DNA from: Hufsiella arboris
GTDB lineage: Bacteria; Bacteroidota; Bacteroidia; Sphingobacteriales; Sphingobacteriaceae
NCBI RefSeq assembly: GCF_009834875.1
Contig: NZ_WVHT01000002.1
Span: forward strand, 62,001-126,000
Reading direction: 5' to 3'
DNA length: 64,000 nucleotides
Shown here one piece after another: positions 1-64,000 of the stretch; positions within the stretch are counted from its first letter, which is position 1; each line of letters starts with the position of its first letter. A program made the position numbers and the translations under genes. The notes below the pieces were generated by a model. That model made no database searches and was not told where the DNA came from. It saw only the letters and a program-made list of their open reading frames with translations.

Positions 1-202
1 CCCAATTTCGCCATTGCAATTCCGCAGGAATAGGTGATTTGTAATTAGGTTCAAGTATTTCCTTCTCCTTGTCTTTATCATCAAAAAGTTTTAGAAATAT
101 CATCCAGCCCAACTGTTCTATGCGTTGTGCATCACCGCTCAAGCCCGGATCTTTTCGGAAAATATCTCTGATTGATTTTATTATTCCTCCTATGTTGCTC
201 AT
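1..202 (-). CDS. hsdM: Type I restriction-modification DNA methyltransferase subunit HsdM, N-terminal part
   Basis: The first 67 residues can be read before the window edge cuts the gene. They contain an IEQLGWMIFLKLFDD stretch, typical of the HsdM N-terminal helical domain that precedes the N6-adenine methylase domain. HsdM together with HsdS methylates the recognition site and forms the core of the restriction complex. The ATG lies in an ATGA overlap with the stop codon of the upstream 124-aa gene, which implies translational coupling. The methylase motifs and any hsdS gene lie outside the window. The family is called from this short N-terminus only, but the position behind hsdR makes it secure. 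Confidence 0.85.
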   Translation of the reverse strand, partial: MSNIGGIIKSIRDIFRKDPGLSGDAQRIEQLGWMIFLKLFDDKDKEKEILEPNYKSPIPAELQWRNW

Positions 203-573
203 TTCAATTTATATTTTGAATAATTGGTATTGTCTTTCCAGAAATCATAACAGGCATTCATTTGACCAATTTCAAAAGATATGTCAGCCTTTAATTTCTT
301 CCAATTTCCAAATCCTAATTCCTCGCTTAATTTGTAAAAACCATCTCCTTGATAATTGTCTCCTTTACTAATTACCAATGAACTGATGAGTGGTCTGCCA
401 TTCTCATGTTCGTAAACAGAAATCTCACCTAATATTCTGCCGATTTCAGCTCTAGCATATTCAGATTCTCTCATTACTAAACCAAGTTTACATTGGTCTG
501 ATAATTCCTGGTATGTAATTGTTTTACCACTACGAGCAATTTCAACTAAATATGTTCTTACTCTTTCGTTCAT
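199..573 (-). CDS. Small protein between hsdR and hsdM, possibly with an alkyltransferase-like winged helix
   Basis: This 124-aa protein starts 3 bp after hsdR and overlaps hsdM by 4 bp, so it is co-translated with the restriction subunits. I do not recognise it as a named family. Its sequence has the layout of the O6-alkylguanine-DNA alkyltransferase DNA-binding domain: GKTITYQEL near residues 16-24 resembles Ada GETVSYQQL, and a later VISKGDNYQGDGF resembles the Ada VVRGDGTLSGYRW turn. The catalytic PCHR motif is absent (PLISSLVI occupies that position). If this reading is right, it is a non-catalytic DNA-binding protein, perhaps modulating restriction. It has no signal peptide or membrane segment and should be cytoplasmic. 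The gene is certain from tight packing; the fold is inference. Confidence 0.8.
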   Translation of the reverse strand: MNERVRTYLVEIARSGKTITYQELSDQCKLGLVMRESEYARAEIGRILGEISVYEHENGRPLISSLVISKGDNYQGDGFYKLSEELGFGNWKKLKADISFEIGQMNACYDFWKDNTNYSKYKLK

Positions 574-576
574 AAA

Positions 577-2970
577 TTATGCTATATTATATAGTTCGTT
601 TTCTAATTCTTTGATGGCTCTTTCGTACTCTTCACGACTACCAAACGCTTTGATGATTTCAGTTACCGAACCAAACTCATTTATGGGTGGAACAGTTAAG
701 ATTTGAATATTCTCAATGTTTTCGATGCCTTGATCAGCATATTTGTCGAGTAACGCTTCTAATACTTTTCGAGCTTGGTCGCCATATTTGGTAAAGTAGT
801 TACGTTTTTTCACTCCGTTTGCTCTTTCCTTTCTTGTCATTGGTGGCTGGTCATACGCAACGTGGCAGATTAAATCAAATAAATCTACTTGCTTGTCAAC
901 GGCTTCATACAATGCTTCCACCATTACACCTTGTTCTACCAATTCCGCAATGATTGCTTCTTTTCGATCTGAACCTTTCCACTTGTTTAGAAAATCATCT
1001 AAGGAGGAAAACTGCTCTTTGATGATTTCCTTGGTGTGGTCTTTAAGACTTGTTGTGATGGGTTTTCCATGTTGGTCAAAATGTAATTCCCGACTAATCA
1101 AAACCGAAACATCAACACCATTTACATAGACCTTTCGCCTTGGTTCATTTACAGTTGATGGCGGAAATTCTTGTTCAGGATAACGAATTTCTGGTGGAGT
1201 AACTTCGATTTCTTCCCCTGTTTCGATATCGATGATTGGTTCTGCGTTTTCTTCCTCTTCGTCAATAATATCTCCTAAGTCAGTTGCCTCTGTAACAGGT
1301 TTGATTCTTATTGGGTCACCATCAAATTGAGGGTCAGCAAAAAGGTCTGTTGCATTTCTGAAATCTAAAATGGTAAAATACAGTTTCCCATATTCCTCAT
1401 TAATTCTTGTACCTCTACCGATGATCTGTTTGAACTTGGTCATTGAATTGATATTGGAATCCAACACAATCACTTTACAAGTTTGAGCATCTACACCCGT
1501 GGTCATCAACTCGGAAGTAGTTGCAATAACAGGATATTTTTCTTCGGGATTGATGAAGTTGTCCAACTCTCGTTTCCCCTCGTCATTGTCACCTGTAATC
1601 TGCATTACATATTTGTAATTCTCGACAACCAAGTCCGCGTTATGTCTTGATAATGCGGTTCGCATACGTTCAGCGTGGTCAATGTCCACACAAAACACAA
1701 TGGTTTTTGCAAAACGGTCGTAACCCTTCAAAAACTCACTTAGTTTTTTTGCAACGGTATTTGTTCTTTCTTCAATTACTAAATTTTTATCAAAGTCCCT
1801 CCGGTTATAAATTCGGTCTTCAATTTCGTTTCCATCTTTGTCGGTTTTTCCTTGCTCTGGCCGCCAACCTTCTGTATCTACATTCAATGCAATACGCACC
1901 ACACGATAGGGGGCCAAGAAACCGTCATCAATCCCTTGTCTCAAAGAATAGGTATAAACAGGATCGCCAAAATATTCTGAATTACTCGCTTCGCTAGTTT
2001 CCTTTGGTGTTGCGGTCAAACCTATATGTGTAGCCTTTTGAAAATAGGTTAAAATCTCCCTCCAACTGCTGTCGTCCTTTGCACTTCCTCTATGGCATTC
2101 GTCAATTACAATCAGGTCGAAGAAATCCCTTGAAAATTGTTTGTAAACATTGGCCGCTTCATCTGTTCCTGAAAGTCCTTGATAAAGTGCCAAGTAAATT
2201 TCAAAACTCTTATCGATCTGCCTATGTTTTACGACAGTCATTTTATCCTTGAAATGTTTGAAGTCTCCTCTGCGTGTTTGGTCGATTAAGGCATTTCGGT
2301 CTGCTAAAAAAAGAATGCGTTTTTTTGCTCCGCTTTTCCAAAGTCGATGGATGATTTGAAAAGCGGTATAAGTTTTTCCTGTTCCTGTTGCCATAACCAG
2401 CAAAATCCTGTTCTGCCCATTGGCAATGGCTTCAACTGTTCTGTTTACAGCAATTTGTTGATAGTATCTTGGTTTGCGGTTACTACCATCAAAGTAATAG
2501 TCTTGTGAAACAATTTTCTCTGCTTGAGGTGTTTCAATGCCTTTATACTTTTTGTATTTCTTCCAAAGGTGTTCGGGAGTTGGAAACTCGTCTAAACCAA
2601 TGTCAGTTTCAATATTTCCGTCCGTTGCCGTACGATCGTGAAATAAAAACCCATCTCCATTACTGCTGAATACGCAAGGAATATCTAATATTTTAGCGTA
2701 GTCTAACGCCTGCTGAATACCTGATCTTATGGAATGACTGTTGTCTTTCGCTTCAATAATGGCAATGGGAATATTCGGCTTGTAATAAAGAATATAGTCA
2801 GCTCTTTTCCCTTTTCCTCTTGCTGTCAATTTACCCCGAACAAAGATTTTACCATCAGTGAAAGACACTTCCTCTAATAGCTGAACGTGTTTGTCCCAAC
2901 CTGCTTTTTCAAGTGCAGGGGTGATAAACTTGGTACAAATATCTCTTTCCGATAAAGTCTTTTTGTTCAT
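577..2970 (-). CDS. hsdR: Type I restriction enzyme R subunit HsdR
   Basis: HsdR is the ATP-driven translocase and nuclease of a type I restriction complex. The N-terminus carries a PD-(D/E)xK-type nuclease signature, with D58 and EAK at 73-75. A superfamily 2 helicase core follows: Walker A (ATGTGKT, ending at residue 200), DECH box at 290-293, LTATP motif, and a late IIGRGTRI motif. The C-terminal 200 residues match the EcoEI R-subunit type. At 797 aa the length suits that class. It starts 7 bp after abiEii and leads by 3 bp into the 124-aa gene, so it is part of one five-gene defence operon. All key motifs are present and the gene looks functional. Confidence 0.95.
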   Translation of the reverse strand: MNKKTLSERDICTKFITPALEKAGWDKHVQLLEEVSFTDGKIFVRGKLTARGKGKRADYILYYKPNIPIAIIEAKDNSHSIRSGIQQALDYAKILDIPCVFSSNGDGFLFHDRTATDGNIETDIGLDEFPTPEHLWKKYKKYKGIETPQAEKIVSQDYYFDGSNRKPRYYQQIAVNRTVEAIANGQNRILLVMATGTGKTYTAFQIIHRLWKSGAKKRILFLADRNALIDQTRRGDFKHFKDKMTVVKHRQIDKSFEIYLALYQGLSGTDEAANVYKQFSRDFFDLIVIDECHRGSAKDDSSWREILTYFQKATHIGLTATPKETSEASNSEYFGDPVYTYSLRQGIDDGFLAPYRVVRIALNVDTEGWRPEQGKTDKDGNEIEDRIYNRRDFDKNLVIEERTNTVAKKLSEFLKGYDRFAKTIVFCVDIDHAERMRTALSRHNADLVVENYKYVMQITGDNDEGKRELDNFINPEEKYPVIATTSELMTTGVDAQTCKVIVLDSNINSMTKFKQIIGRGTRINEEYGKLYFTILDFRNATDLFADPQFDGDPIRIKPVTEATDLGDIIDEEEENAEPIIDIETGEEIEVTPPEIRYPEQEFPPSTVNEPRRKVYVNGVDVSVLISRELHFDQHGKPITTSLKDHTKEIIKEQFSSLDDFLNKWKGSDRKEAIIAELVEQGVMVEALYEAVDKQVDLFDLICHVAYDQPPMTRKERANGVKKRNYFTKYGDQARKVLEALLDKYADQGIENIENIQILTVPPINEFGSVTEIIKAFGSREEYERAIKELENELYNIA

Positions 2971-2977
2971 GATATCG

Positions 2978-3781
2978 TCACAGCTTAATTTGTTTTAGTT
3001 GTCTCAGAGCCTCTCTTTCTACTTTGTCAAATTCAGGTAAGTCTTTTATCTGTTCACTCATGGAGCTTTTCCAACGGCCTTTATATTGCGGCAGACGTTC
3101 CACTAATTTCTTAGGAAAATCAGCGGCGTTTAATCCTTTGCTTGCGCATTTCTTCTTGAACTCATCTAAGTAAAAATCAGCTTCCATTCCATGCTCGACC
3201 AATAAATACCAGATATCGTAGAAATCCCTTGCTGCCATACGCTGCATTACAGAGCGTAGCTTTTCGATCAATACTTCTTCGAGTGGATAACATAGCAGAT
3301 CATATTCTTCTAAATCAGTATAATCAATAAAAGCAGCGTTTAAGACAGGTTTAAATTCAAGTTTTTCGCTTCTTGAAATATCTACTTTTACCCGTTTATT
3401 ATTGCCTTGTCCACCCAATGGCCCTACATAACTGATATAGAAGTTTATTCCACCATCTTCATGCTCATTATTATCGATTATGTCAAGGGGAATATTTGCT
3501 TCGTCCCGGATATATTCAAATGCTTCTTTAAACCATGCAAATATTTGCTCATTGGTAATTTCGTTGTTCAACAATGTGAAATCAAGGTCTTCTGAAAACC
3601 TGTAGTCGGGAAAATAGATTTTCTTTAATACAGTGCCACCTTTGAATGCCATGATGTTTGAAAGCTGGTCATGTTGAGACACACCTTTTAATATCCAGGA
3701 AAGAATATAGTCTTTCTCTATCTGCTGGTCACGAACACCGACTTCTCTTGCTTTTTGCTGTATTCCTCCGGGCTTAATCAT
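2978..3781 (-). CDS. abiEii: AbiEii-family nucleotidyltransferase toxin (type IV toxin-antitoxin)
   Basis: This 267-aa protein has the AbiEii/AbiGii nucleotidyltransferase signature: GGT at residues 48-50 and RFSEDLDF at 61-68, with D65 and D67 as the likely metal-binding pair. Members of this family are toxins that transfer nucleotides, for some members onto tRNA, and cause abortive infection when phage disturbs the balance with the antitoxin. Its start overlaps the stop of abiEi by 4 bp (ATGA), the classic AbiE layout. Unusually, the operon continues into hsdR after only 7 bp. The family call is firm; the substrate is not predictable from sequence. Confidence 0.9.
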   Translation of the reverse strand: MIKPGGIQQKAREVGVRDQQIEKDYILSWILKGVSQHDQLSNIMAFKGGTVLKKIYFPDYRFSEDLDFTLLNNEITNEQIFAWFKEAFEYIRDEANIPLDIIDNNEHEDGGINFYISYVGPLGGQGNNKRVKVDISRSEKLEFKPVLNAAFIDYTDLEEYDLLCYPLEEVLIEKLRSVMQRMAARDFYDIWYLLVEHGMEADFYLDEFKKKCASKGLNAADFPKKLVERLPQYKGRWKSSMSEQIKDLPEFDKVEREALRQLKQIKL

Positions 3782-4599
3782 GTGTAAATAGCTGATTTAA
3801 TAGTTTCTGTTTCCAGATTTTGCTGAATGCCCCACCTGCTTATCATTTTTCCTGACTTAGGTAGTTCAGTATCTAATAAAACATAAGAGGCCGTCTTTTC
3901 TTTTAATAATTTTTCTATAATCGGATTATTAATTTCTAACAGCTCCAAGAGAAAGCCAAGCCGCTTAATAACCGCCTGTGAATTAAACCTTTTAGCGTAT
4001 TCCAGCAGCTTGTCAAATTTAATTTGATTTGCAGAAATACCGATTGCTCTTGCAATTTCAACGATGCCTCCTGCATAATCAGGCTTAAAAAGGCAGTCGA
4101 TTACTGTCTTTTCAAGATCTGAGCATTGCACTTTATGAAAGTTGTCAATCCAAATCTTTTTCATACCAAAGAAGTGATCTGGATTATGGTATATAAACTG
4201 AAAGGGAACGTTTTTAATCTTAATTACTGAAGGCCTAAGCTGTTTGGAAACTACAATTTGCTCCTTTAGTGATGGCTGTGTAATCAAATTATGAATTTGC
4301 AACGCAGAATAGTAGCCAATATAATATTGGGCATCTTTTACAATAAATTCCGGTATTAGGTGCCAGTCGGGCATAAATGTTTCAGCATCCTGTTCGTAGG
4401 GTATAATATAATAAACTCCCTCTTTTAAGCGCATTAAAAGCCCCCTTTTGGTCATATCACTGAGTAATTCCTTTACTGCGCTTTCGCCTGATTCAGGTAA
4501 AGCTTTAAAAGCCTCTGCATAACCAAAGCAAAACCTGTCCTGTTCATTAAAATATGACAGAAGTTCATTAGATTGCGTAGAGATATACTTATTTCTCAT
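3778..4599 (-). CDS. abiEi: AbiEi-family antitoxin and autorepressor
   Basis: A 273-aa protein of the type IV antitoxin AbiEi family. The first ~70 residues look like a winged-helix domain (AVKELLSDMTKRGLLMRLKEGVYY), and the remainder is the conserved domain with DLEKTVIDCL near residue 160. AbiEi proteins neutralise AbiEii without stable contact and repress their own promoter by binding inverted repeats. Two closely related palindromes lie just upstream (4609-4625 and 4696-4712). It is the first gene of the defence operon, so its repression could set the level of the toxin and of the type I restriction genes together. Confidence 0.88.
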   Translation of the reverse strand: MRNKYISTQSNELLSYFNEQDRFCFGYAEAFKALPESGESAVKELLSDMTKRGLLMRLKEGVYYIIPYEQDAETFMPDWHLIPEFIVKDAQYYIGYYSALQIHNLITQPSLKEQIVVSKQLRPSVIKIKNVPFQFIYHNPDHFFGMKKIWIDNFHKVQCSDLEKTVIDCLFKPDYAGGIVEIARAIGISANQIKFDKLLEYAKRFNSQAVIKRLGFLLELLEINNPIIEKLLKEKTASYVLLDTELPKSGKMISRWGIQQNLETETIKSAIYT

Positions 4600-4608
4600 A
4601 GTTGAATG

Positions 4609-4625
4609 GTCAGGTTAAACCTGAC
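4609..4625. promoter_or_regulatory. Palindromic operator candidate IR1 upstream of abiEi
   Basis: GTCAGGTTAAACCTGAC is a perfect palindrome with 7-bp arms around TAA. It begins 10 bp upstream of the abiEi start codon. It matches the core of the palindrome at 4696-4712 at 15 of 17 positions. AbiEi proteins studied elsewhere bind paired inverted repeats in their own promoters, so this is the likely autoregulatory site. Confidence 0.6.
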
Positions 4626-4683
4626 TACAATGATATGAAAAATAATCTTACTGATATACAAATAGAGCTATTTTTTTTGTAAA

Positions 4684-4724
4684 CGTAGCTATTTAGTCAG
4701 GATAAAGCTGACTAAATAGCTACG
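4684..4724. promoter_or_regulatory. Long palindrome containing operator candidate IR2 upstream of abiEi
   Basis: Two 17-bp arms (4684-4700 and 4708-4724) are perfect reverse complements around a 7-bp centre. The inner 17 bp (GTCAGGATAAAGCTGAC, 4696-4712) repeats the IR1 sequence, with centres 87 bp apart. Neither strand has a T-tract after the stem, so an intrinsic terminator for the mobilization genes is less likely than an operator. The outer arms extend well beyond IR1, so the site may also serve another protein. Confidence 0.55.
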
Positions 4725-4771
4725 GAACGTAATTTTAATTGCGAATACACTGTATTTGCAATTCTCTGCAA

Positions 4772-5329
4772 TTATTCTCCTTCAGAACTTTCTGAATCGA
4801 CATAAGCCTTCTCCATCAGCCTTTTTACTTCTTTGCCATTATTATTATATATATAGTTCCACGACTTCCTTATGCGGTCGTTTTCAATCTGTTCCAGCTT
4901 GATCTCCTTCTGGTTGTCACTGTAATGGATACCCCACTTATAAAGATTGGTGAGAAAGAGCATAATAGTCAGCCACAAAAACCAACGGCTGAAAACCACT
5001 TTGTAAAACAGCTTGGCATCCTGCTCAGGAAATAGGAGTATCTGGAATTTCCTGACAATACTTTTCGGTTGTGTGCCGATCATTAGCTTTACATCAGCAA
5101 AGCCCTTTTGCACAATCTGTTGAATGGGCTTGGTATCGGTTGTTACCGAAACGGATTTAGGATTATCCAGTTCTTGCGTAAAATTATCAACCTTGCTACC
5201 GATAGAATTAACGGCAGCTACGAGATTGTTAATGGTTTGATTGGTGGTTTTCTGTTCCTGGGTAAATTCTTCCAGCACCAATCCCAATGTTTCTTTTTCG
5301 ATCTGTTCATTTTTTCCTGTAGTGTCCAT
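4772..5329 (-). CDS. Mobilization-region protein with one transmembrane segment
   Basis: This 185-aa protein has a polar, probably coiled N-terminal half (residues 1-90), a single membrane segment near residues 115-133 (FLWLTIMLFLTNLYKWGI) and a charged acidic C-terminus. It lies 17 bp downstream of the relaxase gene in the same direction and is presumably co-transcribed. I recognise the context, since such proteins follow relaxase genes in Bacteroidota mobilizable elements, but not a function. A role tethering the relaxosome to the membrane or to a coupling protein is only a guess from topology and position. Confidence 0.75.
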   Translation of the reverse strand: MDTTGKNEQIEKETLGLVLEEFTQEQKTTNQTINNLVAAVNSIGSKVDNFTQELDNPKSVSVTTDTKPIQQIVQKGFADVKLMIGTQPKSIVRKFQILLFPEQDAKLFYKVVFSRWFLWLTIMLFLTNLYKWGIHYSDNQKEIKLEQIENDRIRKSWNYIYNNNGKEVKRLMEKAYVDSESSEGE

Positions 5330-5346
5330 AATAATGCGTTTTAATA

Positions 5347-6360
5347 TTATCTGTTTACTTGTATTGTTGGCCTTTTACCTTTTTTCTTAGCCTCTTTGAT
5401 AAGTTCAGGATTGATATAATCCACCCCGTATTCAGGTTTTAGTAATTCGTATAAGATGCTGGAAAGCTGTTTTTCAATCATTCCAAAGGATTCTTGTACT
5501 TCCTGTTTATGCTCCTGCACCGATGCTTTTAAGTAAGTCATGGATGGTTTATTACCGTCTGCCTGTCTTTGCTGCTTGGCCTTGTTTATTTCCAGTTGCT
5601 GCTTGATACTTAAAATCCTATCAATCTTTGACAACGAAAAACCAACCGCGCTGCCCTTAATCTTTACTTTTTTATCGTCGATAAAGGAAATACCCCTGCC
5701 TTTGATAACCTTATAGCCCAATGCCTGCATCTGCTTTTCAAAGGCGGAATAGAGGCTTACTTTCTCTAAGGTCTGCCGGATATCCTCCTTTAACCGTTTC
5801 TTGCGCTGGTCGTGGCGGGGCAATAGCCTGTCCTTTGGTGAAAGAAACGCACGGGGACTTAATACCTCTTGCAAGTTGTATTGCTTCTCCAAGCTCCGGC
5901 AAAGGCTGGCCATGCGTTTATAACTGTTGCTGTCGCTGGCAACCTTACCGTCAAACCCTACACGGTTAGCTGCAATATGGATATGCTGCTCTTTGGTGTC
6001 CTTGTGCAGCACGCAGATATACTGGTTCTCTGCCACGCCAAACGCTGCGGCGCAAGCCCTGCCAATTTCCATAAGCTGCTCTTTGGTCAGCGTTTCGCCC
6101 GGAGCCAGCCGCAGGGATAAATGCAGTACAGGTTTCTCGACCCGCCTGCTTAATTTCTGAACGTCCTTAAACTGCTGGGTCAGTTCATGCTTGTTGCCAA
6201 AGCACTTATTGTATTCCAGTACTTCCGCACGTTCCCTGTGCTGCAAATGATCCTGCATGGAAAGCTCCTGTTTCTGCTGCTCGGACAGTTCCTTTTTATC
6301 TTCCAGACAGTAGCTGATACAGTGATAAAAAGACGCCCCTATTGATACATGCCCTATCAT
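5347..6360 (-). CDS. Relaxase / mobilization nuclease (MobA-like)
   Basis: A 337-aa relaxase. The metal-binding signature HKDTKEQHIHIAANR is visible at residues 119-133, with H119, H126 and H128 as the likely ligands. A candidate nicking tyrosine is Y50 in VLEYNKCFGN. Relaxases nick oriT on one strand and pilot it into a recipient through a conjugation channel supplied by another element. The C-terminal ~150 residues are basic and of lower complexity. Its start overlaps the stop of mobC by 4 bp, and an oriT-like region lies upstream of mobC. Length and motif are consistent with an intact protein. Confidence 0.92.
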   Translation of the reverse strand: MIGHVSIGASFYHCISYCLEDKKELSEQQKQELSMQDHLQHRERAEVLEYNKCFGNKHELTQQFKDVQKLSRRVEKPVLHLSLRLAPGETLTKEQLMEIGRACAAAFGVAENQYICVLHKDTKEQHIHIAANRVGFDGKVASDSNSYKRMASLCRSLEKQYNLQEVLSPRAFLSPKDRLLPRHDQRKKRLKEDIRQTLEKVSLYSAFEKQMQALGYKVIKGRGISFIDDKKVKIKGSAVGFSLSKIDRILSIKQQLEINKAKQQRQADGNKPSMTYLKASVQEHKQEVQESFGMIEKQLSSILYELLKPEYGVDYINPELIKEAKKKGKRPTIQVNR

Positions 6361-6737
6361 TGTAAATAGCTTTTAATCTGTACTGCAATCTCTTTTAGCT
6401 GGCCTGACTGTACCTTTAATTCTGCACGCTCCAACGGGCTTAATTCATCCGTACCATTCCGCTTTTTAGCGATCTGGTTAAGGTTGGCACCCATGTGGTT
6501 GAGCGCAGCTGTAAGGTTTAAAACTTCCTTTGGTAATGCCTTATCCCGCCTGTCAATTTTTCCGGTCAGCCCGATTTCCCGCAGGTATTCCGAAACGGAA
6601 AGGTTGGCACTTTTGGCTCTGGCCTCAATTACCTTGCGCTCGTAGAGCGTGCATTTAATTGCCATGAGCTGGTCTTTTTTAACGGCTTTTTTAGGTCTGC
6701 CGCCTTTGTTCTTTGTAATAACATTCTGCTCCTCCAT
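6357..6737 (-). CDS. mobC: MobC-type relaxosome accessory protein
   Basis: This 126-aa basic protein begins with a GGRPKKAVKK tail, followed by a ribbon-helix-helix-like segment (residues ~24-55) and a conserved helical region with ALNHMGANLNQIAKKRN, typical of MobC/BmgB mobilization proteins. Such proteins bind oriT and help the relaxase open it. It is translationally coupled to the relaxase by an ATGA overlap. Direct repeats and an inverted repeat immediately upstream (6761-6847) are its likely binding region. Confidence 0.88.
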   Translation of the reverse strand: MEEQNVITKNKGGRPKKAVKKDQLMAIKCTLYERKVIEARAKSANLSVSEYLREIGLTGKIDRRDKALPKEVLNLTAALNHMGANLNQIAKKRNGTDELSPLERAELKVQSGQLKEIAVQIKSYLQ

Positions 6738-6760
6738 AATCTTCCTCCTCTTTATTTTTT

Positions 6761-6847
6761 GAATGCGATAGCATGAAAAAAATCCCTCATCGAATGCGAT
6801 AGCATGAGGTGAGCCAGCGTTTTGGTTTTACCAAAACATAGCTGGCT
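6761..6847. other. Candidate origin of transfer (oriT) between primase and mobC
   Basis: Two perfect 16-bp direct repeats, GAATGCGATAGCATGA, lie at 6761-6776 and 6792-6807 (31-bp period), each with an internal ATGC/GCAT inversion. They are followed by a hairpin at 6812-6847 whose arms are AGCCAGC+GTTTTGGT and ACCAAAAC+GCTGGCT, with a 3-nt loop and a 3-nt bulge. Iterons beside an inverted repeat directly upstream of mobC and a relaxase gene are the usual build of an oriT. The nic site cannot be located from sequence alone. Confidence 0.6.
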
Positions 6848-6857
6848 ACCCAAAACG

Positions 6858-7795
6858 TCAAAAAGACCTTCCAATCTTCTGACTTTGCTTTATGTCCGGC
6901 TGCTTTTTCACAAACCAATCGTTTAAGTCCTTATGATTGCTGTATAAATGGCTCTGGTCTTTGTACAGATACTGGTTCCACTTTAAGGCTTCCTGAGTGC
7001 AATTAATGCCTGCCTTGTCCCTGTCCAGATAAAGGTTTACCTGCTCATGATTTTCCATCATGTTGCGTGACTTTTCAAAGAAGGAAAGGGAATTGAGCAC
7101 CAGAAAATTTGTCAGGGGTTCTCCCGCTTTATGGATCATAGTCCGGTAGGACAGGTAGTTGAAAAAGCCTTCAAATACATCTAATAACTTACTTCCGTTA
7201 TCTATAAAAGTGGTGTCCTTTGGCGAACTGCTGCCCTTGAAGTTTTGGCTTCTTAGCTCATAACCTCCGGCGTTGTTCTGAAAACCGATGACCGTTTGCT
7301 TTTTGCCGTACAAAAGAAAGTCCACCTCCCGGCAGAACCGGCTCGCAATGTCCTGCGGTATGTTCCGTTTTTGCAGGTAGTCCAGTAATGATTTATCCGC
7401 CAGTACCCGGCTCCCCAAAATGACGATTTTACTTTCAGGGTTTTCTTTCTTTTCACCAGCAGAGAGATTTTGGATATTGTGCGACTGGCTTGTTTGCTGT
7501 TGCGGGTGAAAAGAAAAAGTAGGCACTGCCCGTCCTGATAACCGTCGCAATAAATCGGCAACGCTACATTTGAAATACTGCGTACCGAAGTCTATCAAGT
7601 TGCCGCCTTTACCTGTAGCATGGTCATACCACATGTTTAGTTTACGGTTTACCTTAAAAGAAGGTGTTTTCTCCTCTCTTAATGGCGAGAGATACCAGTA
7701 ATCCTGATTGGTTACTTTTGGGGCTGATGCCCTAACGAGGCGAGATAATCGACCAGATCAATCTGCTTTGCCCCGCTGCATGTGAGCTTTTCCAT
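6858..7795 (-). pseudogene. Frameshifted Toprim-domain primase-like gene
   Basis: The gene starts at 7795 (MEKLTCSGAKQIDLVDYLASLG) and runs into a stop at about 7717. The conserved continuation QDYWYLSPLREEKTPSF is found in another frame, followed by WYDHATGKGGNLIDF and a Toprim core with VFEGFFNYLSY and LYLDRDKAG. One extra base in the CCCCAAAAG run (7716-7724 region) would restore a single frame of about 312 codons. Intact relatives are primase-like proteins carried with mobC and relaxase genes in Bacteroidota mobile elements, thought to prime the transferred strand. An assembly error in the homopolymer is possible. Translation from the internal ATG at 7634 would give a 258-aa product lacking the N-terminal region. 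Confidence 0.8.
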
Positions 7796-7827
7796 ATACT
7801 TATTTCTTTATTGGGTTATGCAATAGA

Positions 7828-7878
7828 AAAGCGGCTGCAAGCACGGGTTATTAAACCGCAATGCTTGCGAGCCGCTTT
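7828..7878. repeat. Long hairpin (16-bp arms, one bulged base)
   Basis: AAAGCGGCTGCAAGCA at 7828-7843 pairs with 7862-7878, with one unpaired G at 7869. The 18-nt loop holds a further GGTT/AACC inversion. Neither strand has a following T-tract, so it is not an obvious terminator. It lies 33 bp upstream of the primase-like gene and could be a recombinase or replication protein site. Confidence 0.55.
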
Positions 7879-7943
7879 AAATCCATTAAGAATAAGTTCG
7901 AAATTTGTACAGGCAGGGCGACAGATAGCGATATCAAAAGAAT

Positions 7944-7979
7944 CAAAACCCTGTAAATCAGACGATTTTCGGGGTTTTG
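7944..7979. repeat. Imperfect 16-bp palindrome, possible recombination core
   Basis: CAAAACCCTGTAAATC (7944-7959) and GATTTTCGGGGTTTTG (7964-7979) are inverted with 14 of 16 positions matching, around a 4-nt spacer AGAC. Two recombinase-sized arms around a short spacer is the layout of a tyrosine-recombinase core site, so this may be the attachment site of the island. No second copy was noticed in the window, so the assignment is tentative. Confidence 0.4.
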
Positions 7980-8217
7980 TGTTTTGTAACCTTCCCATTG
8001 AAACTAACATATTTCAAAATTTTTCAAAAAGTATGATACCAATCTGTACACCTGTTTTAAGATTTATAGGAATACAGATCACCTTGTTAATCTAGTATTC
8101 AGATTGTTACAGATAATTGAATATTGATAAAATGACCTGATTCGGCCGTATTGGGCAGGTCGCTGATTAAGACTATAAAATAACAATTCAGCTTTTTTTT
8201 ATAATTTTCGTTTTTTT

Positions 8218-10173
8218 ATGACTCAATCAAACGATAATCCTGGTGTTAAAGCACTGATGACCGCTGCCAGTGAGGAGCGTTTTATGGCTCTTGTTACAGC
8301 AACTTCGGATGTTGTATATAGCCTGAATGCGGATTGGACAATAATGCGGGAACTGGACGGCCGTGGCTTTTTAAAAGATGCTCATCAGCCAACAACCGAC
8401 TGGTTTAATATCAATATTCCTCAGCAAGAACGTGTAAGGGTTAGAGCTGCTATTGATGAAGCGATTAAGGATAAAAAAATATTTGAGCTTGAACACCGCG
8501 TCTCACGGGCTGATGACACTATAGGTTGGACGTATTCGCGCGCAATTCCGTTATTGAATGAGCAAGGTAACATTATCGAGTGGTTCGGAACTGCAAGTGA
8601 TATAACCGAACGTAAGCGCGCAGAAGAATTGCTGCAGGAAACCAACGAGCGTTTAGTGGTTAGCAATCGGGAACTGCTGCAAATGCAAAAGAACCTGGAA
8701 TTTCGCACGGCTGAAAAGCAGGAGGCGATCGACCGCTTGCATGCAAGCGAACGGAATGTCCGCAACATGGTACGGCAGGCACCAGTTGGGATGTGTATAG
8801 TAGAAGGTGACCCGATGTATATGACGGAAATGAACGATAGCTTCCTGGAAATTATCGGTCGCACCCGGCAAGAGGTAAAAAGTAAGCCTTATTGGGAAGT
8901 TATACCTGAAGCTAAGGCAGTTTATAAGCCGATCACAGATAATGTACTTGCTACAGGCAATACCTATCGCGCCTATGAGCATGAGATCATGCTGGTTCGC
9001 AACGGGCTGCCTGAAATTGTTTACATTGATTTTGTTTATGAGCCAATGATCGACTTCCTGGGAAAGGCTTATGCAATCATGATCGTAGCTATCGACGTTA
9101 CTGATAAGGTCTTGGCCAGGAGAAAGGTAGAAAGGGCAGAAGAAAGCTTGCGTATGGCCGTAGATGCAGCCGAATTAGGTACCTATTTCATTAATGCGAC
9201 TGATCGTATCTTCAATCCTTCGCCTCGTTTAAAAGATTTTTTTGGTTTTAAGCCTCATGAAGAGGTTCCGTATGAGGCAGCCATCAACCAAATACACCCT
9301 GACTATCGCCAACGTGTCGCTGACATGGTGGAGGCCGCTTTTATTAAAGGTGAGCGGTTCGATCTGGAATATCCCGTAATGGGCTTCCACGATGGAAGAA
9401 TTCGATGGGTGCGGGGAATTGGCACGATGCAGCATTATGACGGTAAAGATTTCTTCACTGGGGTATTGCACGAAATCACCGAGCGGAAACAGGATGAAAT
9501 ACGAAAAAACGACTTTATCGGTATGGTGAGTCATGAATTGAAAACGCCGCTTACTTCGCTTGGCGCGATTATCCAGGTAGCGGATGCTAAGCTAAAAGAC
9601 AATGAAGACGAATTCCTTTCCGGTGCAATGAGAAAGGCAGCTGTGCAAGTTAAGCGCATGGCTGAAATGATTAACGGGTTCTTAAATATTTCCAGGCTGG
9701 AGTCGGGAAAAATACGGATTGAAAAAACCAAGTTTAACATCGTAGACTTGGTAAACGAAACGGTTGATGAAATGAAGGCAACCGTCAACAATCATCGGAT
9801 TGATTTTACCGCATGTCCTTCCACTCAGGTTTTCGCTGATTGGGAAAAACTCCTTTCTGTGTTATCCAATCTCATAAGTAATGCAGTAAAATATTCGATG
9901 GGAGGAACAACCATTGAGATCTTATGCGAATCAGGCGACGATGAGGTTACGGTCAGCATCAAAGATCAGGGTATAGGCATTAAATCTTCTGACAAGGATA
10001 AGATTTTTGACAGATATTATCGTGTAGAAAATAATAATACTAAACATGTTTCCGGTTTTGGAATCGGCTTATATCTAAGTGCTGAAATAATTAAACATCA
10101 TAACGGTCGCATTTGGCTGGAAAGTGAGCCGGGAAAAGGCTCGACTTTTTATTTCAGTTTACCTCTGGCCTGA
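8218..10173 (+). CDS. PAS-domain sensor histidine kinase
   Basis: A 651-aa kinase without obvious transmembrane segments, so probably cytosolic. Three PAS/PAC-type modules are visible (about residues 20-145, 185-300 and 310-425), each ending in a DITERK/DVTDK/EITERK motif. A HisKA domain follows with H439 in MVSHELKTPL. The HATPase domain (about 540-650) has NLISNAVKYS, DQGIGI and GFGIGLYLSAEIIKHHNGRI. It should autophosphorylate H439 in response to a ligand or redox cue sensed by the PAS modules. No response regulator lies next to it, so it is an orphan kinase. Confidence 0.92.
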   Translation: MTQSNDNPGVKALMTAASEERFMALVTATSDVVYSLNADWTIMRELDGRGFLKDAHQPTTDWFNINIPQQERVRVRAAIDEAIKDKKIFELEHRVSRADDTIGWTYSRAIPLLNEQGNIIEWFGTASDITERKRAEELLQETNERLVVSNRELLQMQKNLEFRTAEKQEAIDRLHASERNVRNMVRQAPVGMCIVEGDPMYMTEMNDSFLEIIGRTRQEVKSKPYWEVIPEAKAVYKPITDNVLATGNTYRAYEHEIMLVRNGLPEIVYIDFVYEPMIDFLGKAYAIMIVAIDVTDKVLARRKVERAEESLRMAVDAAELGTYFINATDRIFNPSPRLKDFFGFKPHEEVPYEAAINQIHPDYRQRVADMVEAAFIKGERFDLEYPVMGFHDGRIRWVRGIGTMQHYDGKDFFTGVLHEITERKQDEIRKNDFIGMVSHELKTPLTSLGAIIQVADAKLKDNEDEFLSGAMRKAAVQVKRMAEMINGFLNISRLESGKIRIEKTKFNIVDLVNETVDEMKATVNNHRIDFTACPSTQVFADWEKLLSVLSNLISNAVKYSMGGTTIEILCESGDDEVTVSIKDQGIGIKSSDKDKIFDRYYRVENNNTKHVSGFGIGLYLSAEIIKHHNGRIWLESEPGKGSTFYFSLPLA

Positions 10174-10509
10174 TTGTAAGTATCGGTTTATGATGTCGTT
10201 GTACCCCGCAAATTCGACCGCAACGGTCATGTTTCTGGCAGCTGCTAAAAGGATATAAATCGATGGCAAGACTATTTCGATCTCTTAGTCGAATTACCGG
10301 AATCAATCCGGGTACTATCAATTTATAATTGACTTGTAAGTAGCTTTCCGTAAGCCGTAAATTTAAATTGCTTCATAGTTTTTGTGACTGAAAGACTGGT
10401 TGATAAAGACGGATATGATTTCCGGGGCGGTATGATAATTTATGTGAATGGAAAGGTCTGTTGAATAGTATTTTGAGTATAAATTAGAAACTTCTTAAGC
10501 GCCGTTAGG
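10174..10509. other. Intergenic region without recognised gene
   Basis: This 336-bp gap follows the kinase gene. It contains a possible 21-codon reading frame (10263-10328) without family support and a small GACCG/CGGTC inversion. I see no promoter box or terminator that I would defend. Confidence 0.4.
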
Positions 10510-11814
10510 ATGAGATCAATAATACTTATTTGTTGCAGTCTCTTTTTTTATTCTGTTTCAGATGCGCAATCAGACAGCGTTTATCAATCCTTAATAGCAA
10601 AGGCTGGTTTGTTCCATCTGCAGAAGGATTACAAAAGTGCTATCTCTTACTATGAAAAGGCCTTTCAAATACAACAGCCTGATGCATTAACTGCTTATAA
10701 AGCAGCGAGTATGTACTCGTTAGATAGTAATCATAATGAAGCTTTTCAGTACCTGCATCTTGCACTATCATCCGGATGGACTGAAGCAGATTGGCAGTCA
10801 TTTGATCCATACTTTGATTATTTAAGAACTTCTTACGCGGCTAAATGGAGGATAATAGCAGAACAGGCTTTCATGAAAGAAAGTCAATATGAAAGTACTT
10901 TAGAATTACCTGCCTTGCGTAAAGAAATCAATTCTTTAACGCTCGATGATCAAAAGCTGAGATACCAAAAGATTCAAGCAAAAACCGATAGCGCGAGAGA
11001 AAGCATTAATGAGCAGATAATGAAATCGGATATAAGGAATGTGAACCATGCAAAAAAAATAATCCGACAATATGGCTGGCCCAAAATATCACAGATAGGT
11101 AAGGATGGTCAAAACAACTTCTGGCTTATTGTTCAACATGCCGATCAAGATGTCCGATTTCAGCAAGTGGCGCTGAAGGCTATGGAAAAGTTAAAGGGAA
11201 CGAATGAAATCAATATGGAAAACTATGCTTTCTTATATGACAGGGTTCAATGCAATCTCAATTATAAACAACTGTACGGAACACAGGTAGAATGGACTAA
11301 TCGTGGCGAAGCCTCTGCTTTCAGACCTATTTTTGAAGAATATAAGACGGATGAAATAAGGAAAGTTATTGGATTACAAACCCTGCGAATTTATGCACTT
11401 ACATACGGGTTTGTTTATCATAAAATAAGTCCTGAACAATCAAATAAGAAAGATTCTGAGTACAAGGCACAAGTTCAGCATCTTATGGATAGTGCAAAAG
11501 TATACTACACAAAAGGGCAGTATCAGCGAACGTATGATTTTTACAATGCTGCATCTACTTTTTTAGGTGGAATGAGCAATGCGGATAATTTTGAAGCAGC
11601 TATTATTTTTTCTAAAATCGCTTCGGTAAGCAATGAAGATAAATACAAAAGCATAGCATTAGACTTTTTAAATCTGCTATTTCTAAGGGAGGATTTGAGT
11701 AAAGCAAAATTGAAAAAGCAGCCTTCGTTCAAAATACTATTTAACGAACAAAGATGGATTGATATCGATAAAGGCGTAAGAAATAAAACGACGTTCGACA
11801 AAAGCTATAAATAA
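10510..11814 (+). CDS. Secreted TPR / DUF6624 protein
   Basis: This 434-aa protein starts with a signal peptide (MRSIILICCSLFFYSVSDAQ). TPR-like helices come next (LQKDYKSAISYYEKAFQIQ), then a DUF6624-type region with IIRQYGWPKISQIG, QHADQD, YAFLYDRVQCN and QLYGTQ between roughly residues 175 and 260, and another TPR-like segment near 330-400. DUF6624 proteins are common in Bacteroidota and have no established function. It stands alone between long gaps and is probably periplasmic or surface-exposed. Confidence 0.8.
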   Translation: MRSIILICCSLFFYSVSDAQSDSVYQSLIAKAGLFHLQKDYKSAISYYEKAFQIQQPDALTAYKAASMYSLDSNHNEAFQYLHLALSSGWTEADWQSFDPYFDYLRTSYAAKWRIIAEQAFMKESQYESTLELPALRKEINSLTLDDQKLRYQKIQAKTDSARESINEQIMKSDIRNVNHAKKIIRQYGWPKISQIGKDGQNNFWLIVQHADQDVRFQQVALKAMEKLKGTNEINMENYAFLYDRVQCNLNYKQLYGTQVEWTNRGEASAFRPIFEEYKTDEIRKVIGLQTLRIYALTYGFVYHKISPEQSNKKDSEYKAQVQHLMDSAKVYYTKGQYQRTYDFYNAASTFLGGMSNADNFEAAIIFSKIASVSNEDKYKSIALDFLNLLFLREDLSKAKLKKQPSFKILFNEQRWIDIDKGVRNKTTFDKSYK

Positions 11815-12009
11815 ATCCCGCGTTAAGATAAATCACAAACAACATCAATTACCAAAATACCGGCTGAGGCGGCATAGGAAGTCTGTTATTTTTATTAATT
11901 TAAACTATGTTTTTGAAACTTGGGTGCTAATGACCCGTGCTGCAGCAGGTTTAGAACGTCATGTCCGATAGTGATAACATCCGTTTAAACAAACTTAAAA
12001 CTGCTTAAT

Positions 12010-12780
12010 ATGTCAAAATCAAAATCCATTATCCTCATCCATGGAAATTTTGTTAACAATACAAGCTGGGTCCAATGGAAGCTTCGTTATGAACAAAAAG
12101 GCTATACAGTTTATACGCCGGCAAATCCAGGTCATGATGGCATCCCTGCCGAGCTGAGAAAGAATGTCCATGCTGATCTTACTAAAACAGGGTTTATTGA
12201 CGTGGTTGATAACATTGCCAGGCTTATAGATAGTTTGCCTGAAAAGCCACTAGTAATAGGACACTCCATGGCGGGAATGGCATCAATTAAATTGTTGGAA
12301 AGGGGTAAAGCAGCGGCAGCTGTAAGTATTGACGGCGCGCCGCCAAAAAATGTATTTCCTCCCTTTACAACATTGAAATCTGTATTGCCGGCATTCGGCT
12401 TTTTTTCTTTCAAAAGTTATTTTATGGGCAGCCGTTCATGGTACGATAAATGCTTTTTCAATACACTGCCAGCGGAAAAACGAGCCGAAGCGTTTGATAG
12501 TATTGCAGTTCCCGAAAGTTATAAAGTGAGCAGACAATTGGTGCTGAACTCTTTTTCTAATATTGATTTCAGTAAACCTCACGAGCCCGTATTATTTATT
12601 GGAGGTGAAAAAGACAATATCTTTCCTTATTCACTCACCGAAAGAATTGCAGGCAAGTACAAGGACAAAAACAGCCGGGTTGATTTGAAGATTTTTGAGA
12701 ACAGAAGTCACTTTATATGCGGAGAACCAGGTTGGGAAGAAGTAGCCGATTATATTTTAGATTGGTACGAAAAACTATAA
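12010..12780 (+). CDS. Alpha/beta hydrolase
   Basis: A 256-aa hydrolase without a signal peptide. The oxyanion segment HGNFVNN begins at residue 11, the nucleophile elbow GHSMAG carries S86, and H234 in NRSHF completes the likely triad with an acidic residue in the GGEKDNIFP segment. The fold fits esterase/haloperoxidase-like enzymes, and the substrate cannot be told. It is followed by a second, unrelated-looking hydrolase gene after 180 bp. Confidence 0.85.
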   Translation: MSKSKSIILIHGNFVNNTSWVQWKLRYEQKGYTVYTPANPGHDGIPAELRKNVHADLTKTGFIDVVDNIARLIDSLPEKPLVIGHSMAGMASIKLLERGKAAAAVSIDGAPPKNVFPPFTTLKSVLPAFGFFSFKSYFMGSRSWYDKCFFNTLPAEKRAEAFDSIAVPESYKVSRQLVLNSFSNIDFSKPHEPVLFIGGEKDNIFPYSLTERIAGKYKDKNSRVDLKIFENRSHFICGEPGWEEVADYILDWYEKL

Positions 12781-12960
12781 CGCTAAACCGACGCTATATT
12801 TAAGTGCGGATCTAGTTAGGGCAAAGATCTGTGTTGGTTTTAAACCAATTCCCGTCAAAAAATTACAGCTGACGATATTAAAAATCACTTGATTAGATAT
12901 TTCGAATCCAGCAGGCGCTGGTTGTTCTTATCAGGGTAAAACGATAAGCGAACTTGCAAA

Positions 12961-13521
12961 ATGGCAACCAAAAGAAATAAAAAAACGAAAGTGTTTTTTG
13001 CGCATAGTGGAGGTCCGCAATACGGACCGGGAAAAGGAAGTTATGATCTCGTAAATTATCTTAAGTCGAAATTGCCGGAAGGGTTTCAGGTGCTTTTTCC
13101 AGTTATTGAAAAGCCCAACTCTCCGACATACGGCAGATTTAAAGAAATGTATAAGTCAATATTCGCTAAAATAAACGAGCCTGTCATTTTAATCGGACAT
13201 TCACTTGGAGGGTCAACGTTGTTGAAATATTTAAGCGAAGAAAAACCAGGCGTTGCAGTTTTGGGCTTGTTCCTGGTTTCAACGCCATACTGGAAAAGCA
13301 ATATGAAAGAATTTCAGCTTAAGGAAAATTTTCAGGTTTCACTGAAAGGTATTTCCAAGGTATTTCTTTACCATAGTACGAACGACACCGTGGTGCCTGT
13401 TGAACACCTGGAGTTTTATGAAAATGCGTTTCAAACTGCTGTTGTTCGTAAATTACAAGGCGCTGAACACACTTTTTCAAATGGTTTGCCAGAGCTAGTG
13501 TCTGATATAAAATCACTTTAA
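12961..13521 (+). CDS. RBBP9/YdeN-type serine hydrolase
   Basis: A compact 186-aa alpha/beta hydrolase. S81 in IGHSLGG, D142 in HSTNDTVVP and H170 in GAEHTF make a complete catalytic triad. The size and the early FFAHSGGPQYG segment fit the RBBP9/YdeN family of small serine hydrolases. The physiological substrate is unknown. It precedes the arr gene by 46 bp and might be co-transcribed with it. Confidence 0.85.
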   Translation: MATKRNKKTKVFFAHSGGPQYGPGKGSYDLVNYLKSKLPEGFQVLFPVIEKPNSPTYGRFKEMYKSIFAKINEPVILIGHSLGGSTLLKYLSEEKPGVAVLGLFLVSTPYWKSNMKEFQLKENFQVSLKGISKVFLYHSTNDTVVPVEHLEFYENAFQTAVVRKLQGAEHTFSNGLPELVSDIKSL

Positions 13522-13567
13522 TATTGAGGGAACAACAAAGCCGCTAGCAAAGAGCATTCACAATAGT

Positions 13568-14023
13568 ATGAGAGCAATGGATACAAACAGGAGTGAGGAT
13601 AAGCAATCAAAGTCTGCGAGCGATCAGAGTTCACCGGTATTCTATCATGGCACCCGGGCCGATTTGAAGCCGGGAGACCTGATCATACCTGGCTTTAATT
13701 CGAATTACGGCACCAGGAAGAAGGCGTCGTTTATTTATCTCACTGCTACCATGGAAGCCGCTACCTGGGGAGCCGAACTTGCGTTGGGCGAAGGCTCCGG
13801 AAGAATTTATATAGTAGAGCCGACGGGTCCGATTGAAGATGATCCCAATCTGACGGACAAGAAGTTTCCCGGCAATCCAACAAAGTCTTACCGCTCCCGC
13901 GATCCGCTGAGGGTTACCGGGGAAATTACGAATTGGCAGGGGCACTCACCGGAGCAGCTTAAAACGATGAAGGACCACCTTGAGAACCTTAAGCGACTTG
14001 GAATTGAGGCGATCGAAGATTGA
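13568..14023 (+). CDS. arr: Rifampin ADP-ribosyltransferase Arr
   Basis: Arr inactivates rifamycins by transferring ADP-ribose from NAD to a hydroxyl of the ansa bridge. The 151-aa protein has the family hallmarks: FYHGTRADLKPGDLI with H27, Y57 in FIYLTATMEAATWGAEL, EDDPNLTDKKFPGNPT with D92, and YRSRDPLRVTGEI. These positions match the NAD-binding and catalytic residues of mycobacterial Arr with an offset of 8. The N-terminal ~22 residues are an extension with little similarity. The gene is more GC-rich than its neighbours: 34 of 60 bases are G or C in 13621-13680, against 25 of 60 in 14101-14160. That suggests acquisition by transfer. Confidence 0.93.
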   Translation: MRAMDTNRSEDKQSKSASDQSSPVFYHGTRADLKPGDLIIPGFNSNYGTRKKASFIYLTATMEAATWGAELALGEGSGRIYIVEPTGPIEDDPNLTDKKFPGNPTKSYRSRDPLRVTGEITNWQGHSPEQLKTMKDHLENLKRLGIEAIED

Positions 14024-14067
14024 TACCGTAACTCTTATGCATAACAATTTTAAAACTCATGTATTAA

Positions 14068-14628
14068 ATGACAGCAGACGCATTTACACTTACAATTCAT
14101 ATGGTTTCGAGCCTTGACGGCTTTATCGCCAAAAAGGACAATAGTGTTTCATGGTTTGAAACATCTGATTATTACGAAAAGGGAGTTTCCGAGCCAAATG
14201 CAGAAGAATTCCTTAAAACGATAGACTGCTATGTAATGGGTTCCCGGACATATGAGCATGCGTTGGAACTTTCAAAGTCATACGGCTGGGTTTATGGGGA
14301 CGTGCCAACTATCGTAATAAGTCATCGGGAATTGCCAATTGAAAGGCCAAATATTGAAACTTATTCAGGTGACCTGAACAAGCTTATAAATGAACAACTT
14401 AAGCCACGTTATAAGAACGTTTGGCTTGTGGGCGGTGCCCTACTTGCCCGGGATTTTATCCGGTTAAAATTAGCTGATGAAATAAGGCTGTCAATTCTGC
14501 CTGTTATGCTGGGTGACGGAATGTTGTTTTTTGATCAAATCGGGCATGAGTTTCCATTACACCTGAAAGAAGTAACAGCTTATAAAAGCGGGATGGTGGA
14601 ACTATGGTATGAGATACTGAAAGAATAA
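14068..14628 (+). CDS. Dihydrofolate reductase-family (RibD C-terminal) protein
   Basis: A 186-aa protein of the RibD C-terminal/dihydrofolate reductase-like fold. It shows MVSSLDGFIAKKDNSVSWF at the N-terminus, a YVMGSRTYEHAL motif, the NADPH-binding VWLVGGALLARDF, and LADEIRLSILPVMLGDGMLFF near the C-terminus. Small proteins of this type are NADPH-dependent reductases with mostly unknown substrates, not true folate enzymes. It may be read with arr (44-bp gap). Confidence 0.85.
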   Translation: MTADAFTLTIHMVSSLDGFIAKKDNSVSWFETSDYYEKGVSEPNAEEFLKTIDCYVMGSRTYEHALELSKSYGWVYGDVPTIVISHRELPIERPNIETYSGDLNKLINEQLKPRYKNVWLVGGALLARDFIRLKLADEIRLSILPVMLGDGMLFFDQIGHEFPLHLKEVTAYKSGMVELWYEILKE

Positions 14629-14710
14629 ACCCGCCAGCTTCCACTTTCCGATGCCAGGAACTGAATTTTAGCTTACTTCTTCCCAATATTTGAAAGAAAA
14701 AGAAGAAAAA

Positions 14711-14758
14711 TTTGCGTAGTTGAATAGCTACATATATATTTGTAGTCAAATAGCTACA
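14711..14758 (+). promoter_or_regulatory. Promoter and direct-repeat operator of the arsR-SRPBCC-doxX operon
   Basis: A Bacteroidota-type promoter is complete here: TTTG at 14711-14714, a 20-bp spacer and TATATTTG at 14735-14742. Two 17-bp direct repeats, GTAGTTGAATAGCTACA (14716-14732) and GTAGTCAAATAGCTACA (14742-14758), differ at two positions and have a 26-bp period. They fill the spacer and the start region, so the ArsR-type product of the first gene is likely to repress here. The second repeat ends 2 bp before the start codon, so the leader is very short. Confidence 0.7.
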
Positions 14759-14760
14759 TA

Positions 14761-15084
14761 ATGAATTTGAGAAGGGATGTATTCCAGGCTATAGCGGATC
14801 CGACGAGAAGGGCTATACTTATGTTGGTGGCCTCGCAATCGATGACGGCAGGGGCGATAGCTTCAAACTTTGACACCGCAAGGCCAACAGTATCAAAGCA
14901 TTTGCAAATACTTACCGAGTGTGAATTACTTGGACAACAGCAAAATGGCAGGGAAATTTACTATCACATTAATGCGAAAAAGATGAAAGAAGTAGCCGAC
15001 TTTATTGAACCATTTCGCAATATGTGGGATGACCGGTTTAATAAACTGGAAACTATTATGAAAAACTATAAACCAAAAAAATAG
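14761..15084 (+). CDS. ArsR-family winged-helix regulator
   Basis: A 107-aa winged-helix protein of the ArsR type. The recognition helix region [17 protein letters not shown] lies at about residues 42-58 and the wing at [10 protein letters not shown]. It lacks the cysteine metal site of arsenic sensors, as usual for the subgroup encoded next to SRPBCC proteins. It is the first gene of an operon with an SRPBCC and a DoxX-like gene (6-bp gaps), and two direct repeats in its promoter are its likely operators. The inducer is unknown. Confidence 0.9.
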
Positions 15085-15090
15085 AATCTT

Positions 15091-15558
15091 ATGGAACGAA
15101 AAACAAAAGTGAATGCCGAAGACGGCAAACAGGACCTTGTGATAACAAGAGAGTTTGACTTACCATTGGAGCTACTTTTCAAAGCATATGCAGATCCCGA
15201 AATTGTAGAGCAATGGATGGGTACAAAAGTGCTGAAGCTTGAAAATAAAAAGCACGGCGGCTGGCAGTTTGAAACAAGCGATGCGAAAGGGAACGTTGTA
15301 TTCCAGGCTAACGGCGTAATTCATGAGTTTGTTCCTGAGCGGAAAATCACACGAACCTTTGAAATGGAAAATGCGCCGTTTGGCGTGCAGCTCGAATTTC
15401 TTGAATTTGAAAAGATTAGTAATGAAACCAGTAAACTCATTATGCACATCGTTTACAAGTCGGTTGCACAACGCGACCAAATGCTTCAGCTGCCATTTGC
15501 CCATGGTATTAATATGGCACATAATCGATTGCAGGAACTGGTAAGTAAATTAAAATAA
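15091..15558 (+). CDS. SRPBCC / AHSA1-like protein
   Basis: A 155-aa START-like (SRPBCC) protein with the AHSA1 pattern: ITREFDLPLELLFKAYADPEIVEQWMG near the N-terminus and a C-terminal helix MLQLPFAHGINMAHNRLQELV. Such proteins form a hydrophobic cavity that binds a small ligand. In ArsR/SRPBCC pairs, repression is often tied to that ligand. Its start is 6 bp after arsR. Confidence 0.88.
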   Translation: MERKTKVNAEDGKQDLVITREFDLPLELLFKAYADPEIVEQWMGTKVLKLENKKHGGWQFETSDAKGNVVFQANGVIHEFVPERKITRTFEMENAPFGVQLEFLEFEKISNETSKLIMHIVYKSVAQRDQMLQLPFAHGINMAHNRLQELVSKLK

Positions 15559-15564
15559 TGTGTT

Positions 15565-15981
15565 ATGACAAAGAGAAATAAAATCATCTATTGGATTGCC
15601 ACACTTTGGCTTGCATTAGGAATGCTGTCAACAGGGATTGTGCAATTGTTGAAACTAAAGGCTGATGTAGCTATGATATCCAGATTAGGTTACCCGGTTT
15701 ATTTTCTTACCATATTGGGTATTTGGAAAATACTGGGAGTAATAACCGTACTTATGCCTAAATTTCCGTTATTGAAGGAATGGGCTTATGCCGGTTTTTT
15801 CTTTGCCATGTCGGGAGCGATATTTTCTCATCTGGCCGTTGATGACGCTGCTAAAGAACTTTTCGGGCCGTCGTTGTTATTAATTTTAACGGTATTGTCG
15901 TGGTATTTCCGACCATCAGATCGGAGGACCGGTTCTGTTAATTCGGTAACCATAACCCACAAACATGAACAATATGCATAG
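15565..15981 (+). CDS. DoxX-like membrane protein
   Basis: A 138-aa integral membrane protein with four hydrophobic segments (about residues 8-26, 44-66, 74-92 and 98-116), matching DoxX-like small membrane proteins. ArsR, SRPBCC and DoxX genes recur together in Bacteroidota. The reaction is unknown. It follows the SRPBCC gene by 6 bp and overlaps the next gene by 17 bp. Confidence 0.82.
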   Translation: MTKRNKIIYWIATLWLALGMLSTGIVQLLKLKADVAMISRLGYPVYFLTILGIWKILGVITVLMPKFPLLKEWAYAGFFFAMSGAIFSHLAVDDAAKELFGPSLLLILTVLSWYFRPSDRRTGSVNSVTITHKHEQYA

Positions 15982-16540
15982 TGATAAAAAAGAGTTGTCG
16001 TTGAAGGAAAGCCAGGAGCTTCTCGAAACATTGAAAGCCCGTTTCGAAAAAAATACGAAACGCCACGAGGGTATTGCTTGGCAAGACGTAGCGGCAAAGC
16101 TGACATCTGATACCGGAAAGCTATGGTCGCTTAACGAGATGGAAAGAACAGGCGGAGAACCGGACGTTGTCGGCTATGATAAAAAAACCGGCGAATACTT
16201 ATTCTTTGATTGTTCTGCAGAAAGCCCTAAAGGCCGCAGAAGCGTTTGTTACGATCGCGAAGCATTAGATTCACGGAAAGAGTATAAGCCTGAAAATAAC
16301 GCCGTCGAGATGGCGGCATTTATGGGGATTGAAGTTTTGACGGAAGAACAATACCGGGAGCTGCAAAAACTTGGAAAGTTTGATACCAAGACATCGAGCT
16401 GGGTTATAACGCCTCCTGAGATCAGAAAACTTGGCGGTGCCGTTTTTTGCGACCGTCGTTACGAAACTGTTTTTTTGTATCACAATGGTGCAGAATCCTA
16501 TTACGCAGCCAGGGGTTTCCGTGGCTTGTTAAAGGTATAA
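15965..16540 (+). CDS. DUF4256 protein
   Basis: A 191-aa soluble protein that matches DUF4256: it has IAWQDVAAKL, LWSLNEMERTGGEPDVVGYD, YLFFDCSAESPKGRRSVCYDREALDSRK and a late GAVFCDRRYETVFLYHNGAESYYAARGFRGLL. Nearly the whole length is conserved in this family, whose function is not established. It overlaps the DoxX-like gene and is therefore part of the ArsR operon. Confidence 0.85.
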   Translation: MNNMHSDKKELSLKESQELLETLKARFEKNTKRHEGIAWQDVAAKLTSDTGKLWSLNEMERTGGEPDVVGYDKKTGEYLFFDCSAESPKGRRSVCYDREALDSRKEYKPENNAVEMAAFMGIEVLTEEQYRELQKLGKFDTKTSSWVITPPEIRKLGGAVFCDRRYETVFLYHNGAESYYAARGFRGLLKV

Positions 16541-16562
16541 CAAACACCAGATCACAATAGAA

Positions 16563-17141
16563 ATGAATTCTAAAGTTGACTTTTATTTCGCTAAAGCGAA
16601 GCAGTGGCAGAAAGAATTGGAGCAAATGAGGAGGATCGCTCTCGATTGCATGCTAACGGAGGAATTGAAATGGGGCTGTCCGTGTTATACATTTCAGGAA
16701 AATAACATCGTTTTAATACACGTATTTAAAGAATACTGTGCGTTTTTATTTTTCAAAGGCGCCTTGCTAAATGATGCAGAAAATATTTTGATCCAGCAAA
16801 CGGAACATGTACAAGCTGCGCGGCAGATCAGGTTCACCAGCGCCCATGAAATAGTTGAGATGATTCCCATTGTAAAAGCTTATATCTATGAAGCCATTGA
16901 AGTAGAAAAAGCCGGTTTAAAAGTTGAGCTTAAAAAAACGGCCGACTTCGCAATTCCGGAGGAATTTCAACAGAAGTTAGATACAATACCCTCTCTGAAA
17001 GCTGCTTTTGGGGCATTAACGCCCGGACGGCAAAGAGCATACCTGCTTCATTTTTCTACACCTAAACAATCCAAAACAAGGGAGTCGAGGATTGAAAAAC
17101 ATATGCCGCAGATCCTTAACGGAAAGGGTTTGAACGATTAG
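16563..17141 (+). CDS. YdeI/OmdA-type protein with DUF1801-like domain
   Basis: A 192-aa protein. The first ~110 residues resemble DUF1801 (ELKWGCPCYTFQENNIVLIHVFKEYCAFLFFKGALL). The rest fits the OmdA/bacteriocin-protection domain (FQQKLDTIPSLKAAFGALTPGRQRAYLLHFSTPKQSKTRESRIEK). YdeI-like proteins are implicated in envelope stress resistance in other bacteria. It closes the ArsR operon after a 22-bp gap. Confidence 0.85.
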   Translation: MNSKVDFYFAKAKQWQKELEQMRRIALDCMLTEELKWGCPCYTFQENNIVLIHVFKEYCAFLFFKGALLNDAENILIQQTEHVQAARQIRFTSAHEIVEMIPIVKAYIYEAIEVEKAGLKVELKKTADFAIPEEFQQKLDTIPSLKAAFGALTPGRQRAYLLHFSTPKQSKTRESRIEKHMPQILNGKGLND

Positions 17142-17418
17142 AACCATTATACATCTAAATCTTTATGTAATTCCTTTGGGAGAAAATGCAATAGGGGAAA
17201 ATGTTCCTATCGGCTATCCGCCGCGTTTGTTATTTTTGAGTTATCATATCTGGTTACTTGTCTTAGCGGCTCAGGTAATAAAGCTCAATCACAAAATGAG
17301 CTGATTATAAAATCCTTATTTTTAACTTGTATCCGGTTACATGATGTTCGGCCGGTATTCAATCTGTATCGTCGGCCTGAACAAAGAATCACTAAAGTGA
17401 AAACTCACTAACTATAAT

Positions 17419-18177
17419 ATGACCTATCAAATACTGAACGGCGATGCATTAGTTGACAGGTTTCTGGCCGCAGGACTACCCGGTCAAATAATTGTTGCAA
17501 GGGAGTGCCTGATTGAAGGCGATCTTTCGGGCGAAACATTAGATTCTTTTTACCTCGCCAGGGCAAACTACCTCACTGAGGCATACACGGAGGTCAACAA
17601 TAATTATTTAAAAGATGTTGCCGGCGAATTTGAGAAATTGAGAGTGGCGCCCAGTCCTTCGGAATTCAACCTTTGGTTCGGTTATGATCTGTTTTGCAGA
17701 GCAAATATGTGGTTTATTCTGTCATTATTGAATGACCTGCCCATAGATAAACAAGTGTTTGTTGTCTATCCTTCGCATCTAAAAGGCGATGATGTATGGC
17801 TTGACTTTGGCATGGCCAGTCTCGAACAACTAAAAACATGTTATAGCAACCGTATCGCTTTTACCGAAAAAGATTTGCAGTTGGGAAATGAACTATGGAG
17901 CGCCTATAAGTATAATGACTTTTCTGCATTAGAGAAGTTGTCAAAATATCCGTCTGCTTGCTTTCCGTACCTGAAAGAGGTGTGCCAGGCGCATATTGAC
18001 CGTTTTGCAGAAGGCGGCAGGAAAGGTCGTCCGGAAAGAGTTATCGAAGAATTGTTGGAAGGCTCCGAAAAAGATTTTCCTTCTGTATTTAAGGCTTTCT
18101 CCAAAAGGGAGGGTATTTATGGTTTTGGTGATTCACAGCTGAAAAAGATATATGATAATTTGATTGGAGGTAGTTAG
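17419..18177 (+). CDS. DUF1835-like protein
   Basis: This 252-aa cytosolic protein begins with YQILNGDALVDRFLAAGLPGQIIVARECLIEGDLSG, as in DUF1835, continues with LWFGYDLFCRANMWFIL, and has a C-terminal helical segment (FPSVFKAFSKREGIYGFGDSQLKKIYDNL). The function of the family is unknown. The 277-bp gap upstream suggests its own promoter, although I found no clear TAnnTTTG box. Confidence 0.75.
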   Translation: MTYQILNGDALVDRFLAAGLPGQIIVARECLIEGDLSGETLDSFYLARANYLTEAYTEVNNNYLKDVAGEFEKLRVAPSPSEFNLWFGYDLFCRANMWFILSLLNDLPIDKQVFVVYPSHLKGDDVWLDFGMASLEQLKTCYSNRIAFTEKDLQLGNELWSAYKYNDFSALEKLSKYPSACFPYLKEVCQAHIDRFAEGGRKGRPERVIEELLEGSEKDFPSVFKAFSKREGIYGFGDSQLKKIYDNLIGGS

Positions 18178-18183
18178 ATCGAT

Positions 18184-18663
18184 ATGAAACACGTTGCAAT
18201 AACGATATCACTAATATTCCTTTGCCTCATTGCTGGTGCTTTAAGAAGCATTGGACAAACTGCCATATTTCCAAAAGGAAGTAAGGCGCCTGCAAGCAAC
18301 TTTACCGGAACTGTTTGGTTTGCTCCCTTGGTTTCGAATGACAGTACGTTCAACTGTACAATTGGAACCGTGACTTTCGAGCCGGGTTCACGCTCTAATT
18401 GGCATAGACATCCTTCCGGACAAATCCTGCTTATAACTGATGGAACAGGGTACACCCAGGAAAGAGGACGGCCGATCCGGGTAATTCGTAAGGGCGATGT
18501 AGTCAAATGTTCACCCAATGTGGAGCATTGGCATGGTGCATCGAAAGAAAATGCAATGACGCATATCGCAGTAAATCCGAATACGGAAAAGGGACTTGTG
18601 GAATGGTTGCAGCCAGTTACTGATAATGAATACAAGGCTGCATACAACCAGTCAAAACAATGA
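18184..18663 (+). CDS. Secreted cupin-domain protein
   Basis: A 159-aa protein with a signal peptide (residues 1-24) and one cupin barrel. The metal-binding motif WHRHPSGQILLITDGTGY supplies two histidines and the second motif NVEHWHG more. It resembles small manganese cupins, some of which act as hydroxynitrile lyases, but the reaction here is unknown. It starts 6 bp after the DUF1835-like gene. Confidence 0.82.
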   Translation: MKHVAITISLIFLCLIAGALRSIGQTAIFPKGSKAPASNFTGTVWFAPLVSNDSTFNCTIGTVTFEPGSRSNWHRHPSGQILLITDGTGYTQERGRPIRVIRKGDVVKCSPNVEHWHGASKENAMTHIAVNPNTEKGLVEWLQPVTDNEYKAAYNQSKQ

Positions 18664-18668
18664 CTAAT

Positions 18669-18722
18669 ATGAAATTATTGATGACAGTTGCCTTAGCCTT
18701 AGGGAGGGTTTTTAATAAATGA
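18669..18722 (+). pseudogene. 17-codon signal-peptide-like remnant
   Basis: MKLLMTVALALGRVFNK and a stop. The peptide looks exactly like the start of an exported protein (Lys-Leu, hydrophobic core) with the mature part missing. Its stop overlaps the ATG of the next gene (ATGA). It is either the residue of a deleted secreted-protein gene or a short leader that couples translation to the downstream gene. Confidence 0.45.
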
Positions 18723-19510
18723 TACAATTTGACTTTGCAAGCAGGGCTAAAAATATTTTAGAGAACGACGACGATGTTGTCGGTTTGGCTGTCGCGGGTT
18801 CCTGGTTAACAAATGAACTGGACGAATTTTCGGATCTTGACTTAATTCTTGTCACCAGGCAAAAGGTTTCTGGCGATAAAGTTTTAATGCAAGCTTATGC
18901 AAAGCGGTTGGGTAATTTCTTATCGGGTTTTACAGGTGAACACGTTGGCGAGCCAAGACTGTTAATATGTCTTTTTGACAATCCGCTTTTGCATGTCGAT
19001 ATAAAATTTTTAACGATTGAAGAATTTCAAATCCGTATAGAAACACCAACATTGCTTCTTGACAAGAGCGGGCAACTTGCGAAGGCGATAAACTCATCAG
19101 CCGCTCAATTTCCTTATCCTGATTACCAATGGATTGAAGACCGTTTTTGGATTTGGATCCATTATGCGTTACTCAAAATCGGAAGGGGTGAGTACTTTGA
19201 AGCATATGACTTTTTTGGCTTCCTGAGAATGGTTGTTTTTGGCCCCTTGCTGCATATTAAAAACGGCAACTTGCCCCGCGGAGTTCGCAAAGTAGAAACT
19301 GCTTTGGCAGAAGAAGATTTAGAGATGCTTAAAATTACTATTCCAAATTATCAGAGGCAATCATTGCTTGACAGTTTAAAACATTGCATAGCTCTCTACC
19401 GCCAGTTAAGGAGAGATTTGTTTGATCAAGGGGTTGAAATACGGACCGGCGTTGAAGAAAGAGTGATCAAATATTTCGACGAGGTTGAGAAATGGAATAC
19501 GGGCACTTAA
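18719..19510 (+). CDS. Nucleotidyltransferase-fold protein (aminoglycoside adenylyltransferase-like)
   Basis: A 263-aa protein with the minimal nucleotidyltransferase signature: AGSWLTNELDEFSDLDLIL, with G27-S28 and D39/D41. The remaining part is helical (FWIWIHYALLKIGRGEYFEAYDFFGFLR), like antibiotic nucleotidyltransferases and related stand-alone enzymes. Whether it modifies a drug is not shown. The ATG is in an ATGA overlap with the preceding 17-codon frame. Confidence 0.8.
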   Translation: MIQFDFASRAKNILENDDDVVGLAVAGSWLTNELDEFSDLDLILVTRQKVSGDKVLMQAYAKRLGNFLSGFTGEHVGEPRLLICLFDNPLLHVDIKFLTIEEFQIRIETPTLLLDKSGQLAKAINSSAAQFPYPDYQWIEDRFWIWIHYALLKIGRGEYFEAYDFFGFLRMVVFGPLLHIKNGNLPRGVRKVETALAEEDLEMLKITIPNYQRQSLLDSLKHCIALYRQLRRDLFDQGVEIRTGVEERVIKYFDEVEKWNTGT

Positions 19511-19612
19511 ATGTCTAAATCAACCAGTTAGAACGTCCACTTTGCACCCTGTCAATACCATTAAAACACCGTAGTTTTGATATAGAGGTATAAAAATAAC
19601 AAACTAATAAAA

Positions 19613-20098
19613 ATGACTACATCAGATTTTACCACCACTTTTCAGGTAGATCAAAGTCCTGAACAAGTATTCAAAGCCATCACCGATGTTCGCGGATGGT
19701 GGTCGGAGGAAATTGAAGGCGATACAAAAAATCTTAATGATGAATTTAAATATCATTATGAAGATGTACATCGCTGCAAAATGAGATTAACAGAAGTTGT
19801 TCCGTTCAAAAAAATCGTTTGGCTTGTCCTGGAAAACTATTTCAGCTTCACGAAAGACGATACGGAATGGACAGGAACAAAAGTGGTTTTTGAAATCACC
19901 GAAAAGGACGGTAAAACCCAGCTGAAATTCACTCATTACGGTCTAGTACCAGAATATGAATGCTACGAAGCATGCAGACAAGGATGGACTAACTATATAC
20001 AGGAGAGTTTACAGAGCTTGATCACTACAGGGAAAGGCAAGCCTAACGCGACAAATAAACCTCAAACCGAATACGAAAAGAGCCTTAACCAAGGCTAA
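19613..20098 (+). CDS. SRPBCC-domain protein, first of a tandem pair
   Basis: A 161-aa START-like protein. Typical features are the N-terminal FQVDQSPEQVFKAITDVRGWWSEEI, a central WTGTKVVFEI strand and the C-terminal GWTNYIQESLQSLITTGKG. The next gene is a clear paralogue in the same order. Such cytosolic ligand-binding proteins have no assigned function. Confidence 0.85.
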   Translation: MTTSDFTTTFQVDQSPEQVFKAITDVRGWWSEEIEGDTKNLNDEFKYHYEDVHRCKMRLTEVVPFKKIVWLVLENYFSFTKDDTEWTGTKVVFEITEKDGKTQLKFTHYGLVPEYECYEACRQGWTNYIQESLQSLITTGKGKPNATNKPQTEYEKSLNQG

Positions 20099-20162
20099 CC
20101 GAGCGTTTTTACGTTTTTACATGTTGCCCGCCTTCAAACATAGCAATCTCATAATCCAAAAA

Positions 20163-20600
20163 ATGGAAAGACAAGATTATTCAGTGAGCTTTTTAGCTGA
20201 TCTTTCACCGGAGGAAGTGTTCAACAGTGTTAACAGCGTAACAAAATGGTGGACAAGGAACCTGGAAGGAAATTCGCAAAATCTGAATGATGAATTTACA
20301 GTCAGATTTGACGATATACACATGTCAAAACAAAAACTAACCGAGCTTATTCCCTACAAAAAAGTGGTCTGGCTTGTTACAGTCAGTAAACTTACGTTTG
20401 TAGACACTATGGACGAATGGACGAATACTAAAATCAGCTTTGACATTTCTGAACGCGAGAATAAAACGCAAGTCGATTTTACTCATCATGGTTTGGTCCC
20501 CGGTTTTGAATGTTATGACGGATGCAGCAAAGGGTGGGACTATTACATCAAGGGAAGCTTGTATAAACTACTGACGGAAGGAAAGGGAACTCCCGACTAA
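20163..20600 (+). CDS. SRPBCC-domain protein, second of a tandem pair
   Basis: A 145-aa paralogue of the preceding gene: the two share SPEEVF/SPEQVF, KNLNDEF/QNLNDEF, PFKKIVWLV/PYKKVVWLV, YECYEACRQGW/FECYDGCSKGW and TTGKG/TEGKG. The ATG at 20163 is chosen over one at 20121 because it aligns with the start of the first copy. Tandem duplication is the simplest explanation. Confidence 0.82.
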   Translation: MERQDYSVSFLADLSPEEVFNSVNSVTKWWTRNLEGNSQNLNDEFTVRFDDIHMSKQKLTELIPYKKVVWLVTVSKLTFVDTMDEWTNTKISFDISERENKTQVDFTHHGLVPGFECYDGCSKGWDYYIKGSLYKLLTEGKGTPD

Positions 20601-20672
20601 TGAGAATTCTGGTTTCGGTGAGCTTTCTATATTTGAGGTTAGTTACAACTGATAAGGGTCTAATGGATCCGA

Positions 20673-20822
20673 ATGTTTGAGAAGCTTAAAAGCAAATTTC
20701 CGCCAGGCGATAAAAAATGGAACGGCTATATAGAGCGTTTCAAACGTATAGAAGTGCTTGCTAAAACAATTCTCCTTAAATAAGGCGAAGGTCCAAAAAA
20801 CTGTTTTGATGCAGCTAGATAG
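20673..20822 (+). pseudogene. Crp/Fnr-family regulator remnant
   Basis: MFEKLKSKFPPGDKKW followed by FKRIEVLAKTILLK resembles the N-terminus of Bacteroidota Crp/Fnr-type cyclic nucleotide-binding regulators. A stop follows after 36 codons and the next codons (GEGPKNCF) still resemble the family GEVxKKxFF before a second stop. No effector-binding barrel or HTH remains. It is a decayed fragment about 50 codons long. Confidence 0.55.
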
Positions 20823-20865
20823 ACCTTTACAAAATTATTTATTTGATCCTGGGATTTACTGATAA

Positions 20866-21846
20866 TCAACCTGAGGTTTCTCTGTTATACTTTGCCTTGT
20901 AATCCAACGGAGACAAGCCGGTTATTTTTTTGAACACTTCGCGAAAAGCTTTGTCATCAGAATAGCCGACTTCATTCATCACTTCGAAAACGCTTTTTCT
21001 GCCCTTTTCCAAGGTTCTTTTTGCAACTTCCACTTTTACCCGCTGTAGATATTCCACCGGTGTGTTGCCGGTAGCTTTAATAAAACGCCGGTCGAAGTTG
21101 CGCCTGCTGGTTGCCAGCTTTGAGGCAAGGCTCTCAAATGAAATTTTCTCACTCAGATTTTCTTCGATATAGGTTTGCGCTTTACAGATCAAATCGTCGC
21201 CATGGTTTTTCTGCGTTTGAAAAACTAGAAATGGCGATTGTGATGATCGTTCAATATCAATCTGGAAAATTTTTGAACAATAAATTGCGGTATCCCGGTC
21301 AAAATATCTTTCAACCAAAAAAAGTATCAGGTTTAAAAATGAGTATGCACCTCCGTTTGTATACACACCGTTTTCAACTGTGATCAGTTTATCGATTTGG
21401 AGGTTAACGTTCGGAAATAACCGTCTGAAATCGCTTGCCGCGTTCCAATGAGTGGAACAGGTTTTTCCGTCCAATATACCGGCGTCAGCCAGTAAAAACG
21501 CACCGGTACAAATGCTTGCGATTTCCGCGCCGCTTTTATATTGTTCGCTGATCCAGCCGACCAGCTCTTTGTTCTCTTTAAGCACATTATCGTGATCGTA
21601 AGACAGCGATGGAATGATCACCAGATCGGTTTTCTCAATGTCCAGAATGCTTGAAGGATGGATCGAGAAAAAGCCCCGGTTTAGCTGCAGTTCTGACATG
21701 AAACCTGCTATTCGAACATCAATTTTAGGTTTGTTGCCCAGCTGTTGCCAATATTCATTGGCGGTGACAAGTATTTCATAAGAACCCGTCACGCTGCTTA
21801 GGTTCGTGGCGATTCCTTTCGGAACAACGATTGTTACGTGCTTCAT
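20866..21846 (-). CDS. GlxA-type AraC-family regulator (DJ-1/PfpI domain plus HTH)
   Basis: A 326-aa transcription regulator. Residues ~1-185 form a DJ-1/PfpI-like domain (VTIVVPKG, IASICTGAFLLADAGILDGK, STHW, NGVYTNGGAYS). Residues ~215-320 are an AraC-type double HTH (FESLASKLATSRRNFDRRFIKATGNTPVEYLQRVKVEVAKRTLE and EVMNEVGYSDDKAFREVFKKITGLSPLDYKAKY). GlxA-like regulators often control metabolite or efflux genes. Its target is not evident here because both neighbours are unrelated. Confidence 0.92.
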   Translation of the reverse strand: MKHVTIVVPKGIATNLSSVTGSYEILVTANEYWQQLGNKPKIDVRIAGFMSELQLNRGFFSIHPSSILDIEKTDLVIIPSLSYDHDNVLKENKELVGWISEQYKSGAEIASICTGAFLLADAGILDGKTCSTHWNAASDFRRLFPNVNLQIDKLITVENGVYTNGGAYSFLNLILFLVERYFDRDTAIYCSKIFQIDIERSSQSPFLVFQTQKNHGDDLICKAQTYIEENLSEKISFESLASKLATSRRNFDRRFIKATGNTPVEYLQRVKVEVAKRTLEKGRKSVFEVMNEVGYSDDKAFREVFKKITGLSPLDYKAKYNRETSG

Positions 21847-21862
21847 ACTAAATGAATTTACT

Positions 21863-21893
21863 CAAATATAATGGTTAGTGTTGTCCAAATCAA
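21863..21893 (-). promoter_or_regulatory. Promoter candidate for the GlxA-type regulator
   Basis: On the minus strand TATATTTG (21863-21870) matches TAnnTTTG and a TTG lies 20 bp further upstream (21891-21893). The box is 16 bp from the start codon, so the leader would be short. Confidence 0.45.
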
Positions 21894-22100
21894 CCCATTG
21901 AAAAGTCCATTTTACACCGTATGTTTTTTCGTTAGCCAGCACTTGGTTAGGTTTTTCAATAAAATTCAATGAATGAAGAAACTAAGACGCCTAACTATTG
22001 GGTTTAGAAAATTGCTTGTATTGCAGATAGATTGATGTTTTGGCAATGATTTAAAGGATTGGTAATGCATATCCATCGCAATAAGCTTTGAATTGACGAC

Positions 22101-22195
22101 CCGTAGCGCCTCCGTTAGGGATAGTAGCGTATACCGGCCAGCGCCTAAGGCCTGAAGCCGTATGAGCGGATAGCCCGACCCGCAGGGAAACGGCC
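22101..22195 (+). repeat. Structured intergenic element resembling Flavobacteria/Sphingobacteria repeats
   Basis: A GC-rich block in AT-rich surroundings contains TTAGGGATAGTAGCG, then GCGGATAGCCCGACCC and GCAGGGAAACGGCC. CCGTT (22112-22116) can pair with AACGG (22189-22193) to close the structure, and several GGCC/GCC stretches lie inside. The paired GGGATAG...GCGGATAGC pattern reminds me of a repeat found many times between genes in Bacteroidota genomes, possibly the Flavo-1 type RNA motif. That memory cannot be verified here. Function unknown. Confidence 0.4.
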
Positions 22196-22301
22196 TAATG
22201 AATTCGTTGAAATCAATGATATGAAAAGCCAGCAAAGTCTTAATATTCAACTATTGCTACTTATTTTATAATTTTATTAGCAGAATCTACCACAGCAATT
22301 G

Positions 22302-22814
22302 ATGAAATTAATAAGATACCTGTTTATTGTCCTTTTTTCTTCGCTGAGTTTCGTTTGCGTGGGACAACAGGGCGAGGAGCAGGATGTCGGGAAAACGATC
22401 GACCGGTTTTTGAGCTATCTATCATTTGCCGATACGGCTTCCTGGCAGATTGACCGGCTAAGCGACGTGTTTACAGAAGATGGCAAACTTGTTGCCAATT
22501 TCGGCAGAAAGCCGCTTGTATTTACGGTGTCCCAATATATTGAAAGTGTCCGGCGAAATGTTAAATCCGGGCAGGTACAAACATCCGCGGAAACAGAGCT
22601 GGCACGAAAAACCGATGTTTTTGGAAAGATCGCACAAGTGCTGAGCACGTATGAACTGACAATAACAGGTAAGGATGGAAAAGTAGTTAGACGAGGAATA
22701 AATGCGATACAGCTGATTAAACAGGATGGGAAATGGTTGATCGCGTCGTTAATCTGGGACCGGGAAAACGATACGCTTAAACTTCCTCAAAAATATCTAA
22801 GAGGGGCGGATTAA
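22302..22814 (+). CDS. Secreted NTF2/SnoaL-like protein
   Basis: A 170-aa protein with a signal peptide (RYLFIVLFSSLSFVCVGQ) and a single NTF2-like domain: DRFLSYLSFADTASWQIDRLSDVFTEDGKL near the N-terminus and INAIQLIKQDGKWLIASLIWDRE near the end. The ATG at 22302 is preferred to a TTG just before it. NTF2-like proteins of this kind are ligand-binding or enzymatic, with no assignment possible. Confidence 0.8.
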   Translation: MKLIRYLFIVLFSSLSFVCVGQQGEEQDVGKTIDRFLSYLSFADTASWQIDRLSDVFTEDGKLVANFGRKPLVFTVSQYIESVRRNVKSGQVQTSAETELARKTDVFGKIAQVLSTYELTITGKDGKVVRRGINAIQLIKQDGKWLIASLIWDRENDTLKLPQKYLRGAD

Positions 22815-22989
22815 CCCAGTCGAACTTCCGTTTCTTGCACAAACGTGATGACAATTACCCTGAAAGAAAGCTTATAGAACCAATTCCGAGTAAGTATCGG
22901 CATGCTGAATTTACCGGGCGAAATAAGCTTATTGGAAAAAAGAACGCTAAGAAAACAGGTGATGACTAAAAAATCTGAAATTTAATATC

Positions 22990-23298
22990 ATGAAAATAGT
23001 ACGAGTACAATACACAGTCAAACAGGATTTCGTTGCTAAAAACCTGCAAAACATTGCCGCCATCGTTGCGGAACTTAAACAGCTAAACAACCCGGGAATT
23101 AAATATGGCGCCTGGTTACTACCGGATGGCAAAACCTTTATGCATTTTGATCAGCTGGAAAGTGAGGAAGCCCATGGGATGCTTACATCCCTCGAATCAT
23201 TTAAAAAATTTGACGCCGATCTTTGGTCGGGCCAATTAGAGACTGAGCCGGTTCTTGAACTGCTGACACTTGCCTCATCTACAGAAAAATATTTTTAA
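22990..23298 (+). CDS. Small dimeric alpha/beta-barrel-like protein
   Basis: A 102-aa cytosolic protein (MKIVRVQYTVKQDFVAKNLQNIAAIVAELKQL...). The pattern of a beta strand, a long helix and the strand GIKYGAWLLPDGKTFMHFDQLES suits the dimeric ferredoxin-like (ABM-type) fold. I cannot name a family. Its 3' end overlaps by 4 bp the end of the convergent winged-helix regulator gene. Confidence 0.7.
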   Translation: MKIVRVQYTVKQDFVAKNLQNIAAIVAELKQLNNPGIKYGAWLLPDGKTFMHFDQLESEEAHGMLTSLESFKKFDADLWSGQLETEPVLELLTLASSTEKYF

Positions 23299-24212
23299 CT
23301 GTTTGCATCGTAAACTCTTACAGCGGTTTCCAGCTTATAGCCCATGCCATGTATGTTTCTTAATTGAACAGATGAATCAGGTCCCAGCTTCTTTCTCAGT
23401 TTCGATATAAACACGTCCAAGCTTCGGCCGACAATTACGCCTTCATCTTCCCAGATTTCTTTTTGAAGCCTGTTTCGTTCTACAATGGTATCAACTGGAT
23501 TTGCGAGGATCAGAAGCAGTTTGTTTTCTTTTACAGTAAGGCTGGTTCTTATTCCGGCCGCTGTAATTTGCCGCTTGCCTGGCTCGAACAATATATTGCC
23601 GATGTAGATGCCATCGAATTCACTCTCCGCCACATGTGTTTTGTTTTTTCGTGTTTTGACGGATCTGGTAACAATCAATCCGATAAAAGCGAGTAAAGGC
23701 AAGCTGCCGATCAAATATCCTTTCTGCGAACTGGTGATTCCGTCGTTCTCAAACTTTATATTGACCAGGTAACAGTTTTTGGCTTGTTCCCTGCCGGCGC
23801 AGGGGACAATGTTTTCGCTTTTGTTTCCAAGCATGGCATAGCCGAAAATGATGTCATTGCCCGAGCATTTTAAAACGTTGACAATGTATTTATCGGAAAG
23901 ATTGTCTTTCGCCAACTCGCTGTCAATAATTTGAACAAGCGAAGCTGGTTGAAAGCTAAATTCATTTTCAAACCTTATCTGGTATTCGTTCGTAGCGAGT
24001 TTCCTGACAGGAAGAACCCGGGACGTGCTGTCTCTTGCCTGTAAAAGTATTTTGTGTCTTATTTCTCTGAAAAGTATTTCACGTTTCGCCAGTTCAAAAT
24101 CATTATTTTTTTGCCAGCTGAACGCCACGCAAAACAATGAAATGCACAACAGGCATATGAGCCCCAGCGAATATTTAGTTCGCATAATGACGCTTGTTTG
24201 AGAAGGGTTCAT
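23295..24212 (-). CDS. Membrane-bound winged-helix (OmpR/PhoB-type) one-component regulator
   Basis: A 305-aa protein with an unusual order of parts. A membrane segment (about 16-32) is followed by a ~130-residue periplasmic domain containing four cysteines (IVNVLKCSGND, IVPCAGREQAKNCYL). A second membrane segment lies near 163-182, and a cytoplasmic OmpR/PhoB-type winged helix covers 200-300 (LTVKENKLLLILAN, VIVGRSLDVFISKLRKKLG, IHGMGYKLE). It senses an envelope signal and binds DNA directly without a kinase. It is the mirror image of ToxR/CadC, where the DNA-binding domain comes first. The divergent gene encodes YceI, and 13-bp direct repeats lie between them. An alternative start at 24185 would begin just before the membrane segment. 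Confidence 0.85.
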   Translation of the reverse strand: MNPSQTSVIMRTKYSLGLICLLCISLFCVAFSWQKNNDFELAKREILFREIRHKILLQARDSTSRVLPVRKLATNEYQIRFENEFSFQPASLVQIIDSELAKDNLSDKYIVNVLKCSGNDIIFGYAMLGNKSENIVPCAGREQAKNCYLVNIKFENDGITSSQKGYLIGSLPLLAFIGLIVTRSVKTRKNKTHVAESEFDGIYIGNILFEPGKRQITAAGIRTSLTVKENKLLLILANPVDTIVERNRLQKEIWEDEGVIVGRSLDVFISKLRKKLGPDSSVQLRNIHGMGYKLETAVRVYDANS

Positions 24213-24226
24213 ATCCTGGTGATTAA

Positions 24227-24293
24227 TTTACAAAGTTTACAATTTTATTTACAAAGTTTAGCCTAAGCAGCTCTGAAGGGATAATTACGTTTG
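24227..24293 (+). promoter_or_regulatory. Direct-repeat operator and promoter of the yceI-like gene
   Basis: TTTACAAAGTTTA occurs twice, perfectly, at 24227-24239 and 24248-24260, with a 21-bp period (two helical turns). A TAnnTTTG box, TACGTTTG, follows at 24286-24293, 24 bp before the yceI start, without a good -33 element. PhoB-type winged helices bind direct repeats on one face of the helix upstream of such weak promoters, so activation by the divergently encoded regulator is likely. Confidence 0.65.
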
Positions 24294-24316
24294 CAGAAAT
24301 CAACATCACGTAAGTC

Positions 24317-24916
24317 ATGATAAAGAAATCCGTAATCGTTCTGGTGCTGGCTCTGCTTCAGTTTTCTTCTTATTCACAGCAAGTATATCGCCTTGACATC
24401 AAAAAAAGTAAAATTTTATGGAACACCCGTAATGCCATGGGAGCTCATCGAGGGTATTTATTATTCAATTCTGGCAGCTTAAATTATTCGGAAAAGAATG
24501 AACCGGTTACTGGTTCTTTTAGTATGAATATGAACAGTATCAGGTCGACCGATCACGCTGAGGCGGCAGACAATCAAGAGGTTGACAACGAATTAAGGAC
24601 ACCCGGTTTTTTAAACATAGATAAATATCCGGCAGCAACTATAAACGTCACACAAATTGTTCGCACCGGAGGCGATATTTATAAAGTAACGGACGACCTT
24701 ATCATAAAAGGGATTACAAAACCCATTGAGTTTACGTCAAAAATAACTCAAAAAGGGACAATCATCCAGGCTGCAGCAGAACTCACAATTAACCGTTTAA
24801 AGTGGAACATCAATCTCCAGCCGGAAGCTAAATCATGGGATTTTTACGCCGCGATTAAAGATAAAATGATAGAGGGTGAGATACCTGTCACGCTGAATCT
24901 GGTATTGGTTAAGTAG
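24317..24916 (+). CDS. YceI-family protein
   Basis: A 199-aa exported protein (signal peptide to about residue 20, SYSQQ). The YceI lipocalin-like domain shows YRLDIKKSKILWNTRNAMGAHRGYLLFNSGSL and later FLNIDKYPAATINV and DLIIKGITKPIEF. YceI proteins bind isoprenoid-like lipids in the periplasm. The gene is divergent from the membrane-bound winged-helix regulator, which is its probable controller. Confidence 0.9.
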   Translation: MIKKSVIVLVLALLQFSSYSQQVYRLDIKKSKILWNTRNAMGAHRGYLLFNSGSLNYSEKNEPVTGSFSMNMNSIRSTDHAEAADNQEVDNELRTPGFLNIDKYPAATINVTQIVRTGGDIYKVTDDLIIKGITKPIEFTSKITQKGTIIQAAAELTINRLKWNINLQPEAKSWDFYAAIKDKMIEGEIPVTLNLVLVK

Positions 24917-25024
24917 ATGGGTAATTACAGGTATATTTACCTGCTAGATGAATAGAAATCAGGAGTTGGTTATTTTTTTGCAGAAATTGGCTCGTCTGTT
25001 TTTTGACAAATACATGTGCTAACT

Positions 25025-25579
25025 ATGACGCCCTTTATACTGTCGACCGAAAGGCTTGGTTTAAGAAAATGGCTTGAGTCGGATAATGAGCCATTTGTCA
25101 AAATGAATAAAGATCCAGCGGTAATGCAGTTTTTTCCAAAAACGCTGACGGATATTGAAACCGCAGAAATGATGCAACGGATCAACGAGCATTTCGACAA
25201 AAATGGATTTGGACTATTCGCCTTAGAAAATAAACAGACAAGGAAATTTATTGGCTTTACCGGACTCGCTATTCCTCGGTTTGAAGCATTTTTTACTCCT
25301 TGTGTCGAAATCGGATGGCGGTTAAAGAAAGAAGCCTGGGGACAAGGTTTCGCAACCGAGGCTGCTAAGGCTTGTTTAAATTATGGGTTTAATACTATAG
25401 GGCTCGACAAAATTGTTTCTTTTACTTCGGTGTTAAACATAAATTCAGAAAAAGTAATGAAGCGAATCGGCATGAGATACGTAACTGAATTCGAACACCC
25501 TAAAGTTGAAAAAAACAGTATTCTCAGCAAACATGTTTTGTATGAGATTAGCAGGTCCGGGTTTACTTTTAATAAATAA
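25025..25579 (+). CDS. GNAT-family N-acetyltransferase (RimJ/RimL-like)
   Basis: A 184-aa acetyltransferase of the RimJ/RimL type. It has STERLGLRKWLESDNEPF at the start, EIGWRLKKEAWGQGFATEAAKACLNYGF with the acetyl-CoA-binding GQGFA, and VLNINSEKVMKRIGM. The ATG at 25025 is preferred to a GTG nine bases earlier. The substrate (a protein N-terminus or a small amine) is unknown. The end lies 6 bp from the end of the convergent aldo/keto reductase gene. Confidence 0.85.
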   Translation: MTPFILSTERLGLRKWLESDNEPFVKMNKDPAVMQFFPKTLTDIETAEMMQRINEHFDKNGFGLFALENKQTRKFIGFTGLAIPRFEAFFTPCVEIGWRLKKEAWGQGFATEAAKACLNYGFNTIGLDKIVSFTSVLNINSEKVMKRIGMRYVTEFEHPKVEKNSILSKHVLYEISRSGFTFNK

Positions 25580-25585
25580 ACCAAA

Positions 25586-26596
25586 TTACTGGTCAATCAT
25601 TTGCATACTGTTAGGATCATATCGTTCTCCTGTTGACGTACCGGGCGGAACGATGTTTTCCAGCCGTTCAAGCTCTTCGGAACTTAATACGATACTGGCT
25701 GCGGCGATATTCTGCTCCACATATTTTACTCTTTTGGTGCCCGGGATAGGAACAGCGCCTTTCGAGATTGTCCAGGCAATAGCCAGTTGTGTCGGAGTGA
25801 TTCCTTTTTCGTCGGCCAGCTTTTTTATTTCATTTAAAAGATCGATATTCTTTTTGAAGTTTTCGCCCTGGAACCGTGGAATGCTGCGCCTGAAATCGTT
25901 TTCCTCAAAATCATCCGGGCTTTTAATATCCCCCGAAAGGAAGCCCCGGCCAAGCGGTGAATAAGCCACGAAACCAATGTTCAGTTCGTTTAAGGTTTTT
26001 GTTATGCCGGCTTCTTCCACACTTCTTTCAAACAGCGAGTACTCCGTTTGGACAGCAGTGAGAGGATAAACTTCGTGAGCTTTTTTTATGGTTGCAGATG
26101 AAACTTCAGAAAGTCCGATATAACTGATTTTGCCTTCTTTAATCAGTTGTGACATCGCTTCTACCGTTTCCTCAATAGGAGTATTGGGATCAAGGCGATG
26201 CAAGTAATATAAATCAATATGATCGGTTCCAAGGTTTTTAAGCGAACGTTGTATTGCTTTCTTTACGTAATCTTTCTTACCGTTGATGTTCCAGGTAAGC
26301 TGTTCGTTATCGTCAATCTCAAAACCAAATTTACTGGCGATGATGTATTTATCTCGATTGCCTTTAATCGCTTTCGCAATCAACTGTTCATTTTGCAAAG
26401 GGCCGTACAGATCGGCAGTGTCCAGGAAATTACCACCCAGCTCAAGCGAGCGATGAATCGTGGCAATAGACTCAGTTTCATCAGCCTTTCCGTAAATATC
26501 AGCGCCGGCAATCTGGGTCATTCCCATGCATCCCAACCCGATATTGGGTATTACCAAACCCTGGCTTCCTAACTTTACTTTTTTAATACTTTCCAT
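25586..26596 (-). CDS. Aldo/keto reductase
   Basis: A 336-aa NADPH-dependent oxidoreductase. The catalytic tetrad is intact: D59 and Y64 in NFLDTADLYG, K89 in IIASKFG and H133 in YYLHRLDP. The late GAVPIPGTKR motif binds the cofactor. It resembles the AKR13-like plant/bacterial group. A TAnnTTTG box lies 21 bp upstream of the start, so it has its own promoter. The substrate is not predictable. Confidence 0.92.
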   Translation of the reverse strand: MESIKKVKLGSQGLVIPNIGLGCMGMTQIAGADIYGKADETESIATIHRSLELGGNFLDTADLYGPLQNEQLIAKAIKGNRDKYIIASKFGFEIDDNEQLTWNINGKKDYVKKAIQRSLKNLGTDHIDLYYLHRLDPNTPIEETVEAMSQLIKEGKISYIGLSEVSSATIKKAHEVYPLTAVQTEYSLFERSVEEAGITKTLNELNIGFVAYSPLGRGFLSGDIKSPDDFEENDFRRSIPRFQGENFKKNIDLLNEIKKLADEKGITPTQLAIAWTISKGAVPIPGTKRVKYVEQNIAAASIVLSSEELERLENIVPPGTSTGERYDPNSMQMIDQ

Positions 26597-26933
26597 AAGT
26601 GTTTTAATTAACGATACAAAGTTAGGCGGGCATACAATTTATAAAGTAGCCAGGATCCCTTTTTGTTGTATCCAAAATGGAATTAGATTAGAATTTATCG
26701 AGTTAACTTCTTTATTAAAATATTAGCTTAAGCGTACTTTAAAGTATCTTTATTAAATTATTAGAAAAGCAGGGCTGGCGTTCCATAGATACTTTCGTCC
26801 CGTGCTTCGCTCATACTTCACAAGGCCTTAACCGCAATGGCCGGTATCCGCTTTGCCCGGGTTTAATTCTCAGGGCCGGTGTTTCATAGGATCGCACTAA
26901 AGCGCAAAGAATATATTCATTGGCGGATTTGCT
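26597..26933. other. Intergenic region between aldo/keto reductase and dnaE2
   Basis: The AT-rich half nearer the reductase holds its promoter box and a perfect 12-bp palindrome TACTTTAAAGTA (26735-26746). The other half (26770-26900) is GC-richer and contains repeated GGCC and GCC tracts, possibly a decayed repeat or transcription end of the dnaE2 operon. No gene was found. Confidence 0.4.
26617..26624 (-). promoter_or_regulatory. Promoter box of the aldo/keto reductase gene
   Basis: On the minus strand TAACTTTG matches the Bacteroidota TAnnTTTG element, 20 bp before the start codon. No good -33 TTTG was found at the usual distance. Confidence 0.4.
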
Positions 26934-29900
26934 TCACATAAAATTCCTACCCTTATGAAACACGCCCTTAATCTTAGCGTCCTCCTGTTGCCCTTTATTC
27001 GAACCGATCGTTCCCGGTGAAGTTGTCTCATCACTTCGTGACATCCTGATCACAGGTAAATCTTCGTCTACAGCAGGAGTAAGGCCGGCTAATAGTTTAG
27101 TCAGATTGAAACAACGTGTTACCACCACGTGAATGACTTCACCTTCAACCTGCAGTTTTCCTTCTGCCATAAACAGCCTGGCCTGTAATATTTCTTTGCG
27201 GTATTGCTCGAAAACTTTCTCCCAAACCACCAGGTTGGCGAAGCCGGTTTCGTCTTCAATCGTTATAAAGAGAACGCCCTTTGCTGTGCCTGGCCTTTGC
27301 CGTACGGTGATCAGCCCGGCTAGCTTTACCGGATCGCCATTTTTTAAGGTGGGTAGATTGCCGGTGGGCGTTACACGCAGCATTTCAAGTTGATCGCGTA
27401 CAAAACTTACCGGATGAGCTTTTAGCGATAGGCCGGTGAATGCATAATCCTGAACCACATGTTCGGCCTTCGTTATTAACGGCAGTGAAATCTGCATTTC
27501 CTGTGTGCTTTGTGATGGTTGCCCGGTAAATATTCCAATAGGCTTATCGCTCAGCGCGGGCACTTCCCATAATGCTTCACGGCGGTCCAGGTTTAACGAA
27601 CGAAAAGCGTCCGCATCGGTCAACCTTTCAATGGCAGCCTGCGGAACTCCGGCATCGCTGAGCTGGGCAATGCTTTTATAGCCTGATCCGCGTTTTTCAA
27701 CCAAAACCTGCATGTCGGCTTCATTCAAACCCTTAACCTGGCGGAAGCCTAAGCGTACAGTATGATATTTACCTTCTTTTTCTTCCATGGTATTATCCCA
27801 GGATGAATGATTAATGTCAACCGGCCGCATCACCACGCCATGCTTTTCGGCATCAATTACGATCTGTGCCGGTTGGTAAAAACCCATTGGCTGACTGTTC
27901 AGTAATGCCGCTGCAAATACATCCGGATAATGATATTTCAGCCAGCTCGAAATATAAACCAGGTGGGCGAAACTGGTGGCGTGACTTTCGGGGAAACCGT
28001 AGCTTCCAAAACCTTCCAGCTGCTTAAATATCCGTTTGGCGAAATCTTCCGTATATCCTTTGGCAGTCATGCCCGCTACCAGCTTTTGCTGAAACTGGCT
28101 TACTAAACCTTTCGCCTTGAAAGTGGCCATACTTCGGCGCAACTGATCCGCCTCTGCCGGTGTAAATCCGGCCGCTACAATGGCAATCTCCATCGCCTGC
28201 TCCTGGAACAGCGGCACGCCCAAGGTTCGGCCTAATATTTCTTTCAGCTCATCTGATGGATAGTCTACCGGATCAATTTTATCTCGCCGCCGTAAATAAG
28301 GATGCACCATATCACCTTGAATAGGGCCGGGGCGTACAATGGCGACTTCAATAACCAGGTCGTAGAACACTCTTGGCCTGAGTCGCGGAAGCATAGACAT
28401 TTGCGCCCGGCTTTCGATCTGGAAAACACCCAATGTATCCGCATGACAGATCATTTCATATACTTCCGGATCGTCCTGCGGAACATTTTCTAAAGTGAGG
28501 GGCCGACCATAATGTTGCTTGACTAAATCAAAGCCTTTGCGGATGCAGGTGAGCATTCCCAGCGCCAGCACATCCACTTTCAAAATTCCGAGTGCTTCCA
28601 GGTCGTCCTTGTTCCATTCGAGCTGTGTGCGATCCTCCATCCGGGCGTTCATCACCGGGCATATATCAGAAAGCTTGCATTGCGTGATTACAAAGCCGCC
28701 GGTATGCTGTCCAAGCTGCCGTGGAAAGCCCATTAGTTGTTCAGTTAGCTCCAAAACTTTATGCAAATGCGGATCGTCCGGATTTAAACCCTGTTCGATA
28801 ATACGTTGTCGATCGAATGCTTCTTCTGAAAAATCCCAGATGGCACCGGCTAAGCGCTTGATCGTATCCTCTGATAATCCCATCGCTTTTCCTACATCCC
28901 GTATCGCGCCTTTATGCCTTTCCTGAGTTACAGTAGCAACAATGCCTGCATGTTCCCGGCCGTAGGTTTTATAGATCCACTGGATAATCTCTTCACGGCG
29001 TTCATGTTCGAAATCGACGTCTACGTCGGGCCATTCATCACGGGCATCAGACATGAATCGCGAGAAAAGTAGTCTCGATTTAGTAGGATTGACCGGCGTA
29101 ATACCCAGGCAAAAACAAACGGTGCAGTTAGCCGCCGAGCCACGGCCCTGGTATAAGATGCCGAGTTCTCTGGCTTTGCTGGTGTATTCGTAGATACGCA
29201 AAAAATAGGGCGCCAGTTTACGTCCTGCAAAAAAGGCAAGCTCAAAATCAATCTGCTCGTTAATCTTTTCGGTAATTTCTTCGCCAATCAACTTTTTAGC
29301 ACCTTCCCAGGTAAGCTCTGCAAGGTGTTCATCCGCCGTCCGTCCATCGGGGCTAACCCATTCCGGTTCAAGGTATTTTAATGTATCCAATGAAAACCGG
29401 CAGGCTTCTGCGATTTCTTGCGTATTCTCAATAGCTTCAGGATATTGAAGAAACAGGCGCTCCATCTCATCGATTGATTTCAGATAGCGTTCGGCGTTAG
29501 CATGTAGCTTAAAGCCAACCTTGCTGATAGTACATTTTTCGCGGACACAGGTAACGATATCCTGCAATTCGCGGCGGAGAGGTTCGTGATAATGAACATC
29601 GTTAGTAGCTGCCATTGGAATATTGAATGAGGCAATCCTGTAAAGCCGTTTTGCGTCATTTCCATTGTACGAGCGGCTGGCAGCGATATATAGATTACTT
29701 CCTAAAACCTGGCGGTATTCTTGTAAATCCTGTTTAAATGAGTCATCAAAATCAAAATATTCATTTAACGATTCCGGCGGTATAACGATGAATTTTATAT
29801 CTTCCGCATGGTCAAAGACATCATTTTTATATAAATCGCATTTACCTTTTTCGGTGCGTAGATTCCCTTTGCTTAATAAAGCACATAATCTTCCCCAGGC

Positions 29901-30149
29901 TGTAATGTCAGTAGGGTAAGCCAGCAGGCTTGGGCCGTCCAGTAAGTCAAGCCGGCAGGCAGGAATAAAATTTATACCCACGGATTTTGCCGCCTGATGA
30001 GCACGAACCACACCGGCCACACTGTTTCGGTCGGTGATCGCAATCGAGGTATATCCAAGAGCTGCCGCTTGTTCCACCAGTTCTTCGGGATGTGATCCGC
30101 CCCGCAAAAAACTGAAATTACTGGTTACCTGTAGCTCACTGTATTTCAT
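26934..30149 (-). CDS. dnaE2: Error-prone DNA polymerase DnaE2
   Basis: A 1071-aa C-family polymerase, the catalytic part of the mutasome that copies damaged DNA. The N-terminal PHP domain is visible (SELQVTSNFSFLRGGSHPEELVEQAA, ITDRNSVAGV). The palm carries the catalytic PDVDVDFEHERR near residue 375, and GRGSAANCTVCFCLGITPV precedes it. EWNKDDLEALGILKVDVLALGML and an OB-fold region (PVKLAGLITVRQRPGTAKGVLFITIEDETG) follow. The length is normal for DnaE2. It lies 6 bp behind imuB, so imuA, imuB and dnaE2 form one operon. The product is expected to act after DNA damage with ImuB as clamp adaptor. Confidence 0.96.
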   Translation of the reverse strand: MKYSELQVTSNFSFLRGGSHPEELVEQAAALGYTSIAITDRNSVAGVVRAHQAAKSVGINFIPACRLDLLDGPSLLAYPTDITAWGRLCALLSKGNLRTEKGKCDLYKNDVFDHAEDIKFIVIPPESLNEYFDFDDSFKQDLQEYRQVLGSNLYIAASRSYNGNDAKRLYRIASFNIPMAATNDVHYHEPLRRELQDIVTCVREKCTISKVGFKLHANAERYLKSIDEMERLFLQYPEAIENTQEIAEACRFSLDTLKYLEPEWVSPDGRTADEHLAELTWEGAKKLIGEEITEKINEQIDFELAFFAGRKLAPYFLRIYEYTSKARELGILYQGRGSAANCTVCFCLGITPVNPTKSRLLFSRFMSDARDEWPDVDVDFEHERREEIIQWIYKTYGREHAGIVATVTQERHKGAIRDVGKAMGLSEDTIKRLAGAIWDFSEEAFDRQRIIEQGLNPDDPHLHKVLELTEQLMGFPRQLGQHTGGFVITQCKLSDICPVMNARMEDRTQLEWNKDDLEALGILKVDVLALGMLTCIRKGFDLVKQHYGRPLTLENVPQDDPEVYEMICHADTLGVFQIESRAQMSMLPRLRPRVFYDLVIEVAIVRPGPIQGDMVHPYLRRRDKIDPVDYPSDELKEILGRTLGVPLFQEQAMEIAIVAAGFTPAEADQLRRSMATFKAKGLVSQFQQKLVAGMTAKGYTEDFAKRIFKQLEGFGSYGFPESHATSFAHLVYISSWLKYHYPDVFAAALLNSQPMGFYQPAQIVIDAEKHGVVMRPVDINHSSWDNTMEEKEGKYHTVRLGFRQVKGLNEADMQVLVEKRGSGYKSIAQLSDAGVPQAAIERLTDADAFRSLNLDRREALWEVPALSDKPIGIFTGQPSQSTQEMQISLPLITKAEHVVQDYAFTGLSLKAHPVSFVRDQLEMLRVTPTGNLPTLKNGDPVKLAGLITVRQRPGTAKGVLFITIEDETGFANLVVWEKVFEQYRKEILQARLFMAEGKLQVEGEVIHVVVTRCFNLTKLLAGLTPAVDEDLPVIRMSRSDETTSPGTIGSNKGQQEDAKIKGVFHKGRNFM

Positions 30150-30155
30150 CTCTTA

Positions 30156-31655
30156 TCACGCAAAAAATCCATGAATGAACCACCGGGATGTTTCGTCCGA
30201 ATAATGTCCCGAACGAAACAGCCAGTAGCGCCGGCCCTGTTCATCTTCTACATAGTAGTAATCACGGTGCTCGCCTTTATCCAGCCACCATTCACGTTCA
30301 ATCCGTTCCGGGCCATCAGCTTTTTTTATATGATGAACCTCGTTTTTATAGCGAAACACCATCGGTGGATAATCTGGTATCGGAGCTGTTACATCAACTG
30401 GTTCGGGCCTTGGCAGGAGCTGAACCGGACGTGGCTTGTTGGTACGCCAGTTAATGGTGGACTTTTCCGCAACCGTAGAAGCAATTTTAAAAGATCGTTC
30501 CGGCCAATAATGTTCTGCTGGCAAATACCGGTGAATAGTATCCGAGCCAACTTTTCCGGAAATACGATCAAGCAATTCTGCCAGTGCCGTATCTTCCAAT
30601 CCGGGATTGCCGGCCCACAAAACTTCCTGAACAATATCTGCGTCCTCAACTTTTGGTGCTGTTAACACAAATAACTCGATTCCCAAGGCTGGTTCAAGCT
30701 GAGGTATTTTCAGTTCGAATAGTTTGAAGATGTGCCGTATCGTACAGGTCGGGCGGTTGGTGCCGATCTCTGCCTGTATAATTTTTCCATCTACCCGGTA
30801 GCATTTTAAAATTGCTGTTCTTAATCCCTTGCCTTCTTCCGAAAGTCGTTTACACAACATTTCGAGCAGTCGATGTATGGCAAATTCAATTCCTGACGCT
30901 GTCCGGATTGGCTCGAGGCAGGGCAGGCGTTCCTCATAAGGTTCAACGGGCTGTAAAGGCTGAATAAATTCCGGTTCCTGGCCTAAAGCCTGGCTCAATC
31001 GCAGCACTAAATTATCGCCAAACCGCCTGCGTAAAACAGATCGTGGCATATTGATAAAACTGCTTATTTTATGTAAACCCAGTTTCTGCAGCCGCTGAAT
31101 AATAGCAGGTTCCAACCGCAGGGATGCGGCGGGTAAAGAAAGCAACGCATTCACTTCATCGCCGCTTTTGATGATGGGAGTCAACTTTCCGAAACGGGAA
31201 ACGGCCCAGGCAGTGCCAATTGTGTCAGCGATAGCTGCCCGGGCATCATAGCCTTTACTTCTCAGTCGATTAACAATTTCTTTAAGATACGCTCGTTCAC
31301 CGCCCCAGAGATGCGCACAGCCACTAATATCAAGCATGAGGCCGTCGGGATGATCAATGGAAACAATGGGTGTATACCGGATGCACCATAAACCCAGTGC
31401 CTTCAGCAGTTTGGCGGCAAGCTGCGGCCGGTTGTCAAAAACTTTCAGCCCTGGAACGAAAGCTTTGGCATCGGCAGCGGCCATTCCTGCAAATACTCCC
31501 TGCAATTGAGCCGGTGGGCTGGCTGCAGCAACCATCATCCGGTTATGTTCGGGCATGACAAAAATAAAAGGTGTGCTTTTAAGGTCAGGCTGCCGGAGAG
31601 TTATCCAGTCTGTTGTCAAATGACGAAACCATATGGCGCAATAACGTTTTGACAT
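30156..31655 (-). CDS. imuB: ImuB, catalytically inactive Y-family polymerase-like mutasome protein
   Basis: This 499-aa protein has the Y-family polymerase layout but lacks the catalytic acidic residues, as expected for ImuB. The first motif, which is DMD in active enzymes, reads AIWFRHLTTDW. The second is LMLDISGCAHLWGGE. A DNA-binding HhH-like segment (LRLEPAIIQRLQKLGLHKISSFINMPRSVLRRRFG) follows, and the tail is specific to ImuB with WWLDKGEHRDYYYVEDEQGRRYWLFR. ImuB links DnaE2 and ImuA to the sliding clamp. The gene lies 5 bp behind imuA. Confidence 0.93.
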   Translation of the reverse strand: MSKRYCAIWFRHLTTDWITLRQPDLKSTPFIFVMPEHNRMMVAAASPPAQLQGVFAGMAAADAKAFVPGLKVFDNRPQLAAKLLKALGLWCIRYTPIVSIDHPDGLMLDISGCAHLWGGERAYLKEIVNRLRSKGYDARAAIADTIGTAWAVSRFGKLTPIIKSGDEVNALLSLPAASLRLEPAIIQRLQKLGLHKISSFINMPRSVLRRRFGDNLVLRLSQALGQEPEFIQPLQPVEPYEERLPCLEPIRTASGIEFAIHRLLEMLCKRLSEEGKGLRTAILKCYRVDGKIIQAEIGTNRPTCTIRHIFKLFELKIPQLEPALGIELFVLTAPKVEDADIVQEVLWAGNPGLEDTALAELLDRISGKVGSDTIHRYLPAEHYWPERSFKIASTVAEKSTINWRTNKPRPVQLLPRPEPVDVTAPIPDYPPMVFRYKNEVHHIKKADGPERIEREWWLDKGEHRDYYYVEDEQGRRYWLFRSGHYSDETSRWFIHGFFA

Positions 31656-31660
31656 GGTAA

Positions 31661-32407
31661 TTATACTGCTTTCAGTTTCCTTACGATAGGCACTTTAATG
31701 GCAACCGGTTCTTTGACCGGAATAAAGCCTTCCGGAGACCATTCCATTTTCCAGTTACCGGGATTCCCGTTACGAACTTTTGTTAATTCTACATTCCACC
31801 TGGGGTAACCTACACCGGGCATTCCATTTTCTAACTGACTTGGCAGGGATGTGATTTGCCAGCGGGCAACACAGGTTGTGGCAGTAAGTTTTTGGGGATC
31901 GGTACGTATCACAAAACCAGTCACTTTACTTTTTTCAACCGCCAGCTGTAAGCGTCGCGATTGTGCAAAATCAATTTCGCGAAGTTCTGCAATTACGGCA
32001 GCGAGGCCTTCGCATTTAAGTGCTTCTTCTGTCACCCAAAGAACATCCCGCTCCCTGCGCAGATCGATAAAAATGACTTTATCCGGCTCAATGCCAAATA
32101 TTTTAAGGGCGGGAGGGAAAATAGTTCTTGAAGTGCTGATCCACAGGCAAGCGCCGTTATTTTGCATTAAGGAGGCTAATATGCCGCCTAAAAAGCCACC
32201 CGATGCTGCTGCCTGCTCAGGAGTTCCGCACACAAATTCATGAACTGTTCCTGTTGGGAAAACGCCGTTTGGAAAAGCTTTTTCAACCGCACCTAAGCCA
32301 ATCGCTTGTGTTTGAGCAGATGGTAGCTTGAATCCCTGCCAGCGCAAAATATCCGTTTGCAGCCGGCTGACTAATTCTTTTTTTCTGGCGATTGAAGTCA
32401 TGAGCAT
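31661..32407 (-). CDS. imuA: ImuA, RecA-like mutasome accessory protein
   Basis: A 248-aa protein related to RecA/SulA that partners ImuB. It has LGAVEKAFPNGVFPTGTVHEFVCGTPEQAAASGGFLGGILASLM near the start, where the RecA Walker A would be, with the lysine-containing P-loop absent. LWVTEEALKCEGLAAVIAELREIDFAQSRRLQLAVEKS follows. It is first in the imuA-imuB-dnaE2 operon. A perfect palindrome overlapping its promoter suggests damage-inducible repression. Confidence 0.9.
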   Translation of the reverse strand: MLMTSIARKKELVSRLQTDILRWQGFKLPSAQTQAIGLGAVEKAFPNGVFPTGTVHEFVCGTPEQAAASGGFLGGILASLMQNNGACLWISTSRTIFPPALKIFGIEPDKVIFIDLRRERDVLWVTEEALKCEGLAAVIAELREIDFAQSRRLQLAVEKSKVTGFVIRTDPQKLTATTCVARWQITSLPSQLENGMPGVGYPRWNVELTKVRNGNPGNWKMEWSPEGFIPVKEPVAIKVPIVRKLKAV

Positions 32408-32428
32408 CTGTTTAGGTGATTCGGTCTA

Positions 32429-32468
32429 CAAAAATAATACTAAAAATTTTAGTATTTTTATATCTTTG
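32429..32468. promoter_or_regulatory. Divergent imuA/alkB control region with central palindrome
   Basis: A perfect 21-bp palindrome occupies 32436-32456 (arms AATACTAAAA and TTTTAGTATT around one A). It is flanked on the minus strand by TATTTTTG (32429-32436) and on the plus strand by TATCTTTG (32461-32468), both TAnnTTTG matches pointing outwards to imuA and alkB. A repressor dimer bound to the palindrome would block both promoters. The sequence is not an E. coli or Bacillus LexA box; which protein binds is unknown. Confidence 0.65.
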
Positions 32469-32489
32469 AAAATAAATTTTAACGATGCC

Positions 32490-32610
32490 GTTATACCGGA
32501 CTTGATCCGGGCGTGTAGTCGTCCTGCCGGACTTGATCCTGTATCCGCATGTAGATACTGAATCGAGTTCAGGATGACGGTAGTCGTCATACCGGACTTG
32601 ATCCGGTATC
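32490..32610. repeat. Cluster of palindromic intergenic repeats
   Basis: CCGGACTTGATCC occurs three times in the same orientation (32496-32508, 32527-32539, 32592-32604). The last copy is a perfect hairpin, ATACCGGA-cttga-TCCGGTAT (32589-32609). The middle part (about 32512-32580) folds as an imperfect long hairpin closed by GTATC/GATAC, its right arm reading GAATCGAGTTCAGGATGACG. Very similar GTCAT...GGACTTGATCCGG... elements occur as dispersed repeats in many bacterial genomes. They sit in the leader of alkB. Confidence 0.65.
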
Positions 32611-32633
32611 AGTTTTGAATTAATAGGAGAGAG

Positions 32634-33245
32634 ATGGAGCAATTATGTTTTTTCCCCGAAGCGGGACAAAGTAAGGGAATTCCGAAAGAACTGTTCGATT
32701 ACCGGGCTGGATTATTCAGCATTGAAGAAAGTGATGTTTTTTTGAAGAAATTCATTAAAACCGTTCCCTGGCAGCAGCGTGTGCAGAAATTATACGATAA
32801 AGAAGTGATAACGCCGAGGCTTACCGCATGGTTTGGCGAGCTGGGTACCAATTATTCGGAATCGGGAAAAATTTCGGATCCGCTACCCTGGACAAAGGAG
32901 CTGCAAATGATCCGTGAGCGTGTAGAGTTAATGGCCGGAATACAATTTAACAGTGTACTACTTAATTATTATCGTGACGGCAGCGATTCCGTTGCATGGC
33001 ATAGCGATAAAGAACATTTGTTGGGCAAGCGACCGGTAATTGCATCTGTAAGTTTCGGGCAGGTACGCAGCTTTGATATTCGCAGCAAGGCAGATCACAG
33101 TGAGAAGTATTCGATACGGCTGGAACACGGATCTTACTTACTGATGAAGTCCGGATTGCAGGAGCAGTGGGAACACCGTATAGCTAAATCAACAAAACCA
33201 ATGCGGCCACGGATTAATCTTACATTCCGGATCGTTACTCCCTGA
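32634..33245 (+). CDS. alkB: AlkB, Fe(II)/2-oxoglutarate-dependent DNA repair dioxygenase
   Basis: A 203-aa AlkB-type enzyme that reverses N-alkyl base damage by oxidation. Iron ligands are H123 and D125 in AWHSDKE and H181 in WEHRI. The 2-oxoglutarate-binding RPRINLTFR (191-199) is complete. The N-terminal extension of ~30 residues is short, similar to AlkB proteins of the ALKBH2/3-like bacterial group. A strong ribosome site (AGGAGAGAG) precedes the ATG. It diverges from the imuA operon and may share its operator. Confidence 0.93.
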   Translation: MEQLCFFPEAGQSKGIPKELFDYRAGLFSIEESDVFLKKFIKTVPWQQRVQKLYDKEVITPRLTAWFGELGTNYSESGKISDPLPWTKELQMIRERVELMAGIQFNSVLLNYYRDGSDSVAWHSDKEHLLGKRPVIASVSFGQVRSFDIRSKADHSEKYSIRLEHGSYLLMKSGLQEQWEHRIAKSTKPMRPRINLTFRIVTP

Positions 33246-33267
33246 TTTGTTTCCTGTCAGTCAGGGA

Positions 33268-34308
33268 TTATTTTTTGACAATTTTGCGAATACTGGCATT
33301 ACCATGATCAGCTATATAAATCGCGTCTTCCCGTATCGAAATGCCTTGCGGATGAAAGAAAAGCGCATCTTTTAGTGGGCCGTCAACATTACCAATAGTA
33401 GTATTGATCGCGAAAGGTGTTAGTTTTCCGGTTCCTGTTAAATGTGATATGCTATTGTCATCAAAAGTAACAAAGAGATTTTCGTCAGGAGACGGGTTAA
33501 AGTATCTGTCTCGTTTTGCAACTGCCAGATCGGTTATGGAGGTTATGCTGCAAACTTTAAAGACCGTACTTACTTTTCCCTGCAAGCTGATCTTACGAAC
33601 ATTTCTGCCTTCTATATAACCTGCTGTTCCAATCGATCCGCCATCGAGTACCCATAAATATCCATCCTTCGCAAGCTTAATACTGGTAGGCAGGCTGAAG
33701 CTTGCTTTGCTGCCCATACCATCTTTTGTTCCCTGCACACTGGCGTTTCCTGCAAATACTGTTGCAATACCCCCAGGAGTAACCTTAATAATCCGGTGAT
33801 TAAAAGTATCGGCGATATATAGCGTTCCATCATCCGCCACGGCGATGTCTTCCGGCCATGACAGAGCTAAGCTAATTGGTACGGTACTTACCGTCCCATC
33901 AGGTGTTATTTTTATCACACCTTTATTAAAATTAGCAACATAAACTTCGCCTTTGGGACCGACTTTTATCCCGATCGGTGTATTTAATCCCTCGGCTATC
34001 AGGCTTACTGTTCCCGACGAACTGATTTTATAAACTTTTCCGGTATTAGCCGACGTAGCGTAAAGTGTGCCGTCTTTTGCGCTGCATACACGTGTTACTC
34101 CTGCCGTTACCGGATCTGTTTCCACTATTGCGAGTGTGTTAACCAGGAAATGATGGCCCGAATGGTTTTTCATTGACATTGTTGGCGCCAGTTGATTATC
34201 GACTGATGCTGCAGGCTCGAATGATTCTTCTTTTTTACAATTAGAGGTGCAGAGAAGAGTTAGCACGGTTAGCGTTGCTGCCGCAAGCGCATTAAGTTTT
34301 CCTTTCAT
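33268..34308 (-). CDS. Exported NHL-repeat beta-propeller protein
   Basis: A 346-aa protein with an export signal ending in a likely lipid-modified cysteine (C24 in CTSNCKKEE), followed by several NHL-type blades (ARGTLYATSANTGKVYKIS-like, PEDIAVADDGTLYIADTFNHRIIKVT, FHPQGISIREDAIYIADHGNASIRKI). NHL propellers bind protein or polysaccharide ligands or act as lactonase-like enzymes. It is convergent with alkB and has no operon partner. Specific role unknown. Confidence 0.85.
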   Translation of the reverse strand: MKGKLNALAAATLTVLTLLCTSNCKKEESFEPAASVDNQLAPTMSMKNHSGHHFLVNTLAIVETDPVTAGVTRVCSAKDGTLYATSANTGKVYKISSSGTVSLIAEGLNTPIGIKVGPKGEVYVANFNKGVIKITPDGTVSTVPISLALSWPEDIAVADDGTLYIADTFNHRIIKVTPGGIATVFAGNASVQGTKDGMGSKASFSLPTSIKLAKDGYLWVLDGGSIGTAGYIEGRNVRKISLQGKVSTVFKVCSITSITDLAVAKRDRYFNPSPDENLFVTFDDNSISHLTGTGKLTPFAINTTIGNVDGPLKDALFFHPQGISIREDAIYIADHGNASIRKIVKK

Positions 34309-34502
34309 AAATGAAATTTATAATGGTCAAGCTATGCGGGCAGCGTGCTGAAATTCAATATGTTAAGTTAGTAAAAAATTGAATAAAAGTACAACCGCCC
34401 ATTTTAACCAGTCATTGAGCTACTTCGCTTTAATATGAGAAGGAACGTTTTTCGATGGGTATTAGAGAAAAGCTGTTAATTTTAGCATTCCAGTTCGAAT
34501 AA

Positions 34503-34967
34503 ATGTATCAGTTTCTGTTAGCCGCACATTCGCTTATAAGATGGTTTGTTTTGATAAGCATATTTTGCATGTTATTGAAAGTATACCATGGCTGGATATG
34601 GAAAAAGACCTTTACCAAATTTGATGAGATATTAAGCATTGTTGTGTTACGGATTACTCATATTCAGTTCCTTTTAGGATTGTCACTATATTTTATCAGC
34701 CCGATTGTTCGATATTTTCTGAATAATTTTAAAGAGGCCGTTCACATACGACAGATTCGTTTTTTTGGGATGGAGCATATTACAGTGATGCTTATTGCCA
34801 TTTCGCTGATTACAATCGGCACGGAAAAATCAAAATTAAAAAAGACAGATATCGAGAAATTTAAAACTTTATCAATCTGGTACAGTATTGCTCTATTTCT
34901 TATTTTAACATCTATTCCCTGGCAATTTTCACCTTTAACTAGCCGACCTTACTACCGGCCGTTTTAA
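34503..34967 (+). CDS. Four-helix membrane protein of unknown function
   Basis: A 154-aa membrane protein with four hydrophobic segments (about 5-25, 47-67, 90-104 and 123-141). Histidines in the helices (H9, HIQFLL, MEHITVML) resemble small cytochrome b-like membrane proteins, but no family can be named with confidence. It precedes the PUL regulator by 120 bp in the same direction. Confidence 0.7.
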   Translation: MYQFLLAAHSLIRWFVLISIFCMLLKVYHGWIWKKTFTKFDEILSIVVLRITHIQFLLGLSLYFISPIVRYFLNNFKEAVHIRQIRFFGMEHITVMLIAISLITIGTEKSKLKKTDIEKFKTLSIWYSIALFLILTSIPWQFSPLTSRPYYRPF

Positions 34968-35018
34968 TTTGGAAGACTTTATTGCGAGGTCGTTTAATCC
35001 AAATTTTCGCAGGTGTAT

Positions 35019-35053
35019 TTTGGAGTCTGCTCAAAATTAAACCGTTACCTTTG
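35019..35053 (+). promoter_or_regulatory. Promoter of the 7TM-DISM/LuxR-type regulator
   Basis: TTTG at 35019-35022 and TACCTTTG at 35046-35053 (23-bp spacer) match the Bacteroidota promoter. The start codon is 35 bp downstream. Confidence 0.5.
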
Positions 35054-35087
35054 CAATCTTTTTTAATTAGTTATTTTAGCTCTCTGC

Positions 35088-36812
35088 ATGCGGAAAACAC
35101 CTTTACTATTATTTCTTCTGCCTTTCCTGTTTATTTCTTCCTTTTTGCGAGCGCAGGAAATTGTCGATGTACGAGATAGTGTGAATTCCCGAATGTTTCA
35201 TCATGCCGAAATTTACAGCTATGAAGATCCAAAGGGTTTATTGACGTTTAAACAGATAACAAGCGACAGTTTATCAGGTAAATTTAAACCAAGCCTGGTA
35301 AGTACCCCTCAATCACGAAATTCAAATTCTACATTCTGGTATCGTGTAAGAATAAATTATCCGGCAACGGCCAAAAAGAAATACCTGCTTGAGTTTTTTG
35401 ATCAAAGTATTGACCAGATAACCGCGTACGTTCCGAATAAGGAAGGCCATTACGTTGTTAAAAATTTTGGCGACGATCTGCAATTCGATCACAGGACGTA
35501 TGATCACAAAAACTTCGAAATAGAAATATATCCTGCAAAAAGACAGGTTTCTACTTATTATTTTAAGATAAAATCCGTTCAGCGGGCCGACATTATCATC
35601 GTCCTTCGTTCTGTCGACTTTTTTATTCATTATGCCCTCAGGGAGTACTTTTATTTCGGGATTTTTTACGGCATGATCCTGGTTTTCAGCTTTTATAACC
35701 TGCTGATGTTTTTAGCCGTAAGGCAGCGGCAATACCTGGATTTTATCGTTTATATTCTTGCGGTGGGCTGTTACCAGATGAGTATAGACGGCGTTGGCTT
35801 TCAATTTTTATGGCCTGGTTATCCGGGGCTTAATGATTACTCTGTCGGTATTTCATTATACGTTTTAAGTATTTCTTCCTTGGTTTTCACACGTGATCTC
35901 CTTTATTTAAAACGACAGTCACCCATATTATATAAAGCCATTAACTATTTGGTTATCGCCCGTAGTTTATGGCTGGTAGTCTGTTTCATTTATCCGCGTT
36001 TCTTTTCCTACAGGCTGCTTGAACTTTTGCCGCTGTCACTATCCTTTTACGCGGGGATTTACATTTTTTATAAAGGATTTCAACCGGCAAAATTTTTTGC
36101 ATTGGGTTATACGGCGCTTTTTGTTGGATTTTTATTCAAACTTATCATTGAGATTACAGGCGGCAAGTTTAATATTAACGTAATCAGTTACTACAGCTTG
36201 AGCTTCTGTTTTATTATCGAAATGATATTTCTTTCATTCGCTATCAGTGAAAGAGTGCGTTTGCTGCAAATTGAGAAGCTTGGCGTTGAGCATCAACTTG
36301 AGCTTGACCACTCCGAAAAAGAAATTGTGCGCCTGAAAAACGAAAAGCTTGAGGCTGAGGTGAATTTTAAAAACAGGGAACTGTCAAATGTCACAATGCA
36401 CCTTGTTCAAAGGGGAAAAGTGCTTAGTAAAATTAAAGATGACATCTCTGCATTCATTAAGAAACACGAGATTCCGCAAAGTTCACTCACTTTCAAGCAG
36501 CTTATTAAGCTTATAAAAGAAGTCGAGAAAGAGGATGAGGATTGGGAACAATTCGCTATGCATTTCAATCAGATGAACACTGGGCTGTTCGAAATATTAA
36601 AAAGCAGATTTCCGGATCTTACATCCAACGAGTTGAAATTGTGCGCTTATATCAAGTCGAACCTTTCTACCAAAGAAATAGCACAGCTAATGAACATCAC
36701 CAGTAAAGCTGTAGAGATCGGACGTTACCGATTACGTAAAAAACTACAACTGCAGCCGGAAGTAAATCTGTTCGAATTTCTAATGACTATTAAAGCTGAC
36801 CAAAAGGTTTAA
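35088..36812 (+). CDS. 7TM-DISM receptor with C-terminal LuxR-type helix-turn-helix
   Basis: A 574-aa one-protein sensor and regulator. After the signal peptide (to about residue 23, SFLRAQ) comes a periplasmic 7TMR-DISMED2-type beta-sandwich (about 30-180). Seven membrane helices span about 188-390. A coiled coil with many Glu/Lys residues (395-450) leads to a LuxR-like HTH at about 510-556 (LTSNELKLCAYIKSNLSTKE, ITSKAVEIGRYRLRKKL). Extracellular carbohydrate-like binding could therefore be passed to DNA directly. Its position immediately before susC suggests it controls the PUL. The TGTAG repeats at 36922-36981 are its probable sites. Confidence 0.88.
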   Translation: MRKTPLLLFLLPFLFISSFLRAQEIVDVRDSVNSRMFHHAEIYSYEDPKGLLTFKQITSDSLSGKFKPSLVSTPQSRNSNSTFWYRVRINYPATAKKKYLLEFFDQSIDQITAYVPNKEGHYVVKNFGDDLQFDHRTYDHKNFEIEIYPAKRQVSTYYFKIKSVQRADIIIVLRSVDFFIHYALREYFYFGIFYGMILVFSFYNLLMFLAVRQRQYLDFIVYILAVGCYQMSIDGVGFQFLWPGYPGLNDYSVGISLYVLSISSLVFTRDLLYLKRQSPILYKAINYLVIARSLWLVVCFIYPRFFSYRLLELLPLSLSFYAGIYIFYKGFQPAKFFALGYTALFVGFLFKLIIEITGGKFNINVISYYSLSFCFIIEMIFLSFAISERVRLLQIEKLGVEHQLELDHSEKEIVRLKNEKLEAEVNFKNRELSNVTMHLVQRGKVLSKIKDDISAFIKKHEIPQSSLTFKQLIKLIKEVEKEDEDWEQFAMHFNQMNTGLFEILKSRFPDLTSNELKLCAYIKSNLSTKEIAQLMNITSKAVEIGRYRLRKKLQLQPEVNLFEFLMTIKADQKV

Positions 36813-36921
36813 TGCAGTAGTTAGGATAAAATTTAACCATTTTCGGTCAAAAAACGCTATAGCCTGGCGACGCAGGATGTGTAATTAATTCACACTGATT
36901 TTCAATATTTTAACAAATTGT

Positions 36922-36981
36922 TGTAGTGGCTTTGTAGTGCTATGATTGATCTGTTTCCGACCTTCTGTAGTGGTTGTGTAG
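36922..36981 (+). promoter_or_regulatory. Four phased TGTAG half-sites upstream of susC
   Basis: TGTAG occurs at 36922-36926, 36933-36937, 36966-36970 and 36977-36981. Within each pair the period is 11 bp, and the pairs are 44 bp apart (4 x 11), so all half-sites lie on one helix face. The two pairs, TGTAGTGGCTTTGTAG and TGTAGTGGTTGTGTAG, differ at 2 of 16 positions. This is a likely activator array for the PUL, presumably bound by the adjacent LuxR-type regulator. Confidence 0.6.
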
Positions 36982-36991
36982 AGGCACCAAA

Positions 36992-37023
36992 TTTACGGTC
37001 TCTTAAAAAGGCGTATACATTTG
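36992..37023 (+). promoter_or_regulatory. susC promoter
   Basis: TACATTTG (37016-37023) matches TAnnTTTG; the -33 position holds TTTA (36992-36995) after a 20-bp spacer, a weak element in line with activator dependence. The leader to the susC ATG is about 60 bp. This placement also shows that the TTG at 37021 cannot be the susC start. Confidence 0.55.
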
Positions 37024-37089
37024 ACAGTGTATTGTAACCAGCAATACCTTTTAACCAATTTATTAACAATAAAAATCATTTCATTCATT

Positions 37090-40000
37090 ATGAGAGGAAG
37101 AATTACTCAAGTTTTCTTCATGGCCTGTATGTTGCTGATTTTTCCTGTATTGCTGTATGCACAGGACATTCAGGTTACCGGAAAGGTAACGGCCAAGTCT
37201 GACGGAGCACCGCTGCCGGGCGTAAGTGTTACCGTTAAAGGAACGACCCGGGGCACCAGTACAGATGCTTCCGGTAATTTTAGAATTACAGCTCCAACCG
37301 GTGCTGTATTAATGTTTAGACAGGTTGGTATGACTGATCAAAGCGTTACTGTATCAAACAGCACGCCTTTATCGGTAATTCTTACCGACAATGTGAAAAA
37401 CCTGGATGAGGTAGTGGTTGTGGGTTATGGAACGCAAAAGAAAAGCGACGTAACTGGTGCTATTTCAAGCGTAAAAACGAAGGATTTCCAGGATCAGCAA
37501 GTACTTAACGTCACTGATGTGCTTAAAGGTCGTGTATCCGGCGTGACCGCGGTACAAACTTCAGGAGCACCCGGTTCGGCAGCAACCATCCGGGTTCGTG
37601 GTATTACATCAATTAACAACTCTGACCCACTGTATGTGATTGATGGTATTACTGTTTTGAATGGCGGCATTGAAAATATCAATCCAAATGATATCCAGTC
37701 CATCGAAGTTTTAAAAGATGCTTCAGCTGCCATCTATGGTTCACGTGCTTCTGCAGGGGTTGTTTTAGTGACAACCAAAAAAGGAAGATCGGGTGATCCA
37801 CAGCTTACTTACAATGGATACATTGGCACACAAAATCCGGTAAAACATTTTGATCTGGCAAACGCGACCGAATATGCAACGCTGCGTAATCTTGCTGTAA
37901 CTAATGACGGAGGAAACGCACCGTTCGCTAACCCGTCGCAATACGGCGAGGGTACTGACTGGCAGGATCAGATCTTTGAAAAAAATGCGATGATCCAGAA
38001 TCATGGATTAGCGGTTTCAGGCGGAAGCGACAAGTCCACTTATTATACATCGTTCGGATACACAAACCAGCAGGGCATCATCTTTCCATCTGTATCCAAT
38101 TATAAGCGGTACAATTTTGCTGCCAATACAAATTTTAAGGTTAAGAAATGGATTAACATTGGCGAGAACTTCCAGTATGCTTATTCGAAAAACCAGGGTG
38201 GCGTAAATACGAACAGCGAATTTGGCGGTCCGTTAAGCTCGGCATTAAACCTGGATCCCATCACTCCGGTTGTAATAACAGGAACAGTGCCGTCAACAGG
38301 TTACACAAATCCTTACATCGTGCGTGACCCGCAGGGCCGTCCGTACGGAATTTCACAATATGTGGGTCAGGAGATGACAAATCCCGTTGCATGGCTGCAA
38401 ACCGTTCAGGGAAATTACAGCTGGTCGCACAACATCTTAGGGAACGCATTTGTGGAAATAATGCCTGTGAAAGGCCTAACTTTGAAAACGCAAGCGAACG
38501 GGAAACAAGCTTTTTACGGGGGACAGTCCTTTTCTCCGTTGTATTACTTGAACAGCCAGAGTAACAATACCTCGAACGTTAACGAAAACCGTTCAGCTAA
38601 CCGAAACTTTACCTGGAACTGGGATAACACAGCTCTTTATGAACAGAAGATAGATAAGCACAGTTACTCGGTATTAGTTGGTTTTACGGCCCAGGAGCAA
38701 CAAGGTGTAACCTTAAGCGGTCAGTATAACAATTTACCGAATATGACCTACGAGCAGGCGTCGTTTAATTATGCACTGGCAAATGCTAATAGGATAGCTA
38801 CATCCGGAGAAGACCAACCGTATCACACCGCTTCGTATTTCAGCCGCTTGAACTATAGTTATGATGGAAAATACCTTTTTACAGGAATTTTCAGACGGGA
38901 TGGTTCATCGAGATTTGGATCCAACAATGTATGGGGTAATTTTCCGGGCGCTGAGTTAGGATGGGTTATCAGCCAGGAAAACTTTATGAAGTCAATTAAT
39001 TTCATAAACTTTTTAAAACTTCGCGGATCGTACGGTGTAATCGGGAATGAGCAGTCATTAACTCCTTTCCAATATATCCCGATAGTAGCAGGCGGTCGGA
39101 ACTATGTTTTCGGAAACGATCAAATAACTATTGGAAATTCCATTACATCCCCAGCTAATCCTAACTTGAAATGGGAAGAAGTGCATACAAGTAATGTCGG
39201 CTTCGACGCGGTGTTGTTGTCAAACTTCAACCTGACTGTAGACCTGTACAGGAAGCTAACCAAAGGAATGCTTCAGGGGGTGCCGTTGCCATCATATAAC
39301 GGCTGGGATGCTTTGTATTTCGATAACGTAGGGAACCTCGAGAATAAAGGTGTCGAAGTATCTCTTGGATACAACAAGACATTTGGCCAAGTAAGGTTCA
39401 GCGGATCAGGTAACATCTCATACAACAAAAATGAAGTGACCTATCTAGGCTCAACAGCTTATTATGATACTGGCAGCTTCCAAAACTCTTCGTATTCGAT
39501 TTTCAGAACACAGGTAGGGCAACCCGTATCATCGTTCTATGGGTTCCATGAACTTGGTACCTTTAAATCACAGGCTGAAATTGACAGCTATGTTGGTGCT
39601 AACGGGCAAAAAATTCAACCTAATGCAAGGCCGGGCGATTTGAAATGGGAAGACACTAATGGCGATGGATCAATCGGTCAGGATGACAGACAGTTTTTAG
39701 GAAGCCAGCTTCCAAAATGGAACTACGGAATCAACCTGCATGCAGAATATAAAGGATTTGACGCGACAATATTCGGCCAGGGAGCATGGGATAATTTGCT
39801 GTACCAGGGGTACAGACGTTTAGATATCGCTGCTGCGAACTATCCAGCCGAAGCTTTAAATTCATGGACCACACAGAATGCATCAAGCAACTATCCCCGT
39901 TTAACGGCGTCTGATCCGAACCATAACTTTTCTAATCCATCAAACTTCAACTTACAGAGCGGCGCTTATTTCCGCATTAAAACTGCACAGATCGGTTATA

Positions 40001-40197
40001 CACTGCCTAAAAATCTCTTAAATAAAATTGATGTTAACCGTATCCGTGTTTATATCAGCAGTAATAATCTGGCGACGATCACTAAGTACAATGGTTTTGA
40101 TCCTGAAATCGGCGGTGATAACAATGCAAGAGGAATCGACCGCGGTATTTATCCGCAGGCGCGTTCGTTCCTGTTTGGATTAGATCTTACTTTGTAA
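37090..40197 (+). CDS. susC: SusC/RagA-type TonB-dependent outer-membrane glycan transporter
   Basis: A 1035-aa outer-membrane beta-barrel that imports oligosaccharides together with the SusD lipoprotein. The signal peptide ends near LLYAQ. A carboxypeptidase-regulatory-like domain follows (VTGKVTAKSDGAPLPGVSVTVKGTTRGTSTDASGNF is in about residues 18-55), then the TonB box/plug region (LDEVVVVGYGTQKKSDVTGAISSV, VLKGRVSGVTAVQTSGAPGSAATIRVRG, NPNDIQSIEVLKDASAAIYGSRASAGVVLVTTKKG) and the barrel. There is no N-terminal secretin/TonB (STN) signalling domain, so regulation does not go through an anti-sigma factor. The ATG at 37090 is chosen because the promoter lies just before it and the signal peptide starts there. 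susD follows after 19 bp. Confidence 0.96.
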   Translation: MRGRITQVFFMACMLLIFPVLLYAQDIQVTGKVTAKSDGAPLPGVSVTVKGTTRGTSTDASGNFRITAPTGAVLMFRQVGMTDQSVTVSNSTPLSVILTDNVKNLDEVVVVGYGTQKKSDVTGAISSVKTKDFQDQQVLNVTDVLKGRVSGVTAVQTSGAPGSAATIRVRGITSINNSDPLYVIDGITVLNGGIENINPNDIQSIEVLKDASAAIYGSRASAGVVLVTTKKGRSGDPQLTYNGYIGTQNPVKHFDLANATEYATLRNLAVTNDGGNAPFANPSQYGEGTDWQDQIFEKNAMIQNHGLAVSGGSDKSTYYTSFGYTNQQGIIFPSVSNYKRYNFAANTNFKVKKWINIGENFQYAYSKNQGGVNTNSEFGGPLSSALNLDPITPVVITGTVPSTGYTNPYIVRDPQGRPYGISQYVGQEMTNPVAWLQTVQGNYSWSHNILGNAFVEIMPVKGLTLKTQANGKQAFYGGQSFSPLYYLNSQSNNTSNVNENRSANRNFTWNWDNTALYEQKIDKHSYSVLVGFTAQEQQGVTLSGQYNNLPNMTYEQASFNYALANANRIATSGEDQPYHTASYFSRLNYSYDGKYLFTGIFRRDGSSRFGSNNVWGNFPGAELGWVISQENFMKSINFINFLKLRGSYGVIGNEQSLTPFQYIPIVAGGRNYVFGNDQITIGNSITSPANPNLKWEEVHTSNVGFDAVLLSNFNLTVDLYRKLTKGMLQGVPLPSYNGWDALYFDNVGNLENKGVEVSLGYNKTFGQVRFSGSGNISYNKNEVTYLGSTAYYDTGSFQNSSYSIFRTQVGQPVSSFYGFHELGTFKSQAEIDSYVGANGQKIQPNARPGDLKWEDTNGDGSIGQDDRQFLGSQLPKWNYGINLHAEYKGFDATIFGQGAWDNLLYQGYRRLDIAAANYPAEALNSWTTQNASSNYPRLTASDPNHNFSNPSNFNLQSGAYFRIKTAQIGYTLPKNLLNKIDVNRIRVYISSNNLATITKYNGFDPEIGGDNNARGIDRGIYPQARSFLFGLDLTL

Positions 40198-40216
40198 TTC
40201 TAAAATTTTAAGACAC

Positions 40217-41728
40217 ATGAACAGAAAATATATTACTTACGGTGCGTCATTCGCTTTGTTAAGCTTAGGCTTCTTCGCATCCTGTAAAAAATCCTGGCTT
40301 GAGACTACTCCCGCGGGATTATATTTAGAGACAACATATTATTCAAGTCCCGACCAGGCATTTGCCGGACTTGTTGCGGCCTACGATCCCTTATCAACTG
40401 AAACCGGAGGGATGGACAACACCTATTCAAGCCCGCTTGGTCCGTTAAATGCGGCCTCAGATGATTGCGTGGCAGGTGGTGGCGGCCCAACAGATATGAC
40501 CACCTGGCAGGTGTGGAATAATTATACACTAACACCTGCGCAGGGACCGCAAGGCGAGTTCTGGGGAATAAATTTTAAAGGTGTTACCCGTGCAAATATT
40601 ATTCTTTCAAAGTTGGACGGTGTTCCCGGACTCGATGATGCCACGCGCAAAAGATATGTAGCTGAGGGCAAGTTTTTAAGGGCGCATTATTATTTCGATC
40701 TTGAACGCCTTTTTAAAAATGTTCCCCTGGTTACATCCCCAATTCTGTTAGCAGATGCCTATAATCAGCCACAGGCTGACCCTGCCGCGGTTTGGGCTCA
40801 GATTGAAAAGGATTTGAACGAAGCAATCCCGAATTTACCTGTGACAGTACCTGTCGCAGAAAACGGACGTGCCACTCAAGGCGCCGCTAAAGCGCTTTTA
40901 GGTAAGGTTTACTTGTATGAAAAGAAATGGCAGGATGCGGTTAACCAGTTTAAAGATGTAAACGGCACAGCTGGGGGAACCAGTCAATACGGTTACAAAC
41001 TGATGGCTAACTTTGGGCAAATCTTTGATCCCAAATACAAGTTTAATAGCGAATCTATATTTGAAATCCAGAAAACAGGTACGCAAAGCTTTGACTGGGG
41101 TGGATGGAATACATTCAAATCAAACGTATACGTCCAAATGGTCGGTCCACGTAACTATACTGGCGTGATTTACTGGGGTGGATGGGGTTTCAATCCTGCA
41201 ACCATGTCGTTAGTTAATGCATTAAAGGGCGATCCCCGTTATGGATACACGGTTTACAACATGGATAGTCTGGTTGCGGTCAATAAAACGAAGTACGAAG
41301 CAAGCTATCAGAACTCCGGATATTTTATTCAGAAATATGCACCGTTGCTGAAAAACAAAGCGTCGACAGGAACCGCTGAATTAAACTTCCCAAATGATTA
41401 TATCGAGATCCGTTTAGCTGATACGTACCTGATGGAGGCGGAAGCACTTGTTCAACTTGGACAGGCAGCAGGCCGTGCGGCAGACTTGTTAAATGCGGTT
41501 CGTGCTCGTGTTGGATTAACAGCTATTCCGGCAACGTTGGATAATATCTACAACGAACGCAGATTAGAACTTGCAACAGAGGGACACCGTTGGTTTGACC
41601 TTGTTCGTACTGGTCAGGCACCAACTGTACTTGGTCCGGATGGTTTCAAGGCAGGAAAACATGAGTTATTGCCAATTCCTTTGAATGAATTGAATAACAC
41701 TAAACTGGTTCAAAACCCAGGTTATTAA
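40217..41728 (+). CDS. susD: SusD/RagB-type glycan-binding lipoprotein
   Basis: A 503-aa surface lipoprotein (lipobox with C23 in FFASCKK) that lids the SusC barrel and binds its glycan. Typical features are SWLETTPAGLYLETTYYSSPDQAFAGLVAAYD at the start, YVAEGKFLRAHYYFDLERLFKNVPLV, TPR-like RATQGAAKALLGKVYLYEKKWQDAVNQF and the C-terminal YNERRLELATEGHRWFDLVRTG with HELLPIPLNEL. It is paired with susC. A hairpin terminator follows at once. Confidence 0.96.
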   Translation: MNRKYITYGASFALLSLGFFASCKKSWLETTPAGLYLETTYYSSPDQAFAGLVAAYDPLSTETGGMDNTYSSPLGPLNAASDDCVAGGGGPTDMTTWQVWNNYTLTPAQGPQGEFWGINFKGVTRANIILSKLDGVPGLDDATRKRYVAEGKFLRAHYYFDLERLFKNVPLVTSPILLADAYNQPQADPAAVWAQIEKDLNEAIPNLPVTVPVAENGRATQGAAKALLGKVYLYEKKWQDAVNQFKDVNGTAGGTSQYGYKLMANFGQIFDPKYKFNSESIFEIQKTGTQSFDWGGWNTFKSNVYVQMVGPRNYTGVIYWGGWGFNPATMSLVNALKGDPRYGYTVYNMDSLVAVNKTKYEASYQNSGYFIQKYAPLLKNKASTGTAELNFPNDYIEIRLADTYLMEAEALVQLGQAAGRAADLLNAVRARVGLTAIPATLDNIYNERRLELATEGHRWFDLVRTGQAPTVLGPDGFKAGKHELLPIPLNELNNTKLVQNPGY

Positions 41729-41737
41729 TAGTTGGTT

Positions 41738-41773
41738 AAAAACCTGCTGGTCAAGACCAGCAGGTTTTTTTAT
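41738..41773 (+). terminator. Rho-independent terminator after susCD
   Basis: The arms AACCTGCTGGTC and GACCAGCAGGTT form a perfect 12-bp inverted repeat followed by a run of T. It lies between susD and the GH16 gene, only 10 bp from the latter, so read-through must supply the downstream enzymes or they would need another promoter. This would keep susCD transcripts in excess. Confidence 0.85.
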
Positions 41774-41781
41774 TTTGTTCA

Positions 41782-42627
41782 ATGAGATCACTTTATTTTA
41801 TTCTTGCAGTTTCTGGAATAAGCTTCCTAAGCTGTTCGTCAAAAAAGGACGATTCCGTAATATATAATCCAACCTATCCCGAAAAAAAACAATACACGTT
41901 TGAAACCACACCTGTTTGGTCGGATGAGTTTGATTACAATGGACTTCCCAATCCGGAAAAGTGGGCTTATGATATTGGCGGCAGTGGCTGGGGAAACAAT
42001 GAATTAGAATATTACACAAACGACCAAAAAAATGCCGGTGTTGCCAATGGTAAATTGACTATTACAGCCCGCAAGGAATCTTTTGGCGGCAGAGATTATA
42101 CATCTGCAAGGCTTATTACAAAAGGGAAAGGCGATTTTCTCTACGGCCGATTCGAAATTAAAGCCAAATTACCCGCAGGTAAAGGAACCTGGCCCGCTAT
42201 CTGGATGCTGCCGACTGACTGGGCGTATGGGGACTGGCCGAAATCCGGCGAGATCGACATCATGGAGCATATTGGATACGACCAGGATGTTATTCATATT
42301 TCCACACACAGCGAAGCTTACTATTTCAAAATAAACACCCAGAAAACTGCCGTTAAAAAAATCGAGAATGCGAGTACGGAATATCATAAATATCGCATGG
42401 ACTGGACTCCCGATTCCTTAAAAGGATTTATAGACGATCAGTTGATATTTTCTTTTGCTAATGAATACACAGGATATAGAGCATGGCCATTTGACAAGAA
42501 GTTCCATCTACTATTGAATGTAGCAGTAGGCGGCGATTGGGGCGGTGCGCAAGGCGTGGATCCATCTGTTTTTCCAGCGGCGATGGATGTAGACTATGTT
42601 AGAGTATATAAGATGATCGAAAACTAA
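41782..42627 (+). CDS. GH16-family endo-beta-1,3-glucanase-like lipoprotein
   Basis: A 281-aa glycoside hydrolase. C18 in SFLSCSSKK is a lipoprotein site, so the enzyme is probably on the cell surface. The GH16 active site GEIDIMEHIG is complete, with E157 (nucleophile), D159 and E162 (acid/base); the bulged form with a methionine marks laminarinase-type GH16 enzymes. WAYDIGGSGWGNNELEYYT and WPAIWMLPTDW are also typical. It should cut internal beta-1,3 (or mixed) linkages. It is first of the hydrolase genes after the terminator. Confidence 0.92.
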   Translation: MRSLYFILAVSGISFLSCSSKKDDSVIYNPTYPEKKQYTFETTPVWSDEFDYNGLPNPEKWAYDIGGSGWGNNELEYYTNDQKNAGVANGKLTITARKESFGGRDYTSARLITKGKGDFLYGRFEIKAKLPAGKGTWPAIWMLPTDWAYGDWPKSGEIDIMEHIGYDQDVIHISTHSEAYYFKINTQKTAVKKIENASTEYHKYRMDWTPDSLKGFIDDQLIFSFANEYTGYRAWPFDKKFHLLLNVAVGGDWGGAQGVDPSVFPAAMDVDYVRVYKMIEN

Positions 42628-42634
42628 CTACACT

Positions 42635-44095
42635 GTGAAAAACGTATTCGCTAAAACTTTACAAATAGTTCTTATTCTGCTAACCGCAGGTGTTTGTAGC
42701 TGCAGAAAAAAAAGTGACGGCGGAAAAGGAACGATCGATCCACCCGTTAATTCCCCGTCTCAACCTCTTAAAACAGATATCGTAACCTGGATGACCTCAC
42801 CGGATCAAACGTCCCTGTTACAAAAAATGAATTTGTCGCTAATATTTGATAATGCGACGAATTCTTTGCCAACGATTACTGTTGATACTACTCAAAATTT
42901 TCAGGCAATCGATGGTTTTGGTTATACCTTAACCGGTGGAAGCGCCACCTTATTAAATTCGCTTAACGATCCGGTTAAAGACGATTTGTTAAAAGAACTA
43001 TTCCTTTCCGACAGTAACCGCATTGGCGTAAGTTACCTACGGATAAGCATCGGCGCTTCAGACTTGAGCGCTGAACCATTTACCTATGATGATATCGCTT
43101 ATGGACAGCAGGATTTAATTCTCTCTAATTTCTCTATTGAACGGGAAAGGAAAGACATGATTCCTATTCTTAAAAAGATTATTCAATTAAACCCTAATAT
43201 AAAAATCCTCGGGTCGCCATGGTCGGCACCGCTTTGGATGAAAGATAAAAACAGTTTTGTGGGCGGAAGTTTGAAACCGGAATATTATGCCGTTTACGCA
43301 AACTATCTGGTAAAATATATCCAGGCGATGAAAGCCGAAGGTATTATTATTGACGCGATAACACCCCAAAACGAACCGCTTCATGGCGGTAACAATCCAA
43401 GTATGGTGATGCAGGCTGCGGAACAAGCTGATTTCATTGGAAAAGCGCTTGGCCCTGCTTTTCGTAGAGCCGGATTGGCAACCAAGATTATTTCCTATGA
43501 TCATAATGCCGATCGTCCGGATTATCCGATAGCCGTTTTAAACAATAGTGATGCTAACAGCTATGTTGACGGTTCAGCATTTCATCTGTACGGCGGTGAT
43601 ATATCTGCACTTTCACAGGTTCATGATGCGTTTCCGGCTAAGAATGTGTATTTCACCGAGCAATGGGTGGGCGGCCCGGGTAATTTTGGCGGCGATCTTT
43701 CCTGGCACGTAGAGAACCTGATTATTGGTGCAACAAGAAACTGGAGCAAAAATGTATTGGAGTGGAATCTTGCTTCCGATCCGAACTACAATCCGCATAC
43801 ACAAGGAGGTTGCAATAACTGCCTCGGCGCGTTAACGATAGCTAATTCTGTTAGCCGCAATGTTGCCTACTACATCATTGCTCACGCATCCAAGTTTGTA
43901 AGGCCCGGATCAATCCGTATTTCGTCAAATACCGTTGCCGGATTGCCTAACGTAGCATTTAAAACGCCGGCTGGAAAAAAGGTGCTGATAGTTTTGAACA
44001 AAGGAACGTCCACTCAATCATTTAATATTGGGTTTAATAATAAACAAGCCGTTGCATCGCTGGCTGCGGGGGCAGTGGCGACTTTCGTATGGTAG
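42635..44095 (+). CDS. GH30 subfamily 3-like beta-1,6-glucanase, copy 1
   Basis: A 486-aa lipoprotein candidate (CSCRKK near residue 23) that starts at a GTG. Acid/base E247 lies in PQNEPLHGG and nucleophile E342 in YFTEQWVG. The DGFGYTLTGGSA start of the barrel and the SPWSAPLWMKD motif fit GH30, and the overall pattern fits subfamily 3, which holds endo-beta-1,6-glucanases. It is closely related to the gene at 45649. The GGCNNCLGALTI segment with two cysteines is shared by both. The probable substrate is beta-1,6-glucan or the branches of fungal/algal beta-glucan. Confidence 0.88.
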   Translation: MKNVFAKTLQIVLILLTAGVCSCRKKSDGGKGTIDPPVNSPSQPLKTDIVTWMTSPDQTSLLQKMNLSLIFDNATNSLPTITVDTTQNFQAIDGFGYTLTGGSATLLNSLNDPVKDDLLKELFLSDSNRIGVSYLRISIGASDLSAEPFTYDDIAYGQQDLILSNFSIERERKDMIPILKKIIQLNPNIKILGSPWSAPLWMKDKNSFVGGSLKPEYYAVYANYLVKYIQAMKAEGIIIDAITPQNEPLHGGNNPSMVMQAAEQADFIGKALGPAFRRAGLATKIISYDHNADRPDYPIAVLNNSDANSYVDGSAFHLYGGDISALSQVHDAFPAKNVYFTEQWVGGPGNFGGDLSWHVENLIIGATRNWSKNVLEWNLASDPNYNPHTQGGCNNCLGALTIANSVSRNVAYYIIAHASKFVRPGSIRISSNTVAGLPNVAFKTPAGKKVLIVLNKGTSTQSFNIGFNNKQAVASLAAGAVATFVW

Positions 44096-44185
44096 TAGTT
44101 CCATGATTGGATAAAAATCCATTACGACTACAAATAAATTACCTTTAATTTGATTGAAAATCAATTAACCTAACTGTACAATAAC

Positions 44186-45643
44186 ATGAAAAAAATGCTG
44201 GTGCCTATGCTTATTGCGGCATCCTTTACAACCTTGTATGCACAAAAGAAATCGGAAACGAAGGTTTATTCTGCTTCCGGAAAACAGGTAACACAATTTA
44301 CAACGGCTGAAAATTCTGATTTACGGATCACAGAAAACGGTAAATTATCTTTTAAAGAATTGCGGCAACCAATGGAAACACAGCCTTGTGTATTTGTTGA
44401 CCCAACTATTACCTTTCAATCAATGGTTGGAATAGGAGGCGCCTTAACTGATGCGTCAGCAGAAACCTTCGCGAAGCTTTCACCGGAGGTGCAAAAAGAA
44501 TTTCTGACAGCTTATTATGATAAAAACAAAGGCATTGGATTCACGTTTGCCCGCACGAGTATCGGCAGCTGCGATTTTTCAAGCGGCAGTTATACTTACG
44601 TAGCCGACAATGATAAAGACCTGAAAACTTTTAGCGTAGCCCACGACGAAAAATATCGCATTCCATTTATTAAACAGGCTTTTGCTGCGGCAGGTGGAAA
44701 GCTCGATATGTTTGTAAGCCCCTGGACACCACCGGCATGGATGAAGGACAATAATAGCCTGGTTAAAGGAGGTAAACTTAAGCCGGAATTCATGCAAAGC
44801 TGGGCGAATCACTACGTAAAGTTCATCAAAACATATGAGGCAAAAGGCATTCCTGTTTGGGGTTTAAGCGTTCAAAATGAGCCAATGGCTGTTCAGAAAT
44901 GGGAATCTTGCGTTTACACAGCCGAAGATGAACGTGACTTCGTGAAAAACTTTTTGGGTCCCACATTGAAGAAAAACGGGTTAAGCGATAAAAAACTGAT
45001 TGTATGGGATCATAACCGTGACCTTATTTTTCAGCAAGCCAGCACCATCCTGGCAGATAAAGATGCCGCAAAATATATCTGGGGAATCGGGTTTCACTGG
45101 TACGAAACATGGACAAAAAGCCAGATGTTGTTTGATAACGTAAAACTTACGCATGAAGCTTTTCCTGATAAAAATCTGATCTTCACGGAGGGCTGCAAGG
45201 AGCAATTTGATTTTGATAAATTGAACGACTGGTCGTTAGGAGAACGTTATGGCATGTCGGTTATTAACGACCTGAATGATGGAACAGTAGCATGGACAGA
45301 CTGGAATGTATTATTGGATGAAAAAGGTGGCCCGAACCACGTAGGCAATTTTTGTTTTGCGCCGGTCCATGCAGATACCAGAACCGGTAAGCTTATCTAT
45401 ACCAATGCTTTTTATTACCTGGGACACTTTTCAAAGTTTATTCATCCGGGAGCTAAACGCGTAGCTTGCTCATCAAGTCGCGATAAACTGCTGAGTACTG
45501 CCTATATCAATCCCGATGGTTCTGTCGCGGTAGTGGTGATGAATAAATCGGATGAAAAATTGGATTATAACCTGTGGATAAAGGGACAAGCTGCCGCAAC
45601 TACGAGCATGCCGCATTCTATCTCTACGTTAATAATCAATTAA
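44186..45643 (+). CDS. GH30 subfamily 1-like beta-glucosidase/glucosylceramidase
   Basis: A 485-aa secreted glycoside hydrolase (signal peptide to YAQ). Acid/base E232 lies in VQNEPMAVQKWESC and nucleophile E335 in FTEGCKEQF; GIGGALTDASAETFAKLSP, VSPWTPPAWMKDN and GFHWYETW match the glucosylceramidase-like branch of GH30. It is clearly divergent from the flanking GH30 copies. It likely releases glucose or short units from beta-glucans. The 90-bp gap before it shows no clear promoter. Confidence 0.88.
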   Translation: MKKMLVPMLIAASFTTLYAQKKSETKVYSASGKQVTQFTTAENSDLRITENGKLSFKELRQPMETQPCVFVDPTITFQSMVGIGGALTDASAETFAKLSPEVQKEFLTAYYDKNKGIGFTFARTSIGSCDFSSGSYTYVADNDKDLKTFSVAHDEKYRIPFIKQAFAAAGGKLDMFVSPWTPPAWMKDNNSLVKGGKLKPEFMQSWANHYVKFIKTYEAKGIPVWGLSVQNEPMAVQKWESCVYTAEDERDFVKNFLGPTLKKNGLSDKKLIVWDHNRDLIFQQASTILADKDAAKYIWGIGFHWYETWTKSQMLFDNVKLTHEAFPDKNLIFTEGCKEQFDFDKLNDWSLGERYGMSVINDLNDGTVAWTDWNVLLDEKGGPNHVGNFCFAPVHADTRTGKLIYTNAFYYLGHFSKFIHPGAKRVACSSSRDKLLSTAYINPDGSVAVVVMNKSDEKLDYNLWIKGQAAATTSMPHSISTLIIN

Positions 45644-45648
45644 TTCTG

Positions 45649-47034
45649 ATGTTTAAGAAAAATTTACTCCTGGCAGGGCTGGCGCTTTTATCGTGGCCAG
45701 CCTTCGCCCAGGAAAATAAACTGACCTATTGGCTGACAGATCCGGCGAATAACATTCTTTTTAAAAAAGAAACGTTAACAAATGATCTCTCGAAATCAGC
45801 GCCTACAATTACAATTGACGTCAGTCAGAAATATCAAAGTATCGACGGATTTGGCTTCGCACTGACCAGTGGAAGCACCACGCATTTGATGAACATGAGT
45901 CCTGCGAAACGCTCGGCACTGCTACATGAGCTTTTCTCCGTCGATGGAAGCAATATCGGAACCAGCTATTTGCGGATTAGTATTGGCGCGTCCGACCTGT
46001 CCGACCATGTTTTTACTTACGATGATATGCCGGATGGGAATACTGACGAGAAGCTGGAACATTTTGATCTTGGGCCCGACAAAACGAATGTCATCCCTGC
46101 ATTAAAAGAAATACTCGCTATTAACCCGTCTATCAAAATACTTGGTTCTCCCTGGTCGCCGCCATCCTGGATGAAAACAAATAATGACTCAAGAGGAGGG
46201 ATGCTGAAACCGGAATATTATGAAACATACGCCCAGTACTTTGTAAAATATATTCAGCAAATGAAAGCCGCCGGCATAAGGATCGATGCGATTACCATTC
46301 AAAACGAACCGCTGCACCCCGGAAATAACCCGAGCTTGTTGATGCCCGCGCCCGACCAGGCTGAATTCATCAAAAACCATTTGGGTCCTGCGTTTGAGAA
46401 AAACCACATCGATGCGAAAATTATCATCTACGACCATAATGCTGACCGGCCGGATTACCCGATATTGATCTTAAGTGATCCGAAAGCTGCAAAATACATT
46501 GATGGATCGGCTTTCCATCTTTACGGCGGAAAGATCGAAGCTCTGAGCGATGTTCACAACGCCTTTCCGAACAAAAACATTTATTTCACCGAGCAATGGG
46601 TTGGCGCTCCCGGGAATCTGGAACGCGATCTAAGTGAGCATATAAAAAATCTCGTAATTGGAGCCACCCGTAACTGGAGTCATAATGTAATTGAATGGAA
46701 TCTGGCTGCTGACCCGGAAAACAAACCTTATACCGATCGCGGCGGCTGCGACCGCTGTTTGGGCGCAATCACAATTGATAAAGACGAGGTAAAAAGAAAC
46801 CCTGCGTATTACGTGGTGGCTCACTCCGCTAAATTTGTGCGGCCCGGTTCTGTCCGCGTCGCTTCAAACGAACCGGATTCATTGCCGAATGTGGCTTTCA
46901 AAACTGCTTCAGGTAAAACAGTCCTGATCGTTTTAAATACAGCAAAAGCATCCCAAACATTTAACATACAGTTATCGAAAAATAAATATTCCGCAACGTT
47001 GAACGCCGGCGCGGTTGCCACTTATATCTTTTAG
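45649..47034 (+). CDS. GH30 subfamily 3-like beta-1,6-glucanase, copy 2
   Basis: A 461-aa paralogue of the gene at 42635, with signal peptide MFKKNLLLAGLALLSWPAFA and no lipobox, so periplasmic or secreted. Acid/base E220 lies in IQNEPLHPG and nucleophile E315 in YFTEQWVG. Blocks such as DHNADRPDYPI, SAFHLYGG and ATRNWS are identical or nearly so in both copies. The ATG at 45649 is preferred over an upstream in-frame ATG inside the previous gene because the signal peptide starts there. Different localisation suggests division of labour between surface and periplasm. Confidence 0.88.
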   Translation: MFKKNLLLAGLALLSWPAFAQENKLTYWLTDPANNILFKKETLTNDLSKSAPTITIDVSQKYQSIDGFGFALTSGSTTHLMNMSPAKRSALLHELFSVDGSNIGTSYLRISIGASDLSDHVFTYDDMPDGNTDEKLEHFDLGPDKTNVIPALKEILAINPSIKILGSPWSPPSWMKTNNDSRGGMLKPEYYETYAQYFVKYIQQMKAAGIRIDAITIQNEPLHPGNNPSLLMPAPDQAEFIKNHLGPAFEKNHIDAKIIIYDHNADRPDYPILILSDPKAAKYIDGSAFHLYGGKIEALSDVHNAFPNKNIYFTEQWVGAPGNLERDLSEHIKNLVIGATRNWSHNVIEWNLAADPENKPYTDRGGCDRCLGAITIDKDEVKRNPAYYVVAHSAKFVRPGSVRVASNEPDSLPNVAFKTASGKTVLIVLNTAKASQTFNIQLSKNKYSATLNAGAVATYIF

Positions 47035-47036
47035 CT

Positions 47037-48812
47037 ATGAGATTATTGAATCGTACAAAATTTAAGCTGATTTCGGCTGCTGCACTTTGCACGGCTCTTT
47101 ATACATCTGATATAAAAGCACAAGGATTCTTAAAAACTGACGGACAGAAAATAGTCAACGAAAAAGGTCAAAACGTATTGTTTCGCGGTATCGGCCTTGG
47201 CGGCTGGATGCTGCAGGAAGGTTATATGCTCGGGATTAACAAGGACGGACAGCAGTATAAGATACGGCAACGGATTGAAGACCTGATCGGCAAGAAACAA
47301 ACTGAAGAATTTTATGCTGGCTGGCTGGCGAATCACACGCGTAAAGCGGATGTCGACTCGCTTAAAAAGTGGGGATTTAATTCAATTCGCCTGCCAATGC
47401 ATTACAATTTATATACCCTGCCGGTAGAGCAGGAGCCTGAGGCTGGGAAAAATACCTGGCTTGATAAGGGCTTCACGATGACCGACAGCCTTTTGGCATG
47501 GTGCAAAGCGAATAAAATGTATCTCATCCTTGATCTTCATGCGGCGCCTGGCGGGCAGGGAACGGACCTGAACATTGCCGATCGGGATCCATCTAAACCT
47601 TCGTTATGGGACAGCGAAGCGAACAAACAAAAAACTATCGCGCTCTGGCGGAAACTCGCCGAACGTTATGCAAATGAAAGCTGGATAGGTGCATATGATA
47701 TCATCAATGAACCGAACTGGGGTTTTGAAGATCCCAAAGGTGACGAGCATGGCACCAAAGAGCAGAAAAACGAACCATTGCAAAAACTGATGGTTGATAT
47801 AACAAAGGCGATCCGCGAAGTTGATAAAAAGCATATCGTCATTATTGAAGGCAACGGCTGGGGAAATAACTATAACGGTATAACGCCAACCTGGGATAAT
47901 AATCTTGTAATGAGCTTTCACAAGTACTGGAACTTCAACGATCAGGCATCAATCGTTCATATTGTTGATTTTCGCAACAAGTACAATATTCCCGCCTGGT
48001 TAGGTGAGACAGGCGAGAACTCGAATGTGTGGTTCACTCAGGCCATCCAGTTATTTGAAAAAAACAACATCGGCTGGTCCTGGTGGCCGCTTAAAAAATT
48101 GGGAAACAGCAACCCGGAGCAAATCCGCTCGAACCTGAATTATCAGCAGGTTGTTGATTATTGGAATGATCCTTCGAAAGGGAAACCAACGGAAAGTAAT
48201 GCGTACAGCGGTTTGTTTGAACTGTTATCTTATTTGAAAGTCGAGAATGCGATCATTCATCACGATGTAATCGACGCTATGATACGTCAGCCGTTTACCG
48301 GCGAAACCAGGCCATTTAAAGCTAACAAACTGGTTTCAAAGCTTACTATAAACGCAGTAGATTATGATCTGGGCAGGAACGGATCGGCGTATTTCGACCA
48401 GGATACGGCTGATTATCATGTATCTACCAACAAACGCGGCGCAGGCAACAGAAACCGTGTTTACCGGAATGATGGTGTTGATATCCAGAAAGAAGATGGT
48501 AAATATGAAAGTTACTTTGTAACTTCTGTGGAAGATGGCGAATGGTTGCAATTCACAGTCAACGCCGTAACTTCGGGTACTTATAAAGTGAATGTATTGG
48601 CTTCTGCTGATCGCTCCAGTGCAAGTTTTTCAGCTGTTATAAATGGTAAAAAGCTTGCGGCGATAAATGTTCCTGTGACAGCAGATAACACCGGCTGGCA
48701 GACGGCTTCCGCAGGTAATGCAACACTGAATAAGGGGTTAAATAAGATACGTATTTATGCTAAAAAGGGCGGATTCAATATAAAAAGTATCGAACTTAGT
48801 AAGTCAAAGTGA
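47037..48812 (+). CDS. GH5-family glucanase with C-terminal CBM6-like domain
   Basis: A 591-aa secreted enzyme. The GH5 barrel shows FRGIGLGGWMLQEGYML, GFNSIRLPMHYNLY, acid/base E225 in DIINEPNW and nucleophile E324 in WLGETGENS, and it resembles exo-beta-1,3-glucanase-like GH5 enzymes. The final ~140 residues (about 445-590) form a beta-sandwich of CBM6 type (GEWLQFTVNAVTSGTYKVNVLAS, NKGLNKIRIYAKKGGFNIKSIEL). It starts 2 bp after the GH30 copy 2 stop. A glucan-binding module on a glucanase fits this locus. Confidence 0.88.
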   Translation: MRLLNRTKFKLISAAALCTALYTSDIKAQGFLKTDGQKIVNEKGQNVLFRGIGLGGWMLQEGYMLGINKDGQQYKIRQRIEDLIGKKQTEEFYAGWLANHTRKADVDSLKKWGFNSIRLPMHYNLYTLPVEQEPEAGKNTWLDKGFTMTDSLLAWCKANKMYLILDLHAAPGGQGTDLNIADRDPSKPSLWDSEANKQKTIALWRKLAERYANESWIGAYDIINEPNWGFEDPKGDEHGTKEQKNEPLQKLMVDITKAIREVDKKHIVIIEGNGWGNNYNGITPTWDNNLVMSFHKYWNFNDQASIVHIVDFRNKYNIPAWLGETGENSNVWFTQAIQLFEKNNIGWSWWPLKKLGNSNPEQIRSNLNYQQVVDYWNDPSKGKPTESNAYSGLFELLSYLKVENAIIHHDVIDAMIRQPFTGETRPFKANKLVSKLTINAVDYDLGRNGSAYFDQDTADYHVSTNKRGAGNRNRVYRNDGVDIQKEDGKYESYFVTSVEDGEWLQFTVNAVTSGTYKVNVLASADRSSASFSAVINGKKLAAINVPVTADNTGWQTASAGNATLNKGLNKIRIYAKKGGFNIKSIELSKSK

Positions 48813-49726
48813 TTAACCAGTTATTAATAATCCTTCTAGTGACAATCGGTTCCCTGCAAAATGAAACGGCTGATGTACGGCTTATTGTCGATGCCAAGGC
48901 AAAACTTGGCGAAGGTTCAGTGTGGGACAATGAATCAAATAAGTTGTACTGGATTGATATTGAAGGCCGGAAGTTTCATATATACGATCCTGCGACCAGG
49001 CAAGACAAAGCTTTTTCTGTCGGTGAGCGACCAGGAACGGTTGTTCCGGCCGGAAAAGGAAAAGCGCTGATCGCCTTACAAAGCGGAATACACAGTATTG
49101 ACGTTAAAACCGGGGCCTTGGCGTTCATCACCGATCCCATAAAGAATCCCAACATCCGATTTAACGATGGCAAATGCGACCCGTCCGGCCGTTTTTGGGT
49201 TGGGACAATGCATCTCCAATATGTAAAAGGTGCCGCGGTCCTTTTTCGTTTCGACCCGGATCATTCCGTGCATACAATGTTGACTGATGTGACGATATCT
49301 AACGGGATTGTTTGGTCACCCGATAAGCGTACTATGTATTACGTCGATACACCTACCGGCAAAGTAGATGCTTTCGACTTTGACAACAAAACAGGTGAAA
49401 TAAGTAACAGGCGCACAGTTATTAACGTGCCATCGGAACTGGGTTCCCCTGATGGGATGACCATTGATTCGGAAGGGAAATTATGGACAGCGTTGTGGGG
49501 AGGTTCGGCCGTCGCCCGGTGGGATCCTGCATCCGGTAAATTATTACAGAAAATCGGTGTGCCCGCCGCGAATGTTTCGTCCTGTGCCTTCGGTGATAAA
49601 GACTTTAAAACGTTATATATTACTACGGCGCAGGATGATAAACATCCGTTGAGTGGTGGCTTGTTTGCCGCCCGCCTGGCTATAAAAGGAGTGCGCGCCG
49701 AAAAATATAAGGGAGCTGTCAATTGA
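48809..49726 (+). CDS. SMP-30/gluconolactonase-family protein
   Basis: A 305-aa beta-propeller of the SMP-30/gluconolaconase/LRE type, with AKLGEGSVWDNESNKLYWIDIEG, RFNDGKCDPSGRFWVGTMH, SNGIVWSPDKRTMYYVDTPTGKVDAFD and SPDGMTIDSEGKLWTALWGG, including the conserved Glu, Asn and Asp metal ligands. Such enzymes hydrolyse sugar lactones to aldonic acids. A short N-terminal hydrophobic segment suggests export. It begins with GTG overlapping the GH5 stop and is 4 bp from the cytochrome gene, so the two are tightly linked. Confidence 0.9.
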   Translation: MINQLLIILLVTIGSLQNETADVRLIVDAKAKLGEGSVWDNESNKLYWIDIEGRKFHIYDPATRQDKAFSVGERPGTVVPAGKGKALIALQSGIHSIDVKTGALAFITDPIKNPNIRFNDGKCDPSGRFWVGTMHLQYVKGAAVLFRFDPDHSVHTMLTDVTISNGIVWSPDKRTMYYVDTPTGKVDAFDFDNKTGEISNRRTVINVPSELGSPDGMTIDSEGKLWTALWGGSAVARWDPASGKLLQKIGVPAANVSSCAFGDKDFKTLYITTAQDDKHPLSGGLFAARLAIKGVRAEKYKGAVN

Positions 49727-49730
49727 AACT

Positions 49731-50951
49731 ATGAGAATAAAACCGGTTTATCTTGTTCCGATTTGCATTTTCGCCATCGTTTTTATTTTCTCACGATGCC
49801 TGAAATCATCTTCTAAGCAAGATTTTCGCGGACCTCAATATGCCGGTTCTGAAAAATGTGTGAACTGCCACCGGGATATTTATAATTCCGCAAGCCATAC
49901 AGCACATTTTAAAACTTCACAGCCGACAAACAAAAATGATATCCTGTCACTGGTGAATCAAACCAGCCAGTTTGTTTTTAACGATGACGATAAAGTCGTT
50001 GTGCATGCCAAAGGCGACAGTATTTACCAAACGAAATACAGAGGCGGTTCAGCTATAGAGTCCCATGCAATAGATGTGACATTCGGCGCTGGCGTAAAGG
50101 CGCAAACTTTCGGCTTTTGGGCGGTTGATGGCCTTCATCAGCTACCGCTAACTTATTTCAGAGCGGCGAATGGATGGGCAAACAGTCCGGGTTATCCGGC
50201 AACCACCGCCCGATTTGAACGGGTAATTCCCAGCCGCTGCCTGGAATGTCACGCTTCATATACCGCAAAAGAATTCACCGGCAAAGGCACACTGGCACAG
50301 CAGGAAAAGCTCATAAAAGGCTCGATCATATTTGGTATTGATTGCGAACGCTGCCATGGCCCCGCTGCCGAACACGTAGAGTTCCACACAAATCATCCGG
50401 AAGAAAAGAAACCTGAATTTATTGCTGTTTATAAACAGTTGTCACGGCAGCAAAAACTCGATATGTGCGGCGTCTGCCACTCCGGAAACGACATGGACAT
50501 GCAGAGCAGTACCTTCGCATTTAAACCCGGAGATAAACTTATGGACTATTATTACCCAAGTTTTGGCGAAAGTAGTTCGCAGCCGGATGTGCACGGCAAA
50601 CAAATGCAATTGCTGCAGTCGAGTAAGTGTTTTCAGGAAAGTTCGACCTTAACTTGTACTACCTGCCATAATTCACACAGTGATGTAAAAGGCCTGGTCG
50701 CTTACTCCCATAATTGTCGCAGCTGTCACCAGCCACAACATAATTTTTGCACCCAAAAAGATGCGGTAGCCTTTACCTTAAATACCAACTGTATCGATTG
50801 CCACATGCCGCAGATCCCGTCGAAAGTGATTAACGTGCAAATTGATCGTCAGAATAAAACGGTGCCTTATCTTTTACGAACGCACCGCATTGCCGTTTAT
50901 CCTGATTCAGTGATCAGAAAAACAACCGCTTCAAATAAATCTTCATCATAA
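49731..50951 (+). CDS. Heptaheme c-type cytochrome
   Basis: A 406-aa exported protein with seven CxxCH heme-binding motifs: CVNCH (43-47), CLECH, CERCH, CGVCH, CTTCH, CRSCH and CIDCH. One membrane-type segment at the N-terminus ends in C23 (IFSRC), which may be a lipid anchor or simply follow an uncleaved helix. The pattern fits the cytochrome c554-like multiheme family. Electron transfer is its expected role; the donor and acceptor are unknown. It is embedded in a polysaccharide operon between SMP-30 and GH3 genes with 4- and 12-bp gaps, which is unusual. Confidence 0.92.
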   Translation: MRIKPVYLVPICIFAIVFIFSRCLKSSSKQDFRGPQYAGSEKCVNCHRDIYNSASHTAHFKTSQPTNKNDILSLVNQTSQFVFNDDDKVVVHAKGDSIYQTKYRGGSAIESHAIDVTFGAGVKAQTFGFWAVDGLHQLPLTYFRAANGWANSPGYPATTARFERVIPSRCLECHASYTAKEFTGKGTLAQQEKLIKGSIIFGIDCERCHGPAAEHVEFHTNHPEEKKPEFIAVYKQLSRQQKLDMCGVCHSGNDMDMQSSTFAFKPGDKLMDYYYPSFGESSSQPDVHGKQMQLLQSSKCFQESSTLTCTTCHNSHSDVKGLVAYSHNCRSCHQPQHNFCTQKDAVAFTLNTNCIDCHMPQIPSKVINVQIDRQNKTVPYLLRTHRIAVYPDSVIRKTTASNKSSS

Positions 50952-50963
50952 AAATTAATCAAA

Positions 50964-53204
50964 ATGACGTCTTTCAGAACCGGTTTCAGCGTTGTATGCC
51001 TATTCGTTAGTTCGATCGCTGCAGCGCAAACACCAAAGAAAACAGATCAGTCGATTGACTCGAAAGTAAACGCCTTACTGGCCAAAATGACTTTGGAGGA
51101 AAAAATCGGACAGTTAAATCAATATACAAGTGACAGGCTTGCTACCGGTCCGCTTAGCCCGAATAGTTCAAAATATGAGGATATCAGGAACGGGAAAGTA
51201 GGGTCGATGTTAAATGTTCGCGGCGCAAAAGACACACGGATGTTACAGGATATGGCAATGCAGTCGCGCCTGAAAATACCGTTACTTTTCGGCCTGGACG
51301 TGATACATGGCTATCGTGTAACTTTCCCGATCCCATTGGCCGAAGCTGCAAGCTGGGACATGAATACGGTCGAACTTTCCGCACGTGTTGCCGGAAAAGA
51401 AGCCGCCGCCGCCGGCCAGCACTGGACATTTGCGCCGATGGTTGATATTTCACGTGATCCGCGGTGGGGACGTGTGATGGAAGGTGCCGGAGAAGATACT
51501 TACCTGGGAAGTTCTATTGCGGCGGCAAGGGTGAAAGGATTTCAAGGCAAGGGCCTGGGAAACACGGATGCGGTGATGGCTTGCGTAAAACACTTTGCAG
51601 CTTATGGCGCTGCGATAGCTGGTCGCGATTACAACACGGTTGACATGAGTGACCGTTTGTTATGGGAGGTTTATTTGCCGCCTTTTAAAGCTGCTTTGGA
51701 TGCAGGCGCTGCTACATTCATGAACTCGTTTAACGACCTGAATGGAACGCCGGCCACAGGAAATGCCTATTTACAGCGTGATATTCTAAAAGGCAAGTGG
51801 AATTTCCAGGGGTTTGTGGTGAGTGACTGGGGCTCGATACGTGAGATGATCCCACATGGATTCGCAAAAGATGGCAAAGACGCAGCCCGCCTCGCGTTAA
51901 ACGCAGGCAGTGATATGGACATGGAAGGCCGTTGTTATATCGACAACCTTGCAGCGCTGGTTAAAGAAGGTAAAGTTTCAGAATCTCTCATTAATGACGC
52001 AGTGAAGCGTATTCTGCGGAAAAAATACGAAATGGGCTTATTCGATGACCCATACCGGTTCAGTGATCAAAAGCGTGAAGACGCTGTATTGAACAGTGCG
52101 GAAAATAAAAAAGCAGCGCTCGAGGTCGCTAAGAAAAGTATCGTTCTGCTTAAAAATGAAAGCCAGTTATTGCCTTTGAATAAAAACGCCGGATCGATTG
52201 CAGTGATCGGCCCTCTCGGGAAATCAAGCGAGGATATGAAGGGATTTTGGTCAGTAACTTGGGACAATGATCACCTGGTTTCCTTATATGAAGGTTTAGA
52301 CAATAAGCTGAAAGGAATAGTAAAACTGTCGTACGCGCAGGGATGCGATGTTACCGACACTAGCAAAGCCGGATTCGCGGAAGCAGTAAATGCCGCTAGA
52401 AACGCAGACGTCGTCGTAATGGCTGTCGGCGAAAAGTTCGATATGACTGGTGAGGCTAAGAGTCGCGCGAACATCCATTTACCGGGAGTTCAGGAAGAGT
52501 TGATCCAGGCTGTTAAAGCAACAGGTAAACCGGTGGTTGTGTTGGTTATGGCAGGTCGGCCGCTCATTTTTAACTGGACAGCTGATCATGCGGACGCTAT
52601 TTTATACACCTGGTGGCTGGGCAGTGAAGCCGGCAATGCCATAGCCGATGTGTTGTTCGGAGATTACAATCCCGCAGGAAAACTTCCAATGTCATTTCCA
52701 CGGGCAGAAGGCCAGATACCTGTTTTTTACAATCACAAGAACACAGGCCGTCCGGCGTCATCGGATCATTATGAGCAATACCGTTCAACCTATCTCGATC
52801 TTCCAAACAGTCCGCGCTATTCGTTTGGTTACGGTTTAAGCTATACAAAATTTGACATGTCGGATCTTAAACTCGATAAGTCAAAAGTTACTCAAAACGA
52901 CGTGATAAAAGTCAGCTTTACTTTGAAGAACACAGGGAAATCCGATGGCGAAGAGGTAGTTCAATTATACCTTCGCGACATGGTGGCAAGCGTCACCCGT
53001 CCCGTAAAGGAATTAAAAGATTTCCAGAAAGTATTTTTAAAAGCTGGTGAAAGTAAAACTATCAATTTCACAATCACGAAAGAAAAACTATCTTTCTACG
53101 ACCAGAAAATGAATTGGATTGCGGAACCCGGCGAGTTCGATTTGATGATAGGAAACTCATCTGATCATATTCTGCTCGAACAAAAATTCGAACTTGTGGA
53201 TTAA
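50964..53204 (+). CDS. bglX: GH3-family beta-glucosidase (BglX-like)
   Basis: A 746-aa secreted beta-glucosidase. The GH3 N-terminal barrel carries the nucleophile D288 in FVVSDWGS, VKHFAAYG and PRWGRVMEGAGEDTYLGS. The (alpha/beta)6 sandwich domain has NAGSIAVIGPLG, and the fibronectin-III-like C-terminal domain is present (EVVQLYLRDMVASVTRPVKELKDFQKVFLKAGE). It should release glucose from beta-1,3/1,6-linked oligosaccharides in the periplasm. Length and domains are complete. Confidence 0.95.
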   Translation: MTSFRTGFSVVCLFVSSIAAAQTPKKTDQSIDSKVNALLAKMTLEEKIGQLNQYTSDRLATGPLSPNSSKYEDIRNGKVGSMLNVRGAKDTRMLQDMAMQSRLKIPLLFGLDVIHGYRVTFPIPLAEAASWDMNTVELSARVAGKEAAAAGQHWTFAPMVDISRDPRWGRVMEGAGEDTYLGSSIAAARVKGFQGKGLGNTDAVMACVKHFAAYGAAIAGRDYNTVDMSDRLLWEVYLPPFKAALDAGAATFMNSFNDLNGTPATGNAYLQRDILKGKWNFQGFVVSDWGSIREMIPHGFAKDGKDAARLALNAGSDMDMEGRCYIDNLAALVKEGKVSESLINDAVKRILRKKYEMGLFDDPYRFSDQKREDAVLNSAENKKAALEVAKKSIVLLKNESQLLPLNKNAGSIAVIGPLGKSSEDMKGFWSVTWDNDHLVSLYEGLDNKLKGIVKLSYAQGCDVTDTSKAGFAEAVNAARNADVVVMAVGEKFDMTGEAKSRANIHLPGVQEELIQAVKATGKPVVVLVMAGRPLIFNWTADHADAILYTWWLGSEAGNAIADVLFGDYNPAGKLPMSFPRAEGQIPVFYNHKNTGRPASSDHYEQYRSTYLDLPNSPRYSFGYGLSYTKFDMSDLKLDKSKVTQNDVIKVSFTLKNTGKSDGEEVVQLYLRDMVASVTRPVKELKDFQKVFLKAGESKTINFTITKEKLSFYDQKMNWIAEPGEFDLMIGNSSDHILLEQKFELVD

Positions 53205-53208
53205 TTCA

Positions 53209-54312
53209 ATGAAAAAAACGATTGTTTTAAGTGCTCTGCTGCTGAGCTTTTCCCTTGGAAGGGCTCAGCAGATTAGCCTTACCGAGCCGGAAATTAAAAC
53301 GCTAAAAAATGAAATCAAATCCAAAGCGCCGGTAAAAGCGCTTTACCAGGAGTTTTACGCTACGGCGGCTGATGCTTTGATGCAAGCGCCAAATCCTATC
53401 GAAAAAGTTCGTTCGCAAGGCCTACTGCAGGGCGATCCAATAAAAACAGCCAGTCTGAAGGCTGTTGAAGATATGTCTAAAATTTATGCGCTGGCATTGG
53501 TTTCCCGGGTTTCGGGAGAGAAAAAATTCAGAAAAAAAGCTGAAGAATATCTTACCGCCTGGGCTGGCTTAAATCAGGCGACCGGAGACCCGATTGATGA
53601 AACGAAACTCGAGGATGCAGTTACCGGTTATGACCTTATACGTGCCGAACTAACTACCGATCAACAAGCCAAAATAGACAACTGGCTTATTAAAATCGCA
53701 GATTCCGAGGTTAACAGTGTTTCGGCGGAGCCCGGCAAAAGCACGGCAAAAAACAATTGGAATTCCCATCGTATTAAGATGATCGCTCTTATTTCGCGGG
53801 TCGTTCATTCCTCAAACTATGATGTATATATTAAAGAAGAATTGGAAAAGCAACTGGCGGTTAATCTCAATGCCGACGGCTCGAGCTTCGACTTCTATGA
53901 ACGCGATGCTTTGCATTATCACATTTACACGCTTGAACCATTATTGAAAGCTATAATTGCTTTAAACCGTTCAAACAACAGTAATTACTTCGATTTCATT
54001 TCCACGTCAGGTTCATCAGTCAAAAAATCAGTTGATTTTCTTGTCCCGTTTGTTACGGGTGAAAAACGGCATCAGGAATTTTTGAATAGCAAGGTAGCGT
54101 TTGATAAAGCCAGGGCAAATAATAAAGAAAAAGATTATCAGCCGGGTGCTGATTTCGTGCCGTCTAAAGGTATTGTCGTTTTATCTCTCGCTTCCTATTT
54201 CGATGAAACTTATTTACGCCCGATTTATAAAGCGAGTATAAAAGGTGAAGCGTATCTAGATTGGCAGTTGGTTTTAAACCATGTGAGAAAGCCCTTTTTG
54301 CAAGCAAATTAA
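53209..54312 (+). CDS. Alginate-lyase-fold protein (PF05426-like), first copy
   Basis: A 367-aa secreted (alpha/alpha) toroid protein. The signal peptide ends near GRAQQ. Conserved features are NNWNSHRIKMIALI with N and H of the putative catalytic set, and FDFYERDALHYHIYTLEPLLKA with Y/H residues, matching the alginate_lyase superfamily. Such enzymes cleave uronic-acid polysaccharides by beta-elimination. The ATG at 53209 is preferred to an earlier one because the signal peptide begins there. It is 4 bp behind the GH3 gene. The specific substrate is not proven. Confidence 0.8.
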   Translation: MKKTIVLSALLLSFSLGRAQQISLTEPEIKTLKNEIKSKAPVKALYQEFYATAADALMQAPNPIEKVRSQGLLQGDPIKTASLKAVEDMSKIYALALVSRVSGEKKFRKKAEEYLTAWAGLNQATGDPIDETKLEDAVTGYDLIRAELTTDQQAKIDNWLIKIADSEVNSVSAEPGKSTAKNNWNSHRIKMIALISRVVHSSNYDVYIKEELEKQLAVNLNADGSSFDFYERDALHYHIYTLEPLLKAIIALNRSNNSNYFDFISTSGSSVKKSVDFLVPFVTGEKRHQEFLNSKVAFDKARANNKEKDYQPGADFVPSKGIVVLSLASYFDETYLRPIYKASIKGEAYLDWQLVLNHVRKPFLQAN

Positions 54313-54353
54313 TATTGAACTGTCGTAAAGACGGTTTATAGGTTCTGTTTTGT

Positions 54354-55544
54354 ATGAGAAAAATCTGTTACAAGTCATTTGTTGTGCTGATACTTCTAAT
54401 GCAGGCTTCCTGTTTTCAAAAACAGCTGGCACAGGTAAATGACCGGTACGTTGAAAAAGAGGCCGAGACCGTTTTACGAAACCAGGTTCTGAAAAATGCC
54501 GAGTGGGCTATGCAGCAGGAGCCATTGACTATCACGTCTGTCACATGTCCCAGAAGTGCCGGTGATAAGCACGATTTTTTCTCTGAAGCAGATTATTTTT
54601 GGCCAGATCCGCAGAATCCCGGCGGACCGTATAAGGAACGAGACGGCGTTTCTAATCCTGATAATTTTGTTGAGCACCGCAAGCTCATGATCCGTTTAAG
54701 TAAAATAATCGGCACGTTGGCTTCTGCATATAAGTTAACCGGCGATCCGAAATATGCAAAAGAAGCACAACAGCACCTGGAGGCCTGGTTTGTGTCATCC
54801 GAAACCAGGATGAACCCAAGCCTGCAATTCGCTCAAGCGGTGCATGGCCGTTCAACCGGGCGTAATTACGGGATTATCGACACAATTCACTTAATGGAAG
54901 TTGCGCAGGGAACACTTGTGATGGAAGATTCCGGCGTGCTTGATCCGGATGTCCTTGCCGGTGTAAAAAAATGGTTTGCAAATTATATCTGGTGGCTGAA
55001 TTTTAGCGAAGCAGGGCGGAAAGAAAAAGGAGTTAAAAACAATCACTCGACCTGCTGGGCAATGCAGGTTGCTTCGTTTGCCAGGCTGTGCGATGATCAG
55101 TTTATGCTTAACGCGATGAGAGAGCGGTTTAAATCTACCCTGTTGCCTAACCAAATGGGAGTTGATGGCAGCTTTCCGCTCGAACTTAAACGTACAAAAC
55201 CTTATGGCTATTCGATTTTCAATCTTGATGCGATGGCGATGCTTTGTCAGATACTTTCAACTGCCGATGATGATCTGTGGACATTTCAGACAGCGGATGG
55301 AAAGTCTGTAAAAAAAGGCATCGACTATCTTTATCCATTCATAGCAGACAAATCATCGTGGAAACTGAAACCTGATGTAATGTATTGGGACAAATGGCCG
55401 GTTGCTCAGCCGTTTTTAATCTTCGGAGCAGACAGATTTCATCAGAATAAGTGGTTGGAAAAATGGAAAAAGCTAGATCATTTTCCCACAACGGAAGAAG
55501 TTATCCGCAATTTACCAATCCGCAACCCGCTAATATGGATGTAA
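54354..55544 (+). CDS. Alginate-lyase-family lipoprotein (PL38-like), second copy
   Basis: A 396-aa lipoprotein (C20 in LMQASCFQKQ) of the alginate_lyase superfamily. It resembles the group containing polysaccharide lyase family 38: ITSVTCPRSAGDKHDFFSEADYFWPDPQNPGGPY near the start, then GRSTGRNYGIIDTIHLMEV and KNNHSTCWAMQVASFARL with the Asn-His pair, and SFPLELKRTKPYGYSIFNLDAMAMLCQI. Members act on alginate or glucuronan. Here a glucuronic-acid-containing glucan is a possible substrate. The sub-family is assigned from memory, so treat it as tentative. Confidence 0.82.
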   Translation: MRKICYKSFVVLILLMQASCFQKQLAQVNDRYVEKEAETVLRNQVLKNAEWAMQQEPLTITSVTCPRSAGDKHDFFSEADYFWPDPQNPGGPYKERDGVSNPDNFVEHRKLMIRLSKIIGTLASAYKLTGDPKYAKEAQQHLEAWFVSSETRMNPSLQFAQAVHGRSTGRNYGIIDTIHLMEVAQGTLVMEDSGVLDPDVLAGVKKWFANYIWWLNFSEAGRKEKGVKNNHSTCWAMQVASFARLCDDQFMLNAMRERFKSTLLPNQMGVDGSFPLELKRTKPYGYSIFNLDAMAMLCQILSTADDDLWTFQTADGKSVKKGIDYLYPFIADKSSWKLKPDVMYWDKWPVAQPFLIFGADRFHQNKWLEKWKKLDHFPTTEEVIRNLPIRNPLIWM

Positions 55545-55591
55545 GCTGAAAGTTCAGTATCTTAAAAACTTTAATATATAAAACCCGTCGT

Positions 55592-56719
55592 ATGAAAGTA
55601 AAAGCCCTGTTTTTTTTCGCTTTATTTATTCTTCCCGCCCTATTCTTTTCGATGAAAGTTAATCGCTCTAACGACGCTCAAAAAGTAATCATCGGCTATG
55701 TAGGAGGTTTCCGCGGTTTGGCAAAGGTTGAAATGATAGATCCAACAAAGCTTACGCACATTAATTATGCGTTTGTCAATATCAGAAATAACAGAGCCGT
55801 ACTCGAGAAGATTGCGACGGATACAATAAATTTCAAAAATCTGAATGCGCTTAAGTCTAAAAATCCGGCGTTAAAAATCCTTATTTCTATAGGAGGCTGG
55901 GAATGGAGTGAAAACTTTTCTGATGCCGTTTTAACCGACACTGCTCGAATGGCTTTTGCTAAAAGTGCTGTTGATATCATACGTAAATACAATCTCGACG
56001 GGGTTGATATCGATTGGGAATATCCAGCTATTGCCGGAGAAGATGGCAACGTCTTCCGCCCGGAAGATGGGCATAATTTCACGCTGATGTTTCGGGACCT
56101 TCGTCTGCAGTTAGATACGCTGCAGCAACAAACAGGACAAAAGAAGCTTTTGACGACAGCTGTTCCCGGCTTTCAGAAATTTGTCGATCTGACGGAAATG
56201 GGGCAGGCTGCAAAATACCTGGACTACGTGAACCTGATGACGTATGATTTTTCCGCAAGCGGACTGGCCAGCCACCACACGAATTTATACGCTTCAACCG
56301 CTTACCCGCAAAATGATAACGCCGATAATGCGGTTAAGGCCTTCAACAAGGCTGGCGTACCGATGAATAAACTGGTTATGGGAATTGCCTTCTACGGAAG
56401 GCATTATCAGCTTAGCGATAAAGCGGTCAATGGTTTGGGTGACACGATGACCACGCGCCTTCACGGAAGCGGTTATACAACTATCAGAGATAGCCTGAAA
56501 AACAAGGAAGGCTATAAGTACTTAAGAGATAAGAATGCCAAAGCACCCTATCTATACAATTCTGAAACAAAGAATTTCATCACGTTCGACGACGAATGGT
56601 CGGTTAAGCAAAAATGCCTTTACGTAACTAAAAATAAAATGGCCGGCGTAATGTTTTGGGAATATAGCTCTGATCCAAAGGGCTATTTACTTACTGAAAT
56701 AAACGAAAATCTCAGGTAA
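55592..56719 (+). CDS. GH18-family chitinase-like hydrolase
   Basis: A 375-aa exported GH18 enzyme. The DxxDxDxE motif is complete as DGVDIDWE (136-143), with E143 as the acid. ILISIGGWEWSENFS and MTYDFSASG, and a late AGVMFWEYSSDPKG, place it among chitinase-like GH18 enzymes. The N-terminal hydrophobic segment (1-22) is a signal peptide or membrane anchor. Chitin or chito-oligosaccharide cleavage is likely, which fits fungal cell walls together with the beta-glucanases around it. The stop codon overlaps the ATG of the next gene (TAATG). Confidence 0.9.
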   Translation: MKVKALFFFALFILPALFFSMKVNRSNDAQKVIIGYVGGFRGLAKVEMIDPTKLTHINYAFVNIRNNRAVLEKIATDTINFKNLNALKSKNPALKILISIGGWEWSENFSDAVLTDTARMAFAKSAVDIIRKYNLDGVDIDWEYPAIAGEDGNVFRPEDGHNFTLMFRDLRLQLDTLQQQTGQKKLLTTAVPGFQKFVDLTEMGQAAKYLDYVNLMTYDFSASGLASHHTNLYASTAYPQNDNADNAVKAFNKAGVPMNKLVMGIAFYGRHYQLSDKAVNGLGDTMTTRLHGSGYTTIRDSLKNKEGYKYLRDKNAKAPYLYNSETKNFITFDDEWSVKQKCLYVTKNKMAGVMFWEYSSDPKGYLLTEINENLR

Positions 56720-57522
56720 TGAAAGCGATTTTTCGGCTTGCGTATCTCGTCTTAAGAGTCTTTTGGGTTTGGATAATATTCAGTCTGGTGACAACGAATC
56801 ATGCCAGCGCTCAACCCTCTAAAACAGCCATTTTGGTATTGTATGAAAATGGCGGCCATCATTTGAACTATTCACTTGCCGCTAAACCCTGGTTAGATAA
56901 GTTAGCCGGCGAACACGACTTATCCATTCGGTATATTCAAAATACAGATTCAATTACTGATGAATATCTTTCTCATTACAAGTTATTTATTCAGCTTGAT
57001 TATCCGCCGTACGCATGGAAAAATTACGCTGTTAAAGCTTTCGAGAAATACATTAGCCAGGGAAAGGGAGGCTGGATCGGCTTTCATCACGCGACGCTGT
57101 TAGGCGAATTCGACGGTTATCCGATGTGGCAATGGTTCTTCGGGTTCATGGGAGGCATCCGATACAAAAATTACATTCCTGATTTTGCTTCAGCATCAGT
57201 TAAGGTAGAGGATCGGAATCATCCCGTTATGAAAGGCGTCCCGTCATCTTTCTATGTGGAGAATGAGGAATGGTATACGTATGATAGAAGTCCACGTCTA
57301 AATGTTCATGTTTTAGCAAGCGTAGACGAAACCACGTATAGTCCGGACTCCAAAATTAAAATGGGAGATCATCCCGTGGTATGGACAAACCCCGGAGTTA
57401 AAGCAAAGAACGTTTATATTTTTATGGGCCATTCGCCTGAGCTGTTCAAAAATAAAACCTATTGCACGATTTTTAGAAATGCTGTTTTATGGGCATCATC
57501 CACAGTATCTGAATCTAAATAA
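56719..57522 (+). CDS. ThuA-domain secreted protein
   Basis: A 267-aa protein with a signal peptide (to HASAQ) and a ThuA-like flavodoxin-type domain: KTAILVLYENGGHHLNYS, GWIGFHHATLLGEFDGYPMWQWFFG, FMGGIRYKNYIPDFASA, NHPVMKGVPSSFYVENEEWYTYD and GDHPVVWTNPGVKAKNVYIFMGHSPE. ThuA-type proteins are linked with disaccharide metabolism but their reactions are mostly unknown. It starts within the stop of the GH18 gene and leads by 3 bp into GH9. Confidence 0.88.
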   Translation: MKAIFRLAYLVLRVFWVWIIFSLVTTNHASAQPSKTAILVLYENGGHHLNYSLAAKPWLDKLAGEHDLSIRYIQNTDSITDEYLSHYKLFIQLDYPPYAWKNYAVKAFEKYISQGKGGWIGFHHATLLGEFDGYPMWQWFFGFMGGIRYKNYIPDFASASVKVEDRNHPVMKGVPSSFYVENEEWYTYDRSPRLNVHVLASVDETTYSPDSKIKMGDHPVVWTNPGVKAKNVYIFMGHSPELFKNKTYCTIFRNAVLWASSTVSESK

Positions 57523-57525
57523 GTT

Positions 57526-59292
57526 ATGAAATTAAAGTTGCTTATCATTTTGACAGGATGCCTTTTATCGTTTTTCTGTTGTTTTGCTCAACCGGTTATT
57601 TATGTGAACCAGGTTGCTTTTGATAGTAGACTTCCAAAAATCGCTGTTATCGGAACGGACGAAGCCTTGAATACGAAAACCAGGTTTGAAATAATCGATG
57701 CAATTGCGGACAAGCCGGTTTTCGGTGCTGTCGCAAGCGGGCCGTTCCAGGTAGCCGACTGGTTTCCGGGAAGATATTTTTACACGGCAGATTTTTCAGC
57801 ATTCCAAAAGCCAGGTACTTATAAAGTCCGCATTTCAATAGTCGGAAAAAGCTATACTTCCGAGCCATTTTCGGTTGGCGAGAAAGCCCTTGCCAGGCAA
57901 ACGCTTCCGGCTATTCTGAACTACTATCACAAACAGCGAGCTAACACAAAGGAAGAGCTGGAGGCCGACAGTCATGTCCGGTTATTCGGCAGCGACAAAA
58001 CTGTTGATCTGCGCGGCGGCTGGTGCGATGCCTCAGGTGATATAAGTAAGTACTTTTCACACCTCGCTTACGCTAACTACATGTCCCCCCAGCAGATTCC
58101 ATTGGTAACATGGGCCATGGTAAAGGCCTCCCAGGAAATGCCGGCCTTGCTGAAATCGTCGGCGATACAGGATTCGCTCGAAAGCGAGGCGCTTTACGGC
58201 GCTGACTATCTCATGCGCTCGCTTTCAGATGAAGGCTATTTTTATATGATCGTGTTTAGCTACTTCAATAAAGATCCGAATGCCCGGCGAGTTGTAGGTT
58301 TACTGGCTAATAGCGTAACCACCGCGGATTACCAGGCGGCTTTCAGAGAGGGTGGAGGAATGGCTATCGCGGCTTTGGCCAGGGCATCGCGGCTTAAAAG
58401 ACACGGAAAATATACCTCTGCTCAATACCTGGCAGGAGCAAAAAAAGCTTTTAACCATTTGCAGAAAAACAATACCAGGTACGATGATGATGGTAAGGAA
58501 AATATTATCGACGATTATTGCGCGCTTTTAGCCGCCTCAGAGCTTTGGATTGCAACGGGAGGCGTCATGTATCGCCAGGAGGCCCGGAAACGAGCAAATC
58601 AACTGTTACGAAGGTTAGACAATAGAGGGTTTTTCATAGCTAACAATTCTGGTCGACCGTTTTGGCATGCCTCTGATGCGGGCCTGCCTGTGATCGCGCT
58701 TGTCCGTTACCTGGATAAGGAAACGGATCCGGTTTATCGCAAAAAAGTTGTTGACGCGATTACATCCAATTTAAAATACCAGTTAACAGTTACGTCGAAT
58801 ACCGCTAATCCTTTTGGCTATGCCCGGCAGACGATTAGCGTAGGCGGTAAGCTGAGTGATGGATTTTTTATTCCGCATGAAAACGAAACCGGCTGGTGGT
58901 GGCAGGGTGAAAATGCCAGATTGGGTTCGTTGGCTGCTGCAGCTCTGGCCGGTCAAAAGTTAATCACCGGAAGAAAAGCGGACAATGGCCTGTCTGATTC
59001 ATTATCGGTTTTTGCATGTCAGCAATTGTCCTGGATCCTGGGCTGTAATCCATATTCCATGTGTTTTATGTATGGCTTTGGTAAAAACAATGTGCCGTAT
59101 ATGCATTCAAGCTTCGGTCATGGCTCTGAAAAAGGCGGTATATCAAATGGCATTACCGGAAAGGACGGCATCGCCGACGGAAGCGGAATCGATTTTAAGA
59201 AAGAAGCCGAAGGAAATGAATGGCGCTGGACGGAACAATGGCTCCCGCATGCGGCCTGGTTTTTAATTGCTTTAACAAATATGAATCAATAA
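57526..59292 (+). CDS. GH9-family endoglucanase with N-terminal Ig-like domain
   Basis: A 588-aa secreted protein. After the signal peptide an Ig-like CelD_N domain (about 25-110, VNQVAFDSRLPKIAVIG) is followed by the GH9 (alpha/alpha)6 barrel. Catalytic features: W166-C167-D168 and D172 in GGWCDASGD, and E462 in WWQGENARLGSL. GH9 enzymes cleave beta-1,4-glucans, or in Bacteroidota sometimes beta-glucosidic ends of other glycans. It may process mixed-linkage or cellulosic parts of the substrate. The gene is intact and part of the operon. Confidence 0.9.
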   Translation: MKLKLLIILTGCLLSFFCCFAQPVIYVNQVAFDSRLPKIAVIGTDEALNTKTRFEIIDAIADKPVFGAVASGPFQVADWFPGRYFYTADFSAFQKPGTYKVRISIVGKSYTSEPFSVGEKALARQTLPAILNYYHKQRANTKEELEADSHVRLFGSDKTVDLRGGWCDASGDISKYFSHLAYANYMSPQQIPLVTWAMVKASQEMPALLKSSAIQDSLESEALYGADYLMRSLSDEGYFYMIVFSYFNKDPNARRVVGLLANSVTTADYQAAFREGGGMAIAALARASRLKRHGKYTSAQYLAGAKKAFNHLQKNNTRYDDDGKENIIDDYCALLAASELWIATGGVMYRQEARKRANQLLRRLDNRGFFIANNSGRPFWHASDAGLPVIALVRYLDKETDPVYRKKVVDAITSNLKYQLTVTSNTANPFGYARQTISVGGKLSDGFFIPHENETGWWWQGENARLGSLAAAALAGQKLITGRKADNGLSDSLSVFACQQLSWILGCNPYSMCFMYGFGKNNVPYMHSSFGHGSEKGGISNGITGKDGIADGSGIDFKKEAEGNEWRWTEQWLPHAAWFLIALTNMNQ

Positions 59293-59294
59293 AT

Positions 59295-60485
59295 ATGCAA
59301 GTAAATGACCATAAAACCGACCCGATAAGGATCGCTTCAATTGACGTCTTTCGGGCCGTGACGATGTTTTTCATGATCTTTGTAAATGATGTTGGCGGCG
59401 TTCATCAAATTCCGAAATGGATCGATCATGTTGGTGCAGACGATGACGGAATGGGATTCGCAGACACGATCTTTCCCGCGTTTCTTTTTATTGTCGGCCT
59501 ATCGCTGCCCTTAGCCATAAATAACCGGATTAAAAAAGGGGATAGCCTGAAAGAATTAACATTTTATATTTTAACCCGCTCATTTGCATTAGTTGTAATG
59601 GGTTTATATCATGTCAATCTTGAGGAATATAATCCTTCAGCAGTCCTACCCAAATCCGTCTGGATGCTTTTAATGACGATCGCTTTTTTCATGATCTGGA
59701 TGAATTATCCGCGTGATTTTTCCAAGAAATTAAAGAATGTATTGATCGTATCAGGCTGCCTGATCCTGCTGGCATTGGCTGCGATGTACAAGGGCGGCGA
59801 GGGTAATGACATACATTGGATGCATACTTCCTGGTGGGGTATTTTAGGTATTATCGGGTGGTCATATCTCATCTGTGCGCTAATATTCCTGTTTACCGGA
59901 GGACGCTTACTGGCTTTGTTCATATGCTATGCCATCCTTGCATCAATCAATTGTTTCTCGCATCTGGGTTATATCAACGCCTCGTATTTGTGGGTGTTGG
60001 GCGATGCGTCATCGGCAACGCTAACTATGGGCGGCATGGTATTGACGGTTGTTTATCTGCAGTGGGTTGGGAAAAATCAATGGCAAAAAGTATGGCTTTA
60101 TTTTCCAGCCGCTGCGATGGCCTTCTTCTTCGCCGGATGGTATATACGTCCGTTCGCCGGCGGGATATCCAAGATTCATTCAACACCTGCCTGGGTTTTT
60201 ATTTGCAGCGGAATAAGCATTTTGGTTTTTACATTAATCGCTTTTCTGGTAGATAAAAAAGGGAAGAAGGACTGGTTTAAAATTATCAAACCCGCTGGAA
60301 CAAGCACGCTTACCTGTTACCTGATTCCGTACCTTATGGTTGGCTTTTTTATGCTGATTCACTTTCAATATCCGGCTTTTCTAAACAATGGGGCCGGCGG
60401 AATAATCCGGTCATTTTCAATTTCTTTTATTACAATATGGATAGCCGGCTGGTTAGAACGACGCAAAATCAGGATCGGCGTCTGA
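59295..60485 (+). CDS. DUF5009 multi-pass membrane protein (acyltransferase-like)
   Basis: A 396-aa membrane protein with about ten hydrophobic helices. The start RIASIDVFRAVTMFFMIFVNDVGG and the ADTIFPAFLFIVGLSLPLAINNRI motif match DUF5009 and the related heparan-alpha-glucosaminide N-acetyltransferase-like family, which moves acetyl groups across a membrane onto sugars. The ATG at 59295 is 3 bp after the GH9 stop. It is the last gene of the PUL operon. A role in acylating or taking up imported sugars is inferred. Confidence 0.85.
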   Translation: MQVNDHKTDPIRIASIDVFRAVTMFFMIFVNDVGGVHQIPKWIDHVGADDDGMGFADTIFPAFLFIVGLSLPLAINNRIKKGDSLKELTFYILTRSFALVVMGLYHVNLEEYNPSAVLPKSVWMLLMTIAFFMIWMNYPRDFSKKLKNVLIVSGCLILLALAAMYKGGEGNDIHWMHTSWWGILGIIGWSYLICALIFLFTGGRLLALFICYAILASINCFSHLGYINASYLWVLGDASSATLTMGGMVLTVVYLQWVGKNQWQKVWLYFPAAAMAFFFAGWYIRPFAGGISKIHSTPAWVFICSGISILVFTLIAFLVDKKGKKDWFKIIKPAGTSTLTCYLIPYLMVGFFMLIHFQYPAFLNNGAGGIIRSFSISFITIWIAGWLERRKIRIGV

Positions 60486-60670
60486 TGATTTAAATGTTTA
60501 TATGATTTAAATAACAAATAGAATATTAAGGTTTTATATCTAAAGGTAGAAACTAATTTTCTTTAAAAGAAATCATTGGTTTGCTTTTGCGAATTTGATA
60601 ATTCCATTTTTTTAAGGCTTCAGCTAAACCGCTTGTCGTATAAGATGTTAAACCAACAAATACATTTTAC

Positions 60671-61570
60671 ATGGCATATGTTGATTACTATAAAATACTC
60701 GGCGTAGATAAGAAAGCCAGCTCCGATGAGATCAAAAAAGCTTATAGGAAACTGGCGCGAAAGCATCACCCGGATTTGAATCCAAACGACAAGGAAGCAC
60801 ACAAACAATTTCAGCAAATCAACGAGGCGAATGAAGTGCTGAGTGATCCCGATAAAAGAAAGAAGTACGACGAGTATGGAGAGAATTGGAAGAATGCGGA
60901 TCAGTTTGAGCAAGCCAGGCAGTCGCAGGGCGGACGCGGATACCAAGGCTCGGCACAGGACTATGGCCAGCAGTTTAACGAGTCTGATTTTTCAGATTTC
61001 TTTGAGTCGATGTTTGGTGGCGGAGGCGGTAGCTTCAGATCGGGCCGGGCTGCCAGGTATCGCGGACAGGATTTTAACGCCGAACTACATATCAGCTTAC
61101 TTGACGCTTATCAAACCCATAAGCAAACGCTGTCTGTGAACGGAAAAAATATTCGTATTACCGTGCCGGCCGGTATCGCCAACGGGCAGGTAATTAAGCT
61201 GAAGGAACAGGGAGGTGAGGGGGTAAACGGTGGCCCGAAAGGCGATTTATATATTAGGTTTGTTATCGCCGACGATCCGCAGTTCAAGCGCCTGGATGCC
61301 GACCTGTATGTTAATAAGGAAATCGATTTATTTACGGCGGTTTTAGGTGGCGACCTCACTATTGAAACGATGGATGGAAAAGTGAAACTTCCGGTAAAAC
61401 CTGAGACACAAAACGGAACGAAAGTGCGGCTTAAAGGCAAAGGTTTCCCGGTTTACAAAAAGGAAGACAGCTTTGGTGATATGTTTGTGACCTTCACCGT
61501 TAAAATTCCAACAGGATTGAACGAACAGCAAAAGCAATTATTCAGAGACTTAGCAAAAACAGTAAGATGA
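60671..61570 (+). CDS. cbpA: Curved DNA-binding protein CbpA (DnaJ-type co-chaperone)
   Basis: A 299-aa DnaJ-like protein. The J-domain occupies residues 1-70 with HPD at 33-35, then a G/F-rich linker (about 85-125) and the two C-terminal beta domains; zinc-finger cysteines are absent as in CbpA. It stimulates DnaK and can bind DNA. The stop overlaps the start of cbpM (ATGA), the usual cbpA-cbpM pair. Confidence 0.93.
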
Positions 61571-61854
61571 GTGGAAGATTGATCACTATAACAGAATTTT
61601 GCAGCCATTATCAGTTGGATAGTGGTTTTGTTAATGCACTATCGGATTATGAACTTATTCATATTACCAGAGTTGACGAACAGCAATTCATTGCCGAAGA
61701 TGAACTTTACCTGATTGAAAAATACACGCGATTGCACCAGGATCTGAACATCAATGTGGAAGGCATTGAAGCTGTAAGTAACTTACTCGATAAGATCAAA
61801 TCGCTGCAAAGGGAAATTGAAAATCTGCAAACACGGCTTCGGCTGCACGACTAA
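61567..61854 (+). CDS. cbpM: Chaperone modulator CbpM
   Basis: A 95-aa MerR-like small protein that inhibits CbpA by binding the J-domain. [29 protein letters not shown] and a helical C-terminus [22 protein letters not shown]-like are typical. It is coupled to cbpA by a 4-bp overlap. Confidence 0.88.
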
Positions 61855-61863
61855 TCCCTTTTC

Positions 61864-62418
61864 ATGAAAAATATTTTGTTCTTTGGCGACAGCCTGACTG
61901 CAGGTTATGGCTTATCCAATCCTTCGCTGGAATCGCTACCCGCTCTGCTGCAATCAAAAATTAATGAGCAGAAACTGGATTACAAGATCATAAATGCCGG
62001 CGTAAGCGGCGATACATCGGCGGGCGGTTTAAACCGGGTTGACTTGTTTCTCTACCAGCCGGTGGAAATATTTATTCTTGAACTTGGCGCTAACGACATT
62101 CTACGTGGTATCCAGCCCTTTGTTACTGAATCAAACCTGCAAAAGATCATAGCAAAAGTGACGATTAAATACCCCGGCGCAAAACTCATGCTGCTTGGAA
62201 TGGACCTTCCTCCGTTTATCGGCGGCGGCATGGTCAACGCTTTTCGTTCGATGTTTAAGAAAGTAGCGACAGACAACCGAATGGAATTTATACCCTTTCT
62301 TTTGGATGGAGTTTTAGGAATACGTCATTTGAATCTTCAGGATGGCTTTCATCCTTCCGCTAACGGGTACAAGGTGATCGCTGAAAAAGTTTGGCCGGTG
62401 CTGGAAAAGCTTTTGTAA
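61864..62418 (+). CDS. GDSL-type arylesterase (TesA-like)
   Basis: A 184-aa SGNH hydrolase. The four blocks are present: S10 in FFGDSLTAGYG, G48 in NAGVSGDTSAGG, N77 in LGANDIL, and D160/H163 in DGFHPSANGY. It lacks a signal peptide. TesA/EstA-like enzymes hydrolyse short esters or thioesters. It lies 9 bp behind cbpM and may share its transcript. A bidirectional terminator follows. Confidence 0.9.
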   Translation: MKNILFFGDSLTAGYGLSNPSLESLPALLQSKINEQKLDYKIINAGVSGDTSAGGLNRVDLFLYQPVEIFILELGANDILRGIQPFVTESNLQKIIAKVTIKYPGAKLMLLGMDLPPFIGGGMVNAFRSMFKKVATDNRMEFIPFLLDGVLGIRHLNLQDGFHPSANGYKVIAEKVWPVLEKLL

Positions 62419-62450
62419 CCCGCGAATCAATATATTGGGATAAAGTCATA

Positions 62451-62478
62451 AAAAAACCCGCCTGAATTAAGCGGGTTT
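62451..62478. terminator. Bidirectional terminator
   Basis: AAACCCGC (62454-62461) pairs with GCGGGTTT (62471-62478) around a 9-nt loop; A-rich and T-rich flanks allow use from both sides. It lies between the convergent GDSL esterase and sugar-isomerase genes. Confidence 0.75.
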
Positions 62479-62495
62479 CAAATCAATACGTGTTA

Positions 62496-63386
62496 TTACA
62501 CCAGATTGCTCTTGATATAACCAATACTCTTGGTAATACTGTCGAACGGTGATCCAGGAGTTTTATCCTGCTCCACGAAGAAGTATTTCATTCCTGATTT
62601 ACCGGCATTAGCAAATATCTTTTTGAAGTCGATCGAACCGCTGCCTACTTCCGCGAAACTGTGTTCAGGTGTTTTATCCATGTCCTTCACATGCCATAGC
62701 GGGAATCTTCCCGGATGCTTGTTAAACAGTTCGACAGGATCATGGCCGGCTTTGGTTGCCCAATATAAATCCAGCTCCATTTTTACCAGGTTTGCATCGG
62801 TATTATTTAACAAAACGTCATAAGGAAGCTTGCCATCTTCAGCCTGGAATTCAAAATCATGATTGTGATAGCAGAATTGGATTCCTGCTTTTTTACAGGT
62901 TTCTCCCGCCTTGTTAAAGTTTTCTGCCAGTTTTTTGTAGTTATCAAGGTTGCCGCGCTCATCCGGCATCAGGTAAGCGCAAACCATGTATTTGATGCCG
63001 ACCGCTGCTGCATCATCAACGGCTTTATCCCATTCATGCAGCAAAGTTCCTTTTAAATCGTTGCCGTTCATTTTTGCTTGCCCCAGAATGTAGTGGCTGC
63101 TCGGTATGATCAACCCGTTTTTTTTCAGCTCAGCGGCAAATTTTACAGGAGTCATTCCATAAAAGGTTTGAGTGCCGGTATAAGTTGCTCCTTCAACGGA
63201 ATTATAGCCTATCTGCGCAACTTTCGCCAATGTTCCTGCCGGGTCTTTCGCCATTGCATCACGAACTGTATAAAGCTGCAGCCCGATCAGTTTTCCTTTT
63301 TTGCTTTCGGCAAAGAGGGAAGGTGCAACCAGCATCCCTGCAGAGAACAACGCTGTTGACTTGATAAAAGATCTTCTTGTAGTCAT
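62496..63386 (-). CDS. Exported sugar phosphate isomerase/epimerase-like protein, copy 1
   Basis: A 296-aa TIM-barrel protein of the xylose isomerase-like/AP-endonuclease 2 superfamily. The signal peptide begins MTTRRSFIKSTALFSAG, with a twin-arginine-like RR. The barrel shows KLIGLQLYTVRDAMAKDPAGTLAKVAQIGYNSVEGA, CYHNHDFEFQ, KMELDLYWATKAG and PLWHVKDMD, with His/Glu/Asp metal ligands. In Bacteroidota such exported proteins accompany carbohydrate or inositol metabolism. It lies 18 bp downstream of a paralogue. Confidence 0.9.
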   Translation of the reverse strand: MTTRRSFIKSTALFSAGMLVAPSLFAESKKGKLIGLQLYTVRDAMAKDPAGTLAKVAQIGYNSVEGATYTGTQTFYGMTPVKFAAELKKNGLIIPSSHYILGQAKMNGNDLKGTLLHEWDKAVDDAAAVGIKYMVCAYLMPDERGNLDNYKKLAENFNKAGETCKKAGIQFCYHNHDFEFQAEDGKLPYDVLLNNTDANLVKMELDLYWATKAGHDPVELFNKHPGRFPLWHVKDMDKTPEHSFAEVGSGSIDFKKIFANAGKSGMKYFFVEQDKTPGSPFDSITKSIGYIKSNLV

Positions 63387-63404
63387 AATGTTATAATTGG
63401 TTTT

Positions 63405-64000
63405 TTATTTGTTAATATAATCGTAATCGTATTTGAGACTTTCCAGCGGCTGTGTGCTGTATTCTTCCTGTTCCACAAAAAAATATTTCATACCCGAGGC
63501 TGCTTTCATGTCAAGTAAACCTTTGATATCAACGTCACCTTTGCCAAATTCAGTACTGTGCTTTTTAGCTTTGTTCATATCTTTGAGATGCCATAACGGA
63601 AAACGTCCCGGATATTTTTTAAAATAGGTTGCAGGATCATTTCCCGTAACAATGAGCCAGCCCAGGTCAAGCTCCATTTGTACAAGCTTCGGATCAGTAT
63701 TGTCTAATAAGATATCATACAGCGTTTGCCCGTTTTCTTTTTCGAACTCATATTCGTGATTGTGATAACCGAAAATGAGTCCGGCCTTTTTACATTCTTC
63801 GCCTGCTTTGTTGAAACGCTCGGCCGCTCGTTTATAATTATCAATTCCTTGAATTTCCACTGGCAAGACTGAGCATACCAGGTAGGTTTGTCCCGCCTCG
63901 GCAGCCATGTCAATCGATTGCTGCCATTTCCCGTCGATCTGGACGTGGCCGCTTCTCAGAGTCATTCCCAGGTCGGAGCAGATTTTTTTTATTTCTTTTG
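63405..64000 (-). CDS. Sugar phosphate isomerase/epimerase-like protein, copy 2 (N-terminus outside window)
   Basis: A partial gene that continues past the window edge: codons upstream of the internal ATG at 63965 remain open and read KEIKKICSDLGM, a normal piece of the barrel. It is a paralogue of the following gene, with FGYHNHEYEFEKENGQTLYDILLDNTDPKLVQMELDLGW, FPLWHLKDMNKAKKHS and KYFFVEQEEY. The catalytic/metal residues seen here are conserved. The complete N-terminus, possibly with a signal peptide, is not visible. Confidence 0.88.
   Translation of the reverse strand, partial: KEIKKICSDLGMTLRSGHVQIDGKWQQSIDMAAEAGQTYLVCSVLPVEIQGIDNYKRAAERFNKAGEECKKAGLIFGYHNHEYEFEKENGQTLYDILLDNTDPKLVQMELDLGWLIVTGNDPATYFKKYPGRFPLWHLKDMNKAKKHSTEFGKGDVDIKGLLDMKAASGMKYFFVEQEEYSTQPLESLKYDYDYINK

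Follow-up and report, generated by a model that had tools for sequence, protein, structure and literature searches.

PULs are understood in terms of binding, hydrolysis and import. In the PUL1,6-beta-glucan of Bacteroides thetaiotaomicron (bt3309-bt3314) SusCD, GH30 and GH3 genes are found together, and its gene list, as given in an excerpt of the source, names neither a cytochrome nor an SMP-30 protein (PMC5481569). No report of a multiheme cytochrome in a PUL was found among the matches listed in our literature searches. Among the multiheme reductases themselves, MccA and OcwA carry an extra beta-domain between hemes 1 and 2 that is absent from the other members of the NrfA family, as stated in an excerpt of the OcwA paper (PMC6703420), and MccA/SirA has in addition an atypical heme motif, CX15CH or CX12(N or A)KGCH (excerpt of PMC6976685). 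Most known NrfA have a catalytic CXXCK heme.

A glucan operon with an SMP-30 gene and a cytochrome gene

The window (the whole 64,000-nucleotide stretch of Hufsiella arboris DNA that was analyzed) contains a same-strand gene series in which, by Pfam, SusC, SusD, GH16, three GH30 and GH5 genes are followed by an SMP-30 gene and a multiheme cytochrome gene, and these by GH3, two alginate-lyase-family genes (one at 54354), GH18, ThuA and GH9 genes. The principal features are as follows.

37021-40197, plus strand: SusC-like TonB-dependent transporter (Pfam; start probably ATG 37090), whose relatives recur beside the cytochrome
40217-41728, plus strand: SusD-like lipoprotein (Pfam), whose relatives recur beside the cytochrome
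41782-42627, plus strand: GH16 (Pfam)
42635-47034, plus strand: three GH30 genes, listed as 42635-44095, 44186-45643 and 45574-47034 (nearest model NF053856, below its cut-off)
47037-48812, plus strand: GH5 with a C-terminal CBM35/CBM6-like module (profile matches)
48809-49726, plus strand: SMP-30/regucalcin-type lactonase with a hydrophobic N-terminus (305 aa, GTG start; Pfam SGL)
49731-50951, plus strand: heptaheme c-type cytochrome (406 aa; CxxCH motifs, Pfam multiheme models)
49743-49802, plus strand: its N-terminal helix, residues 5-24, read as a membrane helix and containing the conserved Cys23 (model and alignment)
49857-49871, plus strand: heme 1, CVNCH
49920-50225, plus strand: beta-domain, residues 64-165, between hemes 1 and 2 (model and structure comparison)
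50238-50252, plus strand: heme 2, CLECH, the presumed counterpart of OcwA heme 2, which is the open active-site heme there (profile alignment)
50343-50357, plus strand: heme 3, CERCH
50466-50480, plus strand: heme 4, CGVCH
50592-50630, plus strand: H288, Q291 and C300, nearly invariant residues outside the heme motifs, ahead of heme 5 (alignment)
50655-50669, plus strand: heme 5, CTTCH
50715-50729, plus strand: heme 6, CRSCH
50790-50804, plus strand: heme 7, CIDCH, followed by MP
50964-53204, plus strand: GH3 beta-glucosidase (above the cut-off of the BglX model)

The ORF calls place the SMP-30 and cytochrome genes 4 bp apart, with GH5 upstream and GH3 downstream; there is a 4-bp overlap between the SMP-30 ORF and the GH5 stop, and 12 bp separate the cytochrome ORF from GH3. 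The sequence-only reading, which had put the two genes 4 bp apart amid a series of glucan enzymes, is thus borne out by the ORF coordinates and the Pfam neighbors. A beta-1,6-glucan PUL would combine a SusCD pair with an endo-beta-1,6-glucanase of GH30_3. SusC, SusD and GH30 genes are present here, and the endo-beta-1,6-glucanase model NF053856 scored 409, 396 and 257 bits with the three GH30 genes, all below its cut-off of 700. No base-composition step was found at the SMP-30/cytochrome pair, and a promoter and terminator scan of the locus gave no more sites than shuffled sequence.

Fold and membrane end of the cytochrome

The cytochrome ORF carries exactly seven CxxCH motifs, as had been read from the letters, and none occurs in the other retained window ORFs of at least 100 aa; it matches Cytochrome_C554 (3.9e-6) and other multiheme Pfam models. 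Dereplication at 97% reduced 113 cytochromes to 109, at 108 loci (L033 holds two). Seven motifs were counted in 108 of these 109 (window included), a figure that leans on the filter, since all were preselected for at least six motifs and ORFs with fewer (at L044, L156 and L160) were excluded. The last heme motif is followed by a median of 45 residues in the 109 relatives.

A structure model of the cytochrome (pLDDT 86.7) aligned over residues 34-402 with 6i5b (OcwA; Z 16.0, 3.9 Å, 298 residues aligned), 6qvm (Z 12.1, 3.9 Å, 247 residues) and 4rkm (MccA; Z 10.1, 4.9 Å, 282 residues), and the next, unrelated row stood at Z 6.4. OcwA was also the best profile match (E 6.4e-18). With OcwA of Thermincola potens the cytochrome shares the fold of the heme domain and the beta-domain between hemes 1 and 2, the distinguishing element of the OcwA/MccA branch; however, it has seven hemes against nine, with OcwA hemes 5 and 9 apparently missing, it lacks the C-terminal three-helix bundle (the model has a single helix, 391-405, past heme 7), it has an N-terminal helix, and it is found in Bacteroidota PULs. 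The MccA/SirA octaheme sulfite reductase is likewise similar in fold and beta-domain. So is, in fold, the undecaheme cytochrome of Carboxydothermus ferrireducens (6qvm), which we take to be OmhA, but that protein has 11 hemes and belongs to a Gram-positive S-layer. When the beta-domain was folded alone (pLDDT 91), it matched 6i5b (Z 6.1) and 6qvm (Z 5.6) at the level of lipocalin-like domains of unrelated proteins; the 50 VIA-align rows obtained with it held such domains and OcwA and no CBM, which excludes nothing, and Foldseek returned no match below E 0.001. The model thus suggests that the cytochrome is a shortened relative of the OcwA/MccA-type multiheme reductases. Heme 2 would be an open site corresponding to the active-site heme of OcwA. 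The stretch with H288, Q291 and C300 was aligned by profile to the region of the OcwA heme-2 pocket. Alignment A1 comprised the window cytochrome and 41 of the 56 listed cytochromes, and alignment A3 31 of the 39 listed.

The membrane end of the cytochrome has the motif [LF]S[QR]C. The residue before Cys23 is Q in 60 and R in 41 of 110 cytochromes, and four further ones have no Cys there. In a lipobox the Cys is preceded by a small residue, as is the first Cys of SusD and GH16 proteins encoded at these loci (S or A in 68 of 77), and such a residue is absent from most of the cytochromes. Because this motif is not an ordinary lipobox, an inner-membrane-anchored, periplasmic cytochrome appears likelier than a surface one, and the cell-surface position suggested earlier is doubtful. 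Lipidation of the conserved Cys at the helix end through some unusual pathway is still conceivable.

Recurrence of the cytochrome in PULs

GH30 or GH5 genes were found within 8 kb of 54 of the 109 cytochromes, 50 of which also had SusC/D; the window is among the remaining four, as its SusD ends 8.0 kb from the cytochrome. UnbV together with SusCD was observed near 13 others, and SusC/D without GH30 or GH5 near 15. The suggested link of the cytochrome with the glucan operon was therefore supported by co-occurrence elsewhere, in the 54 cases with GH30/GH5 and the 28 more with SusC/D. No PUL marker was found within 8 kb of 27 of the 109, of which 7 are from Planctomycetota or Acidobacteria, judging by their record titles; 19 of the 109 have less than 7 kb on one side, so that some markers may be cut off. 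The closest same-strand upstream gene (<300 bp) was GH5 in 31, GH30 in 15 and SusD in 13 of the 109. The 8-kb count excludes 29 short loci of the best-scoring cytochromes (L058-L086, about 1.5 kb of flank), several genomes of which are included with wide flanks; 26 of these 29 had GH5, GH30 or SusD in the flank, against none of 26 control SMP-30 loci. In some genomes a SusC-SusD-cytochrome operon occurs without GH30 or GH5.

Among 251 genomes of the family, 73 have the cytochrome, 65 have GH5 and 37 have both (odds ratio 5.5, p 3e-8, uncorrected for kinship); the last 8 cytochrome matches (29-33% identity, genera g10 and g23) are not counted here. In 25 genomes GH5 and the cytochrome are at most 400 bp from each other, the two are present but apart in 9 of the 37, and 28 of the 65 genomes with GH5 have no cytochrome. 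The closest relatives of the window GH genes (L174 and L175) are accompanied by neither a cytochrome nor an SMP-30 gene, which indicates that the cytochrome is not needed for glucan use. The cytochrome is best seen as an optional redox accessory that recurs in fungal beta-glucan PULs, and in bacteria such as Pedobacter the clusters that bear it probably serve the use of fungal cell-wall sugars. Two candidate partners were rejected: a downstream TBDT774/DUF4249 gene is confined to one Pedobacter clade, and CydAB was a neighbor at L031, L032 and L038 only.

Proposed role and alternative readings

The reading that we favor, and that we hold as nearly probable, is that the cytochrome is a recurrent PUL accessory of Sphingobacteriaceae and Chitinophagaceae, a shortened OcwA/MccA-like inner-membrane reductase for a small oxidant, with the SMP-30 protein a separate matter. 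The beta-domain would have been retained while OcwA hemes 5 and 9 and the three-helix bundle were lost, and the single N-terminal helix would anchor the protein in the inner membrane with its hemes in the periplasm. Electrons would most likely come from the quinol or the cytochrome c pool and pass along the seven hemes, so that a small oxidized molecule could be reduced at heme 2; candidate acceptors met while feeding on fungal walls are peroxide, nitrite or NO, Fe(III) and quinone. A bolder extension, which we consider unlikely, is a Bacteroidota redox arm in which SusCD and the OcwA-like heptaheme protein couple the uptake of wall fragments to the reduction of a wall-derived or fungal oxidant, possibly at a heme where the conserved Cys replaces the usual His neighbor.

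The cytochrome might instead serve detoxification, i.e., the removal of fungal nitrite, NO, hydroxylamine or peroxide, which is credible though somewhat unlikely. Nitrite and hydroxylamine are both substrates of OcwA, which reduces nitrite with a kcat of 1 per min (excerpt of PMC6703420), and the accessory, dispensable distribution of the cytochrome would suit such a function. However, both the CXXCK heme motif and the MccA-type motif CX15CH or CX12(N or A)KGCH were found in 0 of the 109 cytochromes (a looser pattern, CX(10-17)CH, was uninformative, as C300 and heme 5 fit it trivially), and a location in PULs is not required of a detoxifier.

It is improbable, in our view, that the cytochrome acts as a pro-oxidant, reducing O2 or Fe(III) so that H2O2 and Fe(II) loosen the fungal wall, or feeding an oxidative polysaccharide enzyme. 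OcwA is described as a reductase at the cell surface that serves extracellular electron transfer (excerpt of PMC6703420) and OmhA has been linked with ferrihydrite reduction (excerpt of PMC7829351), and one clade of the cytochrome lies next to UnbV; for L151, PAP2 and FG-GAP proteins were confirmed there. Against this, the membrane end points to a periplasmic location, and LPMO_10, the one such family searched, had 0 matches in the H. arboris genome, so that an LPMO_10 enzyme was rejected as the electron acceptor and the earlier idea of electron delivery to oxidative polysaccharide cleavage found no partner of that family.

Inherited gene order offers a further explanation, that of a general respiratory cytochrome which merely travels with PULs, and we rate this as quite unlikely. 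The long GH5-CYT-TBDT774 synteny shared by the 19 rows of one Pedobacter clade, the 27 cytochromes without PUL markers and the cytochrome bd genes near the three loci named above are in its favor. But the position of the cytochrome differs between clades, with several gene orders (SusD-CYT-GH30, GH30-CYT-GH5, GH5-CYT-TBDT774 and SusC-SusD-CYT alone), and on a quick tree of 105 rows (L053, L054, L055 and L057 excluded) the GH30/GH5 label changes at least 13 times, so that the GH30/GH5 context is spread over clades.

The SMP-30 protein has an SGL domain (Pfam 1.8e-86, residues 33-275), and its E35, N165, D215, R117 and N119 align with what we take to be the site residues of human regucalcin. It resembles the regucalcin/SMP-30 gluconolactonases (PDB 3g4e and 4gnb; E about 5e-53) and differs from them in being probably exported and a PUL neighbor. 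Its retained lactonase residues and tight spacing to the cytochrome, GSDH (6 matches) and GMC (5 matches) genes in the genome, a GH55-like enzyme in two other cytochrome PULs that partially matches SGL at its C-terminus (a possible echo), and 3-keto-disaccharide hydrolases at L145 (near UnbV, SusCD and the cytochrome) and at L172 (near a close SMP-30 relative) would fit an oxidative branch, in which a dehydrogenase oxidizes glucan ends, SMP-30 opens the lactone and the cytochrome carries the electrons. However, an SMP-30 gene on either strand was present at no cytochrome locus among 145 apart from the window's own and its duplicate L087, and the pair was rejected as a conserved unit; the nearest SMP-30 relatives have no GH30 or GH5 around them and sit in genomes without the cytochrome. 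The gene clusters common to at least three of the first loci, part of which were run through Pfam, showed no sugar dehydrogenase, and the PUL contains none of the GSDH and GMC genes (best GSDH about 26 kb away), so that these too were rejected as partners. The recurring 2-hydroxyacid dehydrogenase (16 loci, three genes downstream of the cytochrome, one Pedobacter clade) is of an NAD-binding family. A nitroreductase gene on the opposite strand recurs in the same clade. Of the oxidative branch first proposed, the tie of the cytochrome to glucan PULs is supported and the SMP-30 pairing, the sugar dehydrogenase, the LPMO_10 partner and the surface site are not, and we consider the branch highly improbable. 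SMP-30 looks like a one-off neighbor, in our favored reading a separate, probably exported lactonase that would have entered the H. arboris copy of the operon.

With so many genomes that either have or lack the cytochrome gene, the question can be tested directly. The recurrence of a multiheme cytochrome in PULs would add electron transfer to the scheme of binding, hydrolysis and import, and feeding on fungal walls would be tied to respiration or to a chemical contest with fungi.

Gene pair and operon

The SMP-30/regucalcin-type lactonase gene (SMP-30) and the heptaheme cytochrome gene lie inside the enzyme series, at the positions that the sequence-only reading had assigned to them:

48809-49726, + strand: SMP-30, with a 4-bp overlap with the GH5 stop
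49731-50951, + strand: cytochrome, 4 bp after SMP-30 and 12 bp before the GH3 start
Operon order: SusC, SusD, GH16, three GH30, GH5, SMP-30, cytochrome, GH3, two alginate-lyase-family genes, GH18, ThuA, GH9

From the GH30, GH16, GH3 and GH18 families together, the probable target is the glucan and chitin of fungal walls. On the - strand (62496-63965) there are two adjacent xylose-isomerase-like (AP_endonuc_2) ORFs, the second of which may extend past the window end.

The SMP-30 protein matched SGL (1.8e-86) and human regucalcin (5e-53), and its E35, N165, D215, R117 and N119 align with the site residues of the human protein. Its hydrophobic N-terminus suggests export.

Distribution of the two genes

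SMP-30 relatives (E 1e-60 or better) were present in 26 of the 251 family genomes, and none of the window's PUL genes was found in 26 SMP-30 loci with about 1.5 kb of flank. Around the closest two, with 59% and 54% identity (genomes G031 and G007), neither GH30 nor GH5 was found over about 9 kb, and the cytochrome was absent from both genomes. In G007 (locus L173), SusC- and SusD-like genes forming a different type of pair (27-31% identity) lie a few kb from the SMP-30 relative; in G031, a 3-keto-disaccharide hydrolase gene is located two genes from it (L172, 8986-11499). Of 145 cytochrome loci, none apart from the window and the copy of it in L087 has SMP-30 on either strand; the pairing, for which the sequence-only reading had suggested a possible oxidative branch of glucan breakdown, did not recur in the others.

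The cytochrome itself recurs. Scanning a single genome of each species for the pattern turned up 56 loci, and a family search gave matches in 81 of the 251 genomes (73 with relatives of at least 37% identity, 8 others at 29-33%). When 109 dereplicated cytochromes were sorted by gene content within 8 kb, 50 had SusC/SusD plus GH30 or GH5, 4 had GH30/GH5 with no SusC/SusD in range (among them the window, where SusD ends 8.0 kb from the cytochrome), 13 had UnbV plus SusC/SusD, 15 had SusC/SusD with no GH30/GH5, and 27 had no PUL marker, this last count being an upper bound because 19 of the 109 have less than 7 kb on one side. The closest same-strand gene less than 300 bp upstream was GH5 in 31 cases, GH30 in 15, SusD in 13, another gene in 19, and nothing in 31. 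Gene orders vary: GH5-CYT-TBDT774, GH30-CYT-GH5, SusD-CYT-GH30 (CYT, cytochrome), and sigma factor-FecR-SusC-SusD-CYT with no GH30/GH5 (sigma-70-family and FecR confirmed in L129). In L048, L125, L129, L141, L142, L144 and L149 the row is SusC-SusD-cytochrome, and GH30/GH5 are absent from the surrounding 8 kb.

A rough chance bound, which presupposes three GH30/GH5 clusters per genome, expects 1.4 of 105 cytochromes near GH30/GH5 versus 54 observed, the loci not being independent. On a quick 105-row tree the beta-glucan label (GH30/GH5 within 8 kb) requires no fewer than 13 changes, of which starred branches force 9, versus 35 in shuffles; the label is clustered yet spread across several clades. 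One clade adjoins UnbV/ASPIC genes, mostly with SusC/SusD (L136, L147, L150-L155, L157, L159), and L151 also has FG-GAP and PAP2 proteins, the latter haloperoxidase-like in our reading. In L145:8989-18758 the cytochrome is followed by UnbV and then by two 3-keto-disaccharide hydrolases with a cytochrome c domain protein between them.

The link with the PUL is optional. Among the 251 genomes, 73 have the cytochrome, 65 have GH5 and 37 have both, within 8 kb in 28 and apart in 9. L174 and L175, where the genes most closely related to GH5 and the first GH30 of the window are found, keep the GH30-GH30-GH30-GH5 row and lack both the cytochrome and SMP-30; L175 stops at a contig end with its GH5 interrupted by a stop, and its genome likewise has no cytochrome match. 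In L178, GH5-TBDT774-DUF4249 is kept and the cytochrome found between them in relatives is missing.

Predicted fold and location of the cytochrome

Seven CxxCH motifs were present in 108 of 109 relatives, a set preselected for at least six. A tandem pair of cytochrome genes occurs in a Pedobacter ginsengisoli PUL (L033:9983-12351), and L044 (Pedobacter borealis) and L156 (G149) have 202-aa ORFs with only five CxxCH before TBDT774, apparently truncated copies. Among the candidate distal ligands, H59, H215, H316 and H385 are found in all 56 sequences compared and H288 in 96%; H219 (80%) and H337 (71%) are variable and present in the window. Of 42 cytochromes, 41 carry Cys at position 300, the exception (L055) having His within KHGK, the shape found in nitrite-reductase relatives; C300 is at most a candidate heme ligand.

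The structure model (pLDDT 86.7) retrieved with Foldseek a sole entry under 0.001, the Thermincola potens nonaheme cytochrome OcwA (PDB 6i5b; E 1.4e-8), which was also the best structural alignment (Z 16.0 over 298 residues). The Carboxydothermus ferrireducens undecaheme cytochrome 6qvm (Z 12.1) and the octaheme sulfite reductase MccA (PDB 4rkm; Z 10.1) followed, and the next row was far lower (6.4). By motif order, hemes 1-4 of the window cytochrome would correspond to hemes 1-4 of OcwA and its hemes 5-7 to OcwA hemes 6-8, leaving OcwA hemes 5 and 9 without a counterpart. Neither CXXCK nor the MccA-type heme motif was found in the 109 cytochromes. According to PMC6703420, MccA and OcwA share an extra beta-sheet domain that has no counterpart in other NrfA family proteins, and OcwA hemes 2 and 5 are open; the model places such a domain at residues 64-165 of the window cytochrome.

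In the model, a helix at residues 5-24 contains Cys23. The signal-peptidase II site requires a small residue before Cys, and S or A precedes the first Cys in 68 of 77 SusD and GH16 proteins from the same loci, whereas among 110 cytochromes Cys23 is preceded by Q in 60 and by R in 41. The helix is for this reason read as a putative membrane anchor that would hold the hemes on the periplasmic side, which weakens the cell-surface location proposed earlier.

Possible roles of the cytochrome

Our proposal is, as a whole, tentative and held with slightly less than even confidence: the cytochrome would be a periplasmic, membrane-anchored reductase or relay accompanying the PUL, and at heme 2 would donate electrons to a small oxidised molecule. 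Its PUL association and predicted fold are observed, and the remainder is inferred. Detoxification by the cytochrome, a pro-oxidant action and the oxidative branch of the sequence-only reading are rivals to this proposal. The oxidative branch, in which SMP-30 would open lactones and the cytochrome would take up electrons or deliver them to oxidative polysaccharide cleavage, finds a faint echo in the 3-keto-disaccharide hydrolases of L145 and L172 and in proteins that we read as GH55-like and that, in two PULs, immediately precede GH5 and the cytochrome:

L010:5172-8159: pectate-lyase-fold protein, C-terminal partial SMP-30/SGL match
L161:12029-15013: pectate-lyase-fold protein, C-terminal partial SMP-30/SGL match

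Against it stand the missing co-occurrence of SMP-30, the lack of a sugar dehydrogenase, its suggested partner, among the recurring cytochrome neighbours looked at, and the lack of an LPMO_10 match in the organism's own genome.

Among the papers listed by literature searches, with most subscription journals outside their reach, none was on multiheme cytochromes in PULs. The gene list of the Bacteroides thetaiotaomicron beta-1,6-glucan PUL in PMC5481569 has no cytochrome, and by term count the word "cytochrome" is absent from the main text of the Chitinophaga pinensis fungal-wall PUL paper (PMC10449523). What the window holds is a redox accessory for which no description was found, recurrent and joined to a known PUL type.
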